64,000 nucleotides of DNA from NCBI RefSeq assembly GCF_021026315.1, contig NZ_JAJNCX010000007.1:1-64000 (forward strand). Direction: 5' to 3'. Below are positions 1-64,000 of this stretch, piece after piece. The DNA is from Rhizobium sp. C4. Its GTDB lineage: Bacteria > Pseudomonadota > Alphaproteobacteria > Rhizobiales > Rhizobiaceae. The number at the start of each line of letters is the position of its first letter. Within the stretch, counting starts at the first letter, position 1. The notes below the pieces were generated by a model that searched no databases, had not been told where the DNA came from, and worked only from the letters and a program-made list of their open reading frames with translations. Position numbers and translations under genes: made by a program.

Positions 1-60
1 AGCCTCCTGCTCGCGCAGCACCCCAATAATCTGCTCTTCTGTAAATCTCTGCTTCTTCAT
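1..60 (-). CDS. IS3-family transposase OrfA, N-terminal fragment (cut by window edge)
   Basis: Reading leftwards from an ATG at 60, the first 20 codons encode a peptide with the core KQRFTEEQIIGVL, the typical start of the small helix-turn-helix OrfA protein of IS3-family insertion sequences. The rest lies outside the window. OrfA binds the insertion-sequence ends and is normally joined to the DDE transposase OrfB by frameshifting. Its end sits just after the stop of the 86-538 gene, so an insertion sequence seems to have landed in, or right beside, the accessory genes there. The exact terminal repeat cannot be placed from one end. Confidence 0.7.
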   Translation of the reverse strand, partial: MKKQRFTEEQIIGVLREQEA

Positions 61-85
61 AAGTCCGTCCTCAATGGGCCGAACT

Positions 86-538
86 CTAATCAATTTTGGA
101 GGAAATTCTCAGTGGCAGGTCAGCCGCCTGAAGATCACGCTCGTTGATGGGCTCGATTTCTGACACGTAATCAGCCGCCAGGATGACTGGGGCAGGCAGG
201 TTTTCTCTGATCTCTGAAATAACGATCAGGCGGCGCATGTCGCGGCATTCCGACATGAAATAACTGGCAATTCGCTCATGCTTGTCGCTGTCTTCGATGG
301 TCATGACTGCGACATCGGGTTGATGGGATTCAGGTTGCGATCCGAAAAGCTCGGCTTTCGCCCCGTTCAGATAGTCAGAAGCATCGTAGCCTTCCGGCAC
401 CAGCAAGAGAGCTGCGCCATCATGGCCTGCGAAGAAAGCTCGATGCTGCTTCAATGCGCGCCGCAGCGAACAATAGAGCGCGTATTCGCGAGGCGTGGAT
501 CGAACGCGGCGTTGAAATTTTCCTTGAGACTTGGACAT
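86..538 (-). CDS. hypothetical protein, last gene of the tns-side gene string
   Basis: This is a 150-residue soluble protein with no signal peptide or membrane segment and no motif I recognise. It has a basic N-terminus (KFQRRVRSTPREYALYCSLRR) and a mixed alpha/beta-looking body. It lies 40 bp downstream of the 199-codon gene and on the same strand as tnsABC-tniQ, so it may be co-transcribed with the transposition genes. The TAG stop is followed within about 25 bp by the start of an IS3-family OrfA, so its C-terminus could have been altered by that insertion. The ribosome-binding site is weak. It could be an accessory transposition factor or ordinary cargo. Confidence 0.5.
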   Translation of the reverse strand: MSKSQGKFQRRVRSTPREYALYCSLRRALKQHRAFFAGHDGAALLLVPEGYDASDYLNGAKAELFGSQPESHQPDVAVMTIEDSDKHERIASYFMSECRDMRRLIVISEIRENLPAPVILAADYVSEIEPINERDLQAADLPLRISSKID

Positions 539-578
539 GGTCGTAAACTCGTAACGCAGAAAAAATTGGAAGAAGCGC

Positions 579-1166
579 TCAACCGCGATGGCGGCGTACC
601 AGCGATTCCGGGCTGATCAGCGAGTCGAGGTCGATGTCGACAAAACGCTGCAGAACAAGGCTCGCGAGCCCGGCTATGGGGTTCGTCTCCCTGAACGCAT
701 TCAGACTTTCTGCGAGTGATAGTGTGCCGTGTTCTTCGAGACCGGCGAGCAGCCGGATACGATCAGCCAATGACACTTCGACGCCGACATATCGGAGCAG
801 ATCGCGCGCGTTCTTCAACCGGATGGGATCGATGTCACCGCGCAAAATCGCTTTGTAACCATATCCTTCACTAACGACGACGTCGTTGATCCAGGTGGGC
901 GGCGCATCTTTCGAAAGGACGTCAATCACCAGGATGCCATTGTCGGTCTCGGCAATGATATCGGGCTTGTGCGTGTCATAGCCGTGACTGAAGGTCAGCT
1001 TGCGGCATGCCCATGCAGCAACCGAACTATCGACGTCCAACAGGCATCCAACATCACGGGCCAAAGGGCTCGTAAGGATCACGGGTCCGACACAACGGAC
1101 ATATTGAATTTTCGAGGAGGAATCAGTCGGGCTGAAAGCGCGACGTCTTTGGGTATGAACACTCAT
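579..1166 (-). CDS. hypothetical protein with TnsA-like nuclease-fold signature
   Basis: This is a 195-residue protein (a GTG at 1178 would add four residues). Residues roughly 25-90 show the pattern of the TnsA/VRR-type restriction-like fold: a stretch around VGCLLDVDSSVAAW, then KPDIIAETDNGILVIDVL. The latter matches the D...(D/E)xV core of such nucleases, but no lysine follows at the usual place (VIDVLSK is the closest). The C-terminal half is helical. It lies about 135 bp downstream of tniQ on the same strand. If the fold call is right, it may be a second TnsA-like factor or a target-site helper. The resemblance is by eye only. Confidence 0.5.
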   Translation of the reverse strand: MSVHTQRRRAFSPTDSSSKIQYVRCVGPVILTSPLARDVGCLLDVDSSVAAWACRKLTFSHGYDTHKPDIIAETDNGILVIDVLSKDAPPTWINDVVVSEGYGYKAILRGDIDPIRLKNARDLLRYVGVEVSLADRIRLLAGLEEHGTLSLAESLNAFRETNPIAGLASLVLQRFVDIDLDSLISPESLVRRHRG

Positions 1167-1301
1167 AACAGAACCCACAAACAGGCAATGGACCGTGCCC
1201 CATCGTCAGGGGCGGCGGATCAAAGCGATATTCGTAGGTTGTGCGAGCGTGTTTTCATGATGAGAACGAATAGAGAACAAAGGCTGAGTTGTCAAGGACT
1301 T

Positions 1302-3485
1302 TTATCGAGTGTTTGGGCGAATACTGACGCGGTGCATGCATTTTAAAAATGCAATGGCATTGTCGATGCTCGTGCCGTTGTCCACGTCGATCTGGAATTT
1401 GACACCTCCATCTTCCTCGTGCCGCCAGTCCAACCACGGCAGTGCTTCAGCAATCGCGGCACGCCGATCCATGACCAGGTTAAAACGCCGCTTCGAATGC
1501 TTCGGATGAATATGCATTTTCACAGACAAGCCGCCGTCATCACGCTTTTCGGCATAACAGGCGACCGTGCTCGTGGTTGTCGCGATTTTCGCACGTCCGT
1601 CTGTGAAGGTCTGTTGCACTGCATAGGGTAAGCCCTCTGTTTGGAGCCGTTCCTTCATGGCTTCCCAAAGCGGGCATGTTGCAACGATGTCATCAGGGTC
1701 ACGGTCCAAACCAAGCGCGGCTCTTGCTTCGGATCGAACGACAATTGTGCCTCCCAGCCGACCATCCCGAGGGTCGAAGACCGTTCTGATGCCACGGGCG
1801 CGAAGGGCAGTGCGAATGTTGCTGGGGCTGCAATTCAAATGCGAGCGGTAGAGCTGCGCATTGGCATATTTCCCGTCAAATGCCTCGAAAGACCGTCTGC
1901 GAACCATCGATTTCGTTTTCGAGATGGGAACCAATTTCAGCTGACCCTGCTTCGCCAGGCAGGAAATCGTCTGCATCTGCAACCCGGTTTGCGCCGCGAT
2001 CTCGGCAAAGGTCATGTCATCGGACCGGCGTTTGATCGCGATCTCATGACCTGCCGGAGCAACATCGACATCAAAACAAAGACTGGCGAAACCCTGATAC
2101 AGGGGGTCAGCGCGAACAGGTTGCAGGCGACCTTCCAGTACTGCAATCACCACATCGGAGGGCCTTGATCCGATCCGTCTCGCATATCCGCGTAAAGGCA
2201 ACTGTCCCGACATCGTTTTGGCCTTGGCTGATGGCAGCACCTTGGCAACCAGTCTTTCGACTTCCGATGCCACGTATCGACGCCCCCGCGTCTGCCCCCT
2301 CGACACGGCCGTGATCGAATTGATGAAGCCTGCCTTTTCCAGTCTTGAGAACTCATGAGCGCGCAAGCCGGAAATTTCTTCGCTTTCTGTTGCCGTTACG
2401 AGCTGATCGATGGTGTCCTTCAATCTGTCCATCATATCCGGATCGAAAAACAGGTTGTAGCGGTCGAGACCAAGGCCCAGGTGCTTTACCAGATTTTTCA
2501 ATCCGTCTTCGCTGATGTCGAGAACGCGCGATGCCTCCGCAAGGGTCAACTCCAGCCGATTTTCAGAAACCTGGTCCCTCAGAATGCGGGAAATTCTGCC
2601 CGTCTTGGCAAGGGCCTCCCTCATGGCTGCGATGCAATCGTCCACTAGGTCCGACCGTTCGCAAGGAACCACGAAGTTCAATGCACCGTAGACGAATTTC
2701 GAACCTCTCTTCCGTTCTTCCAGCGTCCAGTTCTCGGTCAGCCATTGCTGGATCGAGGCGACGAGATGCATCCGGCTTGCAGACAGTGCCGCATACGAGA
2801 GGGCAATATTTTCACCGCCATTCCGTCCACCCCTACGTTGAAAAATGCGCGACAGGAAAGTGATCGCATCGATAATCTCCGCCAACGGCCTGCCGACAAA
2901 CAACTCCGGCTCCGGACCGCAGTCATGGCGCAGGCGGTGGATGATGAATCCTTCGAACCGGGTGCAAGCATCGGAATGTCTGCACGCTGTTCGCGCGAGG
3001 TCTTCGCCACGAGGCGTTAACGTGACACCCGACTTGACCCACCGGAGCCATTCTCCTGCTTCGCTCTTTCCGTTGAGCTTCAGACCATGCAACGGGCAGT
3101 TCTGGAATGCCTGGATGTCCCACCAGACCTTGTGCGTGTGATCCTCGGCGAGACATGCCGGACATAAACGCCGCTTGGTGATGCTCAGCTGACGGACACG
3201 AACGGCATCGTCGCCAAGGTGGTAGAGCTTTCCTCTCCGCAATGGCGTTGCCTGGATCAAGACGTTTCTCGACGCTTCATCGAGCCCAAGCGTCAACAGC
3301 GAGTTCAGCAGCTCCTCGGGATTGATGTGCTTTCCATTCAGCCCGATTTCCGTCGCATAGATTTTCGTGCTCGAATGACCCTCATCCTCAACCAACCTCG
3401 AAAAGTAGCCATAAGATGGCTCTCCTGGTTCCGGCTTGAGGTGCCAACTGGAGAACGGGCGGGCAAGGATGTTCTCGACCTTCAT
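1302..3485 (-). CDS. tniQ: TniQ/TnsD-family target-selection protein of Tn7-like transposon
   Basis: TniQ/TnsD proteins recognise the insertion site and recruit the TnsC ATPase. This 727-residue protein opens with a proline-rich segment (PEPGEPSYGYFSRL) typical of TniQ. A zinc-finger pattern follows: CPAC at about residues 108-111 and CPLH at about 130-133, then another CRHSDAC cluster. After this comes a long C-terminal part with helix-turn-helix-like repeats, as in TnsD-type proteins that bind a fixed chromosomal site. The ATG at 3485 starts one base after the tnsC stop; the open frame extends further upstream but that would overlap tnsC. The length fits a site-specific TnsD-like selector better than the short TniQ of CRISPR-guided elements. 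The probable target is the tRNA-Thr gene at 13785. Confidence 0.88.
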   Translation of the reverse strand: MKVENILARPFSSWHLKPEPGEPSYGYFSRLVEDEGHSSTKIYATEIGLNGKHINPEELLNSLLTLGLDEASRNVLIQATPLRRGKLYHLGDDAVRVRQLSITKRRLCPACLAEDHTHKVWWDIQAFQNCPLHGLKLNGKSEAGEWLRWVKSGVTLTPRGEDLARTACRHSDACTRFEGFIIHRLRHDCGPEPELFVGRPLAEIIDAITFLSRIFQRRGGRNGGENIALSYAALSASRMHLVASIQQWLTENWTLEERKRGSKFVYGALNFVVPCERSDLVDDCIAAMREALAKTGRISRILRDQVSENRLELTLAEASRVLDISEDGLKNLVKHLGLGLDRYNLFFDPDMMDRLKDTIDQLVTATESEEISGLRAHEFSRLEKAGFINSITAVSRGQTRGRRYVASEVERLVAKVLPSAKAKTMSGQLPLRGYARRIGSRPSDVVIAVLEGRLQPVRADPLYQGFASLCFDVDVAPAGHEIAIKRRSDDMTFAEIAAQTGLQMQTISCLAKQGQLKLVPISKTKSMVRRRSFEAFDGKYANAQLYRSHLNCSPSNIRTALRARGIRTVFDPRDGRLGGTIVVRSEARAALGLDRDPDDIVATCPLWEAMKERLQTEGLPYAVQQTFTDGRAKIATTTSTVACYAEKRDDGGLSVKMHIHPKHSKRRFNLVMDRRAAIAEALPWLDWRHEEDGGVKFQIDVDNGTSIDNAIAFLKCMHRVSIRPNTR

Positions 3486-3486
3486 G

Positions 3487-4428
3487 TCATTCCTCCAGGA
3501 AGAAATCGTTGGTCGCGCCGACCGACAGTTCAGACCAGGACTCTTCGTGAAGGTGGCTTCGCATGATGCAGGCCGTTCCGTCGTTGATGGCCCGGTAGGC
3601 GGCCCGACGAACAAGGTTCATGACACGGCCGATAATGCCGTCGCTGTAGCGGTAGAAATCATAGGTCCATCCCGCTCTGCTCAAGCGCGAAGAGGCTGTA
3701 AACGGCATGCGCTTGTCGATGCCCTCAAGCAGCAGTCGGAAGTGCTCCATGCCGATCTCATCCGTTCCCATCGCCTGGATATGCTTGGCAGGGAAGCCGC
3801 CCCGTCCGACAAGGTAATCGATGTTGCGCACGAAGGTCTGCAGCCGCTTCTCGCCAACCATCAGGACATTGAGAGAATTCAAGTCCGCCAGCTGTTTGAC
3901 GAAACTCTGAAACTCGGCAACATGCTTGCGGTGACGGTCGAAAAACAGAAATTGCGCGTCATCGATGATGACCAGTTCGGTTCCTGCTCGTTTCAGCCGC
4001 AGCAGTGCGTTGCGCACCAGCGTCGGGATTTTTACAGACGGCACTGAACGGGCACCGGTCTCGAAGTAAATCCGTTCCGCCATTGTCGCAGGTGTCATTT
4101 CCGACGCTGCTGGAATGTAGACGACGGGGTAGATTTCGCCGTCATCCGCCAGTTTGGGCGGAATGTTTTCGGCGTAATACCGGCAGATGGCCGACTTGCC
4201 AGTTCGCGAATGACCAAGCAGCCCACCGATGTTGCCGGTGTCCGCGAGACCCCCTTCAATGGGATAATGGAAGCGGCGAATAAACTCCTGGGCAGCCTTG
4301 AACTGCGGATAGGGGTAGAGTGCCGTCTTTACCAACATCTGCCGCTCATGAATGGGAAGAGCGGCTGCAGCGCGACGCTCCTCGTCGGTGCGATACGGTG
4401 TGATATGGAATGTCTGTCGGCTGGTCAT
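3487..4428 (-). CDS. tnsC: TnsC/TniB-family AAA+ ATPase of Tn7-like transposon
   Basis: This is the regulator ATPase that links target selection to the transposase. It has 313 residues, with Walker A GHSRTGKS at about 72-79, Walker B ELVIIDD at about 151-157, and a downstream arginine-rich sensor region (VGRGGFPAKHIQ). The size matches the TniB/short TnsC class. The ATG at 4428 lies two bases after the tnsB stop and is chosen over the in-frame ATG at 4443, which would overlap tnsB. Its stop is one base from the tniQ start, so the three genes are almost certainly translated as one coupled operon. Confidence 0.9.
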   Translation of the reverse strand: MTSRQTFHITPYRTDEERRAAAALPIHERQMLVKTALYPYPQFKAAQEFIRRFHYPIEGGLADTGNIGGLLGHSRTGKSAICRYYAENIPPKLADDGEIYPVVYIPAASEMTPATMAERIYFETGARSVPSVKIPTLVRNALLRLKRAGTELVIIDDAQFLFFDRHRKHVAEFQSFVKQLADLNSLNVLMVGEKRLQTFVRNIDYLVGRGGFPAKHIQAMGTDEIGMEHFRLLLEGIDKRMPFTASSRLSRAGWTYDFYRYSDGIIGRVMNLVRRAAYRAINDGTACIMRSHLHEESWSELSVGATNDFFLEE

Positions 4429-4430
4429 GA

Positions 4431-6692
4431 TCAATCGTCCCATTCTGCGTTGCGAGCGCGGATGTCATCGATCTTGTCGACTGCACTGCTCGCAGACGTT
4501 GTTGGATTTTCAGGCGCATCGACAGCTTCTGGAGGCCGTCCATCCCGTTCCTGTTCAGACGCTGCCGTTGCTCGGACAGGGGGCTTTCGCGACGGCACGG
4601 TGGGCGCTTCAAAATCGATGCGGCCGCCGCCCTGAGGCGTGGGTTCGACCTCGATTGTCCTGGTGTATTGCAGGCGCTTCTGGTTCGAACCAAGAAAGCG
4701 TGCCAGCTTGTGAGCGGTGTTGTGCTTCTTGCGAAGCGAATGCAAGTCCATCAGCTCATTCTGAAGTGCCGCCATTGACTCGTAGAGGGCGGATGCATCC
4801 TCAATCGCCTTGTTGCGCTTGAGGTGGTATTGCATCACCTTCTCGTGCTGGAACTTGCTCAGACCCTTGGCATACTTCTGGTCAGACGGCGTTGCCGGGA
4901 CCAGATAGATGCGATTGGAATACGGGTCGTGGGCCCAGACATGATCAAGGTTCTTTGGGTCCCTGATGACCATGTACTTCCGGCCCTGCTTGTGATGAGG
5001 GTGAAGCAGGATCGCCTGGAGCGATGGGTCTTGGTAGATGATATGGCTCCATTGGATGCCGTATTGCTGAATGGTGAGATATTTGCAGTTGCCCGCAAGC
5101 CGAACGAAGATTTCTTCGTCGACTGGAACAACCGGCTCGCTGAGCGCAATTCCCTTCTCCCAAAGGTCGGCAGGAACGCCTTTGGCTCGGGCAATGTGAC
5201 CCAATCCGGCATGAGCCCGACGGTTATGGATTTCGGCAAAATAGCGATAGAGGAAGCCTCTGACTTCCTGCATTGTCAGGATCGGAACGCCCTTCTGCTT
5301 GATCTCGTCAAACATCTTGCGTTCGTCGATGGAGCCAGTTGTCGTGCCCGGGAGACGATGGACAAGGTCCTGATTGACCAGATGAAAGAGGTGTTCCTCG
5401 GCACCCTTTTCATGCGGGTGCCCCGGTCTGTATTCGACAGTCTGAAAGCCGAGTTGGATCGCTGCGTTCTGGATGTCGTATCCCAGGAAATGAAGCGCAT
5501 TGTCGACACCAATTTTTGATGGTCTGCCATACCACGGGAATTCCACCCCCTCCGGCAGCTCCTCGGGCCGCTTCGGAAAAATGGCGTTGCGTAAACCGGA
5601 AAGGAAAGTATCGAAACTGGGAGTTCCGAAACTCAGTTCAAAACCAAGAACGATGCCGCTGTGCCGGTCTCTGAACGTCAACAGGTCCGGTCTGCCATAA
5701 GCGACCGGATGTTCGTCATCGATGACGACAATATCCAGATCGGTGTGGTCGACGTCGACAACATCGAGCGGTCGTGTCGGCCTCTCGATACGAGCCCGCG
5801 TCGCATGCTTTCGTTCCGCAAATTCGGGACCGTAGGTCAGGAAATCGTGCGTGAAGTGATCGAGGTCAGACAAACGTCGCTGAACCGTTCGATCCGACAT
5901 CTGAAACTTGCCGTCTTTGAACATCCAGCCGAGATCGGCATATTCGCCCTCCGGACTGCACAATTTCCTGATGCGGGCGTCAACGGCAAGCCAGGTGCCC
6001 TTTGACCCCGATACTGCATCCTGAATTGCCAAGGAGACCATCTCTTCAACCCGCCGCGCAAACACATGTCTCCGGTTTCCCGGACGCGGCATGGGTGCCA
6101 GCGCAAGCATCCTGTCGAAATACCGTCCCTCTTCCTGTTTTCCGATCCAGCGGTAAACAGTGGGAACCGATGGAGGCGTCTCACCAAGCTTTTCTGCGAC
6201 TTCGGCAATGACCCGCTTGATAATCTTCCTGGAATGTTGGCCAAGGCCTGCCTTCCTGCACGCGTCTGCAATTGCGTCCAGGTAGGCCGCCCTGCGCTTC
6301 GGCTCCTTCAATTCCTTTGCAGTCATCACCAATGCGCTGCCAGGGACTGCACCGCGATCATCCTTTTGGGAGACGGAGACCGGTCTGATCTGGTTGTTCG
6401 CATTCAGATGGGCGATCTGGAAATGGCTGAGGTAAACTTGCGCGCCATATTGCATGTCTTCCAGCACCACACGCGTCGGCGCGTCGCCAGATTTGTGCAA
6501 CCATTGTTTGACGATGAAATGCCCGTAGGCCTGCCGGTCAGGCGTATAGAGGAAATACCGGTCGTTCACGTTCATCTTGAACTCCTGGGTCTCTTTGACC
6601 GAGGGGTCGTGCAACGGTACGGCAAGGGCCTCATGCGAAAGCAGCTTGTGAACCGGGTTCAAGAACTCGAAACGGTCGGGGACGATGCTCAT
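4431..6692 (-). CDS. tnsB: TnsB-family DDE transposase of Tn7-like transposon
   Basis: This RNase-H-fold transposase cuts and joins the 3' ends of the element. The 753-residue protein has an N-terminal region with helix-turn-helix segments (about 150-300) for binding end repeats. The catalytic core follows: D315 in VVDVDHTDLD, D397 in IGVDNALHF, and the glutamate at about 432/433 in HEKGAEEHLF. A Mu-type C-terminal beta-barrel region and a charged tail (after about 650) that should contact TnsC come next. It overlaps tnsA by four bases (ATGA), showing tight coupling. All three acidic residues are present, so the enzyme looks intact. Confidence 0.92.
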   Translation of the reverse strand: MSIVPDRFEFLNPVHKLLSHEALAVPLHDPSVKETQEFKMNVNDRYFLYTPDRQAYGHFIVKQWLHKSGDAPTRVVLEDMQYGAQVYLSHFQIAHLNANNQIRPVSVSQKDDRGAVPGSALVMTAKELKEPKRRAAYLDAIADACRKAGLGQHSRKIIKRVIAEVAEKLGETPPSVPTVYRWIGKQEEGRYFDRMLALAPMPRPGNRRHVFARRVEEMVSLAIQDAVSGSKGTWLAVDARIRKLCSPEGEYADLGWMFKDGKFQMSDRTVQRRLSDLDHFTHDFLTYGPEFAERKHATRARIERPTRPLDVVDVDHTDLDIVVIDDEHPVAYGRPDLLTFRDRHSGIVLGFELSFGTPSFDTFLSGLRNAIFPKRPEELPEGVEFPWYGRPSKIGVDNALHFLGYDIQNAAIQLGFQTVEYRPGHPHEKGAEEHLFHLVNQDLVHRLPGTTTGSIDERKMFDEIKQKGVPILTMQEVRGFLYRYFAEIHNRRAHAGLGHIARAKGVPADLWEKGIALSEPVVPVDEEIFVRLAGNCKYLTIQQYGIQWSHIIYQDPSLQAILLHPHHKQGRKYMVIRDPKNLDHVWAHDPYSNRIYLVPATPSDQKYAKGLSKFQHEKVMQYHLKRNKAIEDASALYESMAALQNELMDLHSLRKKHNTAHKLARFLGSNQKRLQYTRTIEVEPTPQGGGRIDFEAPTVPSRKPPVRATAASEQERDGRPPEAVDAPENPTTSASSAVDKIDDIRARNAEWDD

Positions 6693-7459
6693 CTTCCACC
6701 TCCCGCCACGCGCCTCACGACGCTTGTCTCCGAAAATGGACGGTCGAGATCGATCTCCAATTCGCCAAGGATCACCAGTTGCATGACGCCGGAAAATGTC
6801 AGGCTGCGATCCCGTTGAGGTCGCAGAATTTCATCGAATGCCTGGTGCTGCTGGCCGAGTTTCACCTCGCGCAACAACGTGCCAAGCGTCACCGGCATCT
6901 GAACGAAGCGGAGCAATTGCCGAAGCTTTGCGAGAGGTACGTTCGATTGCGCAACTGCCCGGTGGGCCCAGAGCGTCTTGATATTGTCGAAAAGCGGCTG
7001 CGCGTGGATATGCCGCTCATCGAGGACGGTATAGGCGCTGTCATAGACATCACGGCAGAATTCGCGAAGGTTCAGCTCCCTGTCTTCATAAAAGCTGTTT
7101 GCCTGCCGGATTTGATAGGGAACGAAGTCGATGAAGACGACCGAGCCATCCTTTTTAAGGACCGCCAGATCGGGCGTCTGTTCGCGCTTTTTCAGGTTGC
7201 CGGACTCGTCCATCACCCCGAACACGAGGGAAAGGGGATAGGGCGAAATCCGCCTCACCTGCGGATCGGTGTCGATATGCATCAACCCGTCCGCCATCAG
7301 CGGCGCGCGATAGCGGATTTTTTGTTGCGGTGCCTTGCTCGTTGGAAACCAGCCCGGCAAGGTCTTGTGCCTCAGGCGGACGGGTGGCGACCAGACGGGC
7401 TCGTGGCCATCGCTGAAAATGCTCGACAAGGAATGGCGAGCGCGAAAATCTACGCTCAT
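6689..7459 (-). CDS. tnsA: TnsA-like endonuclease of Tn7-like transposon
   Basis: TnsA makes the 5'-strand cuts that turn Tn7 transposition into cut-and-paste. This 256-residue protein is first in the tns operon and has the TnsA layout: an N-terminal nuclease domain (ISPYPLSLVFGVMDES, then QTPDLAVLKKDGSVVFIDFV) and a helical C-terminal domain for TnsB/TnsC contact. The aspartate of TPDLAV fits the catalytic Asp. However, the usual (Q/E)VK tail of the site reads FIDFVPYQ here, so the lysine is not obvious and activity is uncertain. The start at 7459 has GGGAGA 5-6 bases upstream. The operon promoter should lie in 7460-7780. Confidence 0.78.
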   Translation of the reverse strand: MSVDFRARHSLSSIFSDGHEPVWSPPVRLRHKTLPGWFPTSKAPQQKIRYRAPLMADGLMHIDTDPQVRRISPYPLSLVFGVMDESGNLKKREQTPDLAVLKKDGSVVFIDFVPYQIRQANSFYEDRELNLREFCRDVYDSAYTVLDERHIHAQPLFDNIKTLWAHRAVAQSNVPLAKLRQLLRFVQMPVTLGTLLREVKLGQQHQAFDEILRPQRDRSLTFSGVMQLVILGELEIDLDRPFSETSVVRRVAGGGR

Positions 7460-7843
7460 GAGAAGTCTCCCTCAGCACGCAGGCCCATGGCTCGCGCGCA
7501 GCAATGATTTCGGTTCTGACGAAAGCGGGATCAGAAACCTATTAGGAGACGGGAGACGGTTGCGCCGGGACGACGCTGATGGTGCCGAAATCGGCTAGTT
7601 GAGAGTTGGCAATTGGTGTTCATGTCGACCATCGCTGTTGCATTGAAAGCAGTTCGATGGGACGGGCTCCGCGATTACGCCGAGCCAAAGGTCTGACTCA
7701 ACGAAAACGAAGGAAGCGGCCGTCCCGCTTGCATAGCTGTCGTATCGATATCGTTGTCACGTTCAGGTCCTTTTAAAACGGGGCGTCAGCCTCGGATGAC
7801 GGGAATATGTTCTACGTTTGTTCCAAAGTCAAGGAGGTGTTTT

Positions 7844-7903
7844 ATGCGTTTTCGTTTGGTCGCCGTCACTCGGACTGCCCGGTATAGGGGCACGTCCGAG
7901 TGA
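7844..7903 (+). CDS. possible 19-codon leader or micro-ORF
   Basis: An ATG at 7844 is preceded by AAGGAGGTG (7831-7839), one of the strongest ribosome-binding sites in the window, 4 bases upstream. The frame reads MRFRLVAVTRTARYRGTSE and stops at TGA 7901-7903, inside the right arm of a 12-bp inverted repeat. The peptide is rich in arginine (6 of 19). A strong Shine-Dalgarno followed by a short Arg-rich peptide whose stop sits in a hairpin looks like a translated leader or a small regulatory peptide. No gene in the same direction follows, so it may be a relic, a leader cut off from its gene, or chance. Confidence 0.4.
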   Translation: MRFRLVAVTRTARYRGTSE

Positions 7904-7905
7904 CG
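7864..7905. repeat. 12-bp inverted repeat, possible transcription terminator
   Basis: The arms CGTCACTCGGAC (7864-7875) and GTCCGAGTGACG (7894-7905) are perfect complements. The loop contains a further TGCCC/GGGCA pairing, so a hairpin of about 17 bp with one bulge can form. It begins 11 bp after the end of the DUF6527 gene in the direction of that operon, a natural place for a terminator. No T-tract follows on either strand, so it would be an atypical intrinsic terminator. It overlaps the stop of the micro-ORF. Confidence 0.55.
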
Positions 7906-7915
7906 CTTGCGCCTG

Positions 7916-8329
7916 TCACAGTCCAAGCCAAGAAGTGAAGCGCTTCCAAAGCTTGCCAAAGAAGCCAAGTTCCTGGGCCTGACGTTCAGCGTGAGCCGCC
8001 GCAGAAACACGTTGGTCGTGCACTCGATTGGCTTGTATCTCATCCGCAGAAAAAGCGCGCGTCCATCTGATCTCGTTTCGCGCTATGACGTAATGGGACT
8101 GGCAAGCTGAACTCCAATTCCCGATTGACGGATGAAGTGTGACAAGCCCATTTTCGTTTTTCATCTCCCATTTTCCAGGCTTCAGCGGCGTTACGATCTT
8201 TACGCCGCAACCGCAGCAGCAATTGTGTGCAGCGGTGCCGAATTCTTCGGAAATGTATAGGACGCCGTCATCCATCACCTTCGGTATTCGGCGAACAAAT
8301 TCCGGGTGTATCGACTTGAGCTTTGTCAT
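7916..8329 (-). CDS. DUF6527-family cysteine-rich protein of ubiquitin-like operon
   Basis: This 137-residue protein has the DUF6527 signature: CCCGCG at residues 37-42 followed by TPL, a LHPSIGNW segment at about 65-72, and CQSHY at 76-80. The cysteine pair plus Cys76/His79 would make a plausible metal site. In other genomes such proteins occur with multi-ubiquitin and ThiF/E1 genes, where a zinc-dependent role in processing or removing the ubiquitin-like protein has been suggested; I infer the same role here. The C-terminus is basic and hydrophobic (FFGKLWKRFTSWLGL), possibly amphipathic. The start at 8329 (MTKLKS) overlaps the E1 gene by 62 bp; an ATG at 8338 is also possible. Confidence 0.75.
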   Translation of the reverse strand: MTKLKSIHPEFVRRIPKVMDDGVLYISEEFGTAAHNCCCGCGVKIVTPLKPGKWEMKNENGLVTLHPSIGNWSSACQSHYVIARNEIRWTRAFSADEIQANRVHDQRVSAAAHAERQAQELGFFGKLWKRFTSWLGL

Positions 8330-9506
8330 AGATATCATCTTTGCAAAGAAGGCTGTTTCCTATGGTGTATGAGATGAAACGCTCATGGCCAATGTCGAAA
8401 TAGAAGCCTCTGGTTTTTTTCCATTCGATGACCGCCAGGCAGGCGTTCAGCGCGTTCAGATCAGCAACCTGAATATTTCGGTCGTACTCGTTTTCAACGT
8501 CGTCCACTGCGAAGGATATGCGCGCACGCGCTTCCGCACGACGGTCGGGGAGACTACGAACCGTTCGCAAAATGCCGCCAATACTGGCACGCTTTGTGTA
8601 AAGACCCATTCCCACGTCGATGAAGGGCGTTCCCAGCGCTTCCAGCTTGTCGATGATCATTCGCTTTGCCGGTCCGCTTTCCATGCAAAGAAACACGAAC
8701 GACATATTCTGGAGCTGATCGAGATTTTCGCCTGTCAATTTCTCAGGGTGAGCTACGATGCCACGATGCATCTTGGAATAGGTGGCAGCAAAATAGTCGA
8801 CCTTCTTGGGTCGAAGTCTAAGCTCTTCGAGAGAAGGCGCGCCAGGGGCCCTAAACGCGTTATGAGTTAGGAAGTCGTCATCGTCGAACAGATGGATTCT
8901 TCTCGCATTCGTCTTGGCGATCAAGTCCAGGACATACGACCCTGTTCCACCGAGGCCAACGATGGCAATCGCCTCTTCGGCCAGCTTTTCTGCTGCCTCG
9001 TTGATTTCGGCACGGGAAGAGGCGGTGTCGAGGTAATGGTGAGGCGACGTTTCGGGATCGCCTTCAACAATGCGAAAAGTTCTGGCTGTTGCATTTGGAT
9101 CGATGGCTGCCACCTCCCTCGCCAACAAGGCGATATAGGCAGTCATCTTCTCATGATAGTCATTGTAGTAGCCGCAAAGCGGCTTCCTGGAAAAGGAGTG
9201 ATCGGCCTTCAACCCGCTTCCAAGCTGAAATTCTTGAGTTTGATGCTGCAGGATCACCAACTGGTTCCCATTGCTGTCACATGGAAAGTCGCCACAGAAC
9301 TTTGCCGTGTGATCCTGCGGACGAACGGTCCGATCCCCTGCCAAATCTAGGTTCGAGGCCAAAGCCCCTAATGCAATGGTTCTGTCGCCTTTGACGTACG
9401 GGACGTCACTTATAACCAGAAAATTCTGGTTCGTGATTTGGACGTTGTACCCCTCGTCGCGAAGTCTCTGAAGATCGGGATTAAGAGCGATTAGTGTGTG
9501 CGACAT
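8268..9506 (-). CDS. ThiF/E1-like ubiquitin-activating protein with N-terminal extension
   Basis: This 412-residue protein has a C-terminal E1/ThiF domain with the nucleotide-binding GLGGTG at 184-189, acidic LFDDDD at about 206-211 and the N216/R219 pair expected to hold ATP. It should adenylate the C-terminus of the neighbouring ubiquitin-like protein. The first 150 residues are not part of the ThiF fold. They contain FCGDFPC (about 70-76) and an HHY motif (156-158), and may be an E2-like transfer domain fused to the E1, as known for some bacterial ubiquitin-like operons. No CxxC zinc pair is seen. The gene overlaps the multi-ubiquitin gene by 26 bp and the DUF6527 gene by 62 bp, indicating coupled translation. 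Confidence 0.85.
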   Translation of the reverse strand: MSHTLIALNPDLQRLRDEGYNVQITNQNFLVISDVPYVKGDRTIALGALASNLDLAGDRTVRPQDHTAKFCGDFPCDSNGNQLVILQHQTQEFQLGSGLKADHSFSRKPLCGYYNDYHEKMTAYIALLAREVAAIDPNATARTFRIVEGDPETSPHHYLDTASSRAEINEAAEKLAEEAIAIVGLGGTGSYVLDLIAKTNARRIHLFDDDDFLTHNAFRAPGAPSLEELRLRPKKVDYFAATYSKMHRGIVAHPEKLTGENLDQLQNMSFVFLCMESGPAKRMIIDKLEALGTPFIDVGMGLYTKRASIGGILRTVRSLPDRRAEARARISFAVDDVENEYDRNIQVADLNALNACLAVIEWKKTRGFYFDIGHERFISYTIGNSLLCKDDIYDKAQVDTPGICSPNTEGDG

Positions 9507-9954
9507 CGAAGTTGGTCCCGTGTTTTTTCACAGTGACACTGCCGTTCTGGGCAAGATCACCGTGATGAGGTTTGCTCTTTGCGTGTTCGAAGCTCACGGT
9601 AAACGCCGGATCGGTTCCGGTCGGCGGATTTGGAAAAGCAAGCTTCACAAGCTGGTCAAACGTCAGAACGTCATGATCGACGACAAATGGATCGGTGTTG
9701 ATCGTGATGGAGAAGTGCTTTTCGGGCGCTTCTCCGCTGTGGAAGTGCTCATCCTGCTTCAGGTGTATCGTCGGCTGATCGATCCTGACTAGCTTGTCTT
9801 CTTCATTGCCAGTCACTTCTCGATAGAGAACACGGCCGTCACGGACGTGGCCCAGTTCGTACAGGTCGATGCCGCTCGTGGGATTGCGGGAGTGATACTG
9901 CTTTTGATCAATGTGGATTCGAACGGAGTTAACTGCATCTTGATTCATTTTCAT
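9481..9954 (-). CDS. multi-ubiquitin domain protein (two tandem beta-grasp units)
   Basis: This 157-residue protein contains two beta-grasp units. Unit 1 runs from about residue 8 (VRIHIDQKQYHS) to 75, unit 2 from about 80 (KHFSITINTDPFVVD) to the end. Each starts with a beta-strand followed by a DLYELG or FDQLVKLA helix, as in the multiubiquitin family. The C-terminus (NFDVAHTNRS) has no Gly-Gly, normal for this family, where the tail may be processed. The frame is open to 10143, but an apparent promoter and operator lie at 9976-10010, so I place the start at ATG 9954 (a second ATG is at 9948). It is the first gene of the leftward operon with the E1-like and DUF6527 proteins. Confidence 0.85.
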   Translation of the reverse strand: MKMNQDAVNSVRIHIDQKQYHSRNPTSGIDLYELGHVRDGRVLYREVTGNEEDKLVRIDQPTIHLKQDEHFHSGEAPEKHFSITINTDPFVVDHDVLTFDQLVKLAFPNPPTGTDPAFTVSFEHAKSKPHHGDLAQNGSVTVKKHGTNFDVAHTNRS

Positions 9955-9975
9955 GCTCGCTTTCGGTATGATTTC

Positions 9976-9991
9976 GTTCGCTATATCGAAC
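9976..9991. promoter_or_regulatory. palindromic operator 1 (GTTCG-N6-CGAAC)
   Basis: GTTCGCTATATCGAAC is a near-perfect 16-bp palindrome. It shares the GTTC-N8-GAAC geometry with the second site at 10024-10039. It overlaps the likely -10 region of the leftward multi-ubiquitin promoter; a TTGACA-like -35 lies on the minus strand at about 10007-10012. It is a likely binding site for the HTH protein encoded at 10071. Confidence 0.7.
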
Positions 9992-10021
9992 AACGCCATG
10001 TAGCGCTTGTCAAGTGCATTT

Positions 10022-10041
10022 TTGTTCGATATATAGAACAA
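10022..10041. promoter_or_regulatory. palindromic operator 2 (TTGTTC-N8-GAACAA)
   Basis: This 20-bp site has perfect 6-bp arms and the same GTTC-N8-GAAC core as operator 1, 48 bp away. It lies 30 bp before the HTH gene start, so the HTH protein could repress its own promoter and the divergent ubiquitin-like operon together. Confidence 0.72.
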
Positions 10042-10070
10042 CAGCAAATGTTTGAAAAAACGGGAAAAAC

Positions 10071-10391
10071 ATGACTGTATCGCTGCGTGACAAGCTGAAA
10101 AAACACAGATTGGAATTGGGGTACTCACTGGACGAGTTGGCAAAGCTGTCCGGTTCGAGCAAAAGTTATCTGTGGGAGCTGGAAAATCGCGAGACCCGTA
10201 AGCCGTCGGCAGAAAAGCTTATCAAGATCGCCGAGGTCCTGAATGTTACGACCGACTATCTGATTGACGATAACGCGACGTTTGACGATGCCCAGGTGAA
10301 GGAGGTCTTCTTCCGCAAATTCAATAGCCTTGACGACGAGACCAAGGAAAAGGTGATGGACATGATCGACGTCTGGAGTCGCAAAAAGTGA
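10071..10391 (+). CDS. XRE-family HTH transcription regulator (CapH-like)
   Basis: This 106-residue DNA-binding protein has a classic XRE helix-turn-helix at about residues 5-60 (LGYSLDELAKLSGSSKSYLWELEN, then KPSAEKLIKIAEVLNV) and a short helical C-terminus suited to dimerisation. It is divergent from the multi-ubiquitin operon and overlaps the ImmA/IrrE protease gene by GTGA. This pair matches the HTH/metalloprotease modules (CapH/CapP type) that control CBASS and other defence systems: the HTH protein represses until its partner protease cleaves it. The two GTTC-N8-GAAC palindromes upstream are likely operators. The regulatory role is inferred from layout. Confidence 0.85.
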   Translation: MTVSLRDKLKKHRLELGYSLDELAKLSGSSKSYLWELENRETRKPSAEKLIKIAEVLNVTTDYLIDDNATFDDAQVKEVFFRKFNSLDDETKEKVMDMIDVWSRKK

Positions 10392-11209
10392 AGCAACCCA
10401 CGACATGGGATGGTTGGGCTTCACGTGTCTCGCTTTTTGCCCGGGAGGGAAAGAAACTCCTGGACCTTCCACGGTTTCCAATACGGATAGAGGAGTTCGC
10501 TGAGGGCTATAGCAGACAGCTTTTCCCCGGCGACCCCATTACGATGATTGATAGCAGGGACTTTGGTGGCAAGTTTGAAGGCGCGTTGGTACCCAACGTC
10601 GCTAAAGATGAGTGGGCCATTATATACGATCACGGCCATACGTCCCGAGGCCGGATCAACTTCACTTTGGCTCACGAGTTCGGCCACTACCTCATTCATA
10701 GGCGGCTCAGTGGCGATCCATTTTATTGCTCCCGCCGCCAGATGATGGAATGGGACAGCAAATATTCTCAGATGGAAGCTGAGGCCAATAGCTTCGCTGC
10801 CTTCGTCCTCATGCCGCCCGACGATTTTCGTGAGCAAACGAAGAATTTCCAGAAGCCGACGCTCCGAGATTTTGAAATCTTGCGCGACCGGTATGAAGTC
10901 TCCTTAACTGCCGCAGTTCTTAATTGGCTGAAGTCGACAAGTGTGAGAGCCATGCTCGTGGTCGGACGGGACGGGTTCATCGATTGGTCTTGGAGCAGCT
11001 CGACGTTGTACAATTCCGGCGTCTATTTCTCGGCAAGGAAAGTGACCATAGCTTTACCAGAGCAATCACTGGCAGCTTTGGGGCCAACTTGCGGCATTAC
11101 CAGCCAGCAACACCCCAAGGGTGTCTGGAACGACGATACGGCCGTCTTCGAGTCCGTGGTTTTTGCGGAACACCATGGCATGACGCTGTCGTTGCTAATT
11201 TACGGGTGA
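10388..11209 (+). CDS. ImmA/IrrE-family zinc metallopeptidase (CapP-like)
   Basis: This 273-residue protein starts at GTG 10388, overlapping the HTH stop. The zinc site HEFGH is at about residues 96-100, and the third ligand is probably Glu132 in EAEANSFAAFVLMP; both are hallmarks of the ImmA/IrrE (COG2856) family. The C-terminal 100 residues resemble sensor extensions of this family. Such peptidases cleave their partner XRE repressor in response to DNA damage or single-stranded DNA, turning on the linked genes. Here the linked genes are the ubiquitin-like operon. The alternative is a simple toxin-antitoxin-like pair. Confidence 0.85.
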   Translation: MKQPTTWDGWASRVSLFAREGKKLLDLPRFPIRIEEFAEGYSRQLFPGDPITMIDSRDFGGKFEGALVPNVAKDEWAIIYDHGHTSRGRINFTLAHEFGHYLIHRRLSGDPFYCSRRQMMEWDSKYSQMEAEANSFAAFVLMPPDDFREQTKNFQKPTLRDFEILRDRYEVSLTAAVLNWLKSTSVRAMLVVGRDGFIDWSWSSSTLYNSGVYFSARKVTIALPEQSLAALGPTCGITSQQHPKGVWNDDTAVFESVVFAEHHGMTLSLLIYG

Positions 11210-11244
11210 CAAAAGCCGAATTTCCAACAATCCGTTGGCCTTGT

Positions 11245-11721
11245 TCAGTGTGTATCGAAATCGTTATACGGGCTCCCGCATACGACGCTGACGTATATTT
11301 CTAGCAGGCATTGCCGCGTCGGATCAGGTTCGTTGACAAACCGGAATTCCATCGCCCTCATCCGGATCAGGGCGTCGTTGAACGCCCTTAGAAATTCAGC
11401 ATCGAGCATGAGATTGGCCCGCGATGTCGGTCCGCTCTTGTAATCGCTCTTCAATATGCCGGTCGCTTCGCGAGCGAGCTTGAAGGCGAAAGGTGCATTG
11501 TTATGGCCTGTCCCGTGGCGCGTATGTTGGCCATACCGTGATCTGACATTCCTGGTACGGCCGACATAGAGATGACGGCCATTTTCGGAAAATAGGTAGA
11601 CGCCAGACCCCTTGATATGAGACGGCAATATTCCGTCCGTGACAGGGTCCATCTGCATCAATGTTTCGAATTTCGGGTGCAGAGCCTCGGTAAAGGTCAG
11701 GAATTTTTCATGCATGCTCAA
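11245..11721 (-). CDS. GIY-YIG nuclease-domain protein
   Basis: This 158-residue protein has the GIY-YIG pattern as GVY (40-42) and YVG (52-54), followed by R55 and R60 and a later acidic residue, which together form the metal-dependent nuclease site. No other domain is attached. It is convergent with the ImmA/IrrE gene (35 bp apart) and lies 20 bp downstream of the NYN gene on the same strand, so the two nucleases may be co-expressed. The role is unknown: defence, selfish DNA or housekeeping of the island are all possible. An ATG at 11715 would shorten it by two residues. Confidence 0.8.
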   Translation of the reverse strand: MSMHEKFLTFTEALHPKFETLMQMDPVTDGILPSHIKGSGVYLFSENGRHLYVGRTRNVRSRYGQHTRHGTGHNNAPFAFKLAREATGILKSDYKSGPTSRANLMLDAEFLRAFNDALIRMRAMEFRFVNEPDPTRQCLLEIYVSVVCGSPYNDFDTH

Positions 11722-11741
11722 CAGCTTTTATGATTTGCCAC

Positions 11742-12440
11742 TCAGGCAGTGGGTGTTTCCGTTGGGGGAGCATATGCTGGTGGCCGACGCGCAATCAAAG
11801 TCCCGTTTTCAATAATGGTAGCGCCAGGAAAGAGGCTTGCCTCAATGGCTTCTCTTTGAATGGTTCTTGTCGCGTGCGAGTGAGCTATGATCGCTTTGCT
11901 GTGCCCTCTGCCAGGAGGAGCGACGCTTACAATAGTTTTCGATGGGAAGCGCGCTTTGAACATCTTCATCGTTGCTAGCTGGTCTGAGTCGGCGGTAACC
12001 AAATATGCAACGTCAAAAACATCAAGGTGAGCGTCGCTAATAAGGTGGATCGCGAGATTTACATCGCCTTCCTTTTCGGTGGGATGCAAATAATCATGTC
12101 CCTCATGGCAGCGACGTGGTTCCTCAGTAAAGTGGCCCTCAACGCACACCACTCCTGCCCACAGTTGAGCCTTCTTGTATTCGCGCCATCGCAGCATCTT
12201 TTGGGTGTTTTTGTTGTTAACTGCCGTGCACCACACAACTCGGACCACCTCTTCCCCATTCCGCGCGAATTGGCGGGAAAGAGCGAACAAATTTACCCAC
12301 TTTAGATGGGGTGCTCCGAGATCATCAATTGCGTGATAAAGGTTGAAGCCGTCAATATATACAGCGGCTCTAATGGAAACGGCGGCACCAGGGCCGCCGT
12401 GGGCTGCCGGTAAACCGACAGCGTTGATGACAGTATTCAT
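11742..12440 (-). CDS. NYN-domain (PIN-like) ribonuclease
   Basis: This 232-residue protein has the NYN/LabA-type fold. The first catalytic Asp lies in AAVYIDGFNLY, the middle acidic pair in EKEGDVNLAIHLI, and the third in LVTADSDQ, all in the order expected for PIN-like RNases. The ATG at 12440 is preferred because AAGGCG lies 8 bases upstream; the open frame begins at 12464 without a ribosome-binding site. It is the first gene of a two-gene unit with the GIY-YIG protein. Its substrate is unknown. Confidence 0.82.
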   Translation of the reverse strand: MNTVINAVGLPAAHGGPGAAVSIRAAVYIDGFNLYHAIDDLGAPHLKWVNLFALSRQFARNGEEVVRVVWCTAVNNKNTQKMLRWREYKKAQLWAGVVCVEGHFTEEPRRCHEGHDYLHPTEKEGDVNLAIHLISDAHLDVFDVAYLVTADSDQLATMKMFKARFPSKTIVSVAPPGRGHSKAIIAHSHATRTIQREAIEASLFPGATIIENGTLIARRPPAYAPPTETPTA

Positions 12441-12677
12441 AGCCCATCGCCTTGAAAAAATCAATGCCCTTTTTTCTAAACTATGATGTGAAGTCTAAAT
12501 TTTAGCCTAACGGCCTGGTTGTGATCGAGCAGGTTTGTCAAGCTAACAGGGTTTTAGAAAAAAAGAAGATGCAGCATTTGCCCAGAAAGGGTGTTTTTCC
12601 CGGTGTTTTATGAATTAAGTTGCACTCGTTTCCGCCGACAGGCACATTTTATCAAAAATATTACGGAGGCTGCTCTT

Positions 12678-13031
12678 ATGGACGGAGATATTCAAAATGA
12701 ATTTGTATTGGCGCAATACCTAAAGTTACCAACTGTTCAGATGGATGAATTGATTGATGGCGGTTTCTTAGAGAAACATCTAGGTAAAACCCAAAAAGTA
12801 GAATATGCACCCTTCACGCCCCACCAAACTTTGAGAGAAGCTATAGAAGCTGCTAAAGAAAATAAAGACGCAGACTTAATACTTCATATGAAAGGCGGAG
12901 TGGTTAAATCTTATTTTATTCTCCCGCATTTGACCGTTGTATATAATCACTCTCACGATGATTTTCAAAGAATCGAAAGTGAGGTTGGCAAGCCCAAAAG
13001 AAAGCGTCGCACCGGTAGAATTATCAGGTAA
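12678..13031 (+). CDS. hypothetical protein, AT-rich
   Basis: This 117-residue protein has a start supported by GGAGG 8 bases upstream of ATG 12678. There is no known motif. It has a basic C-terminal tail (KPKRKRRTGRIIR) and a central beta-rich part (VVKSYFILPHLTVVYNHSHDD). The DNA is clearly more AT-rich than the core genes. It probably belongs to the cargo of the mobile element that ends at 13778. The small size and basic tail allow for nucleic-acid binding, but this is only a guess. Confidence 0.6.
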   Translation: MDGDIQNEFVLAQYLKLPTVQMDELIDGGFLEKHLGKTQKVEYAPFTPHQTLREAIEAAKENKDADLILHMKGGVVKSYFILPHLTVVYNHSHDDFQRIESEVGKPKRKRRTGRIIR

Positions 13032-13095
13032 TACTGATTTCGGTCGTTCTAGGACCTAATGCAGCGATAGTCAGTTCCCTAATCGGAGGTCCATA

Positions 13096-13689
13096 ATGCG
13101 TGGCATAATCGGTTCAGGTACGTGGCAAACATACACCTGGAAGAATGATCTTCACCTTCAATCCAGCCGCGTGGCGGTGAGCTTCGCAGAGTATATGGAT
13201 GAGGAATATTCTGGCGCGCATGTGCCATTCCACATGCTGGAAAGGGCCTTCGTCCTGTGCGGTTTCATCATGCGTCGGATGATGGAGACCAGGGTCGTTA
13301 CAGACAAGCTCCGAGAGCGCGAGATCGAAGTGAGATGCCTGGCGAAAGCCGCCGATGAACCGTTCTTCAAACCGTGGGTCAGCAACACGGGTCCGCGTGA
13401 ATTTCGTCAATATGCGATGGAAGCCCCCGAGCTGGTCAAGATGACGATCCGGGAGTTTGGAAACGAGATCATACACGCCTCGCAATTGGCGATTGCCTAT
13501 GACTTTGAGCAGTTTGACGACGGTATACTGATTGCGTCTGACTGGCATTATAAGAAGCGACTGCTACACGTCACGCCTGCGGAATTTCAAGCCATCGTTG
13601 ACCTCGTCCTCAACGATGAAATCACGTCCATGCGAGATGCCTACGACGGCGACCCGGCCGACGGCAAAATCACCTGCATCCGTGAGTAA
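13096..13689 (+). CDS. hypothetical protein, last gene before the transposon end
   Basis: This 197-residue soluble protein has GGAGG 6 bases upstream of ATG 13096. I recognise no family. It lacks signal peptide and membrane segments; the middle is helical with paired aromatic residues, and the C-terminus has FDDGILIASDWHYKKRLLHVTP, which looks like a beta-hairpin. It lies 65 bp after the AT-rich gene at 12678 in the same direction and could share its transcript. It stops 20 bp before the tandem end repeats, so it is the outermost cargo gene. Confidence 0.6.
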   Translation: MRGIIGSGTWQTYTWKNDLHLQSSRVAVSFAEYMDEEYSGAHVPFHMLERAFVLCGFIMRRMMETRVVTDKLREREIEVRCLAKAADEPFFKPWVSNTGPREFRQYAMEAPELVKMTIREFGNEIIHASQLAIAYDFEQFDDGILIASDWHYKKRLLHVTPAEFQAIVDLVLNDEITSMRDAYDGDPADGKITCIRE

Positions 13690-13708
13690 CAGGGCGCGTT
13701 AACCATAC

Positions 13709-13778
13709 GAGTCTCATCTCATGTGGCGAGGAGTCTCACCTCATGTGGCGAGAGTCTCATCTTATGTGGCGACCTACA
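13709..13778. mobile_element. probable Tn7-like transposon end: three tandem 21-bp repeats ending in TACA
   Basis: Three near-identical 21-bp units, sharing CTCATGTGGCGA, occupy 13709-13729, 13731-13751 and 13752-13772, all in the same direction, and are followed by CCTACA to 13778. Read inwards from the outside, the end starts TGTAGG, matching the TGT...ACA ends of Tn7-like elements, and the closely packed repeats resemble TnsB-binding sites of a Tn7 right end. The end is 6 bp from the CCA of tRNA-Thr. An IS21-family end has a similar look and is the main alternative, but no istA/istB gene is nearby. The partner end is outside the window. Confidence 0.6.
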
Positions 13779-13784
13779 AAAAAC

Positions 13785-13859
<75 letters not shown>

Positions 13860-14042
13860 ATCCGTCCGCGACGACGCATATGAGCGTGTCGGGTGAAGCG
13901 GGTCGCCTATTGCCACATGTTCCGACATCACGCAAGCGCCGCACCCCAAGTTTTTTCAGAAGCCACCGCAACCTTTCTTGCGGGCGCGTTCTGCGCTATC
14001 TGCAATTCTTCAAATGAAACGATGCGAGATGGGGGCAGGGCG

Positions 14043-14276
14043 ATGACGTCCGGCGAAGACGAAACCAGCGACAAGGGCGATGTGCGCGACCGGGAATCGC
14101 GCAAGCGTGCGGCCGAAGCGATGCGGCGCGAGAAGGAAGCGGAGAAGAAGCGGCTGGCCGGTGCGCTGCGGGCCAATCTCATGCGGCGCAAGGCGCAGTC
14201 GCGGGCACGGCGCGAGGGCGAGGCGGATGAGCGCGACGAGGGGCTTCCCGGCGCGCGCCTGCCGGATGCCGACTGA
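14043..14276 (+). CDS. small charged hypothetical protein upstream of murA
   Basis: This 77-residue protein is almost entirely charged and helical (KRAAEAMRREKEAEKKR, then RRKAQSRARREGEADERDE), probably a single long helix or disordered region. The ATG at 14043 follows a GGGGGCAGGG stretch; the frame is open further upstream to 13893. Small charged proteins of this sort often precede murA in related rhizobia, so I think it is real, but no function can be given. Confidence 0.55.
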   Translation: MTSGEDETSDKGDVRDRESRKRAAEAMRREKEAEKKRLAGALRANLMRRKAQSRARREGEADERDEGLPGARLPDAD

Positions 14277-14529
14277 GGCGAGGACCGGAGGCGATTCGCG
14301 CCTGGACTGCCCTCCCTTGGCTTGAAGAACGCAGGGGCTATCGGCCTTCATGCGCAAAAGGGCAGTACACCTGCCCTAAATCATCCTCAATCGCGGCCGA
14401 AACAGGTCATCCGACCGGCCGAGGGGGCCTTATTTCCGGCCTTTCTTGAAGGCGCTCCGGCTTTGGGTTATGGGGACCGTCACACCTGACAAGATCGGCG
14501 TCATGCGGACGCCTGAAAGAGAAACACTC

Positions 14530-15822
14530 ATGGATCGCATTCGCATTGTCGGCGGCAAGCCGCTGAACGGCATCATTCCCATCTCCGGCGCGAAGAATGC
14601 CGCCCTGCCGCTGATGATCGCGTCGCTTCTGACCAGCGATACGCTGACGCTCGAAAACGTGCCGCATCTGGCCGACGTGGAGCAGCTGCTGCGCATTCTC
14701 GGCAATCATGGCGTCGATATTTCCGTCAACGGCCGCCGCGAGCACCAGGACGGGACCTATTCCCGCACCATTCATTTCACCTGCCGCACCATTGCCGAAA
14801 CGACGGCGCCTTACGAGCTTGTCTCGAAGATGCGCGCCTCCTTCTGGGTCATCGGGCCGCTGCTCGCGCGCGAAGGCCGCGCCCGCGTTTCGCTGCCGGG
14901 CGGCTGCGCCATCGGCACGCGTCCGGTCGATCTCTTCATTGAAGGTCTCGCCGCCATGGGCGCCGAGATGGAAATCGATGGCGGCTACATCAATGCCAAG
15001 GCGCCCAAGGGCGGCCTGATCGGCACGCGCTACACCTTCCCGAAGGTCTCGGTTGGCGCCACCCATGTTCTCCTCATGGCGGCCTCGCTTGCCAATGGCA
15101 CGATGGTGATCGGCAATGCCGCGCGCGAGCCGGAAATCGTCGACCTTGCCAACTGCCTCAACGCCATGGGCGCCAAGATTACGGGTGCGGGCACCTCCAC
15201 CATCACCATCGAGGGCGTCAAGTCGCTCTCGGGTGCGCGCCATCGCGTCCTGCCCGACCGTATCGAAACCGGCACCTATGCCATGGCCGCTGCCATGGCA
15301 GGCGGCGATGTGACGCTGGAAGGCACGAGCGTCGATCTGCTCGACACGGCGCTTGAGGCGCTGCGTCGCTCCGGCGCCGAAGTCATCGCGCTGCCGACCG
15401 GCATTCGCGTCATTGGACACGGCGATGCGATCAAGCCGGTGGATGTCGTGACTGACCCTTATCCGGGTTTCCCGACCGACCTGCAGGCGCAGTTCATGGG
15501 CCTCATGACCCGCTCGACCGGCATTTCGCACATCACCGAGACGATCTTCGAAAACCGCTTCATGCATGTGCAGGAGCTCGCCCGCCTTGGCGCGAAGATC
15601 TCGCTCAACGGCCAGACGGCCCGCGTCGAAGGTGTGTCGAAGCTGAAGGGCGCGCAGGTCATGGCGACCGACCTCCGCGCTTCCGTGTCGCTGGTCATTG
15701 CCGGTCTGGCTGCAGAAGGCGAGACGCTGGTGTCGCGCGTCTACCATCTCGACCGCGGCTTCGAGCGGCTGGAAGAAAAGCTGACCCGTTGCGGCGCAAT
15801 TGTCGAGCGCATCAGCGATTGA
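14530..15822 (+). CDS. murA: UDP-N-acetylglucosamine 1-carboxyvinyltransferase MurA
   Basis: MurA transfers enolpyruvate from phosphoenolpyruvate to UDP-GlcNAc, the first committed step of peptidoglycan synthesis in the cytoplasm. The 430-residue protein shows the usual start ([19 protein letters not shown]) with Lys and Asn of the active site. The catalytic Cys, also the fosfomycin target, is at about residue 126 in [13 protein letters not shown], and the C-terminal loop contains [12 protein letters not shown]. The ATG at 14530 gives the family's normal length; the open frame begins earlier at 14446 without support. Confidence 0.97.
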
Positions 15823-15991
15823 TCATCCCTGGCCCGCTTGCTCGCAGTTGCGGGGCGGGCTATCGCTTCTTATCTGCGTATCAAAGAGCGCTGTCTGATA
15901 GCAATTCCAGCAAAAGTGCCCGGCGGTTTTGCCTCCGGAATTGCGATGCAATAAAGCGGACGGGCGGCGCGCAAGACGCAAAGGTGAGACT

Positions 15992-16432
15992 ATGAGTGGT
16001 TTGAAACTGCTGGCGCTGGACGAAGAAGACCTCGACATCGTATCCGCCCATATGCAGGATTCGGTTTTCAAGGTGGCGGAATGCGCCTTTGACGCCCGCA
16101 CGATGCAATTTTCCATGACGGCCAACCGGTTCGTCTGGGAAACGGCGTCTGAGCGGGGCCGGCCTTTCGAGCGTCGCAAGGCGGCGCTGGTGTTCAAGCG
16201 GGTGAGTGCGGTGAAATCCACCGGCGTGGATCGCAAGAACAAGGACGCCGTGCTGGACCTGCTGGCCATCCGCTTTGAAAAGCGCGGCGAGGGTCCGGAT
16301 GGCGTGATCGAGCTGATGCTGGCCGGTGGCGGCGTGGTGCAGCTTGATGTGGAATGCATTGAAGCGCAGCTTGCCGATGTTGGCGGCGCGTGGGAAACGA
16401 AATCGAAGCCGCAGCATCGGGTTGATGCCTGA
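15992..16432 (+). CDS. DUF2948 family protein
   Basis: This 146-residue protein is of the alphaproteobacterial DUF2948 family, starting MSGLKLLALDEEDL with conserved HMQDSVFKV and FERRKAALVFKRV segments. It has no known function. It lies between murA and hisD, a position conserved in many Rhizobiales, and may share a transcript with hisD. The ATG at 15992 follows AAGGTGAGA; the open frame extends to 15929 without a ribosome-binding site. Confidence 0.88.
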   Translation: MSGLKLLALDEEDLDIVSAHMQDSVFKVAECAFDARTMQFSMTANRFVWETASERGRPFERRKAALVFKRVSAVKSTGVDRKNKDAVLDLLAIRFEKRGEGPDGVIELMLAGGGVVQLDVECIEAQLADVGGAWETKSKPQHRVDA

Positions 16433-16545
16433 GCAGGTCTTTGTTTGACGCAATTCCGGACGCGAAACCGGTTTCCACTTTCGCTGGAATTGCTTTGGTC
16501 TAGCCGCCCCTGCCCAGGGGCGGGACGTCGGAAGGGAATGGGGAA

Positions 16546-17844
16546 TTGGCAATTTGGCTTGACTGGAGCGAGGCGGATTTCGAAGCGAAGTTCGCCGCTT
16601 TCCTGACGACGAAGCGTGAAGTGTCCGAGGATGTCGGGCATACCGTTCGCGAGATCATTGCCGATGTGCGCGCGCGCGGCGACGCGGCGCTGGCGGAATA
16701 TACGCTGCGTTTCGACCAGCTCGATTTTGCCGAGACGCCGATGCGCGTCACGGCGGACGAGATCGAGGATGCCTTTGCGCAGGTCGAGCCGGAAGTGCTG
16801 GATGCGCTGCATCTGGCCGCTGCCCGCATCACCAGGCACCATGCCCGCCAGATGCCGAAGGACGATATCTATGAAGACGATATCGGCGTCGGTCTCGGCT
16901 CGCGCTGGACGGCGATCGAGGCGGTCGGGCTCTATGTGCCCGGCGGTTCGGCGAGCTATCCAAGCTCGGTTCTGATGAATGCGCTGCCGGCCAAGGTTGC
17001 CGGCGTGCCGCGCGTCGTCATGGTCGTGCCGGCCATGCGCGGCAAGATCAACCCGACCGTGCTGGCCGCTGCCCGCATTGCCGGCGTGGACGAGATCTAC
17101 CGCATTGGCGGCGCGCAGGCTGTGGCTGCACTTGCCTATGGCACCGAGACGATTGCGCCGGTCGCCAAGATTGTCGGTCCCGGCAATGCCTATGTGGCGG
17201 CCGCCAAGCGCGAAGTGTTCGGCACGGTCGGCATCGACATGATTGCTGGCCCGTCCGAAGTGCTGGCGATTGCCGACAAGGATAACGATCCGGACTGGAT
17301 TGCCGCCGATCTTCTGGCGCAAGCCGAGCATGACCGCGCCGCGCAGGCGATCCTGATTTCCGACGATGCGGCCTTTGCCAAGTCGGTCAGCGATGCGGTG
17401 GAGCGGCAGCTTCGCCTTCTGCCCCGCGCCGATACGGCCGCGGCAAGCTGGCGTGACTATGGCGCGGTGATCATCGTGCCCTCGCTCGACAAGTCGGTGC
17501 CGCTGGCTAACCGCATTGCCGCCGAACATCTGGAACTGGCCGTGGCCGATCCCGATGCGCTGATGGCGGAAATCCGCAATGCGGGGGCGATCTTCATCGG
17601 TCGCCACACGCCGGAAGTCATCGGCGATTATGTCGGCGGCTCGAACCATGTTCTGCCGACGGCGCGTTCGGCGCGGTTCTCGTCGGGCCTGTCGGTGCTG
17701 GAATTCGTCAAGCGCACCTCGATCCTGCGTCTCGGCCCGGATCAGCTGCGTGCGCTCGGGCCATCGGCCATTGCGCTTGCGAAGTCGGAAGGGCTTGACG
17801 CCCATGCCCGCTCGGTCGGCATTCGCCTCAATCTCGGGAGCTGA
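16546..17844 (+). CDS. hisD: histidinol dehydrogenase HisD
   Basis: HisD catalyses the last two steps of histidine synthesis, oxidising L-histidinol to L-histidine with NAD and zinc. The 432-residue protein has the family landmarks: a [24 protein letters not shown] segment (split here for reference as VPGG and YPSSVLMN), [25 protein letters not shown], a Glu/His pair in QAEHD, and the C-terminal GSNHVLPT. Translation appears to start at TTG 16546; an ATG at 16539 is out of frame, and GGAAGGG lies 10-15 bases upstream. The stop is one base before the UPF0262 gene. Confidence 0.96.
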
Positions 17845-17845
17845 T

Positions 17846-18322
17846 ATGGGCGGCAACAGCGCGCAAAGGCTCTGCGATGTCGTTCTGGACGAGACGATCG
17901 GCCGTTCGACGCCGGATGTGGAGCATGAGCGCGCCGTTGCCATATTCGATCTGCTCGAGGACAATTCCTTCGCCCCTGAAGGGCACGACAACGGGCCCTA
18001 CAAGCTCTATCTGTCACTGGTCGAGCAGCGCCTCGTCTTCACCATCAAGACCGAGGGCGACGCGCCTGTGGCGACCCATATCTTGTCGCTGACGCCGTTT
18101 CGGCGGATCATCAAGGATTATTTCATGATCTGCGACAGCTATTATCAGGCGATCCGCTCGTCCACGCCCAGCCAGATCGAGGCGATCGACATGGGCCGGC
18201 GCGGCATCCACAACGAGGGTTCGCAGACGCTGATGGACCGGCTTTCCGGCAAGATCAGGATCGATTTCGATACGGCGCGGCGGCTCTTCACGCTGGTCTG
18301 CGTGCTCTACTGGCGCGGTTGA
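17846..18322 (+). CDS. UPF0262 family protein
   Basis: This 158-residue alphaproteobacterial protein belongs to the UPF0262 family, with [16 protein letters not shown] and the conserved [21 protein letters not shown]. Its function is unknown. It starts one base after hisD and ends four bases before the phosphatase gene, forming the operon hisD-UPF0262-phosphatase, an arrangement conserved in Rhizobiales and suggestive of co-regulation. The open frame begins far upstream inside hisD; the ATG at 17846 gives the family length. Confidence 0.92.
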
Positions 18323-18326
18323 GCCC

Positions 18327-18776
18327 ATGGAGGAGGAGGGTGCCAGCGAAAGCACGGAGAAACGGCCGGGCGCGATCCTGTTCATGTGCGGCATGAATGC
18401 CATCCGCTCGCCGATGGCCGAGGCGCTGGCGAAATCCATGCTGCCAAAGGGCACTTATATTGCTTCCGCCGGCGTGCGCACGGGCGAGCGCGACCCGTTT
18501 GTCGATGTCGTGCTGGACGAGATGGGGCTTTCGCTCGGTCGCCGCCAGCCGCAGACGCTGGAGGAGCTGGAGGACGACTATTTCGACCTCATCGTGACGC
18601 TGGCGCCGGAGGCGCATCATGCCGCACTGGAACTCACCCGTTCGCTCTCCGTCGATGTCAGCTACTGGCCGACGCCGGACCCGAGCGTGGCGCGCGGCAC
18701 GCGCGAGCAGATCCTGGATGCCTATCGCGAGGTGCGCGACCACTTGAAGACGCTCATTGCGAAGCGGCTTGCCTAA
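18327..18776 (+). CDS. low-molecular-weight protein tyrosine phosphatase-like protein
   Basis: This 149-residue protein has the LMW-PTPase/ArsC-like fold. The P-loop CX5R is CGMNAIRS with Cys21 and Arg27, and the general-acid loop is WPTPDPS. This fits a phosphatase acting on phosphotyrosine or arginine; an arsenate reductase is less likely because no extra redox cysteines are visible. It follows the UPF0262 gene by four bases. The true substrate cannot be told. Confidence 0.85.
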   Translation: MEEEGASESTEKRPGAILFMCGMNAIRSPMAEALAKSMLPKGTYIASAGVRTGERDPFVDVVLDEMGLSLGRRQPQTLEELEDDYFDLIVTLAPEAHHAALELTRSLSVDVSYWPTPDPSVARGTREQILDAYREVRDHLKTLIAKRLA

Positions 18777-18928
18777 AGTCTGCGCGGATCATGACTGTTT
18801 TTTACAACATGCTTGCCTTTTCGGCCTGTCAGTGGTTCACAAAGGCCCGCGCATTGTGTAGTTTCCGCAAAATTTTCGCCGACGCCTTCAGCGTCTGGCC
18901 CATAAACCTCAAAGAAAGACCTGTCTGA

Positions 18929-19147
18929 ATGGCAAAAGAAGAAGTTCTCGAATTCCCGGGAATCGTTACCGAACTCCTGCCGAACGCGACTTTCCGCGTG
19001 AAGCTGGAAAACGAACATGAAATCATCGCACACACGGCTGGCCGCATGCGCAAGAACCGCATCCGCGTTCTGGCGGGCGACAAGGTTCTCGTCGAAATGA
19101 CGCCTTACGACCTGACCAAGGGCCGTATCACCTACCGTTTCAGATAA
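18929..19147 (+). CDS. infA: translation initiation factor IF-1
   Basis: IF-1 binds the ribosomal A site during initiation. This 72-residue protein is a complete S1/OB-fold factor: [20 protein letters not shown] through [16 protein letters not shown] to the C-terminal GRITYRFR. It is followed by maf and yacG in the same direction; the order infA-maf-yacG is conserved across Alphaproteobacteria. The roughly 150 bp upstream probably holds its own promoter. Confidence 0.98.
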
Positions 19148-19186
19148 ACCGGAGCCGCGCTGTCCAAGGCGCATCGACCGATCCCC

Positions 19187-19807
19187 ATGGCGACCGAACA
19201 AGCCCTCATTCTTGCCTCTGGTTCGCCGCGTCGCGTCGAACTTCTCGCGCAGGCGCGCATCGAGCCCGCCCGTCTCCTGCCGATGGATATCGACGAGACG
19301 CCGAAGCGCTCTGAAAATCCGCGCACGCTGGCCCAGCGCCTCGCCCGTGAAAAGGCGGAGGCTGCCTTCGCGGTCGTGCGCGCGGACGAAGAGATGAAGG
19401 GCGGCTGGGTTCTGGCGGCCGATACGGTCGTGGCCGTTGGCCGGCGCATCCTGCCCAAGGCCGAGTTCGAGGCCGATGCCTATTCCTGTCTCAACCTGCT
19501 CTCGGGCCGTGCCCACTGGGTCTATACCGGCGTGACGCTGATTGCGCCGTCCGGCCACACGCGCAGCCGCATCGTTGAGACCAAGGTGCGCTTCAAGCGC
19601 CTTTCCAATGCCGAAATCGATGCCTATGTGCAGAGCGGCGAATGGCGCGGCAAGGCGGGTGGCTATGGCATCCAGGGCATTGCCGGCTCCTTCGTGCAGA
19701 AGCTTGCCGGCTCCTATACCAGCGTCGTCGGGCTTCCGCTGACCGAAACGCTGCAGCTTCTGGATGGCGAAGGCTTCGACATCCGCCGGGGCTGGAAAGA
19801 AGGCTGA
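19187..19807 (+). CDS. maf: Maf-family nucleotide pyrophosphatase
   Basis: Maf proteins hydrolyse non-canonical or ordinary nucleoside triphosphates to monophosphates and can arrest cell division when overproduced. The 206-residue protein has the N-terminal [12 protein letters not shown] signature, DIDETPK, the LAADTVV motif with the catalytic Asp, and a [10 protein letters not shown] segment. The ATG at 19187 fits the family length and lies 39 bp after infA. Whether it belongs to the dTTP/UTP or the m7GTP subgroup is not clear by eye. Confidence 0.95.
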
Positions 19808-19814
19808 CGACCAC

Positions 19815-20039
19815 ATGACTGGCCCCGAGACCACCCCGAAGAGTGCCAAGGTAGAACCCTTGCGCAAGCCGCGCCCATGCCCCGAATGCGGGCAGCCCTC
19901 GGCGCGCGAACACTATCCCTTCTGCTCCGACCGCTGTCGCAATGTCGACCTGTCGCGCTGGCTCAAAGGCTCCTATTCGATCCCGGTAACAGAGGACGAG
20001 GAAAAGGCGGACGGCTTCGAGCGCGACTTTGACCGTTGA
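19815..20039 (+). CDS. yacG: DNA gyrase inhibitor YacG
   Basis: This 74-residue zinc-binding protein has the four-cysteine motif CPECGQP with FCSDRCRNVDLSRWL. YacG binds GyrB and can inhibit gyrase. It starts 7 bases after the maf stop and is the last gene of the infA-maf-yacG group; the C-terminal acidic tail is normal for the family. Confidence 0.93.
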   Translation: MTGPETTPKSAKVEPLRKPRPCPECGQPSAREHYPFCSDRCRNVDLSRWLKGSYSIPVTEDEEKADGFERDFDR

Positions 20040-20201
20040 TTTTCCAAGGTTTTCTGAACTTTGTAATTTTCTTCAAAAAACAGTCAAAAAACTTTGTCGG
20101 GGCGCTGGACACACGCGAACAAGATGCTATAACCCCGCTCGCTTCCGGGGAAAACCCGGCGGGTTCTTTCAAAAAGAAACCCGGTCAGTCAAGCGACAAG
20201 T

Positions 20202-20277
20202 GCCCGGATAGCTCAGTTGGTAGAGCAGCGGATTGAAAATCCGCGTGTCGGTGGTTCAAATCCGCCTCCGGGCACCA
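20202..20277 (+). tRNA. tRNA-Phe (anticodon GAA)
   Basis: A 76-nt cloverleaf including encoded CCA: acceptor GCCCGGA/TCCGGGC, D-arm AGCTCAGTTGGTAGAGC, anticodon stem GCGGA/TCCGC around TTGAAAA (anticodon GAA), T-arm GGTTCAAATCC. It follows yacG as in related genomes. A foreign-looking methylase pair begins 64 bp downstream on the other strand, so the 3' side of this tRNA may be an old integration point. Confidence 0.97.
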
Positions 20278-20340
20278 TTTTTCTCGAATGATTATTTGGT
20301 TGGTTAATTGGATTGATCGCGGCTTTGTGTTTACTCTTGG

Positions 20341-21645
20341 CTAATCGAGTTTATTTCGCAAGCTCTCGTACGTGTCTATCAATGTTCGGATGCTCGTTGT
20401 TAGTTCCTCGATCCGAAACCTCCTTTTCACACGGTCTGTTTTTACGACGGAATCGTACTCGACGTAGCGTTGGGGAAGGAGTGAGAATTCTTGCTTCTTT
20501 ATTTCGTCAGCATGCGTAAGCTTGCTGAAGCCTTTCTCCGAGCTCAGCCCTTGGAATATATGGATTATTTTATCTAATTCGATTGTATCCAATACAACTC
20601 GCTGGGCGATGCGTTTGCCTAGCTCTCGGGCATCAATCATCAATACGTTGTCACCATCGTGTCCCGAAGTGCCGCGACGTAGAACAAGAATTGCTGTTTC
20701 GATTGCCGTGTTCGGCGCAGACAATCGGGCTGGCAGCGCTATAACCGCTGCAAGGGCGCGTTCTTTAATTAAGAATTGACGAATATTTGCGTCATTGCCT
20801 CCTCTAAAAAGCACGCCAACGGGAACTAGAACTGCCGCCATGCCCTGATCTTTCAAATGATGATAAGCTGAAAGCAAATAGGCCAGTTCGCTTGATATTT
20901 TTCCTCTGTCGTGTTTTAACAAAGCGGGAGTACCCTCCAGCCACTGCAGGTCTTGCAACTCGAATTGGATTCCAAATGGTGGGTTAGTCAATACTGTATC
21001 GAACTTGTGTACCTCATCTACTAGTCGCCTTTTACCCCCTCGGTTGTTGCTTCTCTTGTTGATATGAAGCCTTACATTAGGGGTTTCGTTAAGCGCAAAC
21101 CTTACCTGTGCCCAAGCGGCGGCGTATTCATTGGCCTCATACCCCTCAAGACATGTTGGTCCGATTGTAGTCTTGGATGCAGCCACGAGGAGCGAGCCGC
21201 TCCCGCAAGCTGGATCGAAGATGTTGAAGCAATGGTCGTGCCTTGTCAGCATAACCATTAACCTTGCCACCTCTTCAGGTGTTTCATGTGAAAGTGGAAT
21301 TTCAAGGGAATCCAGCTGTCGCAAGAGCCATGCCTCAAGTTCTTCTTCGGTGTTTTCCCCCGGAAGCGATGAAAGCAGCTCGGATACCGAGGTTTCGTCA
21401 AGCCATTGGAGGTCTCCCAAAAGGTGCTCGCTGAATGCTTTGTTTTCCCAACCTAGCATAATTTCTAACTCATGGGCCGAATGCAGAACGTCAGTGCGAT
21501 GGTTCCATTTAGGGTAATTGTGCTGCGCTCGATGAACGAGAGTGGCGAGCACAATAAGCGCAAGGGCTAAATCAGTATTGGTCCGTGCTACTGAGCGCGA
21601 AATAATGTTGCGCATTTTCTTGATTGCATCGTCAAATTGGCTCAT
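20341..21645 (-). CDS. N-6 adenine DNA methyltransferase, HsdM-like, orphan
   Basis: This 434-residue methyltransferase has motif I FDPACGSGSLL (about 141-151) and motif IV NPPFG (about 218-222), the layout of the type I modification subunit. Shorter than usual HsdM (about 500 residues), it has an N-terminal region (LALALIVLATLVHRA) unlike the standard HsdM_N domain. It overlaps the HsdS-like gene by ATGA. No hsdR is present within the window. The DNA is more AT-rich than flanking core genes, pointing to horizontal gain next to tRNA-Phe. It could be an orphan methylase, a phage-defence pair of a non-classical type, or the remains of a type I system. Confidence 0.85.
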   Translation of the reverse strand: MSQFDDAIKKMRNIISRSVARTNTDLALALIVLATLVHRAQHNYPKWNHRTDVLHSAHELEIMLGWENKAFSEHLLGDLQWLDETSVSELLSSLPGENTEEELEAWLLRQLDSLEIPLSHETPEEVARLMVMLTRHDHCFNIFDPACGSGSLLVAASKTTIGPTCLEGYEANEYAAAWAQVRFALNETPNVRLHINKRSNNRGGKRRLVDEVHKFDTVLTNPPFGIQFELQDLQWLEGTPALLKHDRGKISSELAYLLSAYHHLKDQGMAAVLVPVGVLFRGGNDANIRQFLIKERALAAVIALPARLSAPNTAIETAILVLRRGTSGHDGDNVLMIDARELGKRIAQRVVLDTIELDKIIHIFQGLSSEKGFSKLTHADEIKKQEFSLLPQRYVEYDSVVKTDRVKRRFRIEELTTSIRTLIDTYESLRNKLD

Positions 21646-22238
21646 CTTTCGGAATTCTCTCTCATGTAATTCCCGACTATTTCTAGTGCCTCGTCTCGAA
21701 TTAGTTTGGAAATTTCGATAGATTCTCGGTATATATCGTCGGCTGTGCTTATAATATCAGATAGATGTTTTTGCTTCTTGCGTGAAGGAAGGGCGAATTC
21801 TAGGCTTGAGATATCTTTGATCGTCATTACCGGCTGAGCCGTGCCAGACACGCGACTTAATACGATCCTCTCCGTTTCTGGTTGCCGTAGGAAAGCGCAG
21901 ATAAGTTCTGGTTCGATCAACGGATGACGCGGCAAACGTACGATGATGAAGTTGGCGCTCGCGATGCACCCTGAATGCGATTCTCGAACTACGGCGCATT
22001 TTAATAGGGTCCCTCTTGCGCTTACGAGCACATCCCCGGGAAGCAGTTTCTGCCGGGTAACAGCGCTTGGGTTAACGCTTGCGGCGTCGAGCTCGCTAAC
22101 GGGAGCGATCATTCCTGCATCTATATCTCTGACGTGAATAACGTTCACGGAAATTGTGCCGGTTCCGGGTGACAAGCGGGCGATATTGACGCCCACAAAA
22201 ATCGCCTCCGCCGCCTCTGAAAGTGTCATTCTCGTCAT
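21642..22238 (-). CDS. HsdS-like specificity subunit with single target-recognition domain
   Basis: This 198-residue protein resembles half of a type I specificity subunit: one target-recognition domain (residues about 40-150, with LLPGDVLVSARGT, SANFIIVRLP and MTIKDISSLEFALPS) followed by one conserved helical region (about 155-195). Dimers of such half-subunits would read a palindromic split site. It is upstream of the HsdM-like gene, overlapping it by four bases. The ATG at 22238 is preferred; GTG at 22241 and ATG at 22229 are possible. Confidence 0.82.
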   Translation of the reverse strand: MTRMTLSEAAEAIFVGVNIARLSPGTGTISVNVIHVRDIDAGMIAPVSELDAASVNPSAVTRQKLLPGDVLVSARGTLLKCAVVRESHSGCIASANFIIVRLPRHPLIEPELICAFLRQPETERIVLSRVSGTAQPVMTIKDISSLEFALPSRKKQKHLSDIISTADDIYRESIEISKLIRDEALEIVGNYMRENSER

Positions 22239-22369
22239 CACCTGATCCAGTTGTATCGGAACTACTACTTGACATGTTCCTCATTCAGACCTATTTGTCA
22301 AGCATTGACGCATCTGCATGGTCCGTAGTCTGCGCCAGGTTCGTACAAATGTTGGAGCTCGCATCGCAA

Positions 22370-22540
22370 ATGCATAAAATCGACATCAATCGTATCACGT
22401 TGGGCATTTGCTTCATCGTCGTTGTCGGCATTGCGGCTGCAAAAGACTATCGTGTAGAGATTGGCGGCGGCACGTTCAAGTTTGAGAAAAACGTCGAACG
22501 GGACAATCAGCGTCCTCCTGTTGAGAAGGCAAGCCGCTAA
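22370..22540 (+). CDS. possible small membrane protein
   Basis: This 56-residue frame starts at ATG 22370 with GGAG 15 bases upstream and encodes one membrane-spanning stretch (ITLGICFIVVVGIAAA) followed by a polar tail with a GGGTFKFEKN turn. It lies between the methylase pair and the nickel/cobalt exporter. No family is recognised, and earlier ATGs (22349, 22223) are possible. It may not be real. Confidence 0.35.
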   Translation: MHKIDINRITLGICFIVVVGIAAAKDYRVEIGGGTFKFEKNVERDNQRPPVEKASR

Positions 22541-22614
22541 CAAGCTTCAGGCAGCTGAAAACCTGGTTCTAAGTTTTTTCGGTGGTAGTGCTCGCAAGAG
22601 GAGGTCAGGTATCC

Positions 22615-23760
22615 TCAATGCACAAACTGCCGCGTCGCCAGAAACAATATTATCCCCAGTGCCATCACGAAGAACGCGCCGGCGATCTCGATTGTTGTGC
22701 CGAGCTTTTCCGCCACCGTCCCATTGCCCGCGAGCTTCACGGCCAGACCCTTTGCCGACACGGCGGTGATGGCCAGCAGCGATACTGTGATGGCGGTGCC
22801 GATGGACATGGCGAAGACGGAGAGGATGCCGCCGAGATAGAGGCCGTTGAGCAGCGAGAAGGTCACGACGATGATCGCGCCGGAGCAGGGGCGGAGGCCC
22901 ACGGCGACGACGGCGGAGAAGGCTTCCTTGAGGCTGAACCTCTCGCCGCCGAGCGATTGCGGGGAGGGCATGTGGGCGTGGCCGCATTCTTCGCAGAAAT
23001 CGGCGACGGCCTGTTTCTGCGTTTTTCCTGAGCCGAGGAAGCCCTTCATCTGGCCTGTTCTGGAGCCCGATTTGGCAGGGGCCAGTCGCTGGACGCTGGA
23101 ATGGTCGCAGGCGCAGGCGGCGTCGTAATCGTCATCGCTGTGGATATGCGCGCCTGCCGGCATGCCTGCGAGGGCGGGGGCAGGGGTGGCGCCAAGAGGG
23201 TTGCTGCCGGATTTGGCAAACAGGCTGCGCAGCTTGCGCAGGAGCATCCAGAAGCCGAAGCCGGCGACGAGGATGTAGCTTGCCTGTTCGAGAAAGTCGG
23301 TGGCGTTGGTCAGCGTGATCGATGTGCTGCGCAGGATGACATAGGCGGCGCCTACGACGAGCAGCGCGGTGATCCCTTGCAGGAAGGACGAGATGATCGC
23401 AATCGTGATGCCGCGTCTCAGCTGGATCTCGTTGGCGATCATGTAGGAGGAGATGACGGCCTTGCCGTGTCCTGGGCCTGCGGCGTGGAAGACGCCGTAG
23501 AGGAAGGAGAGGCTTATGAGGGTCGAGAGCTTCCACGGGTCGTCGCGCATGGCGATGAGCGCCTGGGTCAGCGCGCGATAGAAGCGCTGCTGCTCCATGT
23601 TGACCCACATGAGAAATGGGCCGCCAAAGCCGGATGTGTTGAAGGAGGGTTCGGCGGTGCCGATGCCGAGCGGCGACCCGGCATGGGCCGTCAGCGGGGC
23701 GAGAAGAACGGCGGCGGTCAGCGCCAGGACAAGGTGTCTTGTGTTGCGCGCGGTCAGCAT
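22615..23760 (-). CDS. NicO/RcnA-type nickel/cobalt exporter
   Basis: This 381-residue inner-membrane protein of the NicO family has a signal-like N-terminus ending LTAHAG, the family motif HAAGPGHGKAVI in an early membrane helix, about six membrane segments, a His/Asp/Cys-rich loop (HIHSDDDYDAACACDH) and a second one (CEECGHAHM), then VGLRPCSGAIIV. Such proteins transport Ni/Co, usually outwards; metal specificity cannot be read from sequence. It overlaps the DUF1007 gene by seven bases; these two families are commonly paired. Confidence 0.88.
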   Translation of the reverse strand: MLTARNTRHLVLALTAAVLLAPLTAHAGSPLGIGTAEPSFNTSGFGGPFLMWVNMEQQRFYRALTQALIAMRDDPWKLSTLISLSFLYGVFHAAGPGHGKAVISSYMIANEIQLRRGITIAIISSFLQGITALLVVGAAYVILRSTSITLTNATDFLEQASYILVAGFGFWMLLRKLRSLFAKSGSNPLGATPAPALAGMPAGAHIHSDDDYDAACACDHSSVQRLAPAKSGSRTGQMKGFLGSGKTQKQAVADFCEECGHAHMPSPQSLGGERFSLKEAFSAVVAVGLRPCSGAIIVVTFSLLNGLYLGGILSVFAMSIGTAITVSLLAITAVSAKGLAVKLAGNGTVAEKLGTTIEIAGAFFVMALGIILFLATRQFVH

Positions 23761-24398
23761 GTCACGTCGATCCGCGTTGCGAAGAGCTTGGACATGGTCG
23801 TTCCCATCGGGTCGTTGAAGAAGGCTTGTGTCAGCGTCTTCTGGTTCTGCGCGATCACCTCGTCCGGGTTCGGGCGGATCACCTTGTGCTGGCAGGCCTT
23901 GAAGCCCGCGCCTTCGACGACAATGTCCTTGTCGGTGGCGAAGTCGAGCGAGGTGTAAAGCGTCGGGTCCCAGACGCCGAACGTCATGTCGCCCTTGAGC
24001 GGCATGGGTGTTGCCGGCTTGACGGCAAAGAACATCAGAAGCTGGCCATCCTTGAAATCGACATTGATGACGTCCGGCGGCGAAATTTCGATCTTCTTCC
24101 CGTTCTGGGTGATGTTCGTATAGTAGTCGAAATCGGCCAGCGACTCCTTCACCGTCTTGCCGACGGCCTTCAGTTCTTCGGGGTCGAGCTTCAGGTTGGA
24201 GTTCTTGTCGAAGTCCAGCAGCACGGTCGAGGAGAAGACCTCGTCGAAGCGCCAGACATTGCGCAGCTCCTTGATGTTGCCGTCGTCGCCGGCGACCACT
24301 TCCAGCCGCGCCTCCACGAAGATATGCGGATGGGCGAAAGCGGCGACCGGGGCCAGAAGGCCGAACAGCGTCGTCAGGAATGCAAGCTTGCGGGTCAT
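23754..24398 (-). CDS. DUF1007 family periplasmic protein, partner of the NicO exporter
   Basis: This 214-residue protein has a cleavable signal peptide (ends VAAFAHPHIF) and the DUF1007 opening HPHIFVEARLEVV, in which His residues at the mature N-terminus probably bind metal. It is exported to the periplasm. Its overlap with the NicO-type gene and the conserved pairing suggest that it delivers or senses Ni/Co or zinc for the exporter. The exact role is not known. Confidence 0.85.
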   Translation of the reverse strand: MTRKLAFLTTLFGLLAPVAAFAHPHIFVEARLEVVAGDDGNIKELRNVWRFDEVFSSTVLLDFDKNSNLKLDPEELKAVGKTVKESLADFDYYTNITQNGKKIEISPPDVINVDFKDGQLLMFFAVKPATPMPLKGDMTFGVWDPTLYTSLDFATDKDIVVEGAGFKACQHKVIRPNPDEVIAQNQKTLTQAFFNDPMGTTMSKLFATRIDVTC

Positions 24399-24614
24399 GG
24401 AACCATCGTCTGTCGAAGTTTCATATCAGGCGTTCGGGCGGCACATGCGCATCGCCCGATCGGCTGATCTTTTATCGTATCGCGCCGGCTCGGCGAAAAA
24501 CCGAAGTCCACCCTGCAGCCAGCGCCTCTGAGTGGGCTTCAATCTGGACGAAAATGAGCCCATTGCGAAGCAGGATGTCGCGGCACCATGTCACGATCGG
24601 CAACGGCGACAAAG

Positions 24615-25505
24615 TTACAATTTCTTAAACCAGGCCTGCAGGAAGTCCACGAAGGTGCGCACCTTGGCCGGCAGATGGCGGCGATGCGGGTAGACGGCAT
24701 AGATGCCGCGGTCGCTCGGCAGGTAGTCCTGGAAGAGGACGACAAGCTCGCCGCTCTCGATATGCTTGCGCGCGACGAAGTCGGGCAGCAGCGCCACGCC
24801 AAGACCGGCCAGCGCGCCCCGCAGCGTCGCCGTCGGGCTGTTCACCTCGATGGGACCTGCGACCTGCACCGAGAAGGAAGAGCCGTCGGGCTCGAAGAAG
24901 CGCAGCACGCCCTTGCGGCGGCTGTTGGAATCGATGAGGCACGGCACATGCGACAGGCCATTCGGATGATCGAGATCCTTGTGGCGCGCCAGGAATTCCG
25001 GCGTGGCGCAGATGTTGAGGCCGAAATCGGTGATCTTGCGGGCAATCAGCCCGGAATCCTCGAGCTTCGTCACCCGGATGGCGAGGTCGAAACCTTCTTC
25101 CACCAGATCGACGAAGCGATCCTCTGCCATGATTTCCAGCGACAGGTCCGGATGCAGCTTGGCGAAGTCGATCAGACAATAGCCCACTTCGGCATCGATG
25201 AAGGTGCGCGGCACGGAGACCTTGAGGCGACCCTTCAGGTCCGTATTGTTTTCGCGCACGAGATCGGCGAGCTCGTCGATCTCCTTCAGGATCTCAGAGG
25301 CCGAGCGGTAATAGGTCTTGCCGGCTTCGGTCAGGGAAAACTGTCGGGTGGTGCGGTTGAGGAGAAGGGCGCCGAGCTCGTCTTCCAGTTCGCGCACATA
25401 TTTGGAAAGCAGCGCCTTGGAACGTCCGAGCTTGCGGGCAGCGGCCGAAAAGCCCTCCGCGTCCACGACGTCGATGAAGGCTCTGATCCGCGTGAGAGTG
25501 TCCAT
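24615..25505 (-). CDS. LysR-family transcription regulator
   Basis: This 296-residue regulator has an N-terminal winged helix (MDTLTRIRAFIDVVDAEGFS, AARKLGRSKALLSKYVRELE, residues 1-60) and a substrate-binding domain from about residue 90. The subtype matches the LysR proteins that end with AWFKKL and regulate single neighbouring genes. Target and inducer are unknown; the closest genes (DUF1007 downstream, ornithine decarboxylase divergent) are candidates. The ATG at 25505 is preferred to the upstream in-frame start at 25568, which would add a non-conserved extension. Confidence 0.9.
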   Translation of the reverse strand: MDTLTRIRAFIDVVDAEGFSAAARKLGRSKALLSKYVRELEDELGALLLNRTTRQFSLTEAGKTYYRSASEILKEIDELADLVRENNTDLKGRLKVSVPRTFIDAEVGYCLIDFAKLHPDLSLEIMAEDRFVDLVEEGFDLAIRVTKLEDSGLIARKITDFGLNICATPEFLARHKDLDHPNGLSHVPCLIDSNSRRKGVLRFFEPDGSSFSVQVAGPIEVNSPTATLRGALAGLGVALLPDFVARKHIESGELVVLFQDYLPSDRGIYAVYPHRRHLPAKVRTFVDFLQAWFKKL

Positions 25506-25639
25506 TTTGCCTCGCTTGATTTTCCCGCGAATATAGGTCCACCGCATGACCCATTTCAATCGCTGCAAAAAAATTGGCAGGGGTCAAAAAAACACTTGAT
25601 TGCGACAGTGAATATTCTTATCTCCGCTGTTGCCCAAAG

Positions 25640-26095
25640 TCGCACGTGCCTGTGGGTGTCCGCCGACCCTCGAACTGGGATTTAATCCCTAAGGTGAGGT
25701 CATCGGTAAGGTACCTGGAACTAACCGCTCCAGTCGCTATTCCGGCCAACCGGGAAATGCGAGGACATCTTGAAGCAACGACGGTGCGGGCCTTTCTGGT
25801 GTCTGCCGGCTCTCCAACAGCCGGGGTTACTGAAGAGGCACACCTTCATTGCCGGAAGTGCGGTCGGGATCTCCCACCAATCCAAGGCAGACAAAGTGAA
25901 TGATCGCTCTTAGCCGAGCGTTTGTTCGTCATTTGCGTTTGCGTTTCGCTCAGGTTCCGGGGTCTCCACCGGCTGGTCCCTGATCGCATCGTCATCCGCG
26001 CTTTGTCCTTCGGGTCTATCTGTAGTCCCGAAGTCATGCCATTCCGACGCCCCGCGCCATGAGCCGCTCGGGACGAAGGGCTTTTGACTCTGGAT
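25640..26095 (+). ncRNA. long structured leader of ornithine decarboxylase, candidate speF-type RNA
   Basis: About 500 bp upstream of the ornithine decarboxylase gene has no credible reading frame but strong secondary-structure potential. Examples are CCGGCT/AGCCGG with a 7-nt loop at 25806-25824 and CTTCGGG/CCCGAAG at 26008-26033. A long conserved leader called the speF motif is known upstream of ornithine decarboxylase genes in Alphaproteobacteria; I believe this is that element, but I recognise it by position and general look, not by a full consensus match. It would control decarboxylase expression in response to polyamine or related signals. Boundaries are approximate. Confidence 0.45.
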
Positions 26096-26110
26096 TTTTG
26101 GAGACCCGCC

Positions 26111-27244
26111 ATGACCTCGCAGCGCATCCTCGACTTTTTCAAGACCCGCCAGCCGGAAGGTCCGTGCCTCGTCGTCGATCTCGATGTCGTCGCCGGCAAT
26201 TTCAAGGCATTTCGTCATGCCCTGCCGGACAGCAACATCTATTATGCGGTCAAGGCGAACCCCGCTCCGGAAGTTCTGCGTCTTCTCGCAGGCCTCGGCT
26301 CCAACTTCGATTGCGCGTCCGTCGCTGAAATCGAAATGGCGCTGGATGCCGGCGCGACGGCAGCCCGCATTTCCTTTGGCAACACGATCAAGAAGGAGCG
26401 CGACGTCGCCCGTGCGCATGCACTCGGTGTCAACCTTTACGCCGTCGACAGCCACGAGGAAGTCGAGAAGATTGCGCGTGCGGCTCCCGGCGCCCGAGTC
26501 TTCTGCCGCGTGCTGACGAATGGCGAAGGTGCCGAATGGCCGCTTTCCCGCAAGTTCGGCTGCGTGCCGCAGATGGCTGTCGACGTGCTCGTCTATGCGC
26601 ATCAGCTGGGCCTTGAGTCCTTCGGCGTCTCGTTCCATGTCGGTTCGCAGATGACCAAGGTCGATGCCTGGGATGCCGCACTCGCAGACGCCAAGCGCGT
26701 CTTCGTGTCGCTGGCCAAGCAGGGCATCGAGCTGAAGATGGTCAACATGGGCGGTGGCTTCCCGACGAAGTACCTGAAGGACATTCCGTCGGCAGAAGCC
26801 TATGGCCAGGCGATCTTCGCGTCGCTGTCCAAGCATTTCGGCAACCGGATCCCGATGACCATCATCGAGCCGGGCCGCGGCATGGTCGGCAATGCGGGCG
26901 TGATCAAGGCGGAAGTCGTCCTGATCTCGAAGAAGTCGGACAATGACGAACACCGATGGGTCTTCCTGGACATCGGCAAGTTCGGCGGTCTGGCCGAAAC
27001 GATGGACGAGGCGATCCGCTACCCGATCCGCACGGAACGCGATGCCGACGACATGGGCCTTTGCGTGCTGGCCGGCCCGACCTGCGATTCCGCGGATGTC
27101 ATGTACGAGAAGAACATGTATCCGCTGCCGCTCTCGCTCACCATCGGTGACGAGGTGCTGATCGAAGGCACGGGCGCCTACACGACGACCTATTCGGCCG
27201 TCGCCTTCAACGGCTTCGATCCGCTGAAGTCATACTGCATCTGA
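26111..27244 (+). CDS. odc: ornithine decarboxylase (PLP fold type III)
   Basis: This enzyme converts ornithine (and in some relatives lysine) to putrescine, the first polyamine step. The 377-residue protein has the PLP-binding Lys48 in YYAVKANP, the glycine-rich phosphate-binding MGGGFP and EPGRGMV, and the Cys/Asp active-site motif GPTCDSADV. The ATG at 26111 follows GGAGACCCGCC. Rhizobial homologues are often bifunctional ornithine/lysine decarboxylases. It is preceded by a long structured leader and followed by an intrinsic terminator at 27252-27275. Confidence 0.95.
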   Translation: MTSQRILDFFKTRQPEGPCLVVDLDVVAGNFKAFRHALPDSNIYYAVKANPAPEVLRLLAGLGSNFDCASVAEIEMALDAGATAARISFGNTIKKERDVARAHALGVNLYAVDSHEEVEKIARAAPGARVFCRVLTNGEGAEWPLSRKFGCVPQMAVDVLVYAHQLGLESFGVSFHVGSQMTKVDAWDAALADAKRVFVSLAKQGIELKMVNMGGGFPTKYLKDIPSAEAYGQAIFASLSKHFGNRIPMTIIEPGRGMVGNAGVIKAEVVLISKKSDNDEHRWVFLDIGKFGGLAETMDEAIRYPIRTERDADDMGLCVLAGPTCDSADVMYEKNMYPLPLSLTIGDEVLIEGTGAYTTTYSAVAFNGFDPLKSYCI

Positions 27245-27251
27245 TCGATCG

Positions 27252-27275
27252 CGCCCCGGATCATCCGGGGCGTTT
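27252..27275 (+). terminator. terminator after ornithine decarboxylase
   Basis: CGCCCCGGAT and ATCCGGGGCG form a GC-rich hairpin only 8 bp after the stop region, followed by a short TTT run. Confidence 0.65.
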
Positions 27276-27475
27276 CGAGCCGGCCTCGAAACCGTCACGA
27301 AGCCTTCATCTGCCGTTCAGACAGGAACGGTTACCAAGGTTTCCAGACTGAATTGAAGCAGGTTTGAAAGACGATCGGTCGGCAACGACCACACGCCGGC
27401 GCCCTGGGAAGGGGCGCGGCACTCACCCTCAGTATCCGGGCCGCATTGAGCGGTATTGAAGTTCGGGAGGCCAAA

Positions 27476-28063
27476 ATGGCCCTTGTTCTTGACGTCCTTC
27501 GCGCTAGCCATGCGCCTGAATTCACAATCGAGCCGGAAGCTGCCGGCGATGTCGTTGCCCGCGAGCGCCTGCTCGACGTTGCCATGGGCCCGAACCGCCG
27601 CAAGAAGTCGTCAGAGAAGCTGCGCCGTGGCCGGCTGCCGGCCGAGGGCCTTGCTTTCGTGGCGCGTGACCGCGCCGGCCACGTCATCGGCACCGTGCGT
27701 CTTTGGAACGTTCATGCCGGCATCACGCCGGCAGGCGCGCCGCTGCCGGCCCTGCTGCTCGGTCCGCTTGCCGTCGATGCCGCCTTCGAAGGCAAGGGCA
27801 TTGGCGCGAGCCTGATGCGCGCGGCGATCTTCGAAGCCCGCCGGCTCGGCCATGGTGCGATCCTGCTCGTCGGCGATGCGCCCTACTACGAGCGTTTCGG
27901 CTTCTTTGCCGACAAGACCACGACGCTGATGATGCCGGGTCCGTTCGAGCGGTCGCGCTTCCTGGCGCTGGAGCTGGAAGACGGCTGGCTCAAGGGTGCC
28001 GCCGGCCTTCTCGTGCCCTGCGGCCGCAAGCTTTCGGTCGCGCCGATCAAGAAGGCGGCCTGA
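27476..28063 (+). CDS. GNAT-family N-acetyltransferase
   Basis: This 195-residue acetyltransferase has the acetyl-CoA loop in AAFEGKGIGASLMRAAI and a C-terminal FYERFGFF-like segment (YYERFGFFADKT), similar to the YhbS group. The substrate is unknown. The start at 27476 (MALVLD) is supported by GGGAGG 5 bases upstream; the frame opens at 27446. It lies just downstream of ornithine decarboxylase, an arrangement seen in several Rhizobiales, so a role in polyamine acetylation is possible but unproven. Confidence 0.88.
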   Translation: MALVLDVLRASHAPEFTIEPEAAGDVVARERLLDVAMGPNRRKKSSEKLRRGRLPAEGLAFVARDRAGHVIGTVRLWNVHAGITPAGAPLPALLLGPLAVDAAFEGKGIGASLMRAAIFEARRLGHGAILLVGDAPYYERFGFFADKTTTLMMPGPFERSRFLALELEDGWLKGAAGLLVPCGRKLSVAPIKKAA

Positions 28064-28089
28064 ACCGTCCCTGTTCATGCGTCAAGCTC

Positions 28090-28119
28090 ATGCCGGTTCC
28101 GAAAGGGGCCGGCATTTTT
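28090..28119 (+). terminator. terminator after the acetyltransferase gene
   Basis: An 11-bp stem (ATGCCGGTTCC with GGGGCCGGCAT, two G-T pairs) closed by a GAAA tetraloop is followed by TTTTT. It insulates the pst operon from the upstream genes. Confidence 0.85.
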
Positions 28120-28298
28120 GCGTTTGCGGGTGGTGAGCGACATGCCCCCGGCGCGGGACTCGCAGGCGTTGCATCCGCATTGTAACAATCGCTGTCGCAA
28201 AGGCTGCGCACGGCGGCGTTTGCCCGGCCATTGCTGAAATATGGTTAACGTTTTGATAATATGTGGCTTTCCGGGAGGCGCCCCTGTGCCGTTCCGGG

Positions 28299-28327
28299 CT
28301 GTCATATATCCTTCATACAAGTGTCAC
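28299..28327 (+). promoter_or_regulatory. Pho box, three half-sites, upstream of pstS
   Basis: CTGTCAT (28299), CCTTCAT (28310) and GTGTCAC (28321) are spaced exactly 11 bp apart, matching the CTGTCAT-N4 repeat bound by PhoB. They lie 99-127 bp before the pstS start, so PhoB activation under phosphate limitation is expected. Confidence 0.85.
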
Positions 28328-28425
28328 ATAAGCGTAACTCCCGGAGCCTAATGAACCCCCGAAGCCGCGATCCTTGTGAGAGGGACGGCCTGAAGGAATT
28401 ACCATCACGTACAGGGAGAACTGCC

Positions 28426-29454
28426 GTGAACCTCATCCGCAAATTCGCAGTCGGCGCCGCCGCTGCCGCACTCAGCCTCACGCTCGCAGGCGCATCTTTC
28501 GCAGCCGACATCACGGGTGCAGGCTCCAGCTTCATCAACCCGGTTCTGTCCAAGTGGGCTGAAGGCTACAAGGCTGCCACCAGCAACACCATCAACTACC
28601 AGTCGGTTGGTTCGGGCGCTGGCATCAAGCAGCTGCTCGCCAAGACGGTTGTCTTCGGCGCTACCGACAAGCCGATGAGCGACGCCGACCTCGAGAAGAA
28701 CGGCCTTGCCCAGTTCCCGATGATCTCCGGCGGCATCGTCGTGACCTATAACGTCGACGGCGCAAAGCCGGGCGAGCTGGTATTTGACGGCGAAACGCTC
28801 GCCGGCATCTTCCTCGGCAAGATCACCAAGTGGGACGACGCTGCTCTCAAGAAGCTGAACCCCGACGTCAAGCTGCCCTCCACGCCGATCTCGGTTGTTT
28901 ACCGCGCTGACGGTTCGGGCACGACCTTCAACTTCACGAACTACCTCTCGAAGGTTTCGCCGGAGTGGAAGGAAAAGGTTGGTTCGGACACGGCCGTTCA
29001 GTGGCCGGTCGGCTTCGGCGCCAAGGGCTCTGAAGGCGTATCCACGACGGTCGCCCAGACCGCCGGCTCGATCTCCTACGTCGAATACTCCTACGTTGTA
29101 GCCAACAAGATGGGCTTCTCGAAGATGAAGAACGCCGCTGGCAAGATCGTTGAGCCGAAGCTCGACACCTTTGCCGCTGCCGCTTCGAACGCCGACTGGA
29201 AGGGCGCGAAGAACTTCAACGTGATGATCACCAACCAGGCTGGCGACAACACCTGGCCGATCGCTGCCTCGACCTGGGTTCTGCTCTACAAGACCCCGAC
29301 CGACAAGGCTCTGAACGACGGCGCTCTCGACTTCTTCAAGTGGGCCTATGAAAAGGGCCAGAAGGACGCCACCACCCTGAACTACGTCGCCATTCCGGAC
29401 GCAGTATCGAAGATCGTGGTTGAATCCTGGAAGAAAGACTTCGCTACGAAGTAA
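28426..29454 (+). CDS. pstS: phosphate ABC transporter, periplasmic binding protein PstS
   Basis: PstS captures phosphate in the periplasm for the PstCAB importer. The 342-residue protein starts at GTG 28426, with CAGGGAG 6 bases upstream, and has a signal peptide ending [13 protein letters not shown]. Phosphate-binding segments [22 protein letters not shown] and [15 protein letters not shown] are all present. The open frame begins at 28261 but the earlier part runs through the Pho box and is not coding. An intrinsic attenuator separates it from pstC. Confidence 0.97.
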
Positions 29455-29476
29455 TCTGCGCCACGGCGCGAAATCG

Positions 29477-29506
29477 GCGGACAGAGATAATCTCTGTCCG
29501 CTTTTT
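29477..29506 (+). terminator. partial terminator between pstS and pstC
   Basis: GCGGACAGAGA (29477-29487) and TCTCTGTCCGC (29491-29501) form a perfect 11-bp stem followed by TTTTT. Such a structure is expected to let only some transcripts continue, giving more PstS than membrane subunits. Confidence 0.85.
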
Positions 29507-29529
29507 ATGACCGGGACAGGGGTTGCAGA

Positions 29530-30504
29530 ATGGTCGATGCGACGACAAACGGGGCTGATTTTTCGCGGGTGGACGTTGCTGCCATCACGAAAACATTCAA
29601 GCTACAGGACCGCATATTCTACTTCATGACACTGGCATCGGCCGCACTGGTCGTCCTGATGCTGCTCGCCATTCTCGTCGTTCTGGTGATCGACGCGCTT
29701 CCGACGTTCCAGACCTATGGACTGTCCTTCCTCTGGGGCACGGTCTGGAGTGCGCCAACGGAAAAGTTTGGCGCTGTTCCCGCTGTTCTCGGCACGATGA
29801 TCAGCTCGCTGATCGCCATGCTGATCGCCGTGCCGCTCTCCTTCGGCATCGCCATATTCCTGACGGAACTCTGCCCTGGCCCGCTGCGCCGCCCGATCGG
29901 GACGGCCATCGAACTGCTCGCCGGCGTTCCCTCCATCATCTACGGCATTGTCGGCCTCTTCGTGCTCGTGCCGCTGATGCAGCTTTACATCCTGCCCTTC
30001 CTGATCGCGACGGTCGGCCAGGTTCCGGTTATCGGCTACCTGTTCCAGCCGCCGGCGCCGGGCGTGGGCCTGCTGACCGCCAGCCTCGTGCTCGCCATCA
30101 TGGTTCTGCCCTTCATCACGGCCATCACCCGCGACGTGTTCCTGACCGTCCCGCCGATGCTGCGTGAATCGGCCTACGGGATGGGCATGACGACCTGGGA
30201 AGTTGCCCGCAATATTCTCATTCCCTATACCCGTCGCGGTCTCGTCGGCGGCGTCATGCTTGGTCTCGGCCGTGCGCTGGGTGAAACCATGGCCGTGACC
30301 TTTGTGGTCGGTTCGGTAACGCGCCTGCAGGCCTCGATCATCTCGCCCTCCACCACGATCTCTGCGCAGATCGCCAATACGTTCGGCGAAGCAGACGGGC
30401 TGCAGCTTTCGAGCCTGATCGCCCTTGGCCTCCTGCTCTTCATCCTGTCGTTCTGCGTGCTCGCGCTGGCGAAGTGGATGATTGGCCGCTCTGACTCGCT
30501 CTGA
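29530..30504 (+). CDS. pstC: phosphate ABC transporter permease PstC
   Basis: This 324-residue inner-membrane permease of the high-affinity phosphate importer has about six to seven membrane helices and the ABC coupling region with GMTTWEVARNILIP and LGRALGETMAVTFV (the EAA loop that meets PstB). It carries an N-terminal cytoplasmic extension of about 30 residues. It follows pstS across the attenuator and is 10 bp ahead of pstA. Confidence 0.95.
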   Translation: MVDATTNGADFSRVDVAAITKTFKLQDRIFYFMTLASAALVVLMLLAILVVLVIDALPTFQTYGLSFLWGTVWSAPTEKFGAVPAVLGTMISSLIAMLIAVPLSFGIAIFLTELCPGPLRRPIGTAIELLAGVPSIIYGIVGLFVLVPLMQLYILPFLIATVGQVPVIGYLFQPPAPGVGLLTASLVLAIMVLPFITAITRDVFLTVPPMLRESAYGMGMTTWEVARNILIPYTRRGLVGGVMLGLGRALGETMAVTFVVGSVTRLQASIISPSTTISAQIANTFGEADGLQLSSLIALGLLLFILSFCVLALAKWMIGRSDSL

Positions 30505-30514
30505 GGATTGAACC

Positions 30515-31366
30515 ATGGAAGATACCATTCGTCAGAACATCATGTCGCGGCGCTACGCGCGCAACCGGTTGATGATGACGCTCTCGCTCGTCGCCACCGC
30601 TCTTGGCATGTTCTTCCTCGCGGTGATCCTCGGCACGCTTCTTTTCCACGGCGTGTCGTCCTTGAGCATCGACGTCTTCACGATGAGCATTCCTGCCGAA
30701 GGTTCGCGCGGCGGTCTGCTGAACGCGATCTACGGAAGCTTTCTCCTGACGTTCTTCGCGATCCTGATCGCAGCGCCGATCGGCATTCTTGCGGGCACCT
30801 ATCTCGTGGAATATGCCAACGGTTCGAAGCTCGCTGAAGCCGCCAAGTTCATCAACGACATCCTCCTGTCCGCACCCTCGATCATCATCGGCGTCTTCGT
30901 CTATGGCGCGATCGTGGTGCCGATGCATGGCAACTCGGCCATCGCCGGTATCGTGGCTCTTGCGCTGATCGCGCTGCCGGTGGTGAACCGGACGACACAG
31001 GACATGCTTCTGCTGGTGCCGAATGCGCTGCGCGAAGCGACCGCCGCGCTTGGTGCGCCGCGCTGGAAGTCGATGGTCATGGTCATCTATCGTTCCGCGT
31101 GGACGGGTATCCTCACGGGTATTCTGCTCGCCACCGCCCGCATCAGCGGCGAAACGGCGCCGCTGCTCTTCACGGCAGGCTATTCCAAGTTCATGAATGG
31201 CGGCTTCACTGGTCCGATTGCCACGCTGCCGGTTGCCATCAATACCCTCGCCGCCGATCCGGGCGAGGATCTCAAACGCCTGGCTTGGGCCGGCGCGCTG
31301 ATCATCACCGTCGCGATCCTCGCCATCAACATCATTGCCCGCCTGATGGGCGGCCGCCGCCAGTGA
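30515..31366 (+). CDS. pstA: phosphate ABC transporter permease PstA
   Basis: This is the second permease subunit, 283 residues, with about six membrane helices and the EAA-type loop ALGAPRWKSMVMVIYRSA. ARISGETAPLLF matches the PstA family, and a short cytoplasmic N-terminus (RQNIMSRRYARNR) is basic as expected. It lies 10 bp after pstC and 27 bp before pstB, so one transcript is likely. Confidence 0.95.
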   Translation: MEDTIRQNIMSRRYARNRLMMTLSLVATALGMFFLAVILGTLLFHGVSSLSIDVFTMSIPAEGSRGGLLNAIYGSFLLTFFAILIAAPIGILAGTYLVEYANGSKLAEAAKFINDILLSAPSIIIGVFVYGAIVVPMHGNSAIAGIVALALIALPVVNRTTQDMLLLVPNALREATAALGAPRWKSMVMVIYRSAWTGILTGILLATARISGETAPLLFTAGYSKFMNGGFTGPIATLPVAINTLAADPGEDLKRLAWAGALIITVAILAINIIARLMGGRRQ

Positions 31367-31393
31367 CGCTGACGCAAAGATAGGAATGGAATT

Positions 31394-32227
31394 ATGAACA
31401 TGACCGATATGAATTCCCAGAGCGTCATCCAGAACCGTGGCGGCTCCTTTGGCCCGGCAGATCTCGAAATGCCGGTGAAGGTCGAAGTCAAGAATCTCGA
31501 CTTCACCTACCAGAACGGCCATCGCGTGCTGAAGAACGTCAACATGAAGATCCGCGACAAGACGGTCACGGCCTTCATCGGCCCGTCGGGCTGTGGCAAG
31601 TCCACGCTGCTGCGCACCTTCAACCGCATGTACGATCTCTATCCGGGCCAGAAGGTCGAGGGCGAGATTCTGCTCGACGGCAAGAACATCCTTTCCAAGG
31701 ATGTCGACCTGAACAACCTGCGCGCCAAGGTCGGCATGGTGTTCCAGAAGCCGACGCCGTTCCCGATGTCGATCTACGAAAACATCGCCTTCGGCGTTCG
31801 TCTTTACGAGAAGATCTCGAAGTCCGAGATGAACGACCGCGTTGAGGCGGCGCTGACGGAAGCAGCCCTCTGGGGCGAAGTGAAGGACAAGATCAACCAG
31901 TCGGGTCTCGGTCTTTCCGGTGGTCAGCAGCAGCGCCTCTGCATCGCCCGCGCGATCGCCGTGAAGCCCTCGGTGCTCCTCCTCGACGAACCGGCCTCGG
32001 CGCTCGACCCGATCTCGACGGCGAAGATCGAGGAGTTGATCGAATCACTCCGTTCGCAGTATTGCATTGCCATCGTGACGCATAACATGCAGCAGGCAGC
32101 CCGTACCTCGCAGTACACCGCCTTCATGTATCTCGGCGAACTGGTCGAATTCGACTCGACCGACAAGCTCTTCAGCGCGCCGAGCCAGCAGCGCACGAGC
32201 GACTACATCACCGGCCGCTTCGGCTGA
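31394..32227 (+). CDS. pstB: phosphate ABC transporter ATPase PstB
   Basis: This 277-residue ATPase of the phosphate importer has Walker [10 protein letters not shown], signature [14 protein letters not shown], Walker [13 protein letters not shown] and the H-loop VTHNMQQA. It is the last gene of the pst operon here: in many rhizobia phoU and phoB follow directly, but in this window the next sequence is an intergenic repeat and then the leftward epmB gene. Confidence 0.97.
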
Positions 32228-32532
32228 GTGGACCGATCCGGAACGTTCGCGTTCCTACCGGCGGGTTGTCTGGAGGCGGCCCGCCGGTTTTTTTGTTTTT
32301 GGGCAGGGTCTTGTTGCGGTGCCTGTCGGTGATTGTGGCACCCCCCTCTGCCTTGCCAGGCATCTCCCCCGCAAGGGGGGAGATCGGCAAGGCGGCACCA
32401 CATCCGTCTCCCCCCTTGTGGGGGAGATGGCGGCAGCCAGAGGGGGACTTTGCCAAAGGCGCCGAGCAAGCGGAAAAAGACCCCTCCCCAACCCTCCCCA
32501 CAAGGGGGAGGGGGAGTGACCGTTGTGCCTTA
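32228..32532. repeat. rhizobial intergenic palindromic mosaic repeat (RIME-like), copy 1
   Basis: This 305-bp gap between pstB and epmB holds GC-rich palindromes: GGCATCTCCCCC paired with GGGGGGAGATCG (about 32360-32386), CGTCTCCCCC with GGGGGAGATGG (about 32405-32430), and CCCTCCCCACAAGGGGGAGG (about 32493-32512). Closely similar sequence occurs at 35545-35592. Such mosaic elements are common between genes in Rhizobiaceae. A weaker hairpin CGGCGGGTTG...GCCCGCCGG near 32258-32288, followed by TTTTTTTG, is a probable terminator for pstB. Confidence 0.7.
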
Positions 32533-33570
32533 TCACGGATACCGATGCTGCCCGCCGCGATAGTCGGTGACGGTGAGGCCGGCATCATCGCTGCCATGCT
32601 CGGCGGCATTCACATAGGCCTTGCCGTGGCCGCCCGGAATGTCGAGCACGTAATGCGGCTGACAGAGGCCGGAGAGCCGGCCGCGCAGCGAGGCGACCAG
32701 CGCCTGGCCTTCCTCGACCGTCAGACGGAAATGCGCGGTTCCGGGTGCGAGGTCCGGGTGGTGCAGGTAATAGGGCTTGATGCGGTTTTCGACGAAGGTG
32801 CGCATCAGTCGTGCCAGCACCTCCGCATCGTCATTGACGCCATTGAGCAGCACCGATTGGCTGACCATGGCAATGCCGGCATCGGTGAGGCGCGCGCAGG
32901 CCTTGCGCCCGGCGGCGGTGAATTCGTCCGGATGGTTGGCGTGGAGCGCGACATAGACGGTCTTGCCGGTGGCGCGCAGCAGCGCGATCAGTTCACCCGA
33001 AATCCGCTCCGGATCGACCAGGGGCACGCGGGAATGGAAGCGGATCACCTTCACATGGTCGATCTGCGAGAGCGGCTCCAGCAGCTTTTCCAGCCGGCGC
33101 GGCGAGAGAACCAGCGGGTCGCCACCGGTCAGGATGACTTCCCAGATCTCCTTGTGCTCGCGGATATAGGCGAGCGCCGCATCGAGCTTTTCGGCGGCCA
33201 GCAGGCCGTCACCGGCGGGGCCGACCATTTCGCGGCGGAAGCAGAAGCGGCAGTAGACCGGGCAAACATGCACTGCCTTGAGCAGAACGCGGTCCGGATA
33301 GCGATGCACCACGCCCTCGACCGGCGTGAAGCGCCTGTCGGAGATCGGGTCGGCGCTCTCTTCGGGCAGGATATCGAGTTCGCGGGCATCGGGGATGAAC
33401 TGCCGCGCCATGGCGCTGTCCGGTCCGGCGCGCTCGATCACGGCCGCCATTTCCGGCGTCACGGCAACCGCATAGCGCGCCGCCACGGCCTCAAGGGCAG
33501 GGGACGGCGTAACGAGCCCGGCGAGGGCCAGATCATCCAGCGTGGTCAGCGATGCGCCGGCCTTGATCAT
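32533..33570 (-). CDS. epmB: EF-P lysylation radical-SAM enzyme EpmB (lysine 2,3-aminomutase family)
   Basis: EpmB converts alpha-lysine to beta-lysine for attachment to elongation factor P. The 345-residue protein has the radical-SAM cluster motif CPVYCRFC (Cys103, Cys107, Cys110), GGDPLVLS and a PLP-lysine region near the C-terminus (DIPGGHGK). The ATG at 33570 overlaps the epmA stop by ATGA; the open frame runs on upstream through epmA but is not used. Next to epmA and efp, its function is secure. Confidence 0.93.
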   Translation of the reverse strand: MIKAGASLTTLDDLALAGLVTPSPALEAVAARYAVAVTPEMAAVIERAGPDSAMARQFIPDARELDILPEESADPISDRRFTPVEGVVHRYPDRVLLKAVHVCPVYCRFCFRREMVGPAGDGLLAAEKLDAALAYIREHKEIWEVILTGGDPLVLSPRRLEKLLEPLSQIDHVKVIRFHSRVPLVDPERISGELIALLRATGKTVYVALHANHPDEFTAAGRKACARLTDAGIAMVSQSVLLNGVNDDAEVLARLMRTFVENRIKPYYLHHPDLAPGTAHFRLTVEEGQALVASLRGRLSGLCQPHYVLDIPGGHGKAYVNAAEHGSDDAGLTVTDYRGGQHRYP

Positions 33571-34655
33571 GGCGCGAACTCCGCCGCAAATTCCGCCACC
33601 GGGGTCCAGATGACATCCTCGATCCGCCGCGCGCCGGTGGCGAGCATGGCCAGCCGGTCGAAGCCGAGTGCGATGCCGCTTGCTTCCGGCATGATGTCGA
33701 GTGCGGCCAGAAAATCCTCGTCGATCGGATAGCGCTCGCCATAGATGCGGGCCTTTTCGGCCATTTCCATCTCGAAGCGCCGGCGTTGCTCGGCGGCGTC
33801 GGTGAGTTCGCCAAAGGCGTTGGCGAGTTCCACGCCGCAGGCATAAAGCTCGAAGCGTTCGGCCACGCGGGCATCGCGCGGCGCGCGGCGGGCAAGGGCG
33901 GCTTCCGCCACCGGATATTCGCAAAGGATCGTGGCGCGGCCTTGGCCCAGATGCGGCTCGACCTTGCCGACGATCACCTTGGAGAAGAGATCGGCCCAGG
34001 TGTCGTCGTCGGAAACGCTGAGGTCTTTTGCGCGCATCTGCGTTGCCAGAGCCTCGCGGTCCGTCGTTCCGTCGGGATGGATGGTGGCCAGCAGATCGAT
34101 GTCGGCATGGCGCTGGAAGGCGTCCGCCACGGTCAGCCGTTCGGGCTCGGCAAAGGGGTCGCATTCGTGGCCGGCGAAGCGGAAGCGGTCCATCCCGGTC
34201 GTGCGGGCGGAAAGTGCCAGCAGGGACGCACAGTCGCGCATCAGCTGATCATAGGTCTCGCCGGCGCGATACCATTCCAGCATGGTGAATTCTGGATGGT
34301 GCAGCGGACCGCGCTCGCGGTTGCGCCAGACATGGGCGAAGGTGCAAAGCCGCGTTTCGCCGGCGGCCAGCAGTTTCTTGGCGGCAAATTCCGGCGAGGT
34401 GTGGAGATAGAAGGGCAGGGCGCGGCCATCGATCGTCAGCGCCTGCGTGCGGAAGGCGTGCAGATGCGCCTCGTTGCCAGGCGAGACCTGAAGCGCGGCC
34501 GTCTCCACCTCGACGAAATCCCGCTCGGCGAACCACAGGCGGAACGCGGCCATCAGCCGGTTGCGGCCCATCAGCAGGGGCCGGCGGTCGGCGTGGATAT
34601 GCGGTTGCCACCAGGGGCTTGTCTGAAGGCTCTGCCGGGGGGGCATCGGGGTCAT
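33567..34655 (-). CDS. epmA: EF-P--beta-lysine ligase EpmA
   Basis: EpmA is a truncated class II lysyl-tRNA synthetase relative (catalytic domain only, no tRNA-binding domain) that joins beta-lysine to a conserved lysine of elongation factor P. At 362 residues it has motif 2 FRNRERGPLHHPEFTMLEWY (here WRNRERGPLHHPEF) and motif 3 GIALGFDRLAML. It is slightly longer than the enterobacterial enzyme (about 325). It is divergent from efp and overlaps epmB. Confidence 0.95.
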   Translation of the reverse strand: MTPMPPRQSLQTSPWWQPHIHADRRPLLMGRNRLMAAFRLWFAERDFVEVETAALQVSPGNEAHLHAFRTQALTIDGRALPFYLHTSPEFAAKKLLAAGETRLCTFAHVWRNRERGPLHHPEFTMLEWYRAGETYDQLMRDCASLLALSARTTGMDRFRFAGHECDPFAEPERLTVADAFQRHADIDLLATIHPDGTTDREALATQMRAKDLSVSDDDTWADLFSKVIVGKVEPHLGQGRATILCEYPVAEAALARRAPRDARVAERFELYACGVELANAFGELTDAAEQRRRFEMEMAEKARIYGERYPIDEDFLAALDIMPEASGIALGFDRLAMLATGARRIEDVIWTPVAEFAAEFAP

Positions 34656-34808
34656 CGTCCGGTTACTCTTGAAGTCCGGCGAAATCTTCGCGTGCGGACT
34701 GGCCTTTTGCCTGAAATTGCGTTAGTGCGCCCGCAATGAACATTTCGGAACGCGGGCGGGCCATGCCGGTCCTTTAAGGCGCGTTTCATCGAGATACAAG
34801 GACGTCTT

Positions 34809-35378
34809 ATGGTCAAGATCATCGCCTCTTCGGTCCGCAAGGGCAATGTCCTCGAAGTCGAGGGCAAGCTTTATGTCGTACTGACCGCCCAGAACTTCCA
34901 CCCCGGCAAGGGCACGCCGGTCACGCAGGTCGACATGCGCCGCATCGTCGATGGCGTGAAGGTGTCGGAGCGCTGGAAGACGACCGAGCAGGTGGAGCGC
35001 GCCTTCGTCGAGGATTCCGCCTATTCCTACCTTTATAATGATGACGAAGGCTTCCACTTCATGAACCCGGAAACCTATGACCAGCTGGTCATGGACAAGG
35101 ATTCCGTCGGCGATGCCGCTGCCTATCTCGAAGAAGGCATGAGCGTCATCCTGCAGGTGTTTGAAGGCCGCGCACTGGCGATCGAACTGCCGCGCCACGC
35201 CACGCTCGAAATCATGGAGACCGAGCCGGTCGTCAAGGGCCAGACGGCTTCGTCCTCCTACAAGCCGGCGATCCTGTCGAACGGCGTCCGCACGCTCGTA
35301 CCCGGCCACATCACCCCCGGCACCCGCGTCGTCATCCTGACGGAAGACGGTTCCTACGTCGAACGCGCCAAGGATTGA
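34809..35378 (+). CDS. efp: elongation factor P
   Basis: EF-P rescues ribosomes stalled at polyproline stretches. The 189-residue protein has three beta-barrel domains; Lys34 in HPGKGTP is the residue modified by EpmA/EpmB. C-terminal signature segment: [19 protein letters not shown]. It is divergent from epmA (about 150 bp apart), giving the full EF-P lysylation set in one place. Confidence 0.97.
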
Positions 35379-35457
35379 TCGGGTCGCTGCCTGCCTCTTC
35401 CGGATGGGAGAGGGGTGGCGAAACGGTTTTCAGTTGTTCCGGTGTTCGCCGGATTCA

Positions 35458-35491
35458 TTCAGCCCGCGTTTTGCGGGCTGAATTGTTTCTT
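35458..35491 (+). terminator. terminator downstream of efp
   Basis: TTCAGCCCGC and GCGGGCTGAA pair over 10 bp with a GTTTT loop, followed by a T-rich tail (TTGTTTCTT), 80 bp after the efp stop. Confidence 0.8.
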
Positions 35492-35539
35492 GGGGTCTGC
35501 TTTTGGGTGTGGATGTCAGGGCATCGCGAACGCCGCACC

Positions 35540-35720
35540 ATACCCCCCTCTGCCCTGCCGGGCATCTCCCCCTCAAGGGGGTAGATCGGCAAGAGGCACC
35601 GGCATACCTCACCCTGAGGCGCCTGCGCAAAGCGCAGGCCTCGAAGGGTCATTGCCACAAGCGCATCCTTCGAGGCCGCCCTGCCGGCGGCACCTCAGGA
35701 TGAGGGTGGAGCGAGAGGCG
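35540..35720. repeat. RIME-like mosaic repeat, copy 2, plus a second palindromic repeat
   Basis: 35545-35592 repeats the CCCCTCTGCC...GGGCATCTCCCC...GATCGGCAAG pattern found at 32340-32390. Directly after it, 35606-35712 forms a long imperfect palindrome whose outer arms are ACCTCACCCTGAGGCGC and GGCACCTCAGGATGAGGGT, with inner arms GCCTGCG/CGCAGGC and CCTTCGAGG/CCTCGAAGG. These are typical intergenic mobile palindromes of Rhizobiaceae with no coding function. Confidence 0.7.
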
Positions 35721-35790
35721 GGCCGCCAATCTCCTGCCCCGCATCCTAAAAGCCATATTGAACTCCCTGCAAAAAAAGATGTTCGGAAAA

Positions 35791-35808
35791 CTGTCACAGA
35801 ACTGTCGC
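35791..35808 (+). promoter_or_regulatory. Pho box upstream of the phosphoesterase/peroxidase pair
   Basis: CTGTCAC (35791) and CTGTCGC (35802) are 11 bp apart with a 4-bp spacer, a close match to the PhoB site. It lies 113 bp before the phosphoesterase start. Confidence 0.8.
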
Positions 35809-35920
35809 GTCCCAGTTCTAGGACTCGCAGCGTCGTCGAGGGGGCGGCATCGATTATTCCCGGACGGACGGGCCCGAAGGCGGGTCTGGGCCCGTTCGCC
35901 ATTGAGGCAAAGGAAACCCA

Positions 35921-37549
35921 ATGACGACCCTCTCCAACGCCCGGCGGCTGCTTGCCTGCGGGGCGGCGCTTCTCACGTTTCAGATCCCGTTCGCGCAGGC
36001 CGACGAGGTGAAGACTGCCACGCCGATCAAGCATCTGGTGGTGATCTTCCAGGAAAATGTCTCCTTCGACCATTATTTCGGCACCTATCCCAAGGCGGCC
36101 AACCCGGCTGGCGAGCCGGCCTTCACGGCGGCGGCCAATACGCCGGCCGATATCGATACGCTCGCCCATGCCGGTCTTTTCGACAACAATCCGAACAAGA
36201 CCAATCCGGGCAATGGCGCGGATGCGACCGCACCGTTCCGCCTCGACCGTTCGCAGGCGGCGACCGCCGACCAGGATCACGGCTATACGGCCGAGCAGGC
36301 GGCTTTCAACGAAGGCAAGATGGATCTCTTCCCGGCCCATACCGGCAAGGGCTCCAAGGGCGCTGCCGGCGTCTTCGGCTCCAAGGGGCTGGTCATGGGC
36401 TATTATGACGGCAACACCGTCACGGCGCTGTGGAACTATGCCCAGCACTACGCCATGAGCGACAATTCCTTCTCGACCGTTTTCGGCCCCTCGACGCCCG
36501 GCGCGATCAATCTGATCTCCGGCCAGACGAACGGAATGGAATTGCCGGCGGGTTACAAGCTTGAGGCCGACGGCACCTATGACAAGGGCCGCGTCGTGCC
36601 GGACGGCAATGGCAACTGGACGATGATCTCCGATCTCGACCCGACCGGCGATGTCTGTTCGAGCCCGAAATATCCGACCGCGCTGATGACGGGCAGGAAT
36701 GTCGGCGACCTTATGAACGAGGCCGGGATCACCTGGGGCTTCTTCGAGGGCGGCTTCGACCTGACGGCGAAGAATGCCGATGGTTCGACGGGCTGTGCCC
36801 GTTCGACCGCCGCGACGGTCACGGGCGCCAAGGTGGCGGATTACATCCCGCATCACCAGCCGTTCCAGTATTACAAGTCGACGGCCAATTTCGATCACAA
36901 GCGCCCGTCCTCCGTCGATGCCATCGGCACCTCGAAGGATGGCGGGGCGAACCATCAGTATGACCTGACCGATTTCGAGGCCGCGCTGAAGAACGGCAAC
37001 CTGCCGGCCGTCACCTTCCTCAAGGCACCGGGCTATCAGGACGGCCATGCGGGCTATTCCAACCCGATCGACGAACAGACCTTCCTCGTCAACACGATCA
37101 ACGAACTGCAAAAGTCGAAGGACTGGAACGATACGGCGATCGTCATCGCCTATGACGATTCCGACGGCTGGTATGATCATGCGATGAAGATCGTCAATCC
37201 GTCCGACATTCCGGTGAAGGGCTATGACGTGCTGAACGGTCCCGCCTGCGGCACCGGCACGCCGCTTGCCGGCATTGACGGCAAGCCGGCTCAGGGGCGT
37301 TGCGGCTATGGCACGCGCCAGCCGCTTCTCGTCATCTCGCCCTATGCCAAGGCGAACTATGTCGACCACACGCTCACCGACCAGACCTCGATCCTTCGCT
37401 TTATCGAGGACAACTGGCTCGGCGGCAAGCGCCTCGGCCAGGGCTCGTTCGATGCGATTGCCAACCCGATCGACGGCATGTTCGACTGGCAGCATGCGAC
37501 CAACACCACCCTGACGCTGGACCCGGCAACGGGCGAGACGAAGGGCTGA
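35921..37549 (+). CDS. secreted phosphoesterase (phospholipase C / acid phosphatase AcpA-like)
   Basis: This 542-residue exported protein has a signal peptide (about residues 1-27, ends FAQADE) and the phosphoesterase family pattern: HLVVIFQENVSFDHYFGTYP with metal-binding Glu/Asn, GPSTPGAINLISG, and the downstream VIAYDDSDGWYDH. Enzymes of this family release phosphate from phospholipids or phosphomonoesters in the periplasm or outside. The Pho box upstream supports a phosphate-scavenging role. Its TGA overlaps the ATG of the peroxidase gene by one base. Confidence 0.88.
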   Translation: MTTLSNARRLLACGAALLTFQIPFAQADEVKTATPIKHLVVIFQENVSFDHYFGTYPKAANPAGEPAFTAAANTPADIDTLAHAGLFDNNPNKTNPGNGADATAPFRLDRSQAATADQDHGYTAEQAAFNEGKMDLFPAHTGKGSKGAAGVFGSKGLVMGYYDGNTVTALWNYAQHYAMSDNSFSTVFGPSTPGAINLISGQTNGMELPAGYKLEADGTYDKGRVVPDGNGNWTMISDLDPTGDVCSSPKYPTALMTGRNVGDLMNEAGITWGFFEGGFDLTAKNADGSTGCARSTAATVTGAKVADYIPHHQPFQYYKSTANFDHKRPSSVDAIGTSKDGGANHQYDLTDFEAALKNGNLPAVTFLKAPGYQDGHAGYSNPIDEQTFLVNTINELQKSKDWNDTAIVIAYDDSDGWYDHAMKIVNPSDIPVKGYDVLNGPACGTGTPLAGIDGKPAQGRCGYGTRQPLLVISPYAKANYVDHTLTDQTSILRFIEDNWLGGKRLGQGSFDAIANPIDGMFDWQHATNTTLTLDPATGETKG

Positions 37550-38835
37550 TGTTGAAGGCAGGTGCCTTCCTTCTGGCTGCCGCAGGCGTGACGCTTGCGG
37601 CGGTCGGGGCCTCGGCTCAACCGGTGGCGTTGAGCGCGATGGCTGAGCTCGGCAAGGACATGTTCTTCGACCGCAGCCTGTCGGGCAGCGGGGTCATGTC
37701 CTGCGCCACCTGCCACGATCCGGCGCATCATTTCGCGCCGGCCAATGATCAGGCCGTGCAGATCGGCGGGCCGTATCTGAGCGAGCCCGGCATTCGCGGC
37801 ACGCCGTCGCTGACCTATCGCTCCTTCACGCCGACCTTCTCGGTCGGCCCGGCGGATGAGGCAAGCGAGGCGGGCGATGCGACGCCGATGGCGGCGGCCA
37901 ATGGGGCTGTCAGCGGCGGTCCGGCCGGCCAGCTGGGCGCTGCACCGCCTGCAACCGGCAAGAGCGGCACCGACAACGCGGCCAATATGGTGCCGCGCGG
38001 CGGCATGTTCTGGGACGGGCGTGTCGATACGTTGCAGGATCAGACAATGGGGCCGCTGATGTCGCCCTTCGAGATGGCGAACCCGGATATTGCAACGCTG
38101 GCCGACAAGATCCGCAAGAGCTATGGCGAGCGGATTGCGCAGCTGGCGGGCAAGACCGTGCTCGATGATCCGCAGGCGCTGGTGGGCGAGGCGGGCTTCG
38201 CCCTTGCCCGCTATCAGGTCGAGGACCCGGCCTTTCATCCGTTCAACAGCCGCTATGACGATTATCTGGCGGGCAGGGCGTCGCTGACCGATCAGGAAAT
38301 GCGGGGCTTGAAGGTCTATGAGGATCGCAACAAGGGCAATTGCGCCGATTGCCATCCGAACAAGCCGGCCGCCGATGGCACGCCGCCGCTCTTCACCGAC
38401 TTCCAGTATGAGGCACTCGGCGCGCCGCGCAACATGGCGATCCCGGCCAATGCGGACCCGAAGTATTTCGACCTCGGCATTTGCGGGCCGATGCGCGATG
38501 ACGAGTATGCCAGAGAGAAGGCCAATTGCGGTCTCTTCAAGACGCCGAGCCTGCGCAATGCGGCGGCCCGCGGGGTCTTCTTCCACAATGGCGTGTTCCA
38601 TTCGCTGGAGGATGTCATGCGCTTCTATGCGGATCGCAACACCGATCCCGGCCGCTTCTATCCGAAGGGCGCGGATGGTGTGGTCATGGCCTATGACGAC
38701 ATGCCGGCGGCGTATCGCGGCAATATCGATGTCATCGATCCTCCCTTCGATCGCAAGGCGAGCGACAAGTCAGCGCTGAACGATCAGGATATTGCCGACC
38801 TCGTCGCCTTCCTGAAGACGCTGACGGATCGGTGA
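37549..38835 (+). CDS. cytochrome c peroxidase / MauG-like di-heme protein
   Basis: This 428-residue periplasmic protein has a signal peptide (ends VGASAQ) and two c-type heme sites, CATCH near residue 52 and CADCH near residue 266, arranged as in the di-heme cytochrome c peroxidase/MauG family. A Tyr/His-based sixth ligand cannot be judged. It is translationally coupled to the Pho-box-controlled phosphoesterase (TGATG), which suggests shared expression under phosphate limitation. Its substrate is unknown. The open frame begins upstream inside the phosphoesterase; ATG 37549 gives a proper signal peptide. Confidence 0.88.
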   Translation: MLKAGAFLLAAAGVTLAAVGASAQPVALSAMAELGKDMFFDRSLSGSGVMSCATCHDPAHHFAPANDQAVQIGGPYLSEPGIRGTPSLTYRSFTPTFSVGPADEASEAGDATPMAAANGAVSGGPAGQLGAAPPATGKSGTDNAANMVPRGGMFWDGRVDTLQDQTMGPLMSPFEMANPDIATLADKIRKSYGERIAQLAGKTVLDDPQALVGEAGFALARYQVEDPAFHPFNSRYDDYLAGRASLTDQEMRGLKVYEDRNKGNCADCHPNKPAADGTPPLFTDFQYEALGAPRNMAIPANADPKYFDLGICGPMRDDEYAREKANCGLFKTPSLRNAAARGVFFHNGVFHSLEDVMRFYADRNTDPGRFYPKGADGVVMAYDDMPAAYRGNIDVIDPPFDRKASDKSALNDQDIADLVAFLKTLTDR

Positions 38836-38935
38836 ACCGCATCTGTTGATCGAAGAGGTGGCATGGCGGGATGTGCTTCCCATGCGGAGGTGAACGCGGC
38901 AACGTGCCGGCTTGATCTCAAGCCGGAGCCTCTGC

Positions 38936-39790
38936 ATGTCCTTCCATACCCGTCCTGTCCCGCCTGCCGATGCCGCCGCGCGCCGCGCCGTCAAGCCGGT
39001 CGTCTGCTATCCCGTCGAGACATTGCCGGTGCCGGATATGGATCGTCTGTCGGCCGTGCGGGAAACGCTGACGAAGATCGACGAGGTCATAGTGCCGCCG
39101 CGCGAGGGCAAGGCGTTCAACGTGCCGAAGGGGCATTTCTTACGCATCGTCAGCGTCGAGGGGCCGCAGGTCGGCGACCTCAACCTCTGGAACGCCAACG
39201 ATCTCAATGAGCGCTTCTTCAGCGGCAAGACGCGGGCGCTGCATGCCACGCATGTCACGACCGGCAACCGGCTGTGGAGCAATCTGCCGAACCTGCGCCC
39301 CATGGCGACGATCACGCATGACACGCTCGGCTGGTATGGCTTCGATGAATATGGCGGCGGCGTTCATGATGTGATCGGCACGCGCTGCGATCCCTACACC
39401 AACCGTCTGCTCTCCGGCGGCGACTATCACCATTGCTGCCACTCCAACCTCTGCGGCGCGCTTTCCGAGGCGCGCGGCATGTCGCTGAAGGAGGCGGAGC
39501 CTTACGTCCATGATGTGCTCAACGTCTTCATGTGCACCGGCTTCACGCACGATACGCATCAGTATTTCATGAAGGCGAGCCCGGTGCGGCCCGGAGACTT
39601 CCTGGAAATGTTCGCGGAAATCGATCTTCTTGGCGGGCTGTCTGCCTGCCCCGGCGGCGATTGCAGCGCGGAACATTCGAGCGATACGGCGGCCTGCCAT
39701 CCGCTGAAGGTCGAGATATTCAGGCCGGACATGGCGCTTCTGGCCCACTGGCCGTTCCCGGAGCGCAATCCCTATCGCGGCAGGCCTTGA
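38936..39790 (+). CDS. DUF1989 / urea carboxylase-associated family protein
   Basis: This 284-residue protein of the DUF1989 family has LRIVSVEGPQVGDLNLWNANDLNERF, DTLGWYGFDEYGGGVHDVIGTRCDPYTN and a Cys/His-rich part (HHCCHSNLC, then ECPGGD-like CPGGDCS). Members occur with urea carboxylase genes, and related smaller members act on carboxyguanidine. No urea carboxylase gene is nearby here, so the substrate is open. Start at ATG 38936 with GGAG 8-11 bases upstream; the open frame begins at 38912. Confidence 0.82.
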   Translation: MSFHTRPVPPADAAARRAVKPVVCYPVETLPVPDMDRLSAVRETLTKIDEVIVPPREGKAFNVPKGHFLRIVSVEGPQVGDLNLWNANDLNERFFSGKTRALHATHVTTGNRLWSNLPNLRPMATITHDTLGWYGFDEYGGGVHDVIGTRCDPYTNRLLSGGDYHHCCHSNLCGALSEARGMSLKEAEPYVHDVLNVFMCTGFTHDTHQYFMKASPVRPGDFLEMFAEIDLLGGLSACPGGDCSAEHSSDTAACHPLKVEIFRPDMALLAHWPFPERNPYRGRP

Positions 39791-39958
39791 GCCGGGCGCT
39801 CGTGATCCTGATCATTCGGGCTGTGGCAATTGCGTGACGCAGCCCCACCAATGGGCTGGTCGGCTGCGAAGGTCGCCCTCATTTCATATTCCCCATTGCA
39901 CAAATCGGTGGCGTGACTAAAGATTTGGCAATTGTCTGTTCCGGCGCGATGAGGGCCA

Positions 39959-42900
39959 ATGTCAATCAAAGCCAGTATTTATCACCTGACCCATTACAAA
40001 TACGACAATCCCATCGTACTGGGGCCGCAGATCATCCGGTTGAAACCGGCCTCGCATTCCAAGACCAAGGTGATCAGCCATTCGCTGAAGGTCACGCCGG
40101 AAAACCACTTCGTCAATCTCCAGCAGGATCCTTACGGCAATTATCTCGCCCGCTTCGTCTTTCCGGAGCCGGTCACGGAGTTCAAGATCGAGGTCGATCT
40201 TGTTGCCGACATGACGGTCTATAATCCGTTCGACTTCTTCGTCGAGGAACAGGCCGAGCACTATCCCTTCGACTATCCGGAAGACCTCAAGGAAGACCTG
40301 TCGATCTATATCAAGCCGGAGCCGGCCGGGCCGCTGCTGACCAAGCTTCTCAAGGGTATCGACCGTTCGCGCCAGCGCACTGTCGACATGGTGGTCGGCA
40401 TCAATGCGATGCTGCAGAGCCAGACCGAATACACAATCCGCATGGAGCCGGGCGTGCAGACGCCGGAAGAGACGCTGAAGCTCGCCAAGGGCTCCTGTCG
40501 CGATTCCAGCTGGCTGCTGGTGCAGATTCTCCGCCATCTGGGCTTTGCCGCGCGCTTCGTCTCCGGCTATCTCATCCAGCTGACGCCGGATCTGAAGGCA
40601 CTCGACGGGCCGTCGGGCACCGAAGTCGATTTCACCGATCTTCATGCCTGGACAGAGGTCTATCTGCCGGGGGCAGGCTGGGTCGGGCTTGATCCCACAT
40701 CCGGTCTGCTGGCCGGCGAAAGCCATATTCCGCTTGCCGCGACACCGCATTACAAGAATGCCGCGCCGATCTCCGGCGGCTATTTCGGCGAGGCGAAGAC
40801 CGAGTTTGACTTCGACATGAAGGTCAACCGCGTCGCCGAGCATCCGCGCATCACCAAGCCGTTCTCGGATGAGAGCTGGGAGGCGCTGAATGCGCTCGGC
40901 GAAAAGGTCGACGCCTATCTCGACACGGCGGATGTGCGCCTCACCATGGGCGGCGAGCCGACCTTCGTCTCCATTGATGACTTCCAGTCGGACGAGTGGA
41001 ACACGGCAGCCGTCGGCCCGCAGAAGCGCGACCGTGCCGATGTGCTGATCCGCAAGCTGCGCGAGCGCTTCGCGCCGGGGGGCTTCCTGCATTACGGGCA
41101 GGGCAAGTGGTATCCGGGCGAAAGCCTGCCGCGCTGGACCTTCTCGCTCTACTGGCGCAAGGACGGTCTGCCGGTCTGGAACACGCCGGAGCTGATCGCG
41201 GCGGAAGCCAAGGACTACAAGGTCTCCCACGAGGATGCCGGCAAGTTCGCGGCAGCGCTCGCAATCGAGCTCGATGTGAAGCCGGAATTCGCCACGCCCG
41301 CCTTCGAGGATACGGCCGAATGGCTGATCAAGGAGGCGAACCTTCCCGAGAATGTCGATCCCGCCAATTCGAAGCTGGAAAATGCCGAGGAGCGCAGCCG
41401 CATCGCGAAGGTCTTCGAGCGTGGCCTGACCAAGCCGACCGGCTATGTGCTTCCGGTTCAGGCGTGGAATTCGCGCGCCAGCGGACGCAGCTGGATTTCG
41501 GAAAAGTGGAGCACGCGGCGCGGCCGGCTGTTCCTCATTCCGGGCGACTCGCCCATCGGCTTCCGCCTGCCGCTCGGCTCGCTGATCTATATCCCGCCGT
41601 CGCAATTCCCCTATATCAACCCGAGCGATCCTTCGATCCCGCGTCCGCCGCTGCCCGATTACCGGCAGGACAGGGGCCGGCTGATGCCGGAACATTCGCT
41701 GCAGCCGGAAAAGGCGCAGACCCCGGTCCAGCAGCAGGCGCTGTCGGAGATCGAGGGGCGGGTGCGCACCGCCATCTCCATCGAGCCGCGCGACGGACGC
41801 ATCTGCGTCTTCATGCCGCCGACCGAGACGCTGGAGGATTATCTCGACCTCATCGCGTCTGCCGAGCGGGCCGCCGCCCATCTCAAGCTGCCGATCCATA
41901 TCGAGGGCTATACGCCGCCGCAGGATGAGCGGCTGAATGTCATGCGGGTGACGCCCGATCCGGGTGTCATCGAGGTGAACGTGCATCCGGCCTCCAACTG
42001 GAAGGATTGCGTCGAGATCACCACGGCGCTTTACGAGGAAGCCCGCCAGTCGCGGCTTGGGGCCGACAAGTTCATGATCGATGGTCGCCATACCGGCACC
42101 GGCGGCGGCAACCATGTCGTTGTCGGCGGGGCGAACCCGAATGACAGCCCGTTCCTGCGCCGGCCGGACCTCTTGAAGAGCCTCGTGTTGCACTGGCAGC
42201 GCCATCCGTCGCTCTCCTATCTCTTCTCCGGCCTCTTCATCGGGCCGACAAGCCAGGCGCCGCGTATCGACGAGGCGCGGCATGATGCGCTCTACGAACT
42301 GGAAATCGCGCTCGCCCAGGTGCCGCTGCCGGGCAAGGGCCTGCCGCCGCTGCCCTGGCTGGTGGACCGGCTGTTCCGCAATCTTTTGACCGACTCGAGC
42401 GGCAACACGCATCGCTCGGAAATCTGCATCGACAAGCTGTTCTCGCCCGATGGGCCGACGGGCCGCCTCGGTCTGGTCGAGTTCCGTGGCTTTGAAATGC
42501 CGCCGAATGCGCGCATGAGCCTTGCCCAGCAGCTTCTCGTCCGCGCGCTGATCGCCCGCTTCTGGAAGAACCCGATCGAGGGCAATTTCGTGCGCTGGGG
42601 GACGTCGCTCGCCGATCGCTTCATGCTGCCTTACTTCGTCTGGAAGGACTTCCTCGACGTGCTGGCCGACCTGAAGGCAAACGGCTTCGACTTCCGGCCC
42701 GAATGGTTCTCAGCCCAGCTCGAGTTCCGCTTCCCGTTCTGCGGTGAGGTCGAGTACGAGGGCAATAAGCTCGAAGTGCGTCAGGCGCTCGAACCCTGGC
42801 ATGTGACGGGCGAGCAGGGCGCCGTCGGCGGCACGGTGCGCTATGTCGACAGTTCCGTCGAGCGGCTGCAGGTGAAGTTCGAGACCGCAAACCTCGATCG

Positions 42901-43270
42901 CTATCAGGTCACCTGCAACGGCCGCCTGATGCCGCTGAGGCCGACTGACGAGCAGGGCGTGGCGGTTGCGGGTGTCCGCTTCAAGGCGTGGCATCCGGCG
43001 TCGGGCATCCATCCGGTGCTGCCGGTCAACGCGCCGCTCACCTTCGACATCTATGATACGTGGTCGAGCCGGTCGCTGGGCGGTTGCGTCTACCATGTCG
43101 CGCATCCGGGTGGTCGCAGCTACGACACATTCCCTGTGAATGGCAACGAGGCGGAGGCAAGACGCCTTGCGCGCTTCCTGCCTTCGGGGCATACCGGGGG
43201 CTTGTGGCTCTACAGGGCCGATCCGCCGCCTCCGGAATTCCCGATGACGCTGGATCTCAGGCGGCCCTGA
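39959..43270 (+). CDS. transglutaminase-like / DUF2126 (COG4196) fusion protein
   Basis: This is an 1103-residue cytoplasmic protein. Residues 1-290 form a transglutaminase-like domain with Cys in [12 protein letters not shown], His in [11 protein letters not shown] and Asp in GLDPTSG. The rest is DUF2126 ([15 protein letters not shown], then [12 protein letters not shown] near residue 715 and [15 protein letters not shown] near 845), a domain related to the glutamine-synthetase/amidoligase fold. It heads a three-gene operon with the ATP-grasp/alpha-E protein and a second transglutaminase. Comparative genomics predicts peptide or amide-bond synthesis by this group; no activity is known to me. 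Confidence 0.88.
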
Positions 43271-43295
43271 GAGCGGCCTATTAGGGGTATTTGAA

Positions 43296-45707
43296 TTGGC
43301 AGGCGGGACTGCGGCAGACAAGAGACCGACGGCGGGGGGCAGGGTGGACGCCCTGCTCGGCTATCGGCCGTTGCCTGGCATTGCCGACGAGATGATCGAT
43401 CCGCAGGGCAAGGTGCGTCCAGTCTGGCAGCATCTGCTTGGCTATCTCGGCCGCCAGGACGAACAGTCGATCGCCGACCGTTTCGCCACCGCCGACCGTT
43501 ATCTGAGTGACGCGGGCGTGTTCTACCGGGCCTATGGCGGGCCGGGAACATCGGAGCGCGACTGGCCGCTCTCGCATATCCCGGTGATGATTGCCGACGC
43601 CGAATGGGCGAAGATTTCGGAAGGGCTGGTGCAGCGCGCCGAGCTTCTGGAGCATATCGTCGCGGATATCTATGGCGATTGCCGGCTGGTGCGCGACGGC
43701 CTGCTGCCGCCGCCGCTGGTCGCGGCGAACCCGGAATTCCTGCGGCCGGTCGTCGGGCTTCAGCCCTCGGGCGGCCATCACCTGCATTTCTGCTCCTTCG
43801 AGATCGGGCGCGGGCCGGACGGCAACTGGTGGGTTCTGGCCGATCGCACGCAGGCTCCGTCGGGTGCGGGCTTTGCGCTTGAAAACCGCGTGGCAACCGC
43901 GCGCGCCTTCTCCGATCTCTATGCCGAAATGCATGTGCATCGGCTGGCCTCCTTCTTCGGCACGTTCCGCGACACGCTGCTCAACAAGCGGCAGAGCCGC
44001 GAGGAGCGCGTGGCCGTTCTGTCGCCTGGCTCGGCCAACGAAACCTATTTCGAGCATGCCTATCTCGCCCGCTATCTCGGCTTCATGCTGCTGGAAGGCG
44101 AGGATCTCGTCGTCGTCAACGGCAAGGTCATGGTCAGCACCGTGTCCGGCCTGAAGCCGGTCGGCGTGCTGTGGCGGCGCGTGGACGCAAGCTTCACCGA
44201 TCCGCTGGAGCTGGACCAGAACTCCTATATCGGCACGCCCGGTCTCGTGCAGGCCGTGCGCAGCGGCTCGGTGATGATGGTCAACGGGCTGGGATCGGGC
44301 ATTCTGGAGACGCGGGCGCTGCTCGCCTTCCTGCCGCGCATCTGTCGTGAAGTGCTAGGCGAAGACCTGAAGCTGCCGTCGATTGCCACATGGTGGTGCG
44401 GGCAGGATGCGGAGCGTTCGCATGTGGCCGCCCATCTCGACCGCATGGTCATTGGTCCTGCCTATTCGCGGCTGCCCTTCTTCGACGACAAGGGACAATC
44501 CGTGCTTGGTGCCTCGCTGCGCGACCGGGCAAAGGAATCGATTGCCGGCTGGCTGCGCACCGAGGGGGCGAAGCTCGCAGGGCAGGAGGCCGTAACGCTT
44601 TCGACCACGCCGGTCTGGAACGACGGCAAGCTTGCGCCGCGGCCGATGTCGCTGCGCGTCTTTGCCGCCCGCACGCTCGACGGCTGGAAGATCATGCCCG
44701 GCGGCTTCGCGCGGATCTCGTCCGGCGAGGATGCGGCGGCGATCGCCATGCAGGCCGGCGGCAACGCGGCCGATGTCTGGATCGTCTCGGAAAAGCCGGT
44801 CGAGAAGACGACGCTGCTGCCGCCGGATTCCAGCTTCACCCGCAACATGCCGGGCAGTCTCCCGAGCCGTGCGGCGGACAATCTCTACTGGCTGGGGCGC
44901 TATATCGAGCGCGCCGAAGGCACGATCCGCATTCTTCGCGCCTGGCATGCCCGCTATGCCGAGGCGGCCGATGCGCGCACGCCGCTGCTCGGCGACGTGA
45001 CCGACTATCTCGAGAGCCTCGATATCGAGATCGATCCGGCGATCCCCAACAGCCTGATCACCAATATCGAAAGCGCGCTCTACAGCGCATCCCGCATCCG
45101 CGACCGGTTCTCGCCGGATGGCTGGCTGGCGCTCGCCGATCTGGCCAAGACGGCGCGCGAGTTCAACCGCAAGGTCAAGCCGGGCGACGATGCGACGCGG
45201 GCCTCGACGATCCTGTTGCGCAAGCTCGCGGGCTTTGCCGGTCTCGTGCATGAAAACATGTATCGCTTCACCGGTTGGCGGTTCCTGACCATCGGCCGCA
45301 TGCTGGAGCGCGGGCTGCACATGACGCGTCTGCTCGGCCACATGGCGGGCGAGGATGCGCCAGACGGCACCTATGACATGCTGCTCGAAATCGGCGACAG
45401 CGTCATGACGCATCGCCGCCGCTACAATGTGGCGACCGCGCGCGTCACGGTCACCGACCTGCTGGCGCTTGATCCGCTCAATCCGCGTTCGATCTTCTAC
45501 CAGCTGAACGAGATCAAGACGGAAGTCGAGCATCTGCCGAATGCCTATGTCGACGGCCAGATGTCGCCGCTCTATCGCGAGGCGCTCCGGCTTCATTCGA
45601 CGATTGCGCTGATGACGGCGGACACGATGACGCCCGAGGTCTACAAGGAGCTGGAACGCGAAATGGAACAGCTCTCCGACGTCCTCGCGCAAACCTACCT
45701 GAATTGA
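43296..45707 (+). CDS. circularly permuted ATP-grasp + alpha-E domain fusion protein
   Basis: This is an 803-residue fusion. The N-terminal about 480 residues are the circularly permuted type 2 ATP-grasp domain (COG2308): YRAYGGPGTSERDWPLSHIP, LLPPPLVAANPEFLRPV, GSANETYFEHAYLARYLG. The C-terminal about 310 residues are the helical alpha-E domain (COG2307): SRAADNLYWLGRYIERAEGT. In many bacteria these are two separate genes, so the fusion is notable. The start is TTG 43296 with AGGGG 9 bases upstream. It is followed at once by a transglutaminase (overlap or 9-bp gap). Predicted to ligate an amine to a carboxylate. Confidence 0.88.
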   Translation: MAGGTAADKRPTAGGRVDALLGYRPLPGIADEMIDPQGKVRPVWQHLLGYLGRQDEQSIADRFATADRYLSDAGVFYRAYGGPGTSERDWPLSHIPVMIADAEWAKISEGLVQRAELLEHIVADIYGDCRLVRDGLLPPPLVAANPEFLRPVVGLQPSGGHHLHFCSFEIGRGPDGNWWVLADRTQAPSGAGFALENRVATARAFSDLYAEMHVHRLASFFGTFRDTLLNKRQSREERVAVLSPGSANETYFEHAYLARYLGFMLLEGEDLVVVNGKVMVSTVSGLKPVGVLWRRVDASFTDPLELDQNSYIGTPGLVQAVRSGSVMMVNGLGSGILETRALLAFLPRICREVLGEDLKLPSIATWWCGQDAERSHVAAHLDRMVIGPAYSRLPFFDDKGQSVLGASLRDRAKESIAGWLRTEGAKLAGQEAVTLSTTPVWNDGKLAPRPMSLRVFAARTLDGWKIMPGGFARISSGEDAAAIAMQAGGNAADVWIVSEKPVEKTTLLPPDSSFTRNMPGSLPSRAADNLYWLGRYIERAEGTIRILRAWHARYAEAADARTPLLGDVTDYLESLDIEIDPAIPNSLITNIESALYSASRIRDRFSPDGWLALADLAKTAREFNRKVKPGDDATRASTILLRKLAGFAGLVHENMYRFTGWRFLTIGRMLERGLHMTRLLGHMAGEDAPDGTYDMLLEIGDSVMTHRRRYNVATARVTVTDLLALDPLNPRSIFYQLNEIKTEVEHLPNAYVDGQMSPLYREALRLHSTIALMTADTMTPEVYKELEREMEQLSDVLAQTYLN

Positions 45708-45715
45708 CGGTCTCC

Positions 45716-46591
45716 ATGCTCTACGACGTCAAGCTCAAGATCGCCTATGACTACGACGTGCCGGCCTCCGGCGCGCGGCACATGGTGCGTGTCCTGCCGA
45801 TGTCGATCCCCGGCCGGCAGCGGCTGATCGCGGGCACCGTATCGATCCTGCCGGCGCCGGAAGAGCGGGCCGATATCATCGATTTCTTCGGCAATGCGGT
45901 GACCTCGGTCTATTTCCGCTCGGCGCATTCGCATTCGGAAGTGAACATGCAGGCGCGGGTGCAGGTCGACACGCAGGCGCCGGGGCTGGGGCTCTATTGC
46001 CGCGCCGACGAGATCGCCGCCGAACTGCAGGCCGTCACCTCGATCGGGCCGGATTCACCGCATCATTTCATCGGCGAAAGCCCGAAGCTCAGGGACATTC
46101 CGGTGATTGCCGCCTATGCCCGCAGCTTCTACCGGCCGGACATGACCGTGGACGAAATCGCCCGGGCAATCTGCGCCGACATCTTCAAGACCTTCCAGTA
46201 TGATCCCAACGCCACGGACGTGGACACGTCGGCGGCGGAAGCCTTCGAGCTCAAGGCCGGGGTCTGCCAGGACTTCACCCATATCATGACCTCGGCGCTC
46301 AGAAGCCTCGGCATTCCCGCCGGCTATGTCAGCGGCTACCTGCGCACCATCCCGCCGCCCGGCAAGGAGCGGCTGGAAGGGGCGGATGCGATGCATGCCT
46401 GGGTGCGTGTCTGGGCCGGGCGTGACGCGGGCTGGCTGGAATTCGACCCGACAAACAACATCCCGGCGGGCCAGGATCACATCGTCGTCGGCTATGGCCG
46501 CGACTATTCCGATGTGGCACCCATTATCGGCGTCTTGCGCAGCTATGGCGGCCACAACAATGTCCAGTCGGTGGACGTTGTGCCAGTCTGA
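45716..46591 (+). CDS. transglutaminase family protein
   Basis: This 291-residue protein has an N-terminal bacterial transglutaminase-associated beta domain (YDVKLKIAYDYDVP) and a transglutaminase/protease core with Cys in KAGVCQDFTHI, His in DAMHAWVRVW and Asp in WLEFDPTNN. It may cut or transfer peptide amide bonds made by the ATP-grasp partner. The ATG at 45716 is 8 bp after the ATP-grasp stop; a TTG at 45704 overlapping that stop is also possible. Confidence 0.9.
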   Translation: MLYDVKLKIAYDYDVPASGARHMVRVLPMSIPGRQRLIAGTVSILPAPEERADIIDFFGNAVTSVYFRSAHSHSEVNMQARVQVDTQAPGLGLYCRADEIAAELQAVTSIGPDSPHHFIGESPKLRDIPVIAAYARSFYRPDMTVDEIARAICADIFKTFQYDPNATDVDTSAAEAFELKAGVCQDFTHIMTSALRSLGIPAGYVSGYLRTIPPPGKERLEGADAMHAWVRVWAGRDAGWLEFDPTNNIPAGQDHIVVGYGRDYSDVAPIIGVLRSYGGHNNVQSVDVVPV

Positions 46592-46785
46592 AACACGTCT
46601 CTAGCGTAGAGTGTCTCTGTCGTTGAGACAGCGCAAAAATTGAGAACAATTCGATTTAAGTCTTCATGTAAAAATTAAACGCGAAACAATATATTCCCGC
46701 TAACTTATCTTCGTTCGACCATAGCCGTGCATAAAAAGACTTGGGGCGATCGTCTTTTTGTTCAGTTTTGCATTGATATCTCAGG

Positions 46786-48033
46786 TTGTACTCTGAAGTC
46801 AATGCGTGGGCGGGGGTATTCGTTTTGGTTCTACGCGAATGTCAAAGGCTTCTGTCTGACCTTGGGGCAGACAAGAGTGGAAATTTCGCAGTTCTTGCCG
46901 CATTCCTGATCCCGGTGGGCATGGCCTCTGCCGAGCTCGCCATGGACATTTCGGGTCTGATGGCCGAGCGGGCTCGGGTCCAGGCGGCGGCGGACGCGGC
47001 GGCCATTGCAGCGGGGGCTGCACTTGCCAACGAGACGGCGACGATCGATCAGGCCAAGCAGCTGGCGCTGAACTTCGTGAAGGGCCAGCTGAACCCGGAA
47101 CTCGGCGTGATCGCGCAAAGCCAGCAGAAATCCGGTCCCAGCGGTCCTTATGGAAATTTCGAAATCGGCGGCTGCACCAGCGTCGATGTCACGCAGAGCA
47201 CGGGCGTGGGGACGACGAAGGTGTTCGACGTCACCGTCTCGACCTGCCTGCCGAAGAAGCTGACGGTGCTCGGCGCCTTCTATGGCAGCAGCGTGCAGAA
47301 CCTGAAGGCCACCGGTTCGACGAAGAGCATGACGGCCTCGCAGAAGGCGCTCTCCATGTATCTCGTCCTCGACCGCTCGGGCTCGATGGGGGATAATACG
47401 GATACCGCGACGGGCACGGCGACCTACACCTATTCCTGTGGCTGGCGAAAGACCTGCACGGGGACGAAGACCACCTATCTGATCAAGATCGATGCGCTGA
47501 AACAGGCGGCCGCAGCCCTGATGAAGCAGATTTCGACCGCCGATCCCGACCAGTATTATGCCCGGCTCGGCGCCGTCTCCTACAATTCCGCGATGGACAC
47601 GCCGCAGGCGCTCGGCTGGGGAACGGTCGCAGTGTCCAACTATGTGAATGCACTGGTCGCCTCGGGCGGGACGGATTCGAGCAATGCCTTCAAGCAGGCC
47701 TATCAGGCGCTGACCGCGTCGACGGAAAACAGCCTGCACCAGTCGAAGAATGGCCAGACGCCGGACAAGTTCATCGTCTTCATGACCGACGGCGAGAACA
47801 ATTATGCCTCAGCCGATACCGCGACAAAGCAATGGTGCGATAGCGCGAGATCGGCTGGCGTGCAGGTGTACTCGATCGCCTTCATGGCGCCGGATACGGG
47901 CAAGGCGCTCTTGAGCTATTGCGCCACGGACGCGAACCATTTCTTCGCGGCGGAGAACGCCAGCGACATGATCGCGGCCTTCAAGTATATCGGCGAGAAG
48001 GCGGTTTCCGCAACCACGCGGCTCACGCAATAA
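46786..48033 (+). CDS. TadG-like pilus-assembly protein with vWA domain
   Basis: This protein of up to 415 residues has an N-terminal TadE/G-type membrane segment (SGNFAVLAAFLIPVGMASAEL, about 31-51), then a region rich in ADAAAIAAGAALAN as in TadG, and a C-terminal von Willebrand A domain with MIDAS residues LDRSGSM and FMTDGENN. Tad-type pili mediate surface attachment, but no other tad gene is near, so it is an isolated TadG-like protein. The N-terminal 25 residues before the membrane segment look atypical; the true start may be a later TTG or GTG codon. Confidence 0.82.
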   Translation: MYSEVNAWAGVFVLVLRECQRLLSDLGADKSGNFAVLAAFLIPVGMASAELAMDISGLMAERARVQAAADAAAIAAGAALANETATIDQAKQLALNFVKGQLNPELGVIAQSQQKSGPSGPYGNFEIGGCTSVDVTQSTGVGTTKVFDVTVSTCLPKKLTVLGAFYGSSVQNLKATGSTKSMTASQKALSMYLVLDRSGSMGDNTDTATGTATYTYSCGWRKTCTGTKTTYLIKIDALKQAAAALMKQISTADPDQYYARLGAVSYNSAMDTPQALGWGTVAVSNYVNALVASGGTDSSNAFKQAYQALTASTENSLHQSKNGQTPDKFIVFMTDGENNYASADTATKQWCDSARSAGVQVYSIAFMAPDTGKALLSYCATDANHFFAAENASDMIAAFKYIGEKAVSATTRLTQ

Positions 48034-48206
48034 ACCATTCAAAAGAAATCGAATTTTCTGCGGCCGGGAGTTTCCTTCCGGCCGTATTGCTGCGCGCGCA
48101 AGGAATTTCGCAATTGCAAAAACGATGTTGCAACGGCCGGGGAAGAATGCATTAATTGCCGACATAAACCGATTAATTCATGTTGGGTCAGGCTTGGATT
48201 TCACAA

Positions 48207-50663
48207 ATGAATACACCGTCTTCCGAAACGCTCACGCCCGCTCCGCGCACCTCCGATCCGGAGCAACTCGCGACAGAAATTCTGGAAAGACTGAAGTATC
48301 GAATCGGCAAGGATCCCAAGGTTGCCAAGCCGCATGACTGGCTGACGGCGGCCATCCTGGTTGCCCGCGACCGCGTCACCGACAACTGGATGGACAGTAC
48401 CAAGCGCACCTATGCGGAAGGCCGCAAGCGCGTCTACTATCTCTCGCTGGAGTTCCTCATCGGCCGGCTGATGCGCGACACGATGACCAATATCGGCATC
48501 ATGGACGAGATGCGCATCGCGCTCGCCTCGCTCGGCGTCGATATCGACGTGATTGCGGAACTGGAGCCTGACGCCGCGCTCGGCAATGGCGGTCTTGGAC
48601 GACTGGCCGCCTGTTTCATGGAATCCATGGCCACCGTCGACGTGCCGGCCTATGGCTACGGCATCCGCTATGTGCACGGTCTCTTCCGCCAGCAGATGTC
48701 GGACGGCTGGCAGGTGGAACTGCCTGAAAACTGGCTGGCGCACGGCAATCCGTGGGAGTTCGAGCGCCGCGAAAGCTCCTATGAAATCGGCTTCGGTGGC
48801 TCTGTCGATACCATCGATGTCGGCGATGAAGCGATCCGCTATGTCTGGAAGCCTGCCGAGCGGGTGATCGCGACGGCCTATGACACGCCGGTTGCCGGCT
48901 GGCGCGGCCAGCGCGTCAACACGCTGCGTCTGTGGACTGCGGCGCCGATCGACCCGATCCTGCTCGACGCCTTCAATGCCGGCGACCATATCGGTGCGCT
49001 GCGCGAGAGCAACAAGGCGGAAAGTCTCGCCCGCGTTCTCTACCCGGCGGATGCGACGCCGGCGGGGCAGGAACTGCGCCTGCGCCAGGAATTCTTCTTC
49101 TCCTCCGCTTCGCTGCAGGACATCCTGCGCCGTCACCTCCAGCAGTTCCCGGACTTCACCTCGCTGCCGGAGGCCGTGGCGATCCAGCTCAACGACACCC
49201 ATCCGGCTGTCGCCGTTGCAGAGCTTATCCGCCTTCTGATGGATGTTCATGGGCTGGACATCGAGCAGGCCTGGGGCATTGCCAAGGAGACCTTCTCCTA
49301 CACCAACCACACGCTGCTTCCCGAAGCGCTGGAAAGCTGGCCGGTGCCGCTGTTCGAGCGCCTGCTGCCGCGCCACATGCAGATCGTCTACGCGATCAAC
49401 GCCATGATCCTCATGGAGGCCCGCCGGCAGAAGACGCATACGGACCAGCAGATCCGCTCGATCTCGCTGATCGACGAGGGCGGCGAACGGCGCGTGCGCA
49501 TGGGCAATCTCGCCTTTGTCGGCTCGCATTCCATCAACGGCGTGTCGGCGCTGCACACCGAACTGATGAAGGAAACGGTGTTTGCCGACCTGCACCGGCT
49601 CTATCCCGACCGCATCAACAACAAGACCAACGGGATTACGCCGCGCCGCTGGCTGATGCAGTGCAATCCGGGTCTGCTTTCGCTCATCCGCGAGGCGATC
49701 GGCGACAAGTTCATGGACGACACCGAGGCGCTGACGGATCTCGAGAAATTCGCGACCGACAGCTCGTTCCAGGAGAAGTTCGCCGCGGTGAAGCGCGAGA
49801 ACAAGGTGCGCCTTGCAAGGCTGGTGCGCGAGCGCATGGGTGTGCGGATCGATCCGTCCTCCATGTTCGACATCCAGACCAAGCGTATTCACGAATACAA
49901 GCGCCAGCTTCTGAACATCATCGAGGCGATCTCGCTTTACGATCAGATGCGTTCCCATCCGGAACTTGATTGGGTTCCGCGCGTTAAGATCTTCTCCGGC
50001 AAGGCAGCGCCCAGCTATCACAACGCGAAACTGATCATCAAATTGGCCAACGACGTCGCACGAGTCATCAATAACGATCCTGCCGTGCGCGGGCTGCTGA
50101 AGGTCGTCTTCATTCCGAACTACAACGTCTCGCTGGCGGAAGTCATCATTCCGGCCGCCGACCTGTCGGAGCAGATCTCGACCGCCGGCATGGAAGCCTC
50201 GGGCACCGGCAACATGAAGTTTGCGCTGAACGGCGCGCTGACGATCGGCACGCTCGACGGCGCCAATGTCGAGATGCGCGACCATGTCGGTGCCGACAAC
50301 ATCAAGATCTTCGGCATGACCGCGGAAGAGGTCGCCAAGGTTCGGGCAGATACCTACAATCCGCGCGCCATCATCGAAGGCTCGAAGGAACTGCAGCAGG
50401 CGCTGTCGGCGATTGCCTCTGGCGTCTTCTCGCCGGGCGATACGGGACGCTTCGCGGATCTGGTCGACGGGCTCTACAGTCACGACTGGTTCATGGTGGC
50501 GGCCGATTTCGACGCCTATGCCAAGGCACAGCGCGAGGTGGACGCGCTTTGGGCCGACCAGCCGACATGGTATAACAAGACGATCCTGAACACTGCCCGC
50601 ATGGGCTGGTTCTCGTCTGATCGTACGATCAGGCAATATGCGCGTGAAATCTGGAGAGCTTGA
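48207..50663 (+). CDS. glgP: glycogen phosphorylase GlgP
   Basis: GlgP releases glucose-1-phosphate from glycogen using PLP. The 818-residue protein has LSLEFLIGRLMRDTM, NGGLGRLAACFMESMA, and the PLP-lysine region EASGTGNMKFALNGALTIGT near residue 665. First gene of the glycogen operon glgP-glgB-glgC-glgA-pgm. The ATG at 48207 and an in-frame ATG at 48180 are both possible; neither has a strong ribosome-binding site. Its TGA overlaps the glgB ATG by one base. Confidence 0.96.
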   Translation: MNTPSSETLTPAPRTSDPEQLATEILERLKYRIGKDPKVAKPHDWLTAAILVARDRVTDNWMDSTKRTYAEGRKRVYYLSLEFLIGRLMRDTMTNIGIMDEMRIALASLGVDIDVIAELEPDAALGNGGLGRLAACFMESMATVDVPAYGYGIRYVHGLFRQQMSDGWQVELPENWLAHGNPWEFERRESSYEIGFGGSVDTIDVGDEAIRYVWKPAERVIATAYDTPVAGWRGQRVNTLRLWTAAPIDPILLDAFNAGDHIGALRESNKAESLARVLYPADATPAGQELRLRQEFFFSSASLQDILRRHLQQFPDFTSLPEAVAIQLNDTHPAVAVAELIRLLMDVHGLDIEQAWGIAKETFSYTNHTLLPEALESWPVPLFERLLPRHMQIVYAINAMILMEARRQKTHTDQQIRSISLIDEGGERRVRMGNLAFVGSHSINGVSALHTELMKETVFADLHRLYPDRINNKTNGITPRRWLMQCNPGLLSLIREAIGDKFMDDTEALTDLEKFATDSSFQEKFAAVKRENKVRLARLVRERMGVRIDPSSMFDIQTKRIHEYKRQLLNIIEAISLYDQMRSHPELDWVPRVKIFSGKAAPSYHNAKLIIKLANDVARVINNDPAVRGLLKVVFIPNYNVSLAEVIIPAADLSEQISTAGMEASGTGNMKFALNGALTIGTLDGANVEMRDHVGADNIKIFGMTAEEVAKVRADTYNPRAIIEGSKELQQALSAIASGVFSPGDTGRFADLVDGLYSHDWFMVAADFDAYAKAQREVDALWADQPTWYNKTILNTARMGWFSSDRTIRQYAREIWRA

Positions 50664-52873
50664 TGGGGAAACAACCCGAACCACCGGACGCAACCAGCGA
50701 ACCGGTGGTGCCTGCCCCGGAGGAGATCAGGGCGATTATAGACGGGTTGCATACTGACCCGTTTGCCGTGATGGGGCTGCATGAGTTTGATGGCGGCTTT
50801 CAGGTCCGCTGTTTCATACCTGGGGCGGAGACCGTCGAGGCGGAGACGATCGGCGGCAGGCTGATTGGCGAGCTTCAGCGCCTTGACCGCGATGGCTTCT
50901 TTGCCGGCAAGGTCGATATCCCGCATCGCCAACCGATCCTTTACCGCGCCCGCCGCGGGTCGTCCGAATGGACGGTGGTCGATGCCTACAGTTTCGGGCC
51001 CGTGCTTGGGCCGATGGACGATTACTATATCCGCGAAGGCTCGCACTTAAGACTGTTCGACAGGCTCGGCGCGCATCCGATGATGCTCGAGGGCGTGTCG
51101 GGTTTCCATTTCGCCGTCTGGGCGCCCAATGCGCGGCGCGTTTCCGTCGTCGGCTCGTTCAACAACTGGGACGGGCGCATGCATGTCATGCGGCTGCGCC
51201 GCGACACCGGCATCTGGGAAATCTTCGTGCCGGACGTGCCGGCAGGCGAGGCCTACAAGTTCGAGATCGTAGCACCCGATGGCACGGTTCTTCCGCTGAA
51301 GGCCGATCCGTTTGCGCGCCGTTCGGAACTGAGGCCGCAAACCGCTTCCGTGACGACGCCCGAGCTGCACCAGGACTGGGAAGACGAGGCGCATCGGGCG
51401 CATTGGGCGTCCGTGGATGCCCGCCGCCAGCCGATCTCGATCTATGAGGTGCATGCAGGCTCATGGCGCAAGCATCCGGATGGACGCTTCTATTCCTGGG
51501 ATGAGATGGCGGATCACCTGATCCCCTATTGCGTCGACATGGGCTTCACCCATATCGAATTCCTGCCCATCAGCGAATTTCCCTACGACCCCTCCTGGGG
51601 CTACCAGACGACCGGGCTCTATGCGCCGACGGCCCGTTTCGGCGAGCCGGAAGGCTTTGCCCGCTTCATCAACGGGGCGCACAAGGCAGGGCTTTGCGTG
51701 TTGCTCGACTGGGTGCCGGCGCATTTCCCGATGGACGCACATGGCCTTCGCGAATTCGACGGCACGGCGCTCTATGAGCATGCCGATCCGCGCAAGGGCT
51801 TCCATCCCGACTGGAACACCGCGATCTACAATTTCGGCCGCAACGAGGTGTCATCCTTCCTCGTCAACAACGCGCTCTACTGGGCGGAGAAGTTCCATAT
51901 CGACGGGTTGCGCGTCGATGCGGTCGCCTCGATGCTCTATCTCGACTATTCGCGCAAAGAGGGCGAATGGATCCCCAACGAGAAGGGCGGGCGCGAAAAC
52001 CTGGAGGCGGTGGCCTTCCTCCAGGCGATGAACAAGGCCGTTTACGGCAGCCACCCCGGCATCGTCACCATTGCGGAGGAATCCACCTCCTGGCCGAAAG
52101 TGTCGCAGCCGGTGCATGCCGGTGGCCTCGGTTTCGGCTTCAAGTGGAACATGGGCTTCATGCATGACACGCTGAAGTATTTCGCCCATGAGCCGATCCA
52201 TCGGAAATTCCACCACAACGACCTGACCTTCGGTCTCGTCTATGCCTTCTCGGAAAACTTCGTGCTGCCGCTCAGCCACGACGAAGTGGTGCATGGCAAG
52301 GGCTCGCTGATTGCCAAGATGGCCGGCGACGAGTGGCAGAAGTTTGCCAACCTGCGCGCCTATTACGGCTTCATGTGGGGCTATCCGGGTAAGAAACTGC
52401 TCTTCATGGGGCAGGAATTTGCCCAATGGGCGGAGTGGAACCACGCCAAGGAGCTCGACTGGCATCTCACCCAATATCCGCAGCATGGCGGCGTGCAGCT
52501 GGCAGTCCGGGATCTCAACCGGCTCTATCGCGACACGCCGGCACTGCACGGGCGCGATTGCGAGCCGGAGGGCTTCGAATGGCTGATCGTCGATGACAAC
52601 GACAATTCGGTCTTTGCGTGGCTGCGCAAGGCGCCGGGCGAGAAGCCGGTGGCGGTGATTTCCAACCTCACGCCGGTGATGCGCGAGAATTACGAGGTGC
52701 CATTGCCGGCAGCGGGGCTGTGGCGCGAAATCTTCAACAGCGATGCGGAGATCTATGGCGGCAGCGGCAAGGGGAACGCCGGTGAATGCCATGCCCGCAA
52801 GACCGCGTCGGGACGGGTGGCGGCAAGTCTGCTTCTGCCGCCTCTTTCTACCATCATGCTGGAACTGGCTTAG
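50663..52873 (+). CDS. glgB: 1,4-alpha-glucan branching enzyme GlgB
   Basis: GlgB makes alpha-1,6 branches in glycogen. The 736-residue protein has an N-terminal CBM48-type domain ([20 protein letters not shown]) and a GH13 barrel: nucleophile Asp in [12 protein letters not shown], acid/base Glu in ITIAEEST-like TIAEEST, and [11 protein letters not shown]. The ATG at 50663 overlaps the glgP stop and has GGAGAG 6 bases upstream. Normal length for the longer, group-1 GlgB type. Confidence 0.96.
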
Positions 52874-52898
52874 CAGCTTAAGAAACGGGAGGACTGCC

Positions 52899-54164
52899 AT
52901 GACAAAGATAAGAAGACCCCAACCCCTTGCCCGCGATGCCATGGCCTATGTGCTTGCCGGCGGGCGCGGTAGCCGCCTGAAGGAACTGACGGACATGCGC
53001 GCAAAGCCGGCCGTCTATTTCGGCGGCAAGACGCGCATCATCGACTTCGCGCTGTCGAATGCGATGAATTCCGGTATCCGCCGCATCGGGGTCGCGACGC
53101 AGTACAAGGCGCATTCGCTGATCCGCCACCTGCAGCGCGGCTGGAACTTCTTCCGCCCCGAGCGTAACGAAAGCTTCGACATTCTGCCGGCCTCGCAGCG
53201 CGTGTCCGAGACGCAGTGGTATGAGGGAACCGCAGACGCCGTCTATCAGAACGCCGACATCATCGAGCCCTATGGTCCGGAATACATGGTCATCCTGGCG
53301 GGCGACCATATCTACAAGATGGACTATGAGATGATGCTGCAGCAGCATGTCGACAGTGGCGCCGACGTCACGATCGGCTGCCTGGAAGTGCCGCGCATGG
53401 AAGCGGTTGGCTTCGGCGTTATGCATGTGGACGAGAAGGACGTGATCATCGATTTCGTCGAGAAGCCGGCCGATCCGCCGGGCATTCCCGGCAACCCGGA
53501 GATGGCGCTCGCCTCGATGGGCATCTATGTCTTCCACACGAAGTTCCTGATGGAAATCCTGCGCAAGGATGCCGCCGACCCGAATTCCAGCCGCGACTTC
53601 GGCAAGGACATCATTCCTTACATCGTGCAGCACGGCAAAGCCGTTGCACACCGCTTCGCCGAGTCCTGCGTGCGCTCCGAGACCGAGGCGCATGCCTACT
53701 GGCGCGACGTCGGGACGGTGGACGCCTATTGGCAGGCGAATATCGACCTGACCGATATCGTTCCGGAACTCGACATGTATGACAGCAGCTGGCCGATCTG
53801 GACCTATTCCGAGATCACGCCGCCGGCGAAGTTCGTGCATGACCTTGAAGGCCGTCGCGGTTCGGCCGTGTCCTCGCTCGTGGCCGGCAATTGCATCATT
53901 TCCGGTGCGTCGATCCACAAGACGCTGCTCTCGACCGGCTGCCGCATCAACTCCTTCTCCAAGCTCGACCAGGCGGTCGTGTTGCCGGAAGTCGTGGTCA
54001 GCCGTCATGCGCGTCTCACAAATGTCGTGGTAGACCGTGGCGTCATCATTCCGGAAGGGCTCGTGGTCGGCGAGGATCCTGAACTCGACGCCAAGCGCTT
54101 CCGCCGCACAGAAAGCGGGATCTGCCTCGTCACGCAGGGCATGATCGACAGATTGGGATTATAA
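52899..54164 (+). CDS. glgC: glucose-1-phosphate adenylyltransferase GlgC
   Basis: GlgC makes ADP-glucose from glucose-1-phosphate and ATP, the controlled step of glycogen synthesis. The 421-residue protein has the nucleotidyl-transferase motif [14 protein letters not shown], the allosteric [15 protein letters not shown], the sugar-binding [12 protein letters not shown] and FVEKP, and a C-terminal left-handed helix. ATG 52899 has GGGAGG 8 bases upstream. Confidence 0.97.
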
Positions 54165-54167
54165 CGC

Positions 54168-55607
54168 ATGAAGGTTCTGTCGGTCGCCTCCGAGATCTAT
54201 CCGCTGATCAAGACCGGCGGGCTCGCCGACGTGGCGGGCGCGTTGCCGCTGGCCATGGGGCACCATGGCGTGGAGATGCGCTCGCTGATCCCCGGTTATC
54301 CGGCGGTGATGAAGAAGATCGGCAAGACGAAGAAGGTGGCGACGATCCCATCGCTCTTCGGGGTCAAGGCGACCATTCTCTTCGTCGTGCATGAGGGGCT
54401 GGAGCTCTATGTGCTCGACGCCCCGGCCTTCTTCCAGCGCGATGGCGGGCCTTACACGGACGCGCTCGGCAAGGACCATCCCGACAACTGGAAGCGCTTT
54501 GCGGCGCTTTCACTCGCGGCCGCGGAGATTGCGGCGGGGCTCATCCCGGCGTGGAAGCCGGATCTCGTCCATGCGCATGACTGGCAGGCGGGTCTTGTGC
54601 CCGTCTACATGCGCTTCGGCCGCGCGCCGGAGACGCCGTCCGTCATCACCGTGCACAACATCGCCTTCCAGGGACAGTTCTCGCCGGCGATCTTCCCGGA
54701 ACTGGCGCTGCCGCCGCAGGCCTATTCGATGGATGGCATCGAATATTACGGCGATGTCGGCTTCCTCAAGGGTGGGCTGCAGATGGCGCATGCCATCACC
54801 ACAGTCAGCCCGACCTATGCGCGGGAAATCCATCAGGGCGAATTCGGCATGGGGCTCGAAGGGCTGATCCGTGCCCGTGCCGGCCATGTCAGCGGCATTG
54901 TCAACGGCATCGACACGGCCGTCTGGAACCCGCTCACCGATCCGATGCTGGCCTCGCCCTTCTCGGCCAAGCAACTGACCAAGCGCGCGACCAGCCGCGA
55001 GGCCGTCATGCGGCATTTCGGGCTCGATGGCGACGGGCCGATCTTCTGCGTCATCAGCCGGCTGACCTGGCAGAAGGGCATGGACCTTCTGGCGGAAGTG
55101 GCCGGCGACATCGTGGGCCATGGAGGCATGCTGGCCATCCTCGGGTCCGGCGACAGGGCGCTTGAGGGCGGGCTGGTGCAGGCCTCCTATTATCACAAGG
55201 GCCGGATCGGCGTTCATATCGGCTATGACGAGCCGCTTTCGCATGTCATGCAGGCGGGGTCGGACGCCATCCTCATCCCGTCGCGCTTCGAGCCCTGTGG
55301 CCTGACGCAGCTCTATGCGCTGCGCTATGGCTGCGTGCCGGTCGTTGCCCGCACCGGCGGGCTTGCCGATACCGTCATCGACGCCAACGAGGCGGCGCTT
55401 GCCGCCGGCGTTGCCACCGGCTTCCAGTTCTCCACCATCACCGCCGACGGGCTGCGTCAGGCGCTCGCCCGTGTCTTTGAAGTCTGGCGCGATCCTGATA
55501 CATGGCGCCAGCTGCAGAAAAACGGCATGAAATCCGATGTTTCCTGGGACAAGAGCGCCGCGGCCTATGCCGCCCTCTACACCCGGCTCATTTCGAAAGG
55601 CAATTAA
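54168..55607 (+). CDS. glgA: glycogen synthase GlgA
   Basis: GlgA is a GT5 glycosyltransferase that extends glycogen from ADP-glucose. The 479-residue protein has the ADP-glucose site [26 protein letters not shown], and the C-terminal catalytic motif [17 protein letters not shown]. It starts 3 bp after glgC and its stop TAA is 3 bp before the pgm start, so translation is coupled through the operon. Confidence 0.97.
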
Positions 55608-57239
<1,632 letters not shown>

Positions 57240-57274
57240 TGCCGATATGGGCGTTTCGTGCCTGCGAATTGCCC

Positions 57275-57345
57275 CAAGCTATGTCGTACCGGACTTGAGC
57301 CGGCATCCAGTCAGCCCGTGTTTGCGGGCTGATATGTTTTGCTGC
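57275..57345. repeat. short rhizobial palindromic repeats after pgm
   Basis: TACCGGACTTGAGCCGG (57287-57303) and TCAGCCCGTGTTTGCGGGCTGA (arms TCAGCCCG/CGGGCTGA, about 57310-57331) are intergenic palindromes. The first resembles the element at 58036-58063 on the other side of the AT-rich gene; the second has a loop like the efp terminator and may end pgm transcription. Confidence 0.55.
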
Positions 57346-57437
57346 GTTGCGAGGCGGAAGACGACTTGGGAACAAGCATAGGTCTCAAAGAGGACGCATT
57401 GTAGTTTCAGCATGATGTTTTGATGTGGAGCTGCTTC

Positions 57438-57962
57438 ATGCTGTGGTTGCTTTTAAGGGATCTATTTTTCAGAGACGTGAAGACGCTAAAGCAGGAAAAA
57501 ATTTTCTACGATAAATACGGAAATAACGTAACCCTTAAGAGAGTTTCTATAAAGGGCCGAATTTATATTGATATTATTGTCAATTGGTTTGCATATAATC
57601 GTTTTCGAATTGAAAACGAATATTTTATTTCTCAGATTGAGATATCTAGGAAATTAAATGAAATATTTCTTAATGGTGAATTCGAAAAAATACCGCTTAC
57701 CCTGCGTAAAGCGCCGACAATATCTTCCTACATATATATGATTCCTGCTGATAAATACGCCAGCGAAAGATATATAATATTGAATAAGAAGAATGGTGCG
57801 CCCGTGATCGATCTTTATATATGCAAGGATCTCGAGGGGTATTATTGCATCATAAATCTAAACGATGTTGGGCGGGGCAATCAACGGCGGGTCGAGGTCG
57901 GTAACGCACAGGACATGGTTCAGAGAATTTTGTCATTTGCCCAGAACGATGATGGCGAATGA
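57438..57962 (+). CDS. AT-rich hypothetical protein, likely foreign
   Basis: This frame encodes about 174 residues from ATG 57438 (TGGAG 8 bases upstream; ATG 57423 also possible). It has a short hydrophobic N-terminus (MLWLLLRDLFF), then alternating charged beta-like segments rich in Ile, Tyr, Asn and Lys (NEYFISQIEISRKLNEIF, IYMIPADKYASERYIIL). Codon use is strikingly AT-rich compared with every neighbour, and it is bracketed by palindromic intergenic repeats, so recent transfer is likely. No family is recognised. Confidence 0.6.
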   Translation: MLWLLLRDLFFRDVKTLKQEKIFYDKYGNNVTLKRVSIKGRIYIDIIVNWFAYNRFRIENEYFISQIEISRKLNEIFLNGEFEKIPLTLRKAPTISSYIYMIPADKYASERYIILNKKNGAPVIDLYICKDLEGYYCIINLNDVGRGNQRRVEVGNAQDMVQRILSFAQNDDGE

Positions 57963-58035
57963 CGTGTCCGGATGTTCCGAGTTTTGACGATGCGGTTCCT
58001 CGGTCGTAGAGTCTTTTCAGCCGCCGACGCGGGCT

Positions 58036-58063
58036 GGCTGGATACCGGGTCAAGCCCGGTATG
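58036..58063. repeat. rhizobial palindromic repeat between AT-rich gene and HigA-like gene
   Basis: TGGATACCGGGTCAAGCCCG and the following GTATGACGG contain the palindrome ATACCGGG-TCAAG-CCCGGTAT, a common intergenic element in Rhizobiaceae. It matches the general plan of the element near 57287. Confidence 0.6.
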
Positions 58064-58121
58064 ACGGAGATCTTGGACCGCTTTGGACTGAGCGGGGCCA
58101 TTGATATGGACGAGGTGGCAC

Positions 58122-58409
58122 ATGATGAAAACTCCGCCGCATCCCGGCTTGCTTCTCAAGGACGATGTCATTGCGCCGCTGGGTCTTTCCGTGACCGAGG
58201 CGGCAGATCGGCTGGGCATGTCTCGTGTGGCCTTTTCGCGGGTGCTGAACGGGCGTGCTGCGATCAGCGCGGATCTGGCCATCCGGCTTGAAATGGCCGG
58301 CGCCAGCAATGCGCGGTTCTGGATGGCCCTGCAAAGCGCCTATGATCTTGCCGTGGCGCGGGCGCATGCGCAGCCCAATGTGAAGCGTCTGGAGCCGGAG
58401 GAGGCCTGA
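58122..58409 (+). CDS. HigA-like XRE antitoxin/regulator without toxin partner
   Basis: This 95-residue HTH protein matches the HigA family: HPGLLLKDDVIAPLGLSVTE, then AADRLGMSRVAFSRVLNGRA and the helix ISADLAIRLEMAGASNARFWMALQ. HigA normally sits directly after the HigB RNase toxin gene, but the 160 bp upstream contain no HigB-like frame, so this is an orphan. It may be a solitary regulator or the rest of a decayed toxin-antitoxin pair. Start at the first of two adjacent ATGs, with GAGGTGG upstream. Confidence 0.8.
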   Translation: MMKTPPHPGLLLKDDVIAPLGLSVTEAADRLGMSRVAFSRVLNGRAAISADLAIRLEMAGASNARFWMALQSAYDLAVARAHAQPNVKRLEPEEA

Positions 58410-58482
58410 CGCCTCAATCTTGACATTTCATTCCTGCATAATACATATTGAATATAATATTTATTGTGCAGGAGCACCTAAA

Positions 58483-58869
58483 ATGACCTACGCATTCACC
58501 AAGACACTGGATATGCCGTTTGACGCGGCGATTGCCCATGTGACGGACGCGCTGAAGGCCAAGGGCTTTGGCGTGTTGACGACGATTGACGTCAAGGCGA
58601 CGATGAAGGCGAAGCTCGACAAGGAGATGGCGCCCTATACCATTCTCGGCGCCTGCAATCCGGGGTTTGCCTACAAGGCCCTGCAGGCCGAAGCGCTGAT
58701 CGGCACGATGCTGCCCTGCAATGTCGTCGTTCGTCAGATGGACGATGGCAAGGTTGAGGTTGCGGCAGTTGATCCGGCGGCCTCCATGCAGGCGATCGAC
58801 AATCCGGCGCTCGGTGCCGTTGCCGGCGATGTGCAGACGATGCTGAAGGATATGGTTGCGGGGCTTTGA
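58483..58869 (+). CDS. DUF302 family protein
   Basis: This 128-residue cytosolic protein has the DUF302 fold: MTYAFTKTLDMPFDAAIAHV, LKAKGFGVLTTIDVK, LGACNPGFAYKALQAEALIGTMLPCNVVV. Family members occur with redox, metal or sulfur genes but have no settled function. ATG 58483 has AGGAGC 7 bases upstream. The short upstream interval is AT-rich (ATTGAATATAATATTTATTG) and contains likely promoter sequence. Confidence 0.88.
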   Translation: MTYAFTKTLDMPFDAAIAHVTDALKAKGFGVLTTIDVKATMKAKLDKEMAPYTILGACNPGFAYKALQAEALIGTMLPCNVVVRQMDDGKVEVAAVDPAASMQAIDNPALGAVAGDVQTMLKDMVAGL

Positions 58870-58882
58870 GGCCCCGCGAGGA

Positions 58883-59650
58883 TCAGCTCGCCAGCCCTGG
58901 CAGGCTGGTGAAGGTTACTGGGTTGAACTTCAGCAACTCGCTGTCGAGAAGCGTCTCACTATAGCTCGTACCGTCTTTCGTTCTGATCAAGTGATCGCTC
59001 ATCCACTGGCGCGCGGCGTCATCGTCGGTCAGAAACGTCGTGAGCGCGCTGTCATCCCTGATCAGGTCGCGGATGTCCGAGAAGTGGAAGGGGCCATGGG
59101 GCTGGATCCGCTTCTTGAAGAGCTCGTAACGCTCGGTGATCGCAGCGGCCTCCGGGCCTGATCGAAGGGACTGCTGCCACAGCCGTCCCCAGTTCTTATA
59201 GTATTCGAACTGAGCCGGATCGAGATCGATGGGGTTCTTATTCTCCAAACCCGCGCTCTTGCATGCCGGGCCGCAGTAATTCAGGCTGTGCTGGAGCTTG
59301 TTGAGCTGCTCATAGCCCAATTCCGGGTGATTGTAGAAGTAGCTGCCCAGAACGGCGCCGAGGAACAGATTCTTGTTTGACGTCAGTTCCGTGCGGTAGT
59401 TTTCAGAAACATAAAGAAGGTTTTCGCCCAGAAGCTCGTTCCAGGCATCCTGACTGTCCTGGCTTTTGCTGCGGAGAGTTTCAAGAAGCTGTCTCTCGCC
59501 GCCGTCGTTCCTGAGAGCGAGGGAAATCTGCGGCATGACGCCAAGATCGAAGGTGCAGCCGGCGATAAAAGGCACCGCCATCGCGAGCGCCATGAGCATA
59601 GTGCGGCCGGACCGGAAGAATGTGCGCTCGACGCGTTCATCATATTGCAT
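58883..59650 (-). CDS. secreted lipoprotein with C-terminal SLPGLAS module
   Basis: This 255-residue protein has a lipoprotein signal with lipobox FIAGC, so it should be anchored in the outer (or inner) membrane. It contains EYYKNWGRLWQQSLRSG and other helical segments and two Cys (NYCGPACKS) that may form a disulfide. Its last 50 residues (FLTDDDAARQWMSDHLI...SLPGLAS) resemble the end of the neighbouring 158-residue protein. No family is recognised. The start at 59650 has GAAGGAAC 6 bases upstream. Last gene of a minus-strand envelope operon. Confidence 0.7.
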   Translation of the reverse strand: MQYDERVERTFFRSGRTMLMALAMAVPFIAGCTFDLGVMPQISLALRNDGGERQLLETLRSKSQDSQDAWNELLGENLLYVSENYRTELTSNKNLFLGAVLGSYFYNHPELGYEQLNKLQHSLNYCGPACKSAGLENKNPIDLDPAQFEYYKNWGRLWQQSLRSGPEAAAITERYELFKKRIQPHGPFHFSDIRDLIRDDSALTTFLTDDDAARQWMSDHLIRTKDGTSYSETLLDSELLKFNPVTFTSLPGLAS

Positions 59651-59682
59651 GAGTGTTCCTTCGCCAGGTTGCACTGGCCGGA

Positions 59683-60159
59683 TCAACTGGCGAGGCCCGG
59701 CAACGACGACATTGTGATCGGGAATGCGTATTGGAGCACGCCCTCCAGGGTGAACCCCCCGGCAGTCAGCGACGATTGCCAGTAGGACGTATCGATCAGG
59801 ATCTGCTTGAGCGTCGCAGCCGCATAATCGTCGTCCCTGAGGAACCTGTTGAGTTTTTCATCGTCGATCAGAAGGGAGTTCGGCAGGTACCAGGTTCCCT
59901 TTCTCGTCTCCGTCAGGCCGCTCAGCCTTTTCATGATCAGCGCGATCTTGCTCTGGCGCACGCTGTCTTCAGACGTCGGGCTGTCGTCGTCGGTAACCGA
60001 CGCCATTCCTCCGGCTCCGCCAATGATGGCGATGGTCGGCAATTGCGGCGTTACCAGCGAAGACTGCGCGTTAGCACTGGAGAATATGCTGGAAAGGAGG
60101 GCGGCGCTCAGGACAAGGGTCCCCTGCATCCGGCGAATGGTTTGACAGGCGAAAATCAT
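59683..60159 (-). CDS. secreted protein with C-terminal SLPGLAS module
   Basis: This 158-residue exported protein has a signal peptide (LVLSAALLSSIFSSANAQ) followed by a Gly-rich linker (IGGAGGMAS) and a helical part. The C-terminus FLRDDDYAAATLKQILID...PITMSSLPGLAS shares FLxDDDxA, LI and the end SLPGLAS with the lipoprotein encoded 32 bp downstream, so the two are likely diverged copies or partners with a common C-terminal module. GAGGGGAAGC lies just before the ATG. Nine base pairs separate it from the barrel gene. Confidence 0.7.
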   Translation of the reverse strand: MIFACQTIRRMQGTLVLSAALLSSIFSSANAQSSLVTPQLPTIAIIGGAGGMASVTDDDSPTSEDSVRQSKIALIMKRLSGLTETRKGTWYLPNSLLIDDEKLNRFLRDDDYAAATLKQILIDTSYWQSSLTAGGFTLEGVLQYAFPITMSSLPGLAS

Positions 60160-60168
60160 TGCTTCCCC

Positions 60169-61095
60169 TCAGAACTTGTAGGTCAGCCCGAGGGCGACGC
60201 GGCTGTAGTCAAACTTGTTGTTGTTGAGCCAGGTTGATCCGCTCAGCTTCACGTCGAGATTTTCCGTGACGGCGTAGGTTGCCCCGAGCTGCAGCGATGC
60301 CCAGTTGATGTCGTTCGCCGTATCCGCGGGGGCGACCGTCTGCTTCATGATGTGGTTCAGGCCGAGACCGGCAGAGAGTGTCAGCTGCGGCAGTACGCGG
60401 TAGCTTGCACCCAGCGACAGGCTCAGAAGATCCGAGCCCCAGGTGGCGATCTGCGGAGTATTGTTGGGACCGTAATCCTGCCTGTTGCGGATGTTGAGAT
60501 AGACGAGGTCGGCCGAGAGGGCGACCGGACCGGTCACATATGTTGCGCCGACGAAGCCGCCGAGGCGCTGGCCTTCACTGACGCTGTTCGAGCCGCCGCC
60601 AAAGGCGGTGAATGTGTAGCCGGCGTTGCCGTTGCCCATGCCGCCGATGAAGCCGGCGCGCAGCCACGGCAGAGGTTTGACGCCGATGATGGCATCGAAA
60701 CCGCGGCTATAGGCATTGGCGGAGAGGTCGAGCGGGAACTGCACCACCTTCGACTTGATGACATTGGAGGAGAAGTTGCCGGTAATCGACGCGAAGGCAT
60801 AGTCGCCCAAGTCGAAGCTCAGGCCAACGGCCATGCCGGTGCTGTACTGGCGAAGCGCTGCCGGCTGGCCGGCCTTGTGCCTGACCTCGCCGTAGCTGCC
60901 TTCGGCGGAGAGCTGGAAATTATGGAAGAAGCCGGCATCTTCTGTGGCGCCAGCGGGAAGCGCAGAGAGCGGCAGGGGCTTCACCTGGTCGAGGCTTGGC
61001 AGGGCGGCGTTGCGGTTCGTCTTATCCCTGGCGAAGGCGGTGCCGGAAATGGCAAGTGTCGCCGCCGCGGTTGCAACGAAGAGAGTGCGGTACAT
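60169..61095 (-). CDS. outer-membrane beta-barrel protein
   Basis: This 308-residue protein has a signal peptide (FVATAAATLAISGTAFA), a short periplasmic N-terminal region and then repeated amphipathic strands ending in a C-terminal Phe (VALGLTYKF), the hallmark of outer-membrane barrels. Strands such as STGMAVGLSFDLGDYAFASI and LSLSLGASYRVLPQLTLSAG alternate hydrophobic and polar residues. About 12 strands are suggested. No specific porin family is recognised. AAGGGGAT precedes the ATG at 61095. It heads the three envelope genes after the AraC regulator. Confidence 0.78.
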   Translation of the reverse strand: MYRTLFVATAAATLAISGTAFARDKTNRNAALPSLDQVKPLPLSALPAGATEDAGFFHNFQLSAEGSYGEVRHKAGQPAALRQYSTGMAVGLSFDLGDYAFASITGNFSSNVIKSKVVQFPLDLSANAYSRGFDAIIGVKPLPWLRAGFIGGMGNGNAGYTFTAFGGGSNSVSEGQRLGGFVGATYVTGPVALSADLVYLNIRNRQDYGPNNTPQIATWGSDLLSLSLGASYRVLPQLTLSAGLGLNHIMKQTVAPADTANDINWASLQLGATYAVTENLDVKLSGSTWLNNNKFDYSRVALGLTYKF

Positions 61096-61189
61096 GAATG
61101 ATCCCCTTGAACCTGTTGGTCTTGGGGTAGCAGGAATTTTCGCAAGGCCAGAAGTCCTGGCGTCTCGCGAATATTCAAATTGTCTCACA

Positions 61190-62215
61190 TCAGTCGGTTT
61201 TGTTCAGGCCGCGAAGTTCGCTGGGCGGGATACCGAAGCGGCGACGAAACTGGCGCGAGAAATTGGCGGTGTCGTAGATTCCGCATTGCAGGGCGAGGTC
61301 CGTGACGGGAATATGCGCCGGTGCGTTCTCGATCAGTACTCTTGCGCGGTCGAGCCGCAGATCGCGTATGCAGCCGGCAACCCCGGTTTCGTGGCTGGAG
61401 AACAGCCGGTACAGTGTTGAGCGCGAGCAGCCCAGCGCCCGCGCAACCCGGCTGGAGCTCAGGCTCGGTTCACTCAGATGCTGTTCGATATAGGCTGTGG
61501 CTGCGGCCAGCAGCCCGGAATTCTGGTCAGATTGGCTATCTGCGCTATTGTGGCTGGTGATGGCATGCACGGCCATATCCGCTGCCTGCGAGAGGAGGAA
61601 GGCCTGTACGTAGCGGTTGGCGAGCTTCATGTTGCGTGCCATGGACATCATGTGGTCGCGCAGGACCTTGCCGATCGGCGAGCGTTCCAGCCGTTTCGTC
61701 AGCAGCGAGACCGGACCCGGATCGCCGCCGAGCGCGTTGCAAACGGCATCGCGGCGGGTCACCACATAAACGACCTTGTGACGGTTCCAGGCGACTGTCG
61801 AAGGCTTGGCGCCGTCATAGATGAACATGCTTCCCGGCCCGGTCGATATCCGGTCGTCGCCGTCCTGAACCGCGTCGCGGCGGCCCTCGACCACCAGACC
61901 GATACTGATGCTCTCCAACCCGTCGGCCTCGATATGCCGGCGTGTGCGGCCGCCTGAGACCGGGTCAGACTCGCTGACGAAGAAATCGGCCTTCTGCCAG
62001 GTGTAACCGGACGCGGCGGCGCGGAAATGTCTCGCCTCTTCCTTGCGCAAGGGGTCCGCTTCGAAATCCGCGAACGCGATCCTGCGCCAGAAATCATACG
62101 GGTTTTCGTCGCCGGCCAGGTTTGTGCCGAGCGACAGGAAGGCAGGGTCGGACGGATAGCCATGGCGGTCGAACTGCCATGCGCCGAGTTCTGGTCGCCA
62201 GCTCCAGTCCTTCAT
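61190..62215 (-). CDS. AraC-family transcription regulator
   Basis: This 341-residue regulator has an N-terminal ligand or dimer domain of the AraC-binding-like type (VSESDPVSGGRTRRHIEADG) and a C-terminal AraC HTH pair: VARALGCSRSTLYRLFSSHE and LALQCGIYDTANFSRQFRRRFG. It lies 94 bp upstream of the barrel gene on the same strand and is divergent from the MFS gene (96 bp apart), so it probably controls both. The inducer is unknown. Confidence 0.9.
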   Translation of the reverse strand: MKDWSWRPELGAWQFDRHGYPSDPAFLSLGTNLAGDENPYDFWRRIAFADFEADPLRKEEARHFRAAASGYTWQKADFFVSESDPVSGGRTRRHIEADGLESISIGLVVEGRRDAVQDGDDRISTGPGSMFIYDGAKPSTVAWNRHKVVYVVTRRDAVCNALGGDPGPVSLLTKRLERSPIGKVLRDHMMSMARNMKLANRYVQAFLLSQAADMAVHAITSHNSADSQSDQNSGLLAAATAYIEQHLSEPSLSSSRVARALGCSRSTLYRLFSSHETGVAGCIRDLRLDRARVLIENAPAHIPVTDLALQCGIYDTANFSRQFRRRFGIPPSELRGLNKTD

Positions 62216-62311
62216 CTTCGCTCACTCACGTCCTGCGTCGCGTGCGATGCCCGGTTGCCTATCGTCAATCGCCGACGTAATCATCATCTCATTCACACAA
62301 CGGGGGGCAGG

Positions 62312-63577
62312 ATGAGTGAAGATCAGGGCACTGTCGCAGTATCGGGCAAGGTTTCTGCGCTGGTTGTTACACAGGCCCTGAGCGCTTTCAACAATAATCA
62401 ACTGCGCGGTGCGATGCTGACACTTCTGGGGTTCGGCCAGCTGCGCGCATTTGGACTTGCGCCCGAAACGATTGTCGCGCTCAGCACATTGCTCATCGTA
62501 ACACCGATTTTCCTTCTTTCGCTCCCTGCCGGAAGGCTTGCCGACCGGAGGTCGAAGGCATTGATGATCCGCGCCTGCAAGCTCGTGGAGCTTGCCGTCT
62601 TCATCATCGTCGCACTCGCGCTCTCGACCGGCAATGGAGAATTGCTGCTGGTCAGCCTGCTTCTGGCGGGCCTCGAAACGGCCTTCTTTGGGCCAGCGAA
62701 GCTTGGCATCCTGCCGGAGCTTGTGAGCCCCGACCGTCTGATCGACGCGAATGCCTGGATGGGGGCGACCAACACGCTGGCTATCCTGGCCGGTCTGATC
62801 ACCGGGAGCCTGCTGCTGTTTTTCCCGCAAGGCGTGCTGCTGGTGGCAGCACTCGGCGTCCTGACAGCGTTGCTCGGGCTGGTGGCAGCTTTTGCGATCC
62901 CCAGACAGAAGGCCGTTGCCGGTTCATCGCCACCCCTGCGCAGTCTGGCGCAGGACCTTGGAGACCTTCGCCGGCTCTGCCACGAACAGCCGGTGCTGCG
63001 ATGGCCTCTCATCGGTCGCAGCTGGTTCTGGTATCAGGGAGCCATTACCACATCCCTGATGCCACTCTTGCCGGGCGCCATGCCGGGACAGTCGACTGCC
63101 TATGCGACGATGATCTTCATTGCCACCGCGGCTGGGTTCTGTCTCGGCGCTTTCGGTTCTCGCTTTCTCGTGGGGGGGCGGAGTGGCGACCTATCGGCAC
63201 TCGCGCTGCTATTCGCTGTCATCGCACTGCCGGCGATCGACATTCCTTTCGCCGTGCAGGCCAACCAGCCCATTCGTCTACTTGCCGATATCTTCGTGCT
63301 TTCTGCAGGAACGGGCCTGTTTCTAGTTCCACTCAATACCGTTCTGCAAAGCGAGACCCCGCCTGCTTTCAGAGCGCGGCTGATCGGCACGGGTGACATG
63401 GTGAGCGGTCTTGCCATGATGCTCTCAGGTGTGACGATCCTCGCGCTGGAAGCTCTTTCGGTGTCGATGCCTTTCATGTTCCTGATTGTCGGCGGACTGA
63501 CGGCGGTGGTCGCCGTCCTGACGCTTCGCCCCGCTCTGCCGGCTGTCCGCGCTTTGGGCCGGGCGGCACAGGCGTAA
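62312..63577 (+). CDS. MFS transporter, LplT-like
   Basis: This 421-residue inner-membrane transporter has about 12 membrane helices; the start (FNNNQLRGAMLTLLGF) and the motif LPAGRLADRRSKALMIR between helices 2 and 3 are typical of the major facilitator superfamily, and the overall pattern resembles the lysophospholipid transporter LplT. In LplT-type loci an acyltransferase is usually adjacent or fused; none is seen here. Start ATG 62312 follows GGGGGGCAGG. The open frame begins at 62027 but that part is antisense to the AraC gene. Confidence 0.85.
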   Translation: MSEDQGTVAVSGKVSALVVTQALSAFNNNQLRGAMLTLLGFGQLRAFGLAPETIVALSTLLIVTPIFLLSLPAGRLADRRSKALMIRACKLVELAVFIIVALALSTGNGELLLVSLLLAGLETAFFGPAKLGILPELVSPDRLIDANAWMGATNTLAILAGLITGSLLLFFPQGVLLVAALGVLTALLGLVAAFAIPRQKAVAGSSPPLRSLAQDLGDLRRLCHEQPVLRWPLIGRSWFWYQGAITTSLMPLLPGAMPGQSTAYATMIFIATAAGFCLGAFGSRFLVGGRSGDLSALALLFAVIALPAIDIPFAVQANQPIRLLADIFVLSAGTGLFLVPLNTVLQSETPPAFRARLIGTGDMVSGLAMMLSGVTILALEALSVSMPFMFLIVGGLTAVVAVLTLRPALPAVRALGRAAQA

Positions 63578-63652
63578 ACGGACCCAAGCGCGCTTTGCAC
63601 GCCAGCCGATCTCTGGTCTAAGATGGGACGACTCAAGATACCTGGAGCCCGC

Positions 63653-64000
63653 ATGCATTCTCCCAAACTTGGCGCAACGCTTCTTTCCAACGGCACGCAG
63701 TTTGGCGTGTGGTCGGAACATGCAGCGGCCATCGACCTTTGCCTCTACGCCCCGGATGGCGTGACGGAGATCGTGCGTTTGCCGATGGAGCGCGGGGTGG
63801 ACGACGTGTTCCGTGCCTTTGCCGAAGGTCTGGGCGAGGGCGCGCTTTATGGCTTCCGGGCGTCCGGATCCTATGCGCCGGATCATGGTCTGTGGTTCGA
63901 CGATGCGAAGCTGCTGGTGGACCCATATGCGAAGGAACTCGACCGGCCCTTCGTCTACTCGCCCCGGCTTTCGAGCTTCGGAGACGACACGGCCGATATC
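63653..64000 (+). CDS. glgX: glycogen debranching enzyme GlgX, N-terminal part (cut by window edge)
   Basis: From ATG 63653 (CTGGAG 6 bases upstream) a frame runs open to the window edge, encoding at least 116 residues. It begins MHSPKLGATLLSNGTQFGVW followed by SEHAAAIDLCLYAPDG, the start of the CBM48 domain of GlgX, and continues LVDPYAKELD. GlgX removes alpha-1,6-linked maltodextrin branches left by GlgP. In relatives it directly follows pgm; here it is displaced by 6.4 kb. Confidence 0.85.
   Translation, partial: MHSPKLGATLLSNGTQFGVWSEHAAAIDLCLYAPDGVTEIVRLPMERGVDDVFRAFAEGLGEGALYGFRASGSYAPDHGLWFDDAKLLVDPYAKELDRPFVYSPRLSSFGDDTADI

What the first reader, a model, noticed from the sequence alone, without database searches (positions are those of the whole stretch)
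7916..9954. Ubiquitin-like conjugation operon in a mobile element
Three overlapping minus-strand genes encode a tandem beta-grasp (multi-ubiquitin) protein, a ThiF/E1-like enzyme with an extra 150-residue N-terminal domain, and a DUF6527 protein with a CCCGCG metal-type motif. Gene overlaps of 26 and 62 bp show tight coupling. Related bacterial ubiquitination-like operons are known from comparative genomics and recent biochemical work. What is distinctive here is the lack of a separate E2 gene, with the N-terminal E1 extension (FCGDFPC) a candidate transfer domain, and the linked regulator pair. It is a good candidate for a phage-defence or stress module.
Basis: partly seen in the sequence, partly recalled or inferred. 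Interest (0 to 1): 0.82.

Follow-up and report, generated by a model that had tools for sequence, protein, structure and literature searches.

The report
Serine-ended bacterial ubiquitin-like operon
This is a mobile, stress-controlled bacterial relative of the ubiquitin system that has no separate E2 enzyme or deubiquitinase gene and whose ubiquitin-like protein ends in serine instead of glycine, which hints at an unusual activation chemistry that can be tested directly.

Summary
The three genes are real and correctly placed: multi-ubiquitin-like protein (Ubl), DUF6791-ThiF E1-like enzyme, DUF6527 protein. Divergently beside them lie CapH and CapP regulators with two palindromic operator-like sites. 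They sit in a Tn7-like element whose outer end abuts tRNA-Thr.

It is a known kind: Iyer et al. 2006 (PMC1779556) described polyUbl operons in which an unknown domain replaces JAB on the E1. In 43 such loci I find Ubl 43, DUF6527 42, E2 0, JAB 0; 13 JAB-E1 comparison loci carry all of these.

What I add: the Ubl ends in serine in 46 of 46 operons, always codon TCN, where the 13 comparison loci have glycine at or next to the end. The codon pattern says the serine is selected in the Ubl frame. The E1 keeps the adenylation residues and the tyrosine matching BubCD Y370, but has no conserved cysteine.

Phage defence is plausible but untested; conjugation itself is inferred.

The parts
9481..9954 (-). 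multi-ubiquitin-like protein (Ubl), 157 aa, tandem beta-grasp, ends ..HTNRS
   Evidence: ORF; Pfam Multi_ubiq 6.9e-14; profile match to PDB 9cd2 1.3e-59; last codon TCT, one of 46 of 46 TCN
8268..9506 (-). E1-like enzyme, 412 aa: DUF6791 (10-161) + ThiF adenylation domain
   Evidence: Foldseek best match Citrobacter BubCD 3.9e-12; adenylation residues conserved
7916..8338 (-). DUF6527 protein, 140 aa, likely metal-binding (C40, C42, C44, C79, H82)
   Evidence: those residues in 41 of 41 relatives; AlphaFold2 pLDDT 89
9481..9506 (-). 26-bp Ubl/E1 gene overlap holding the serine codon
7864..7905 (-). 12-bp perfect inverted repeat just after the operon, possible terminator hairpin
   Evidence: I3; function not tested
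10071..10391 (+). CapH-type HTH repressor, divergent
   Evidence: PADLOC capH 3.8e-28; Pfam HTH_3
10388..11209 (+). CapP-type M78 metallopeptidase
   Evidence: PADLOC capP 1.3e-58; Pfam Peptidase_M78
9976..9991 (.). operator-like palindrome GTTCGCTATATCGAAC in the divergent promoter region
   Evidence: pattern found 2 times in 64 kb, 0 in 100 shuffles; the pattern was drawn from these sites
10024..10039 (.). second operator-like palindrome GTTCGATATATAGAAC
6689..7459 (-). TnsA-like endonuclease of the carrying element
   Evidence: NCBIfam TnsA_like_Actin 1.2e-11, under cut-off
4431..6692 (-). TnsB-like transposase
   Evidence: PADLOC TnsB 6.7e-24
3487..4443 (-). putative TnsC-like ATPase (by position and my reading; no family match)
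1302..3614 (-). putative TniQ/TnsD-like protein (by position and my reading; no family match)
13710..13772 (+). three ~20-bp end repeats of the Tn7-like element; element end read as ~13778, then AAAAA, then the tRNA-Thr 3' end
   Evidence: similar repeats and TTTTT at the start of contig C13

Best explanation
A CapH/CapP-controlled, DUB-less and E2-less variant of the polyUbl/Bub ubiquitin-like systems. In resting cells CapH sits on the two palindromes and represses the operon; DNA damage or infection yields single-stranded DNA, CapP cleaves CapH and the operon is expressed (inferred from the published behaviour of CapH+CapP). The Ubl is made already mature, ending in serine, so no JAB peptidase is needed. 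The ThiF domain adenylates the terminal serine carboxylate using its conserved P-loop, Arg, Lys and Asp/Glu. The acyl group is then passed to a target without an E1 or E2 cysteine, with Tyr341 (equivalent to BubCD Tyr370) at the active site and DUF6527 as target adaptor or, less likely, as a Cys-bearing transfer factor. With no DUB in the operon the mark would be one-way. Shown here: gene content, domain families, invariant serine, loss of E2 and JAB, conserved adenylation residues and Tyr341, regulator pair, mobile carrier. Inferred: adenylation of Ser, target conjugation, DUF6527 role, induction, defence.
For: E1 core: G184, G186, G187, G189, D208, D210, R219, K235 in 42 of 42 and Asp at 276 in 40 of 42; R219, K235 and D276 align to R, K and D of TcdA, the MoeB Arg73/Lys86/Asp130 set named in PMC12355090 (passages). 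Tyr341 invariant in 37 of 37 and aligned by hhalign to the invariant Tyr of 13 of 13 JAB-E1s, which is Y370 of BubCD by my count on the printed alignment; a PDB entry is titled BubCD(D104A/Y370F)-BubB-BubA. Ubl C-terminal Ser 46 of 46, TCG 23, TCA 12, TCT 8, TCC 3, with the overlapping E1 residue 8 being only R, H, L or P: fixed first and third E1 codon bases and free second base, so selection acts on the Ubl frame. It is the only invariant column of 39 Ubls; the 46 fall in 23 clusters at 60% identity. JAB and E2: 0 of 43 each. CapH 18 of 43, all 18 divergent.
Against: No E1-activated Ubl ending in Ser is known to me; nothing shows that this E1 adenylates it. The window's E1 has Glu, not Asp, at 276 (2 of 42). 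A Ubl that polymerises or acts as a scaffold without conjugation would also fit. A possible extra Ubl-like frame in L120 (4525-4758, minus strand, not beside an E1 start) ends in Ala and was left out of the 46. Solved Ubls of related systems are described as filament-forming (recalled, paper not held).
Confidence: 0.45

Rival explanations
1. The Ubl is not conjugated. It is a multidomain scaffold or filament; the E1-like protein binds its serine tail as a sensor or adenylates it only (for example Ubl-AMP as the end product, as MccB does with the C-terminal Asn of its peptide), and DUF6527 is an effector or adaptor.
For: No E2, no JAB (0 of 43 each), no conserved E1 cysteine, no conserved tail glycine. 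The E1 profile matches MccB at 2.2e-06 and PaaA at 2.1e-04, though also ThiF, MoeB and UBA5. MccB's Asn substrate is recalled.
Against: Tyr341, shared with a conjugating Bub E1, is kept; MccB resemblance is not specific.
Confidence: 0.27
2. DUF6791 is an E2-like or UEV-like domain, so this is an E2-E1 fusion in the manner of Cap2, with an unusual active site (invariant H66, S106, K108, K120, Y124) in place of Cys.
For: Predicted order helix, four strands, hairpin region, helix in residues 2-133, like the UBC fold as I recall it; ten invariant residues including H66, S106, K108, K120, Y124 in 37 of 37; N-terminal placement as in Cap2 (recalled).
Against: No E2-family Pfam match in 37 of 37; hhalign 1.2% to the Bub-type E2; no structural comparison of that domain was possible; the position I would equate with the E2 cysteine is hydrophobic.
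Confidence: 0.3
3. The serine is kept for a nucleotide reason, such as translational coupling across the 26-bp overlap, not for chemistry.
For: The overlap is 26 bp in nearly all of the 41 relatives tabulated, so protein and RNA constraints cannot be fully parted.
Against: All four TCN codons and all three stops are used (TAA 25, TAG 17, TGA 4); only the Ser-specifying bases are fixed.
Confidence: 0.1
4. A host protease trims the tail to expose a glycine, making this an ordinary conjugation system.
For: JAB-type relatives have Gly at or next to the Ubl end in 13 of 13.
Against: No position in the last 8 residues is mostly Gly in the 46 tails; the tail T-x-x-S lines up with T-x-x-G of JAB-type tails, i.e. 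replacement, not extension.
Confidence: 0.07

Closest known systems
polyUbl operon, row 6e, 'domain X' subset (Iyer, Burroughs, Aravind 2006, PMC1779556; sections and table passages read)
   Same: Ubl with 1-3 beta-grasp repeats, E1 with an uncharacterised N-terminal domain in place of JAB, and a predicted Zn-binding protein
   Different: The terminal serine and the strict absence of E2/JAB are not mentioned in the parts I read; their motif is written C-x3-C-x(35-38)-H-x2-C, here C40-x3-C44-x34-C79-x2-H82
Bub (bacterial ubiquitination-like) pathway, BubA/BubB/BubCD (PDB 9ea4 and relatives; Ye et al. 2026 not held, titles only)
   Same: Ubl plus related E1 domain with conserved Tyr; CapH+CapP or CapW association reported for 219 of 544 Bub operons (PMC13373217, passages)
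   Different: No JAB domain, no E2, Ser instead of Gly at the Ubl end
PDB 9cd2, ZDHYS365 multi-ubiquitin domain protein
   Same: Solved Ubl whose chain ends TDKS and matches the family profile end to end
   Different: Three beta-grasp domains against two here; I could not read the paper it belongs to
CapH/CapP regulators of CBASS and other defence operons
   Same: HTH repressor plus M78 peptidase, divergent from the operon
   Different: Guards a Ubl operon here, as already reported for Bub
MccB, PaaA (E1-like enzymes acting on peptides)
   Same: ThiF fold acting on a substrate C-terminus that is not Gly (recalled)
   Different: Small peptides, not a Ubl; sequence similarity not specific

Membership tests
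polyUbl operon type 6e, JAB-replaced subset | Ubl with one to three beta-grasp repeats | tested here: met
   Multi_ubiq; profile match to 9cd2
polyUbl operon type 6e, JAB-replaced subset | E1 with an uncharacterised N-terminal domain instead of JAB | tested here: met
   DUF6791 8.4e-51; no JAB in 43 of 43 loci
polyUbl operon type 6e, JAB-replaced subset | Cys/His metal-binding partner protein | tested here: met
   DUF6527, ligand-like residues in 41 of 41; metal binding itself not testable
Bub pathway as BubA-BubB-BubCD | JAB-E1 fusion (BubCD) | tested here: not met
Bub pathway as BubA-BubB-BubCD | E2 protein | tested here: not met
   0 of 43 loci; none in own genome by Prok-E2_E, control
Bub pathway as BubA-BubB-BubCD | E1 domain with the Y370-equivalent tyrosine | tested here: met
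Bub pathway as BubA-BubB-BubCD | Counted among the 544 Bub operons of the authors | not testable with these tools
   their lists were not available
E1-dependent Ubl conjugation | Adenylation residues in the E1 | tested here: met
   window has Glu at 276
E1-dependent Ubl conjugation | Ubl C-terminal glycine | tested here: not met
   Ser in 46 of 46
E1-dependent Ubl conjugation | Covalent attachment to targets | not testable with these tools
   needs biochemistry
CapH/CapP regulator pair | CapH and CapP profile matches, divergent from the operon | tested here: met
   orientation
Tn7-like transposon | TnsA and TnsB homologues, end repeats at both ends, 5-bp duplication | tested here: inconclusive
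   TnsB met; TnsA under cut-off; repeats in C48 and C13 and AAAAA/TTTTT fit, but the ends lie on two contigs and no relative among 8 shows the empty site

The most novel reading that the evidence does not exclude
A whole branch of ubiquitin-like systems works with a serine-ended modifier: the E1 adenylates a C-terminal serine and passes it on through oxygen chemistry (Tyr341 or the DUF6791 pocket), with no glycine, cysteine relay, E2 or DUB. Gly-to-Ser at the tail, loss of JAB and loss of E2 would be one coupled change, giving an irreversible stress or anti-phage mark.
Probability: 0.35. Interest if true: 0.88.

Novelty: new variant of a known kind. Interest (0 to 1): 0.62.

Why it matters
Ubiquitin-like activation is normally read as needing a terminal glycine, a cysteine relay and, in bacteria with conjugation, an E2 and a JAB peptidase. 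Here all of these are missing together in loci from six phyla, while a serine is the only invariant residue of the Ubl. Either E1 chemistry is wider than thought, or bacteria keep an E1 and Ubl pair that does something other than conjugation. Both are settled by a small set of assays with two purified proteins, and the CapH/CapP link gives a ready induction signal.

Tried and rejected
FCGDFPC as an E2-like cysteine site: rejected. DUF6791 as a relic JAB: no profile similarity. DUF6527 as a known fold: Foldseek against PDB gave 160 matches up to E 10, best 0.82, none up to 0.001; against viral models one significant match, A0A8E7FZU2, 2.8e-12; Pfam gave only DUF6527 in 39 of 39 plus single weak hits. 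Middle Cys (C42) of DUF6527 as the missing transfer cysteine: it is in 41 of 41 DUF6791-type proteins and, counted from the sequences printed, in only 5 of 13 JAB-type ones, which favours the idea; but DUF6527 proteins from viral contigs, without the operon in the stretch matched, keep it too (invariant in 20 of 20 of A5), so I did not adopt it. Host JAB supplying DUB activity: one sub-threshold JAB match in the own genome reads as RadC (my reading, no family scan). Operator sites in relatives: a similar GTTCG palindrome in L005 but none of that type in the other 8 relatives tried. Empty site: no relative among 8 joins both flanks. Papers: searches; none that I saw describes the serine end or DUF6791/DUF6527 by name (no paper for either name), but Gong 2025, Ye 2026 and Chambers 2024 are not held, so I do not claim it is unpublished. 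Rows dropped before counts: of 72 stretches scanned, 16 carry neither a full DUF6791-E1 nor a ThiF+Ubl pair (L058 and L061 hold partial E1s; 8 hold DUF6527 only; 6, L090-L095, no profile hit); L005's E1 is split between two frames and was left out of the 42-sequence E1 alignment; L119, L121-L123 lack a Ubl because the contig starts inside the E1; the L120 minus-strand Ubl-like frame ending in Ala was left out. The E2 and JAB profiles were built from the 13 JAB-type loci, so 13 of 13 there is by construction; independent support is Pfam (Prok-JAB in 6 of 6 E1s scanned, one of them under cut-off; Prok-E2_E in 2 of 4 Ubl proteins scanned). Plasmid stretches were 23 of the 115 records found.
Full report
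What is there. The window holds three overlapping minus-strand genes at 9954-7916: a 157-aa Ubl, a 412-aa E1-like enzyme and a 140-aa DUF6527 protein. Pfam names them Multi_ubiq, DUF6791+ThiF and DUF6527, all over cut-off. Upstream and divergent lie CapH and CapP, and between them and the operon two palindromes of the form GTTC-NN-TATA-NN-GAAC, found twice in 64 kb and never in 100 shuffles (the pattern was taken from the sites themselves, first seen).

Carrier. A TnsB-like gene, a TnsA-like gene under its model's cut-off and two further ORFs in TnsC and TniQ position (no family match) lie to the left. Three ~20-bp repeats at 13710-13772 recur as three copies with 0, 1 and 3 mismatches at the start of contig C13, and nowhere else in the genome in either orientation (the pattern read backwards matched once). 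Both ends finish in a similar short sequence followed by AAAAA at C48:13779-13783 and TTTTT at C13:298-302, as expected for a 5-bp duplication; the end abuts the 3' end of tRNA-Thr. The two ends are on different contigs and no relative among 8 shows the joined flanks, so the element's outline is likely but not closed.

Relatives. P0002 has relatives in 115 of 72,556 plasmid records, 108 of them over at least 80% of the query, and in 0 of 50,697 phage records; DUF6791 occurs in 5 of 61 related genomes and 8 of 398 across the phylum; DUF6527 is commoner, 37 of 297 in the family. The loci I read come from Pseudomonadota, Cyanobacteriota, Actinomycetota, Acidobacteria, Bacteroidota and Bacillota.

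Gene content. Of 72 stretches scanned, 43 have a DUF6791-E1: all 43 have the Ubl, 42 the DUF6527 gene (the exception, L002, runs off its contig), none an E2 or JAB hit. Thirteen others have a ThiF protein with Ubl but no DUF6791: all 13 have JAB, E2 and DUF6527 (profiles built from these 13). Pfam supports this where tried: Prok-JAB in 6 of 6 E1s and Prok-E2_E in 2 of 4 Ubl proteins scanned, and Prok-E2_E in 3 of 3 JAB-type but 0 of 5 DUF6791-type whole genomes. The window's genome has no Prok-E2_E; Prok-E2_B also gave none, without a positive control.

The serine end. In 46 of 46 DUF6791-type operons (43 above plus viral-contig loci L118, L120, L124) the Ubl ends in Ser; codons TCG 23, TCA 12, TCT 8, TCC 3; stops TAA 25, TAG 17, TGA 4. 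It is the only invariant column in an alignment of 39 Ubls. The tails fall into 23 clusters at 60% identity over the last 75 residues and 17 at 50%. Because the E1 gene starts 26 bp before the Ubl stop, the serine bases also encode E1 residue 8, which is R 23, H 12, L 8, P 3: the middle base of that E1 codon is free while the outer ones are fixed, the opposite of what E1-frame selection would give. So the serine is kept for the Ubl. Thr at -4 (41 of 46) is less telling, since E1 residue 5 there is mostly Leu. In the 13 JAB-type loci the Ubl ends in Gly in 6 of 7 unfused cases, in GGA in the seventh, and the six Ubl-E2 fusions have TEG or NNG at the junction. A solved family member, PDB 9cd2, ends in TDKS at its last residue, 222, so the tail is visible in public data.

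The enzyme. In 42 E1s the glycine loop, D208, D210, R219 and K235 are invariant and D276 is Asp in 40; the window's protein and L099 have Glu there. R219, K235 and D276 line up with the same residues of TcdA, corresponding to the MoeB set named in PMC12355090 (passages). No Cys column reaches 90% (C76 32 of 42, C274 21 of 42). Tyr341 is invariant and aligns with an invariant Tyr of the JAB-E1 group (hhalign probability 99.1%), which is residue 372 of the BubCD chain on my count; with the 2-residue offset that puts the JAMM Asp at D104, it is Y370, mutated in the PDB entry BubCD(D104A/Y370F)-BubB-BubA. What Y370 does I could not read. The E1 model (pLDDT 77) is closest in the PDB to BubCD, then ThiF, PaaA, UBA5 and MccB.

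DUF6791. Ten residues are invariant in 37 of 37 (G19, P36, H66, G72, P75, G80, S106, K108, K120, Y124). Sequence methods link it to nothing. The model gives helix, strands 21-24, 29-38, 44-52, 68-71, a short hairpin region, helix 117-133. From memory that is the UBC order, so an E2-like fold is a fair guess, but not tested. Iyer et al. thought of a JAB-like function for this domain.

DUF6527. High-confidence model (pLDDT 89), no PDB relative. C40, C42, C44, C79 and H82 are in 41 of 41, a plausible metal site with two knuckles; in two viral-contig versions C79 is lost. Related solitary proteins occur in phage-like contigs and one viral model matches at 2.8e-12.

Regulation. CapH is found in 18 of 43 loci, divergent in all 18; WYL proteins in two more by profile and two by Pfam; in 11 of 43 a UvrD-type helicase gene ends just upstream on the same strand, and the one scanned carries an M78 domain and a PD-(D/E)XK domain. 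PMC13373217 (passages) reports CapW or CapH+CapP with 219 of 544 Bub operons, ssDNA-activated cleavage of CapH, and that Bub has not been shown to protect against phage. Whether its 544 include DUF6791-type operons I cannot tell.

Reading. The coupled replacement of Gly by Ser, loss of JAB and loss of E2, with the adenylation core and Tyr341 kept, is best explained by a modifier that is born mature and is activated on a serine carboxylate. That conjugation follows is inference, at about even odds with a non-conjugating use. Membership: it fits the 2006 type 6e JAB-replaced subset on every feature tested; it fails Bub's JAB and E2 features, so I call it Bub-like, not Bub.

Noticed in passing
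L006, L009, L010, L011, L059, L063, L066, L068, L069, L097, L098 upstream of the Ubl gene: In 11 of 43 loci a large UvrD-type helicase gene lies just upstream on the same strand; the one scanned (L011:1798-5205) fuses an M78 (CapP-like) domain, UvrD helicase and PD-(D/E)XK, behind a sigma-70 region 4-like gene. Possibly another DNA-damage controller.
   Followed up: partly
L126-L137: Short DUF6527 proteins in viral contigs, most without the C-terminal tail; a BFVD model, A0A8E7FZU2, matches at 2.8e-12. Could be counter-defence or an unrelated use of the fold; neighbours were not read.
   Followed up: no
window 11742-12464 and 11245-11721: NYN-domain protein matching PADLOC HEC-09 (2.4e-40) and a GIY-YIG protein, other cargo of the same element.
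   Followed up: no
window 579-1178: A second TnsA-like gene (NCBIfam 1.8e-05, under cut-off) besides 6689-7459.
   Followed up: no
P0002 residue 276: Glu in place of the Asp found in 40 of 42 relatives at the position matching MoeB Asp130; shared with L099.
   Followed up: partly
L120 4525-4758, minus strand: An extra Ubl-like frame facing the operon and ending in NNA, not Ser.
   Followed up: no
L058 (G001:C5): Same-genus genome with one full operon and, on the same contig, a decayed second E1 with stops.
   Followed up: no
DUF6527 residue 42: The middle Cys of CxCGC is in 41 of 41 DUF6791-type proteins but 5 of 13 JAB-type ones, yet also in 20 of 20 of the A5 set that includes viral-contig proteins.
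   Followed up: partly
window 20001-22000 and 56001-59000: Two further G+C dips (0.48 and 0.54-0.56), the first beside tRNA-Phe at 20202; possible other insertions.
   Followed up: no
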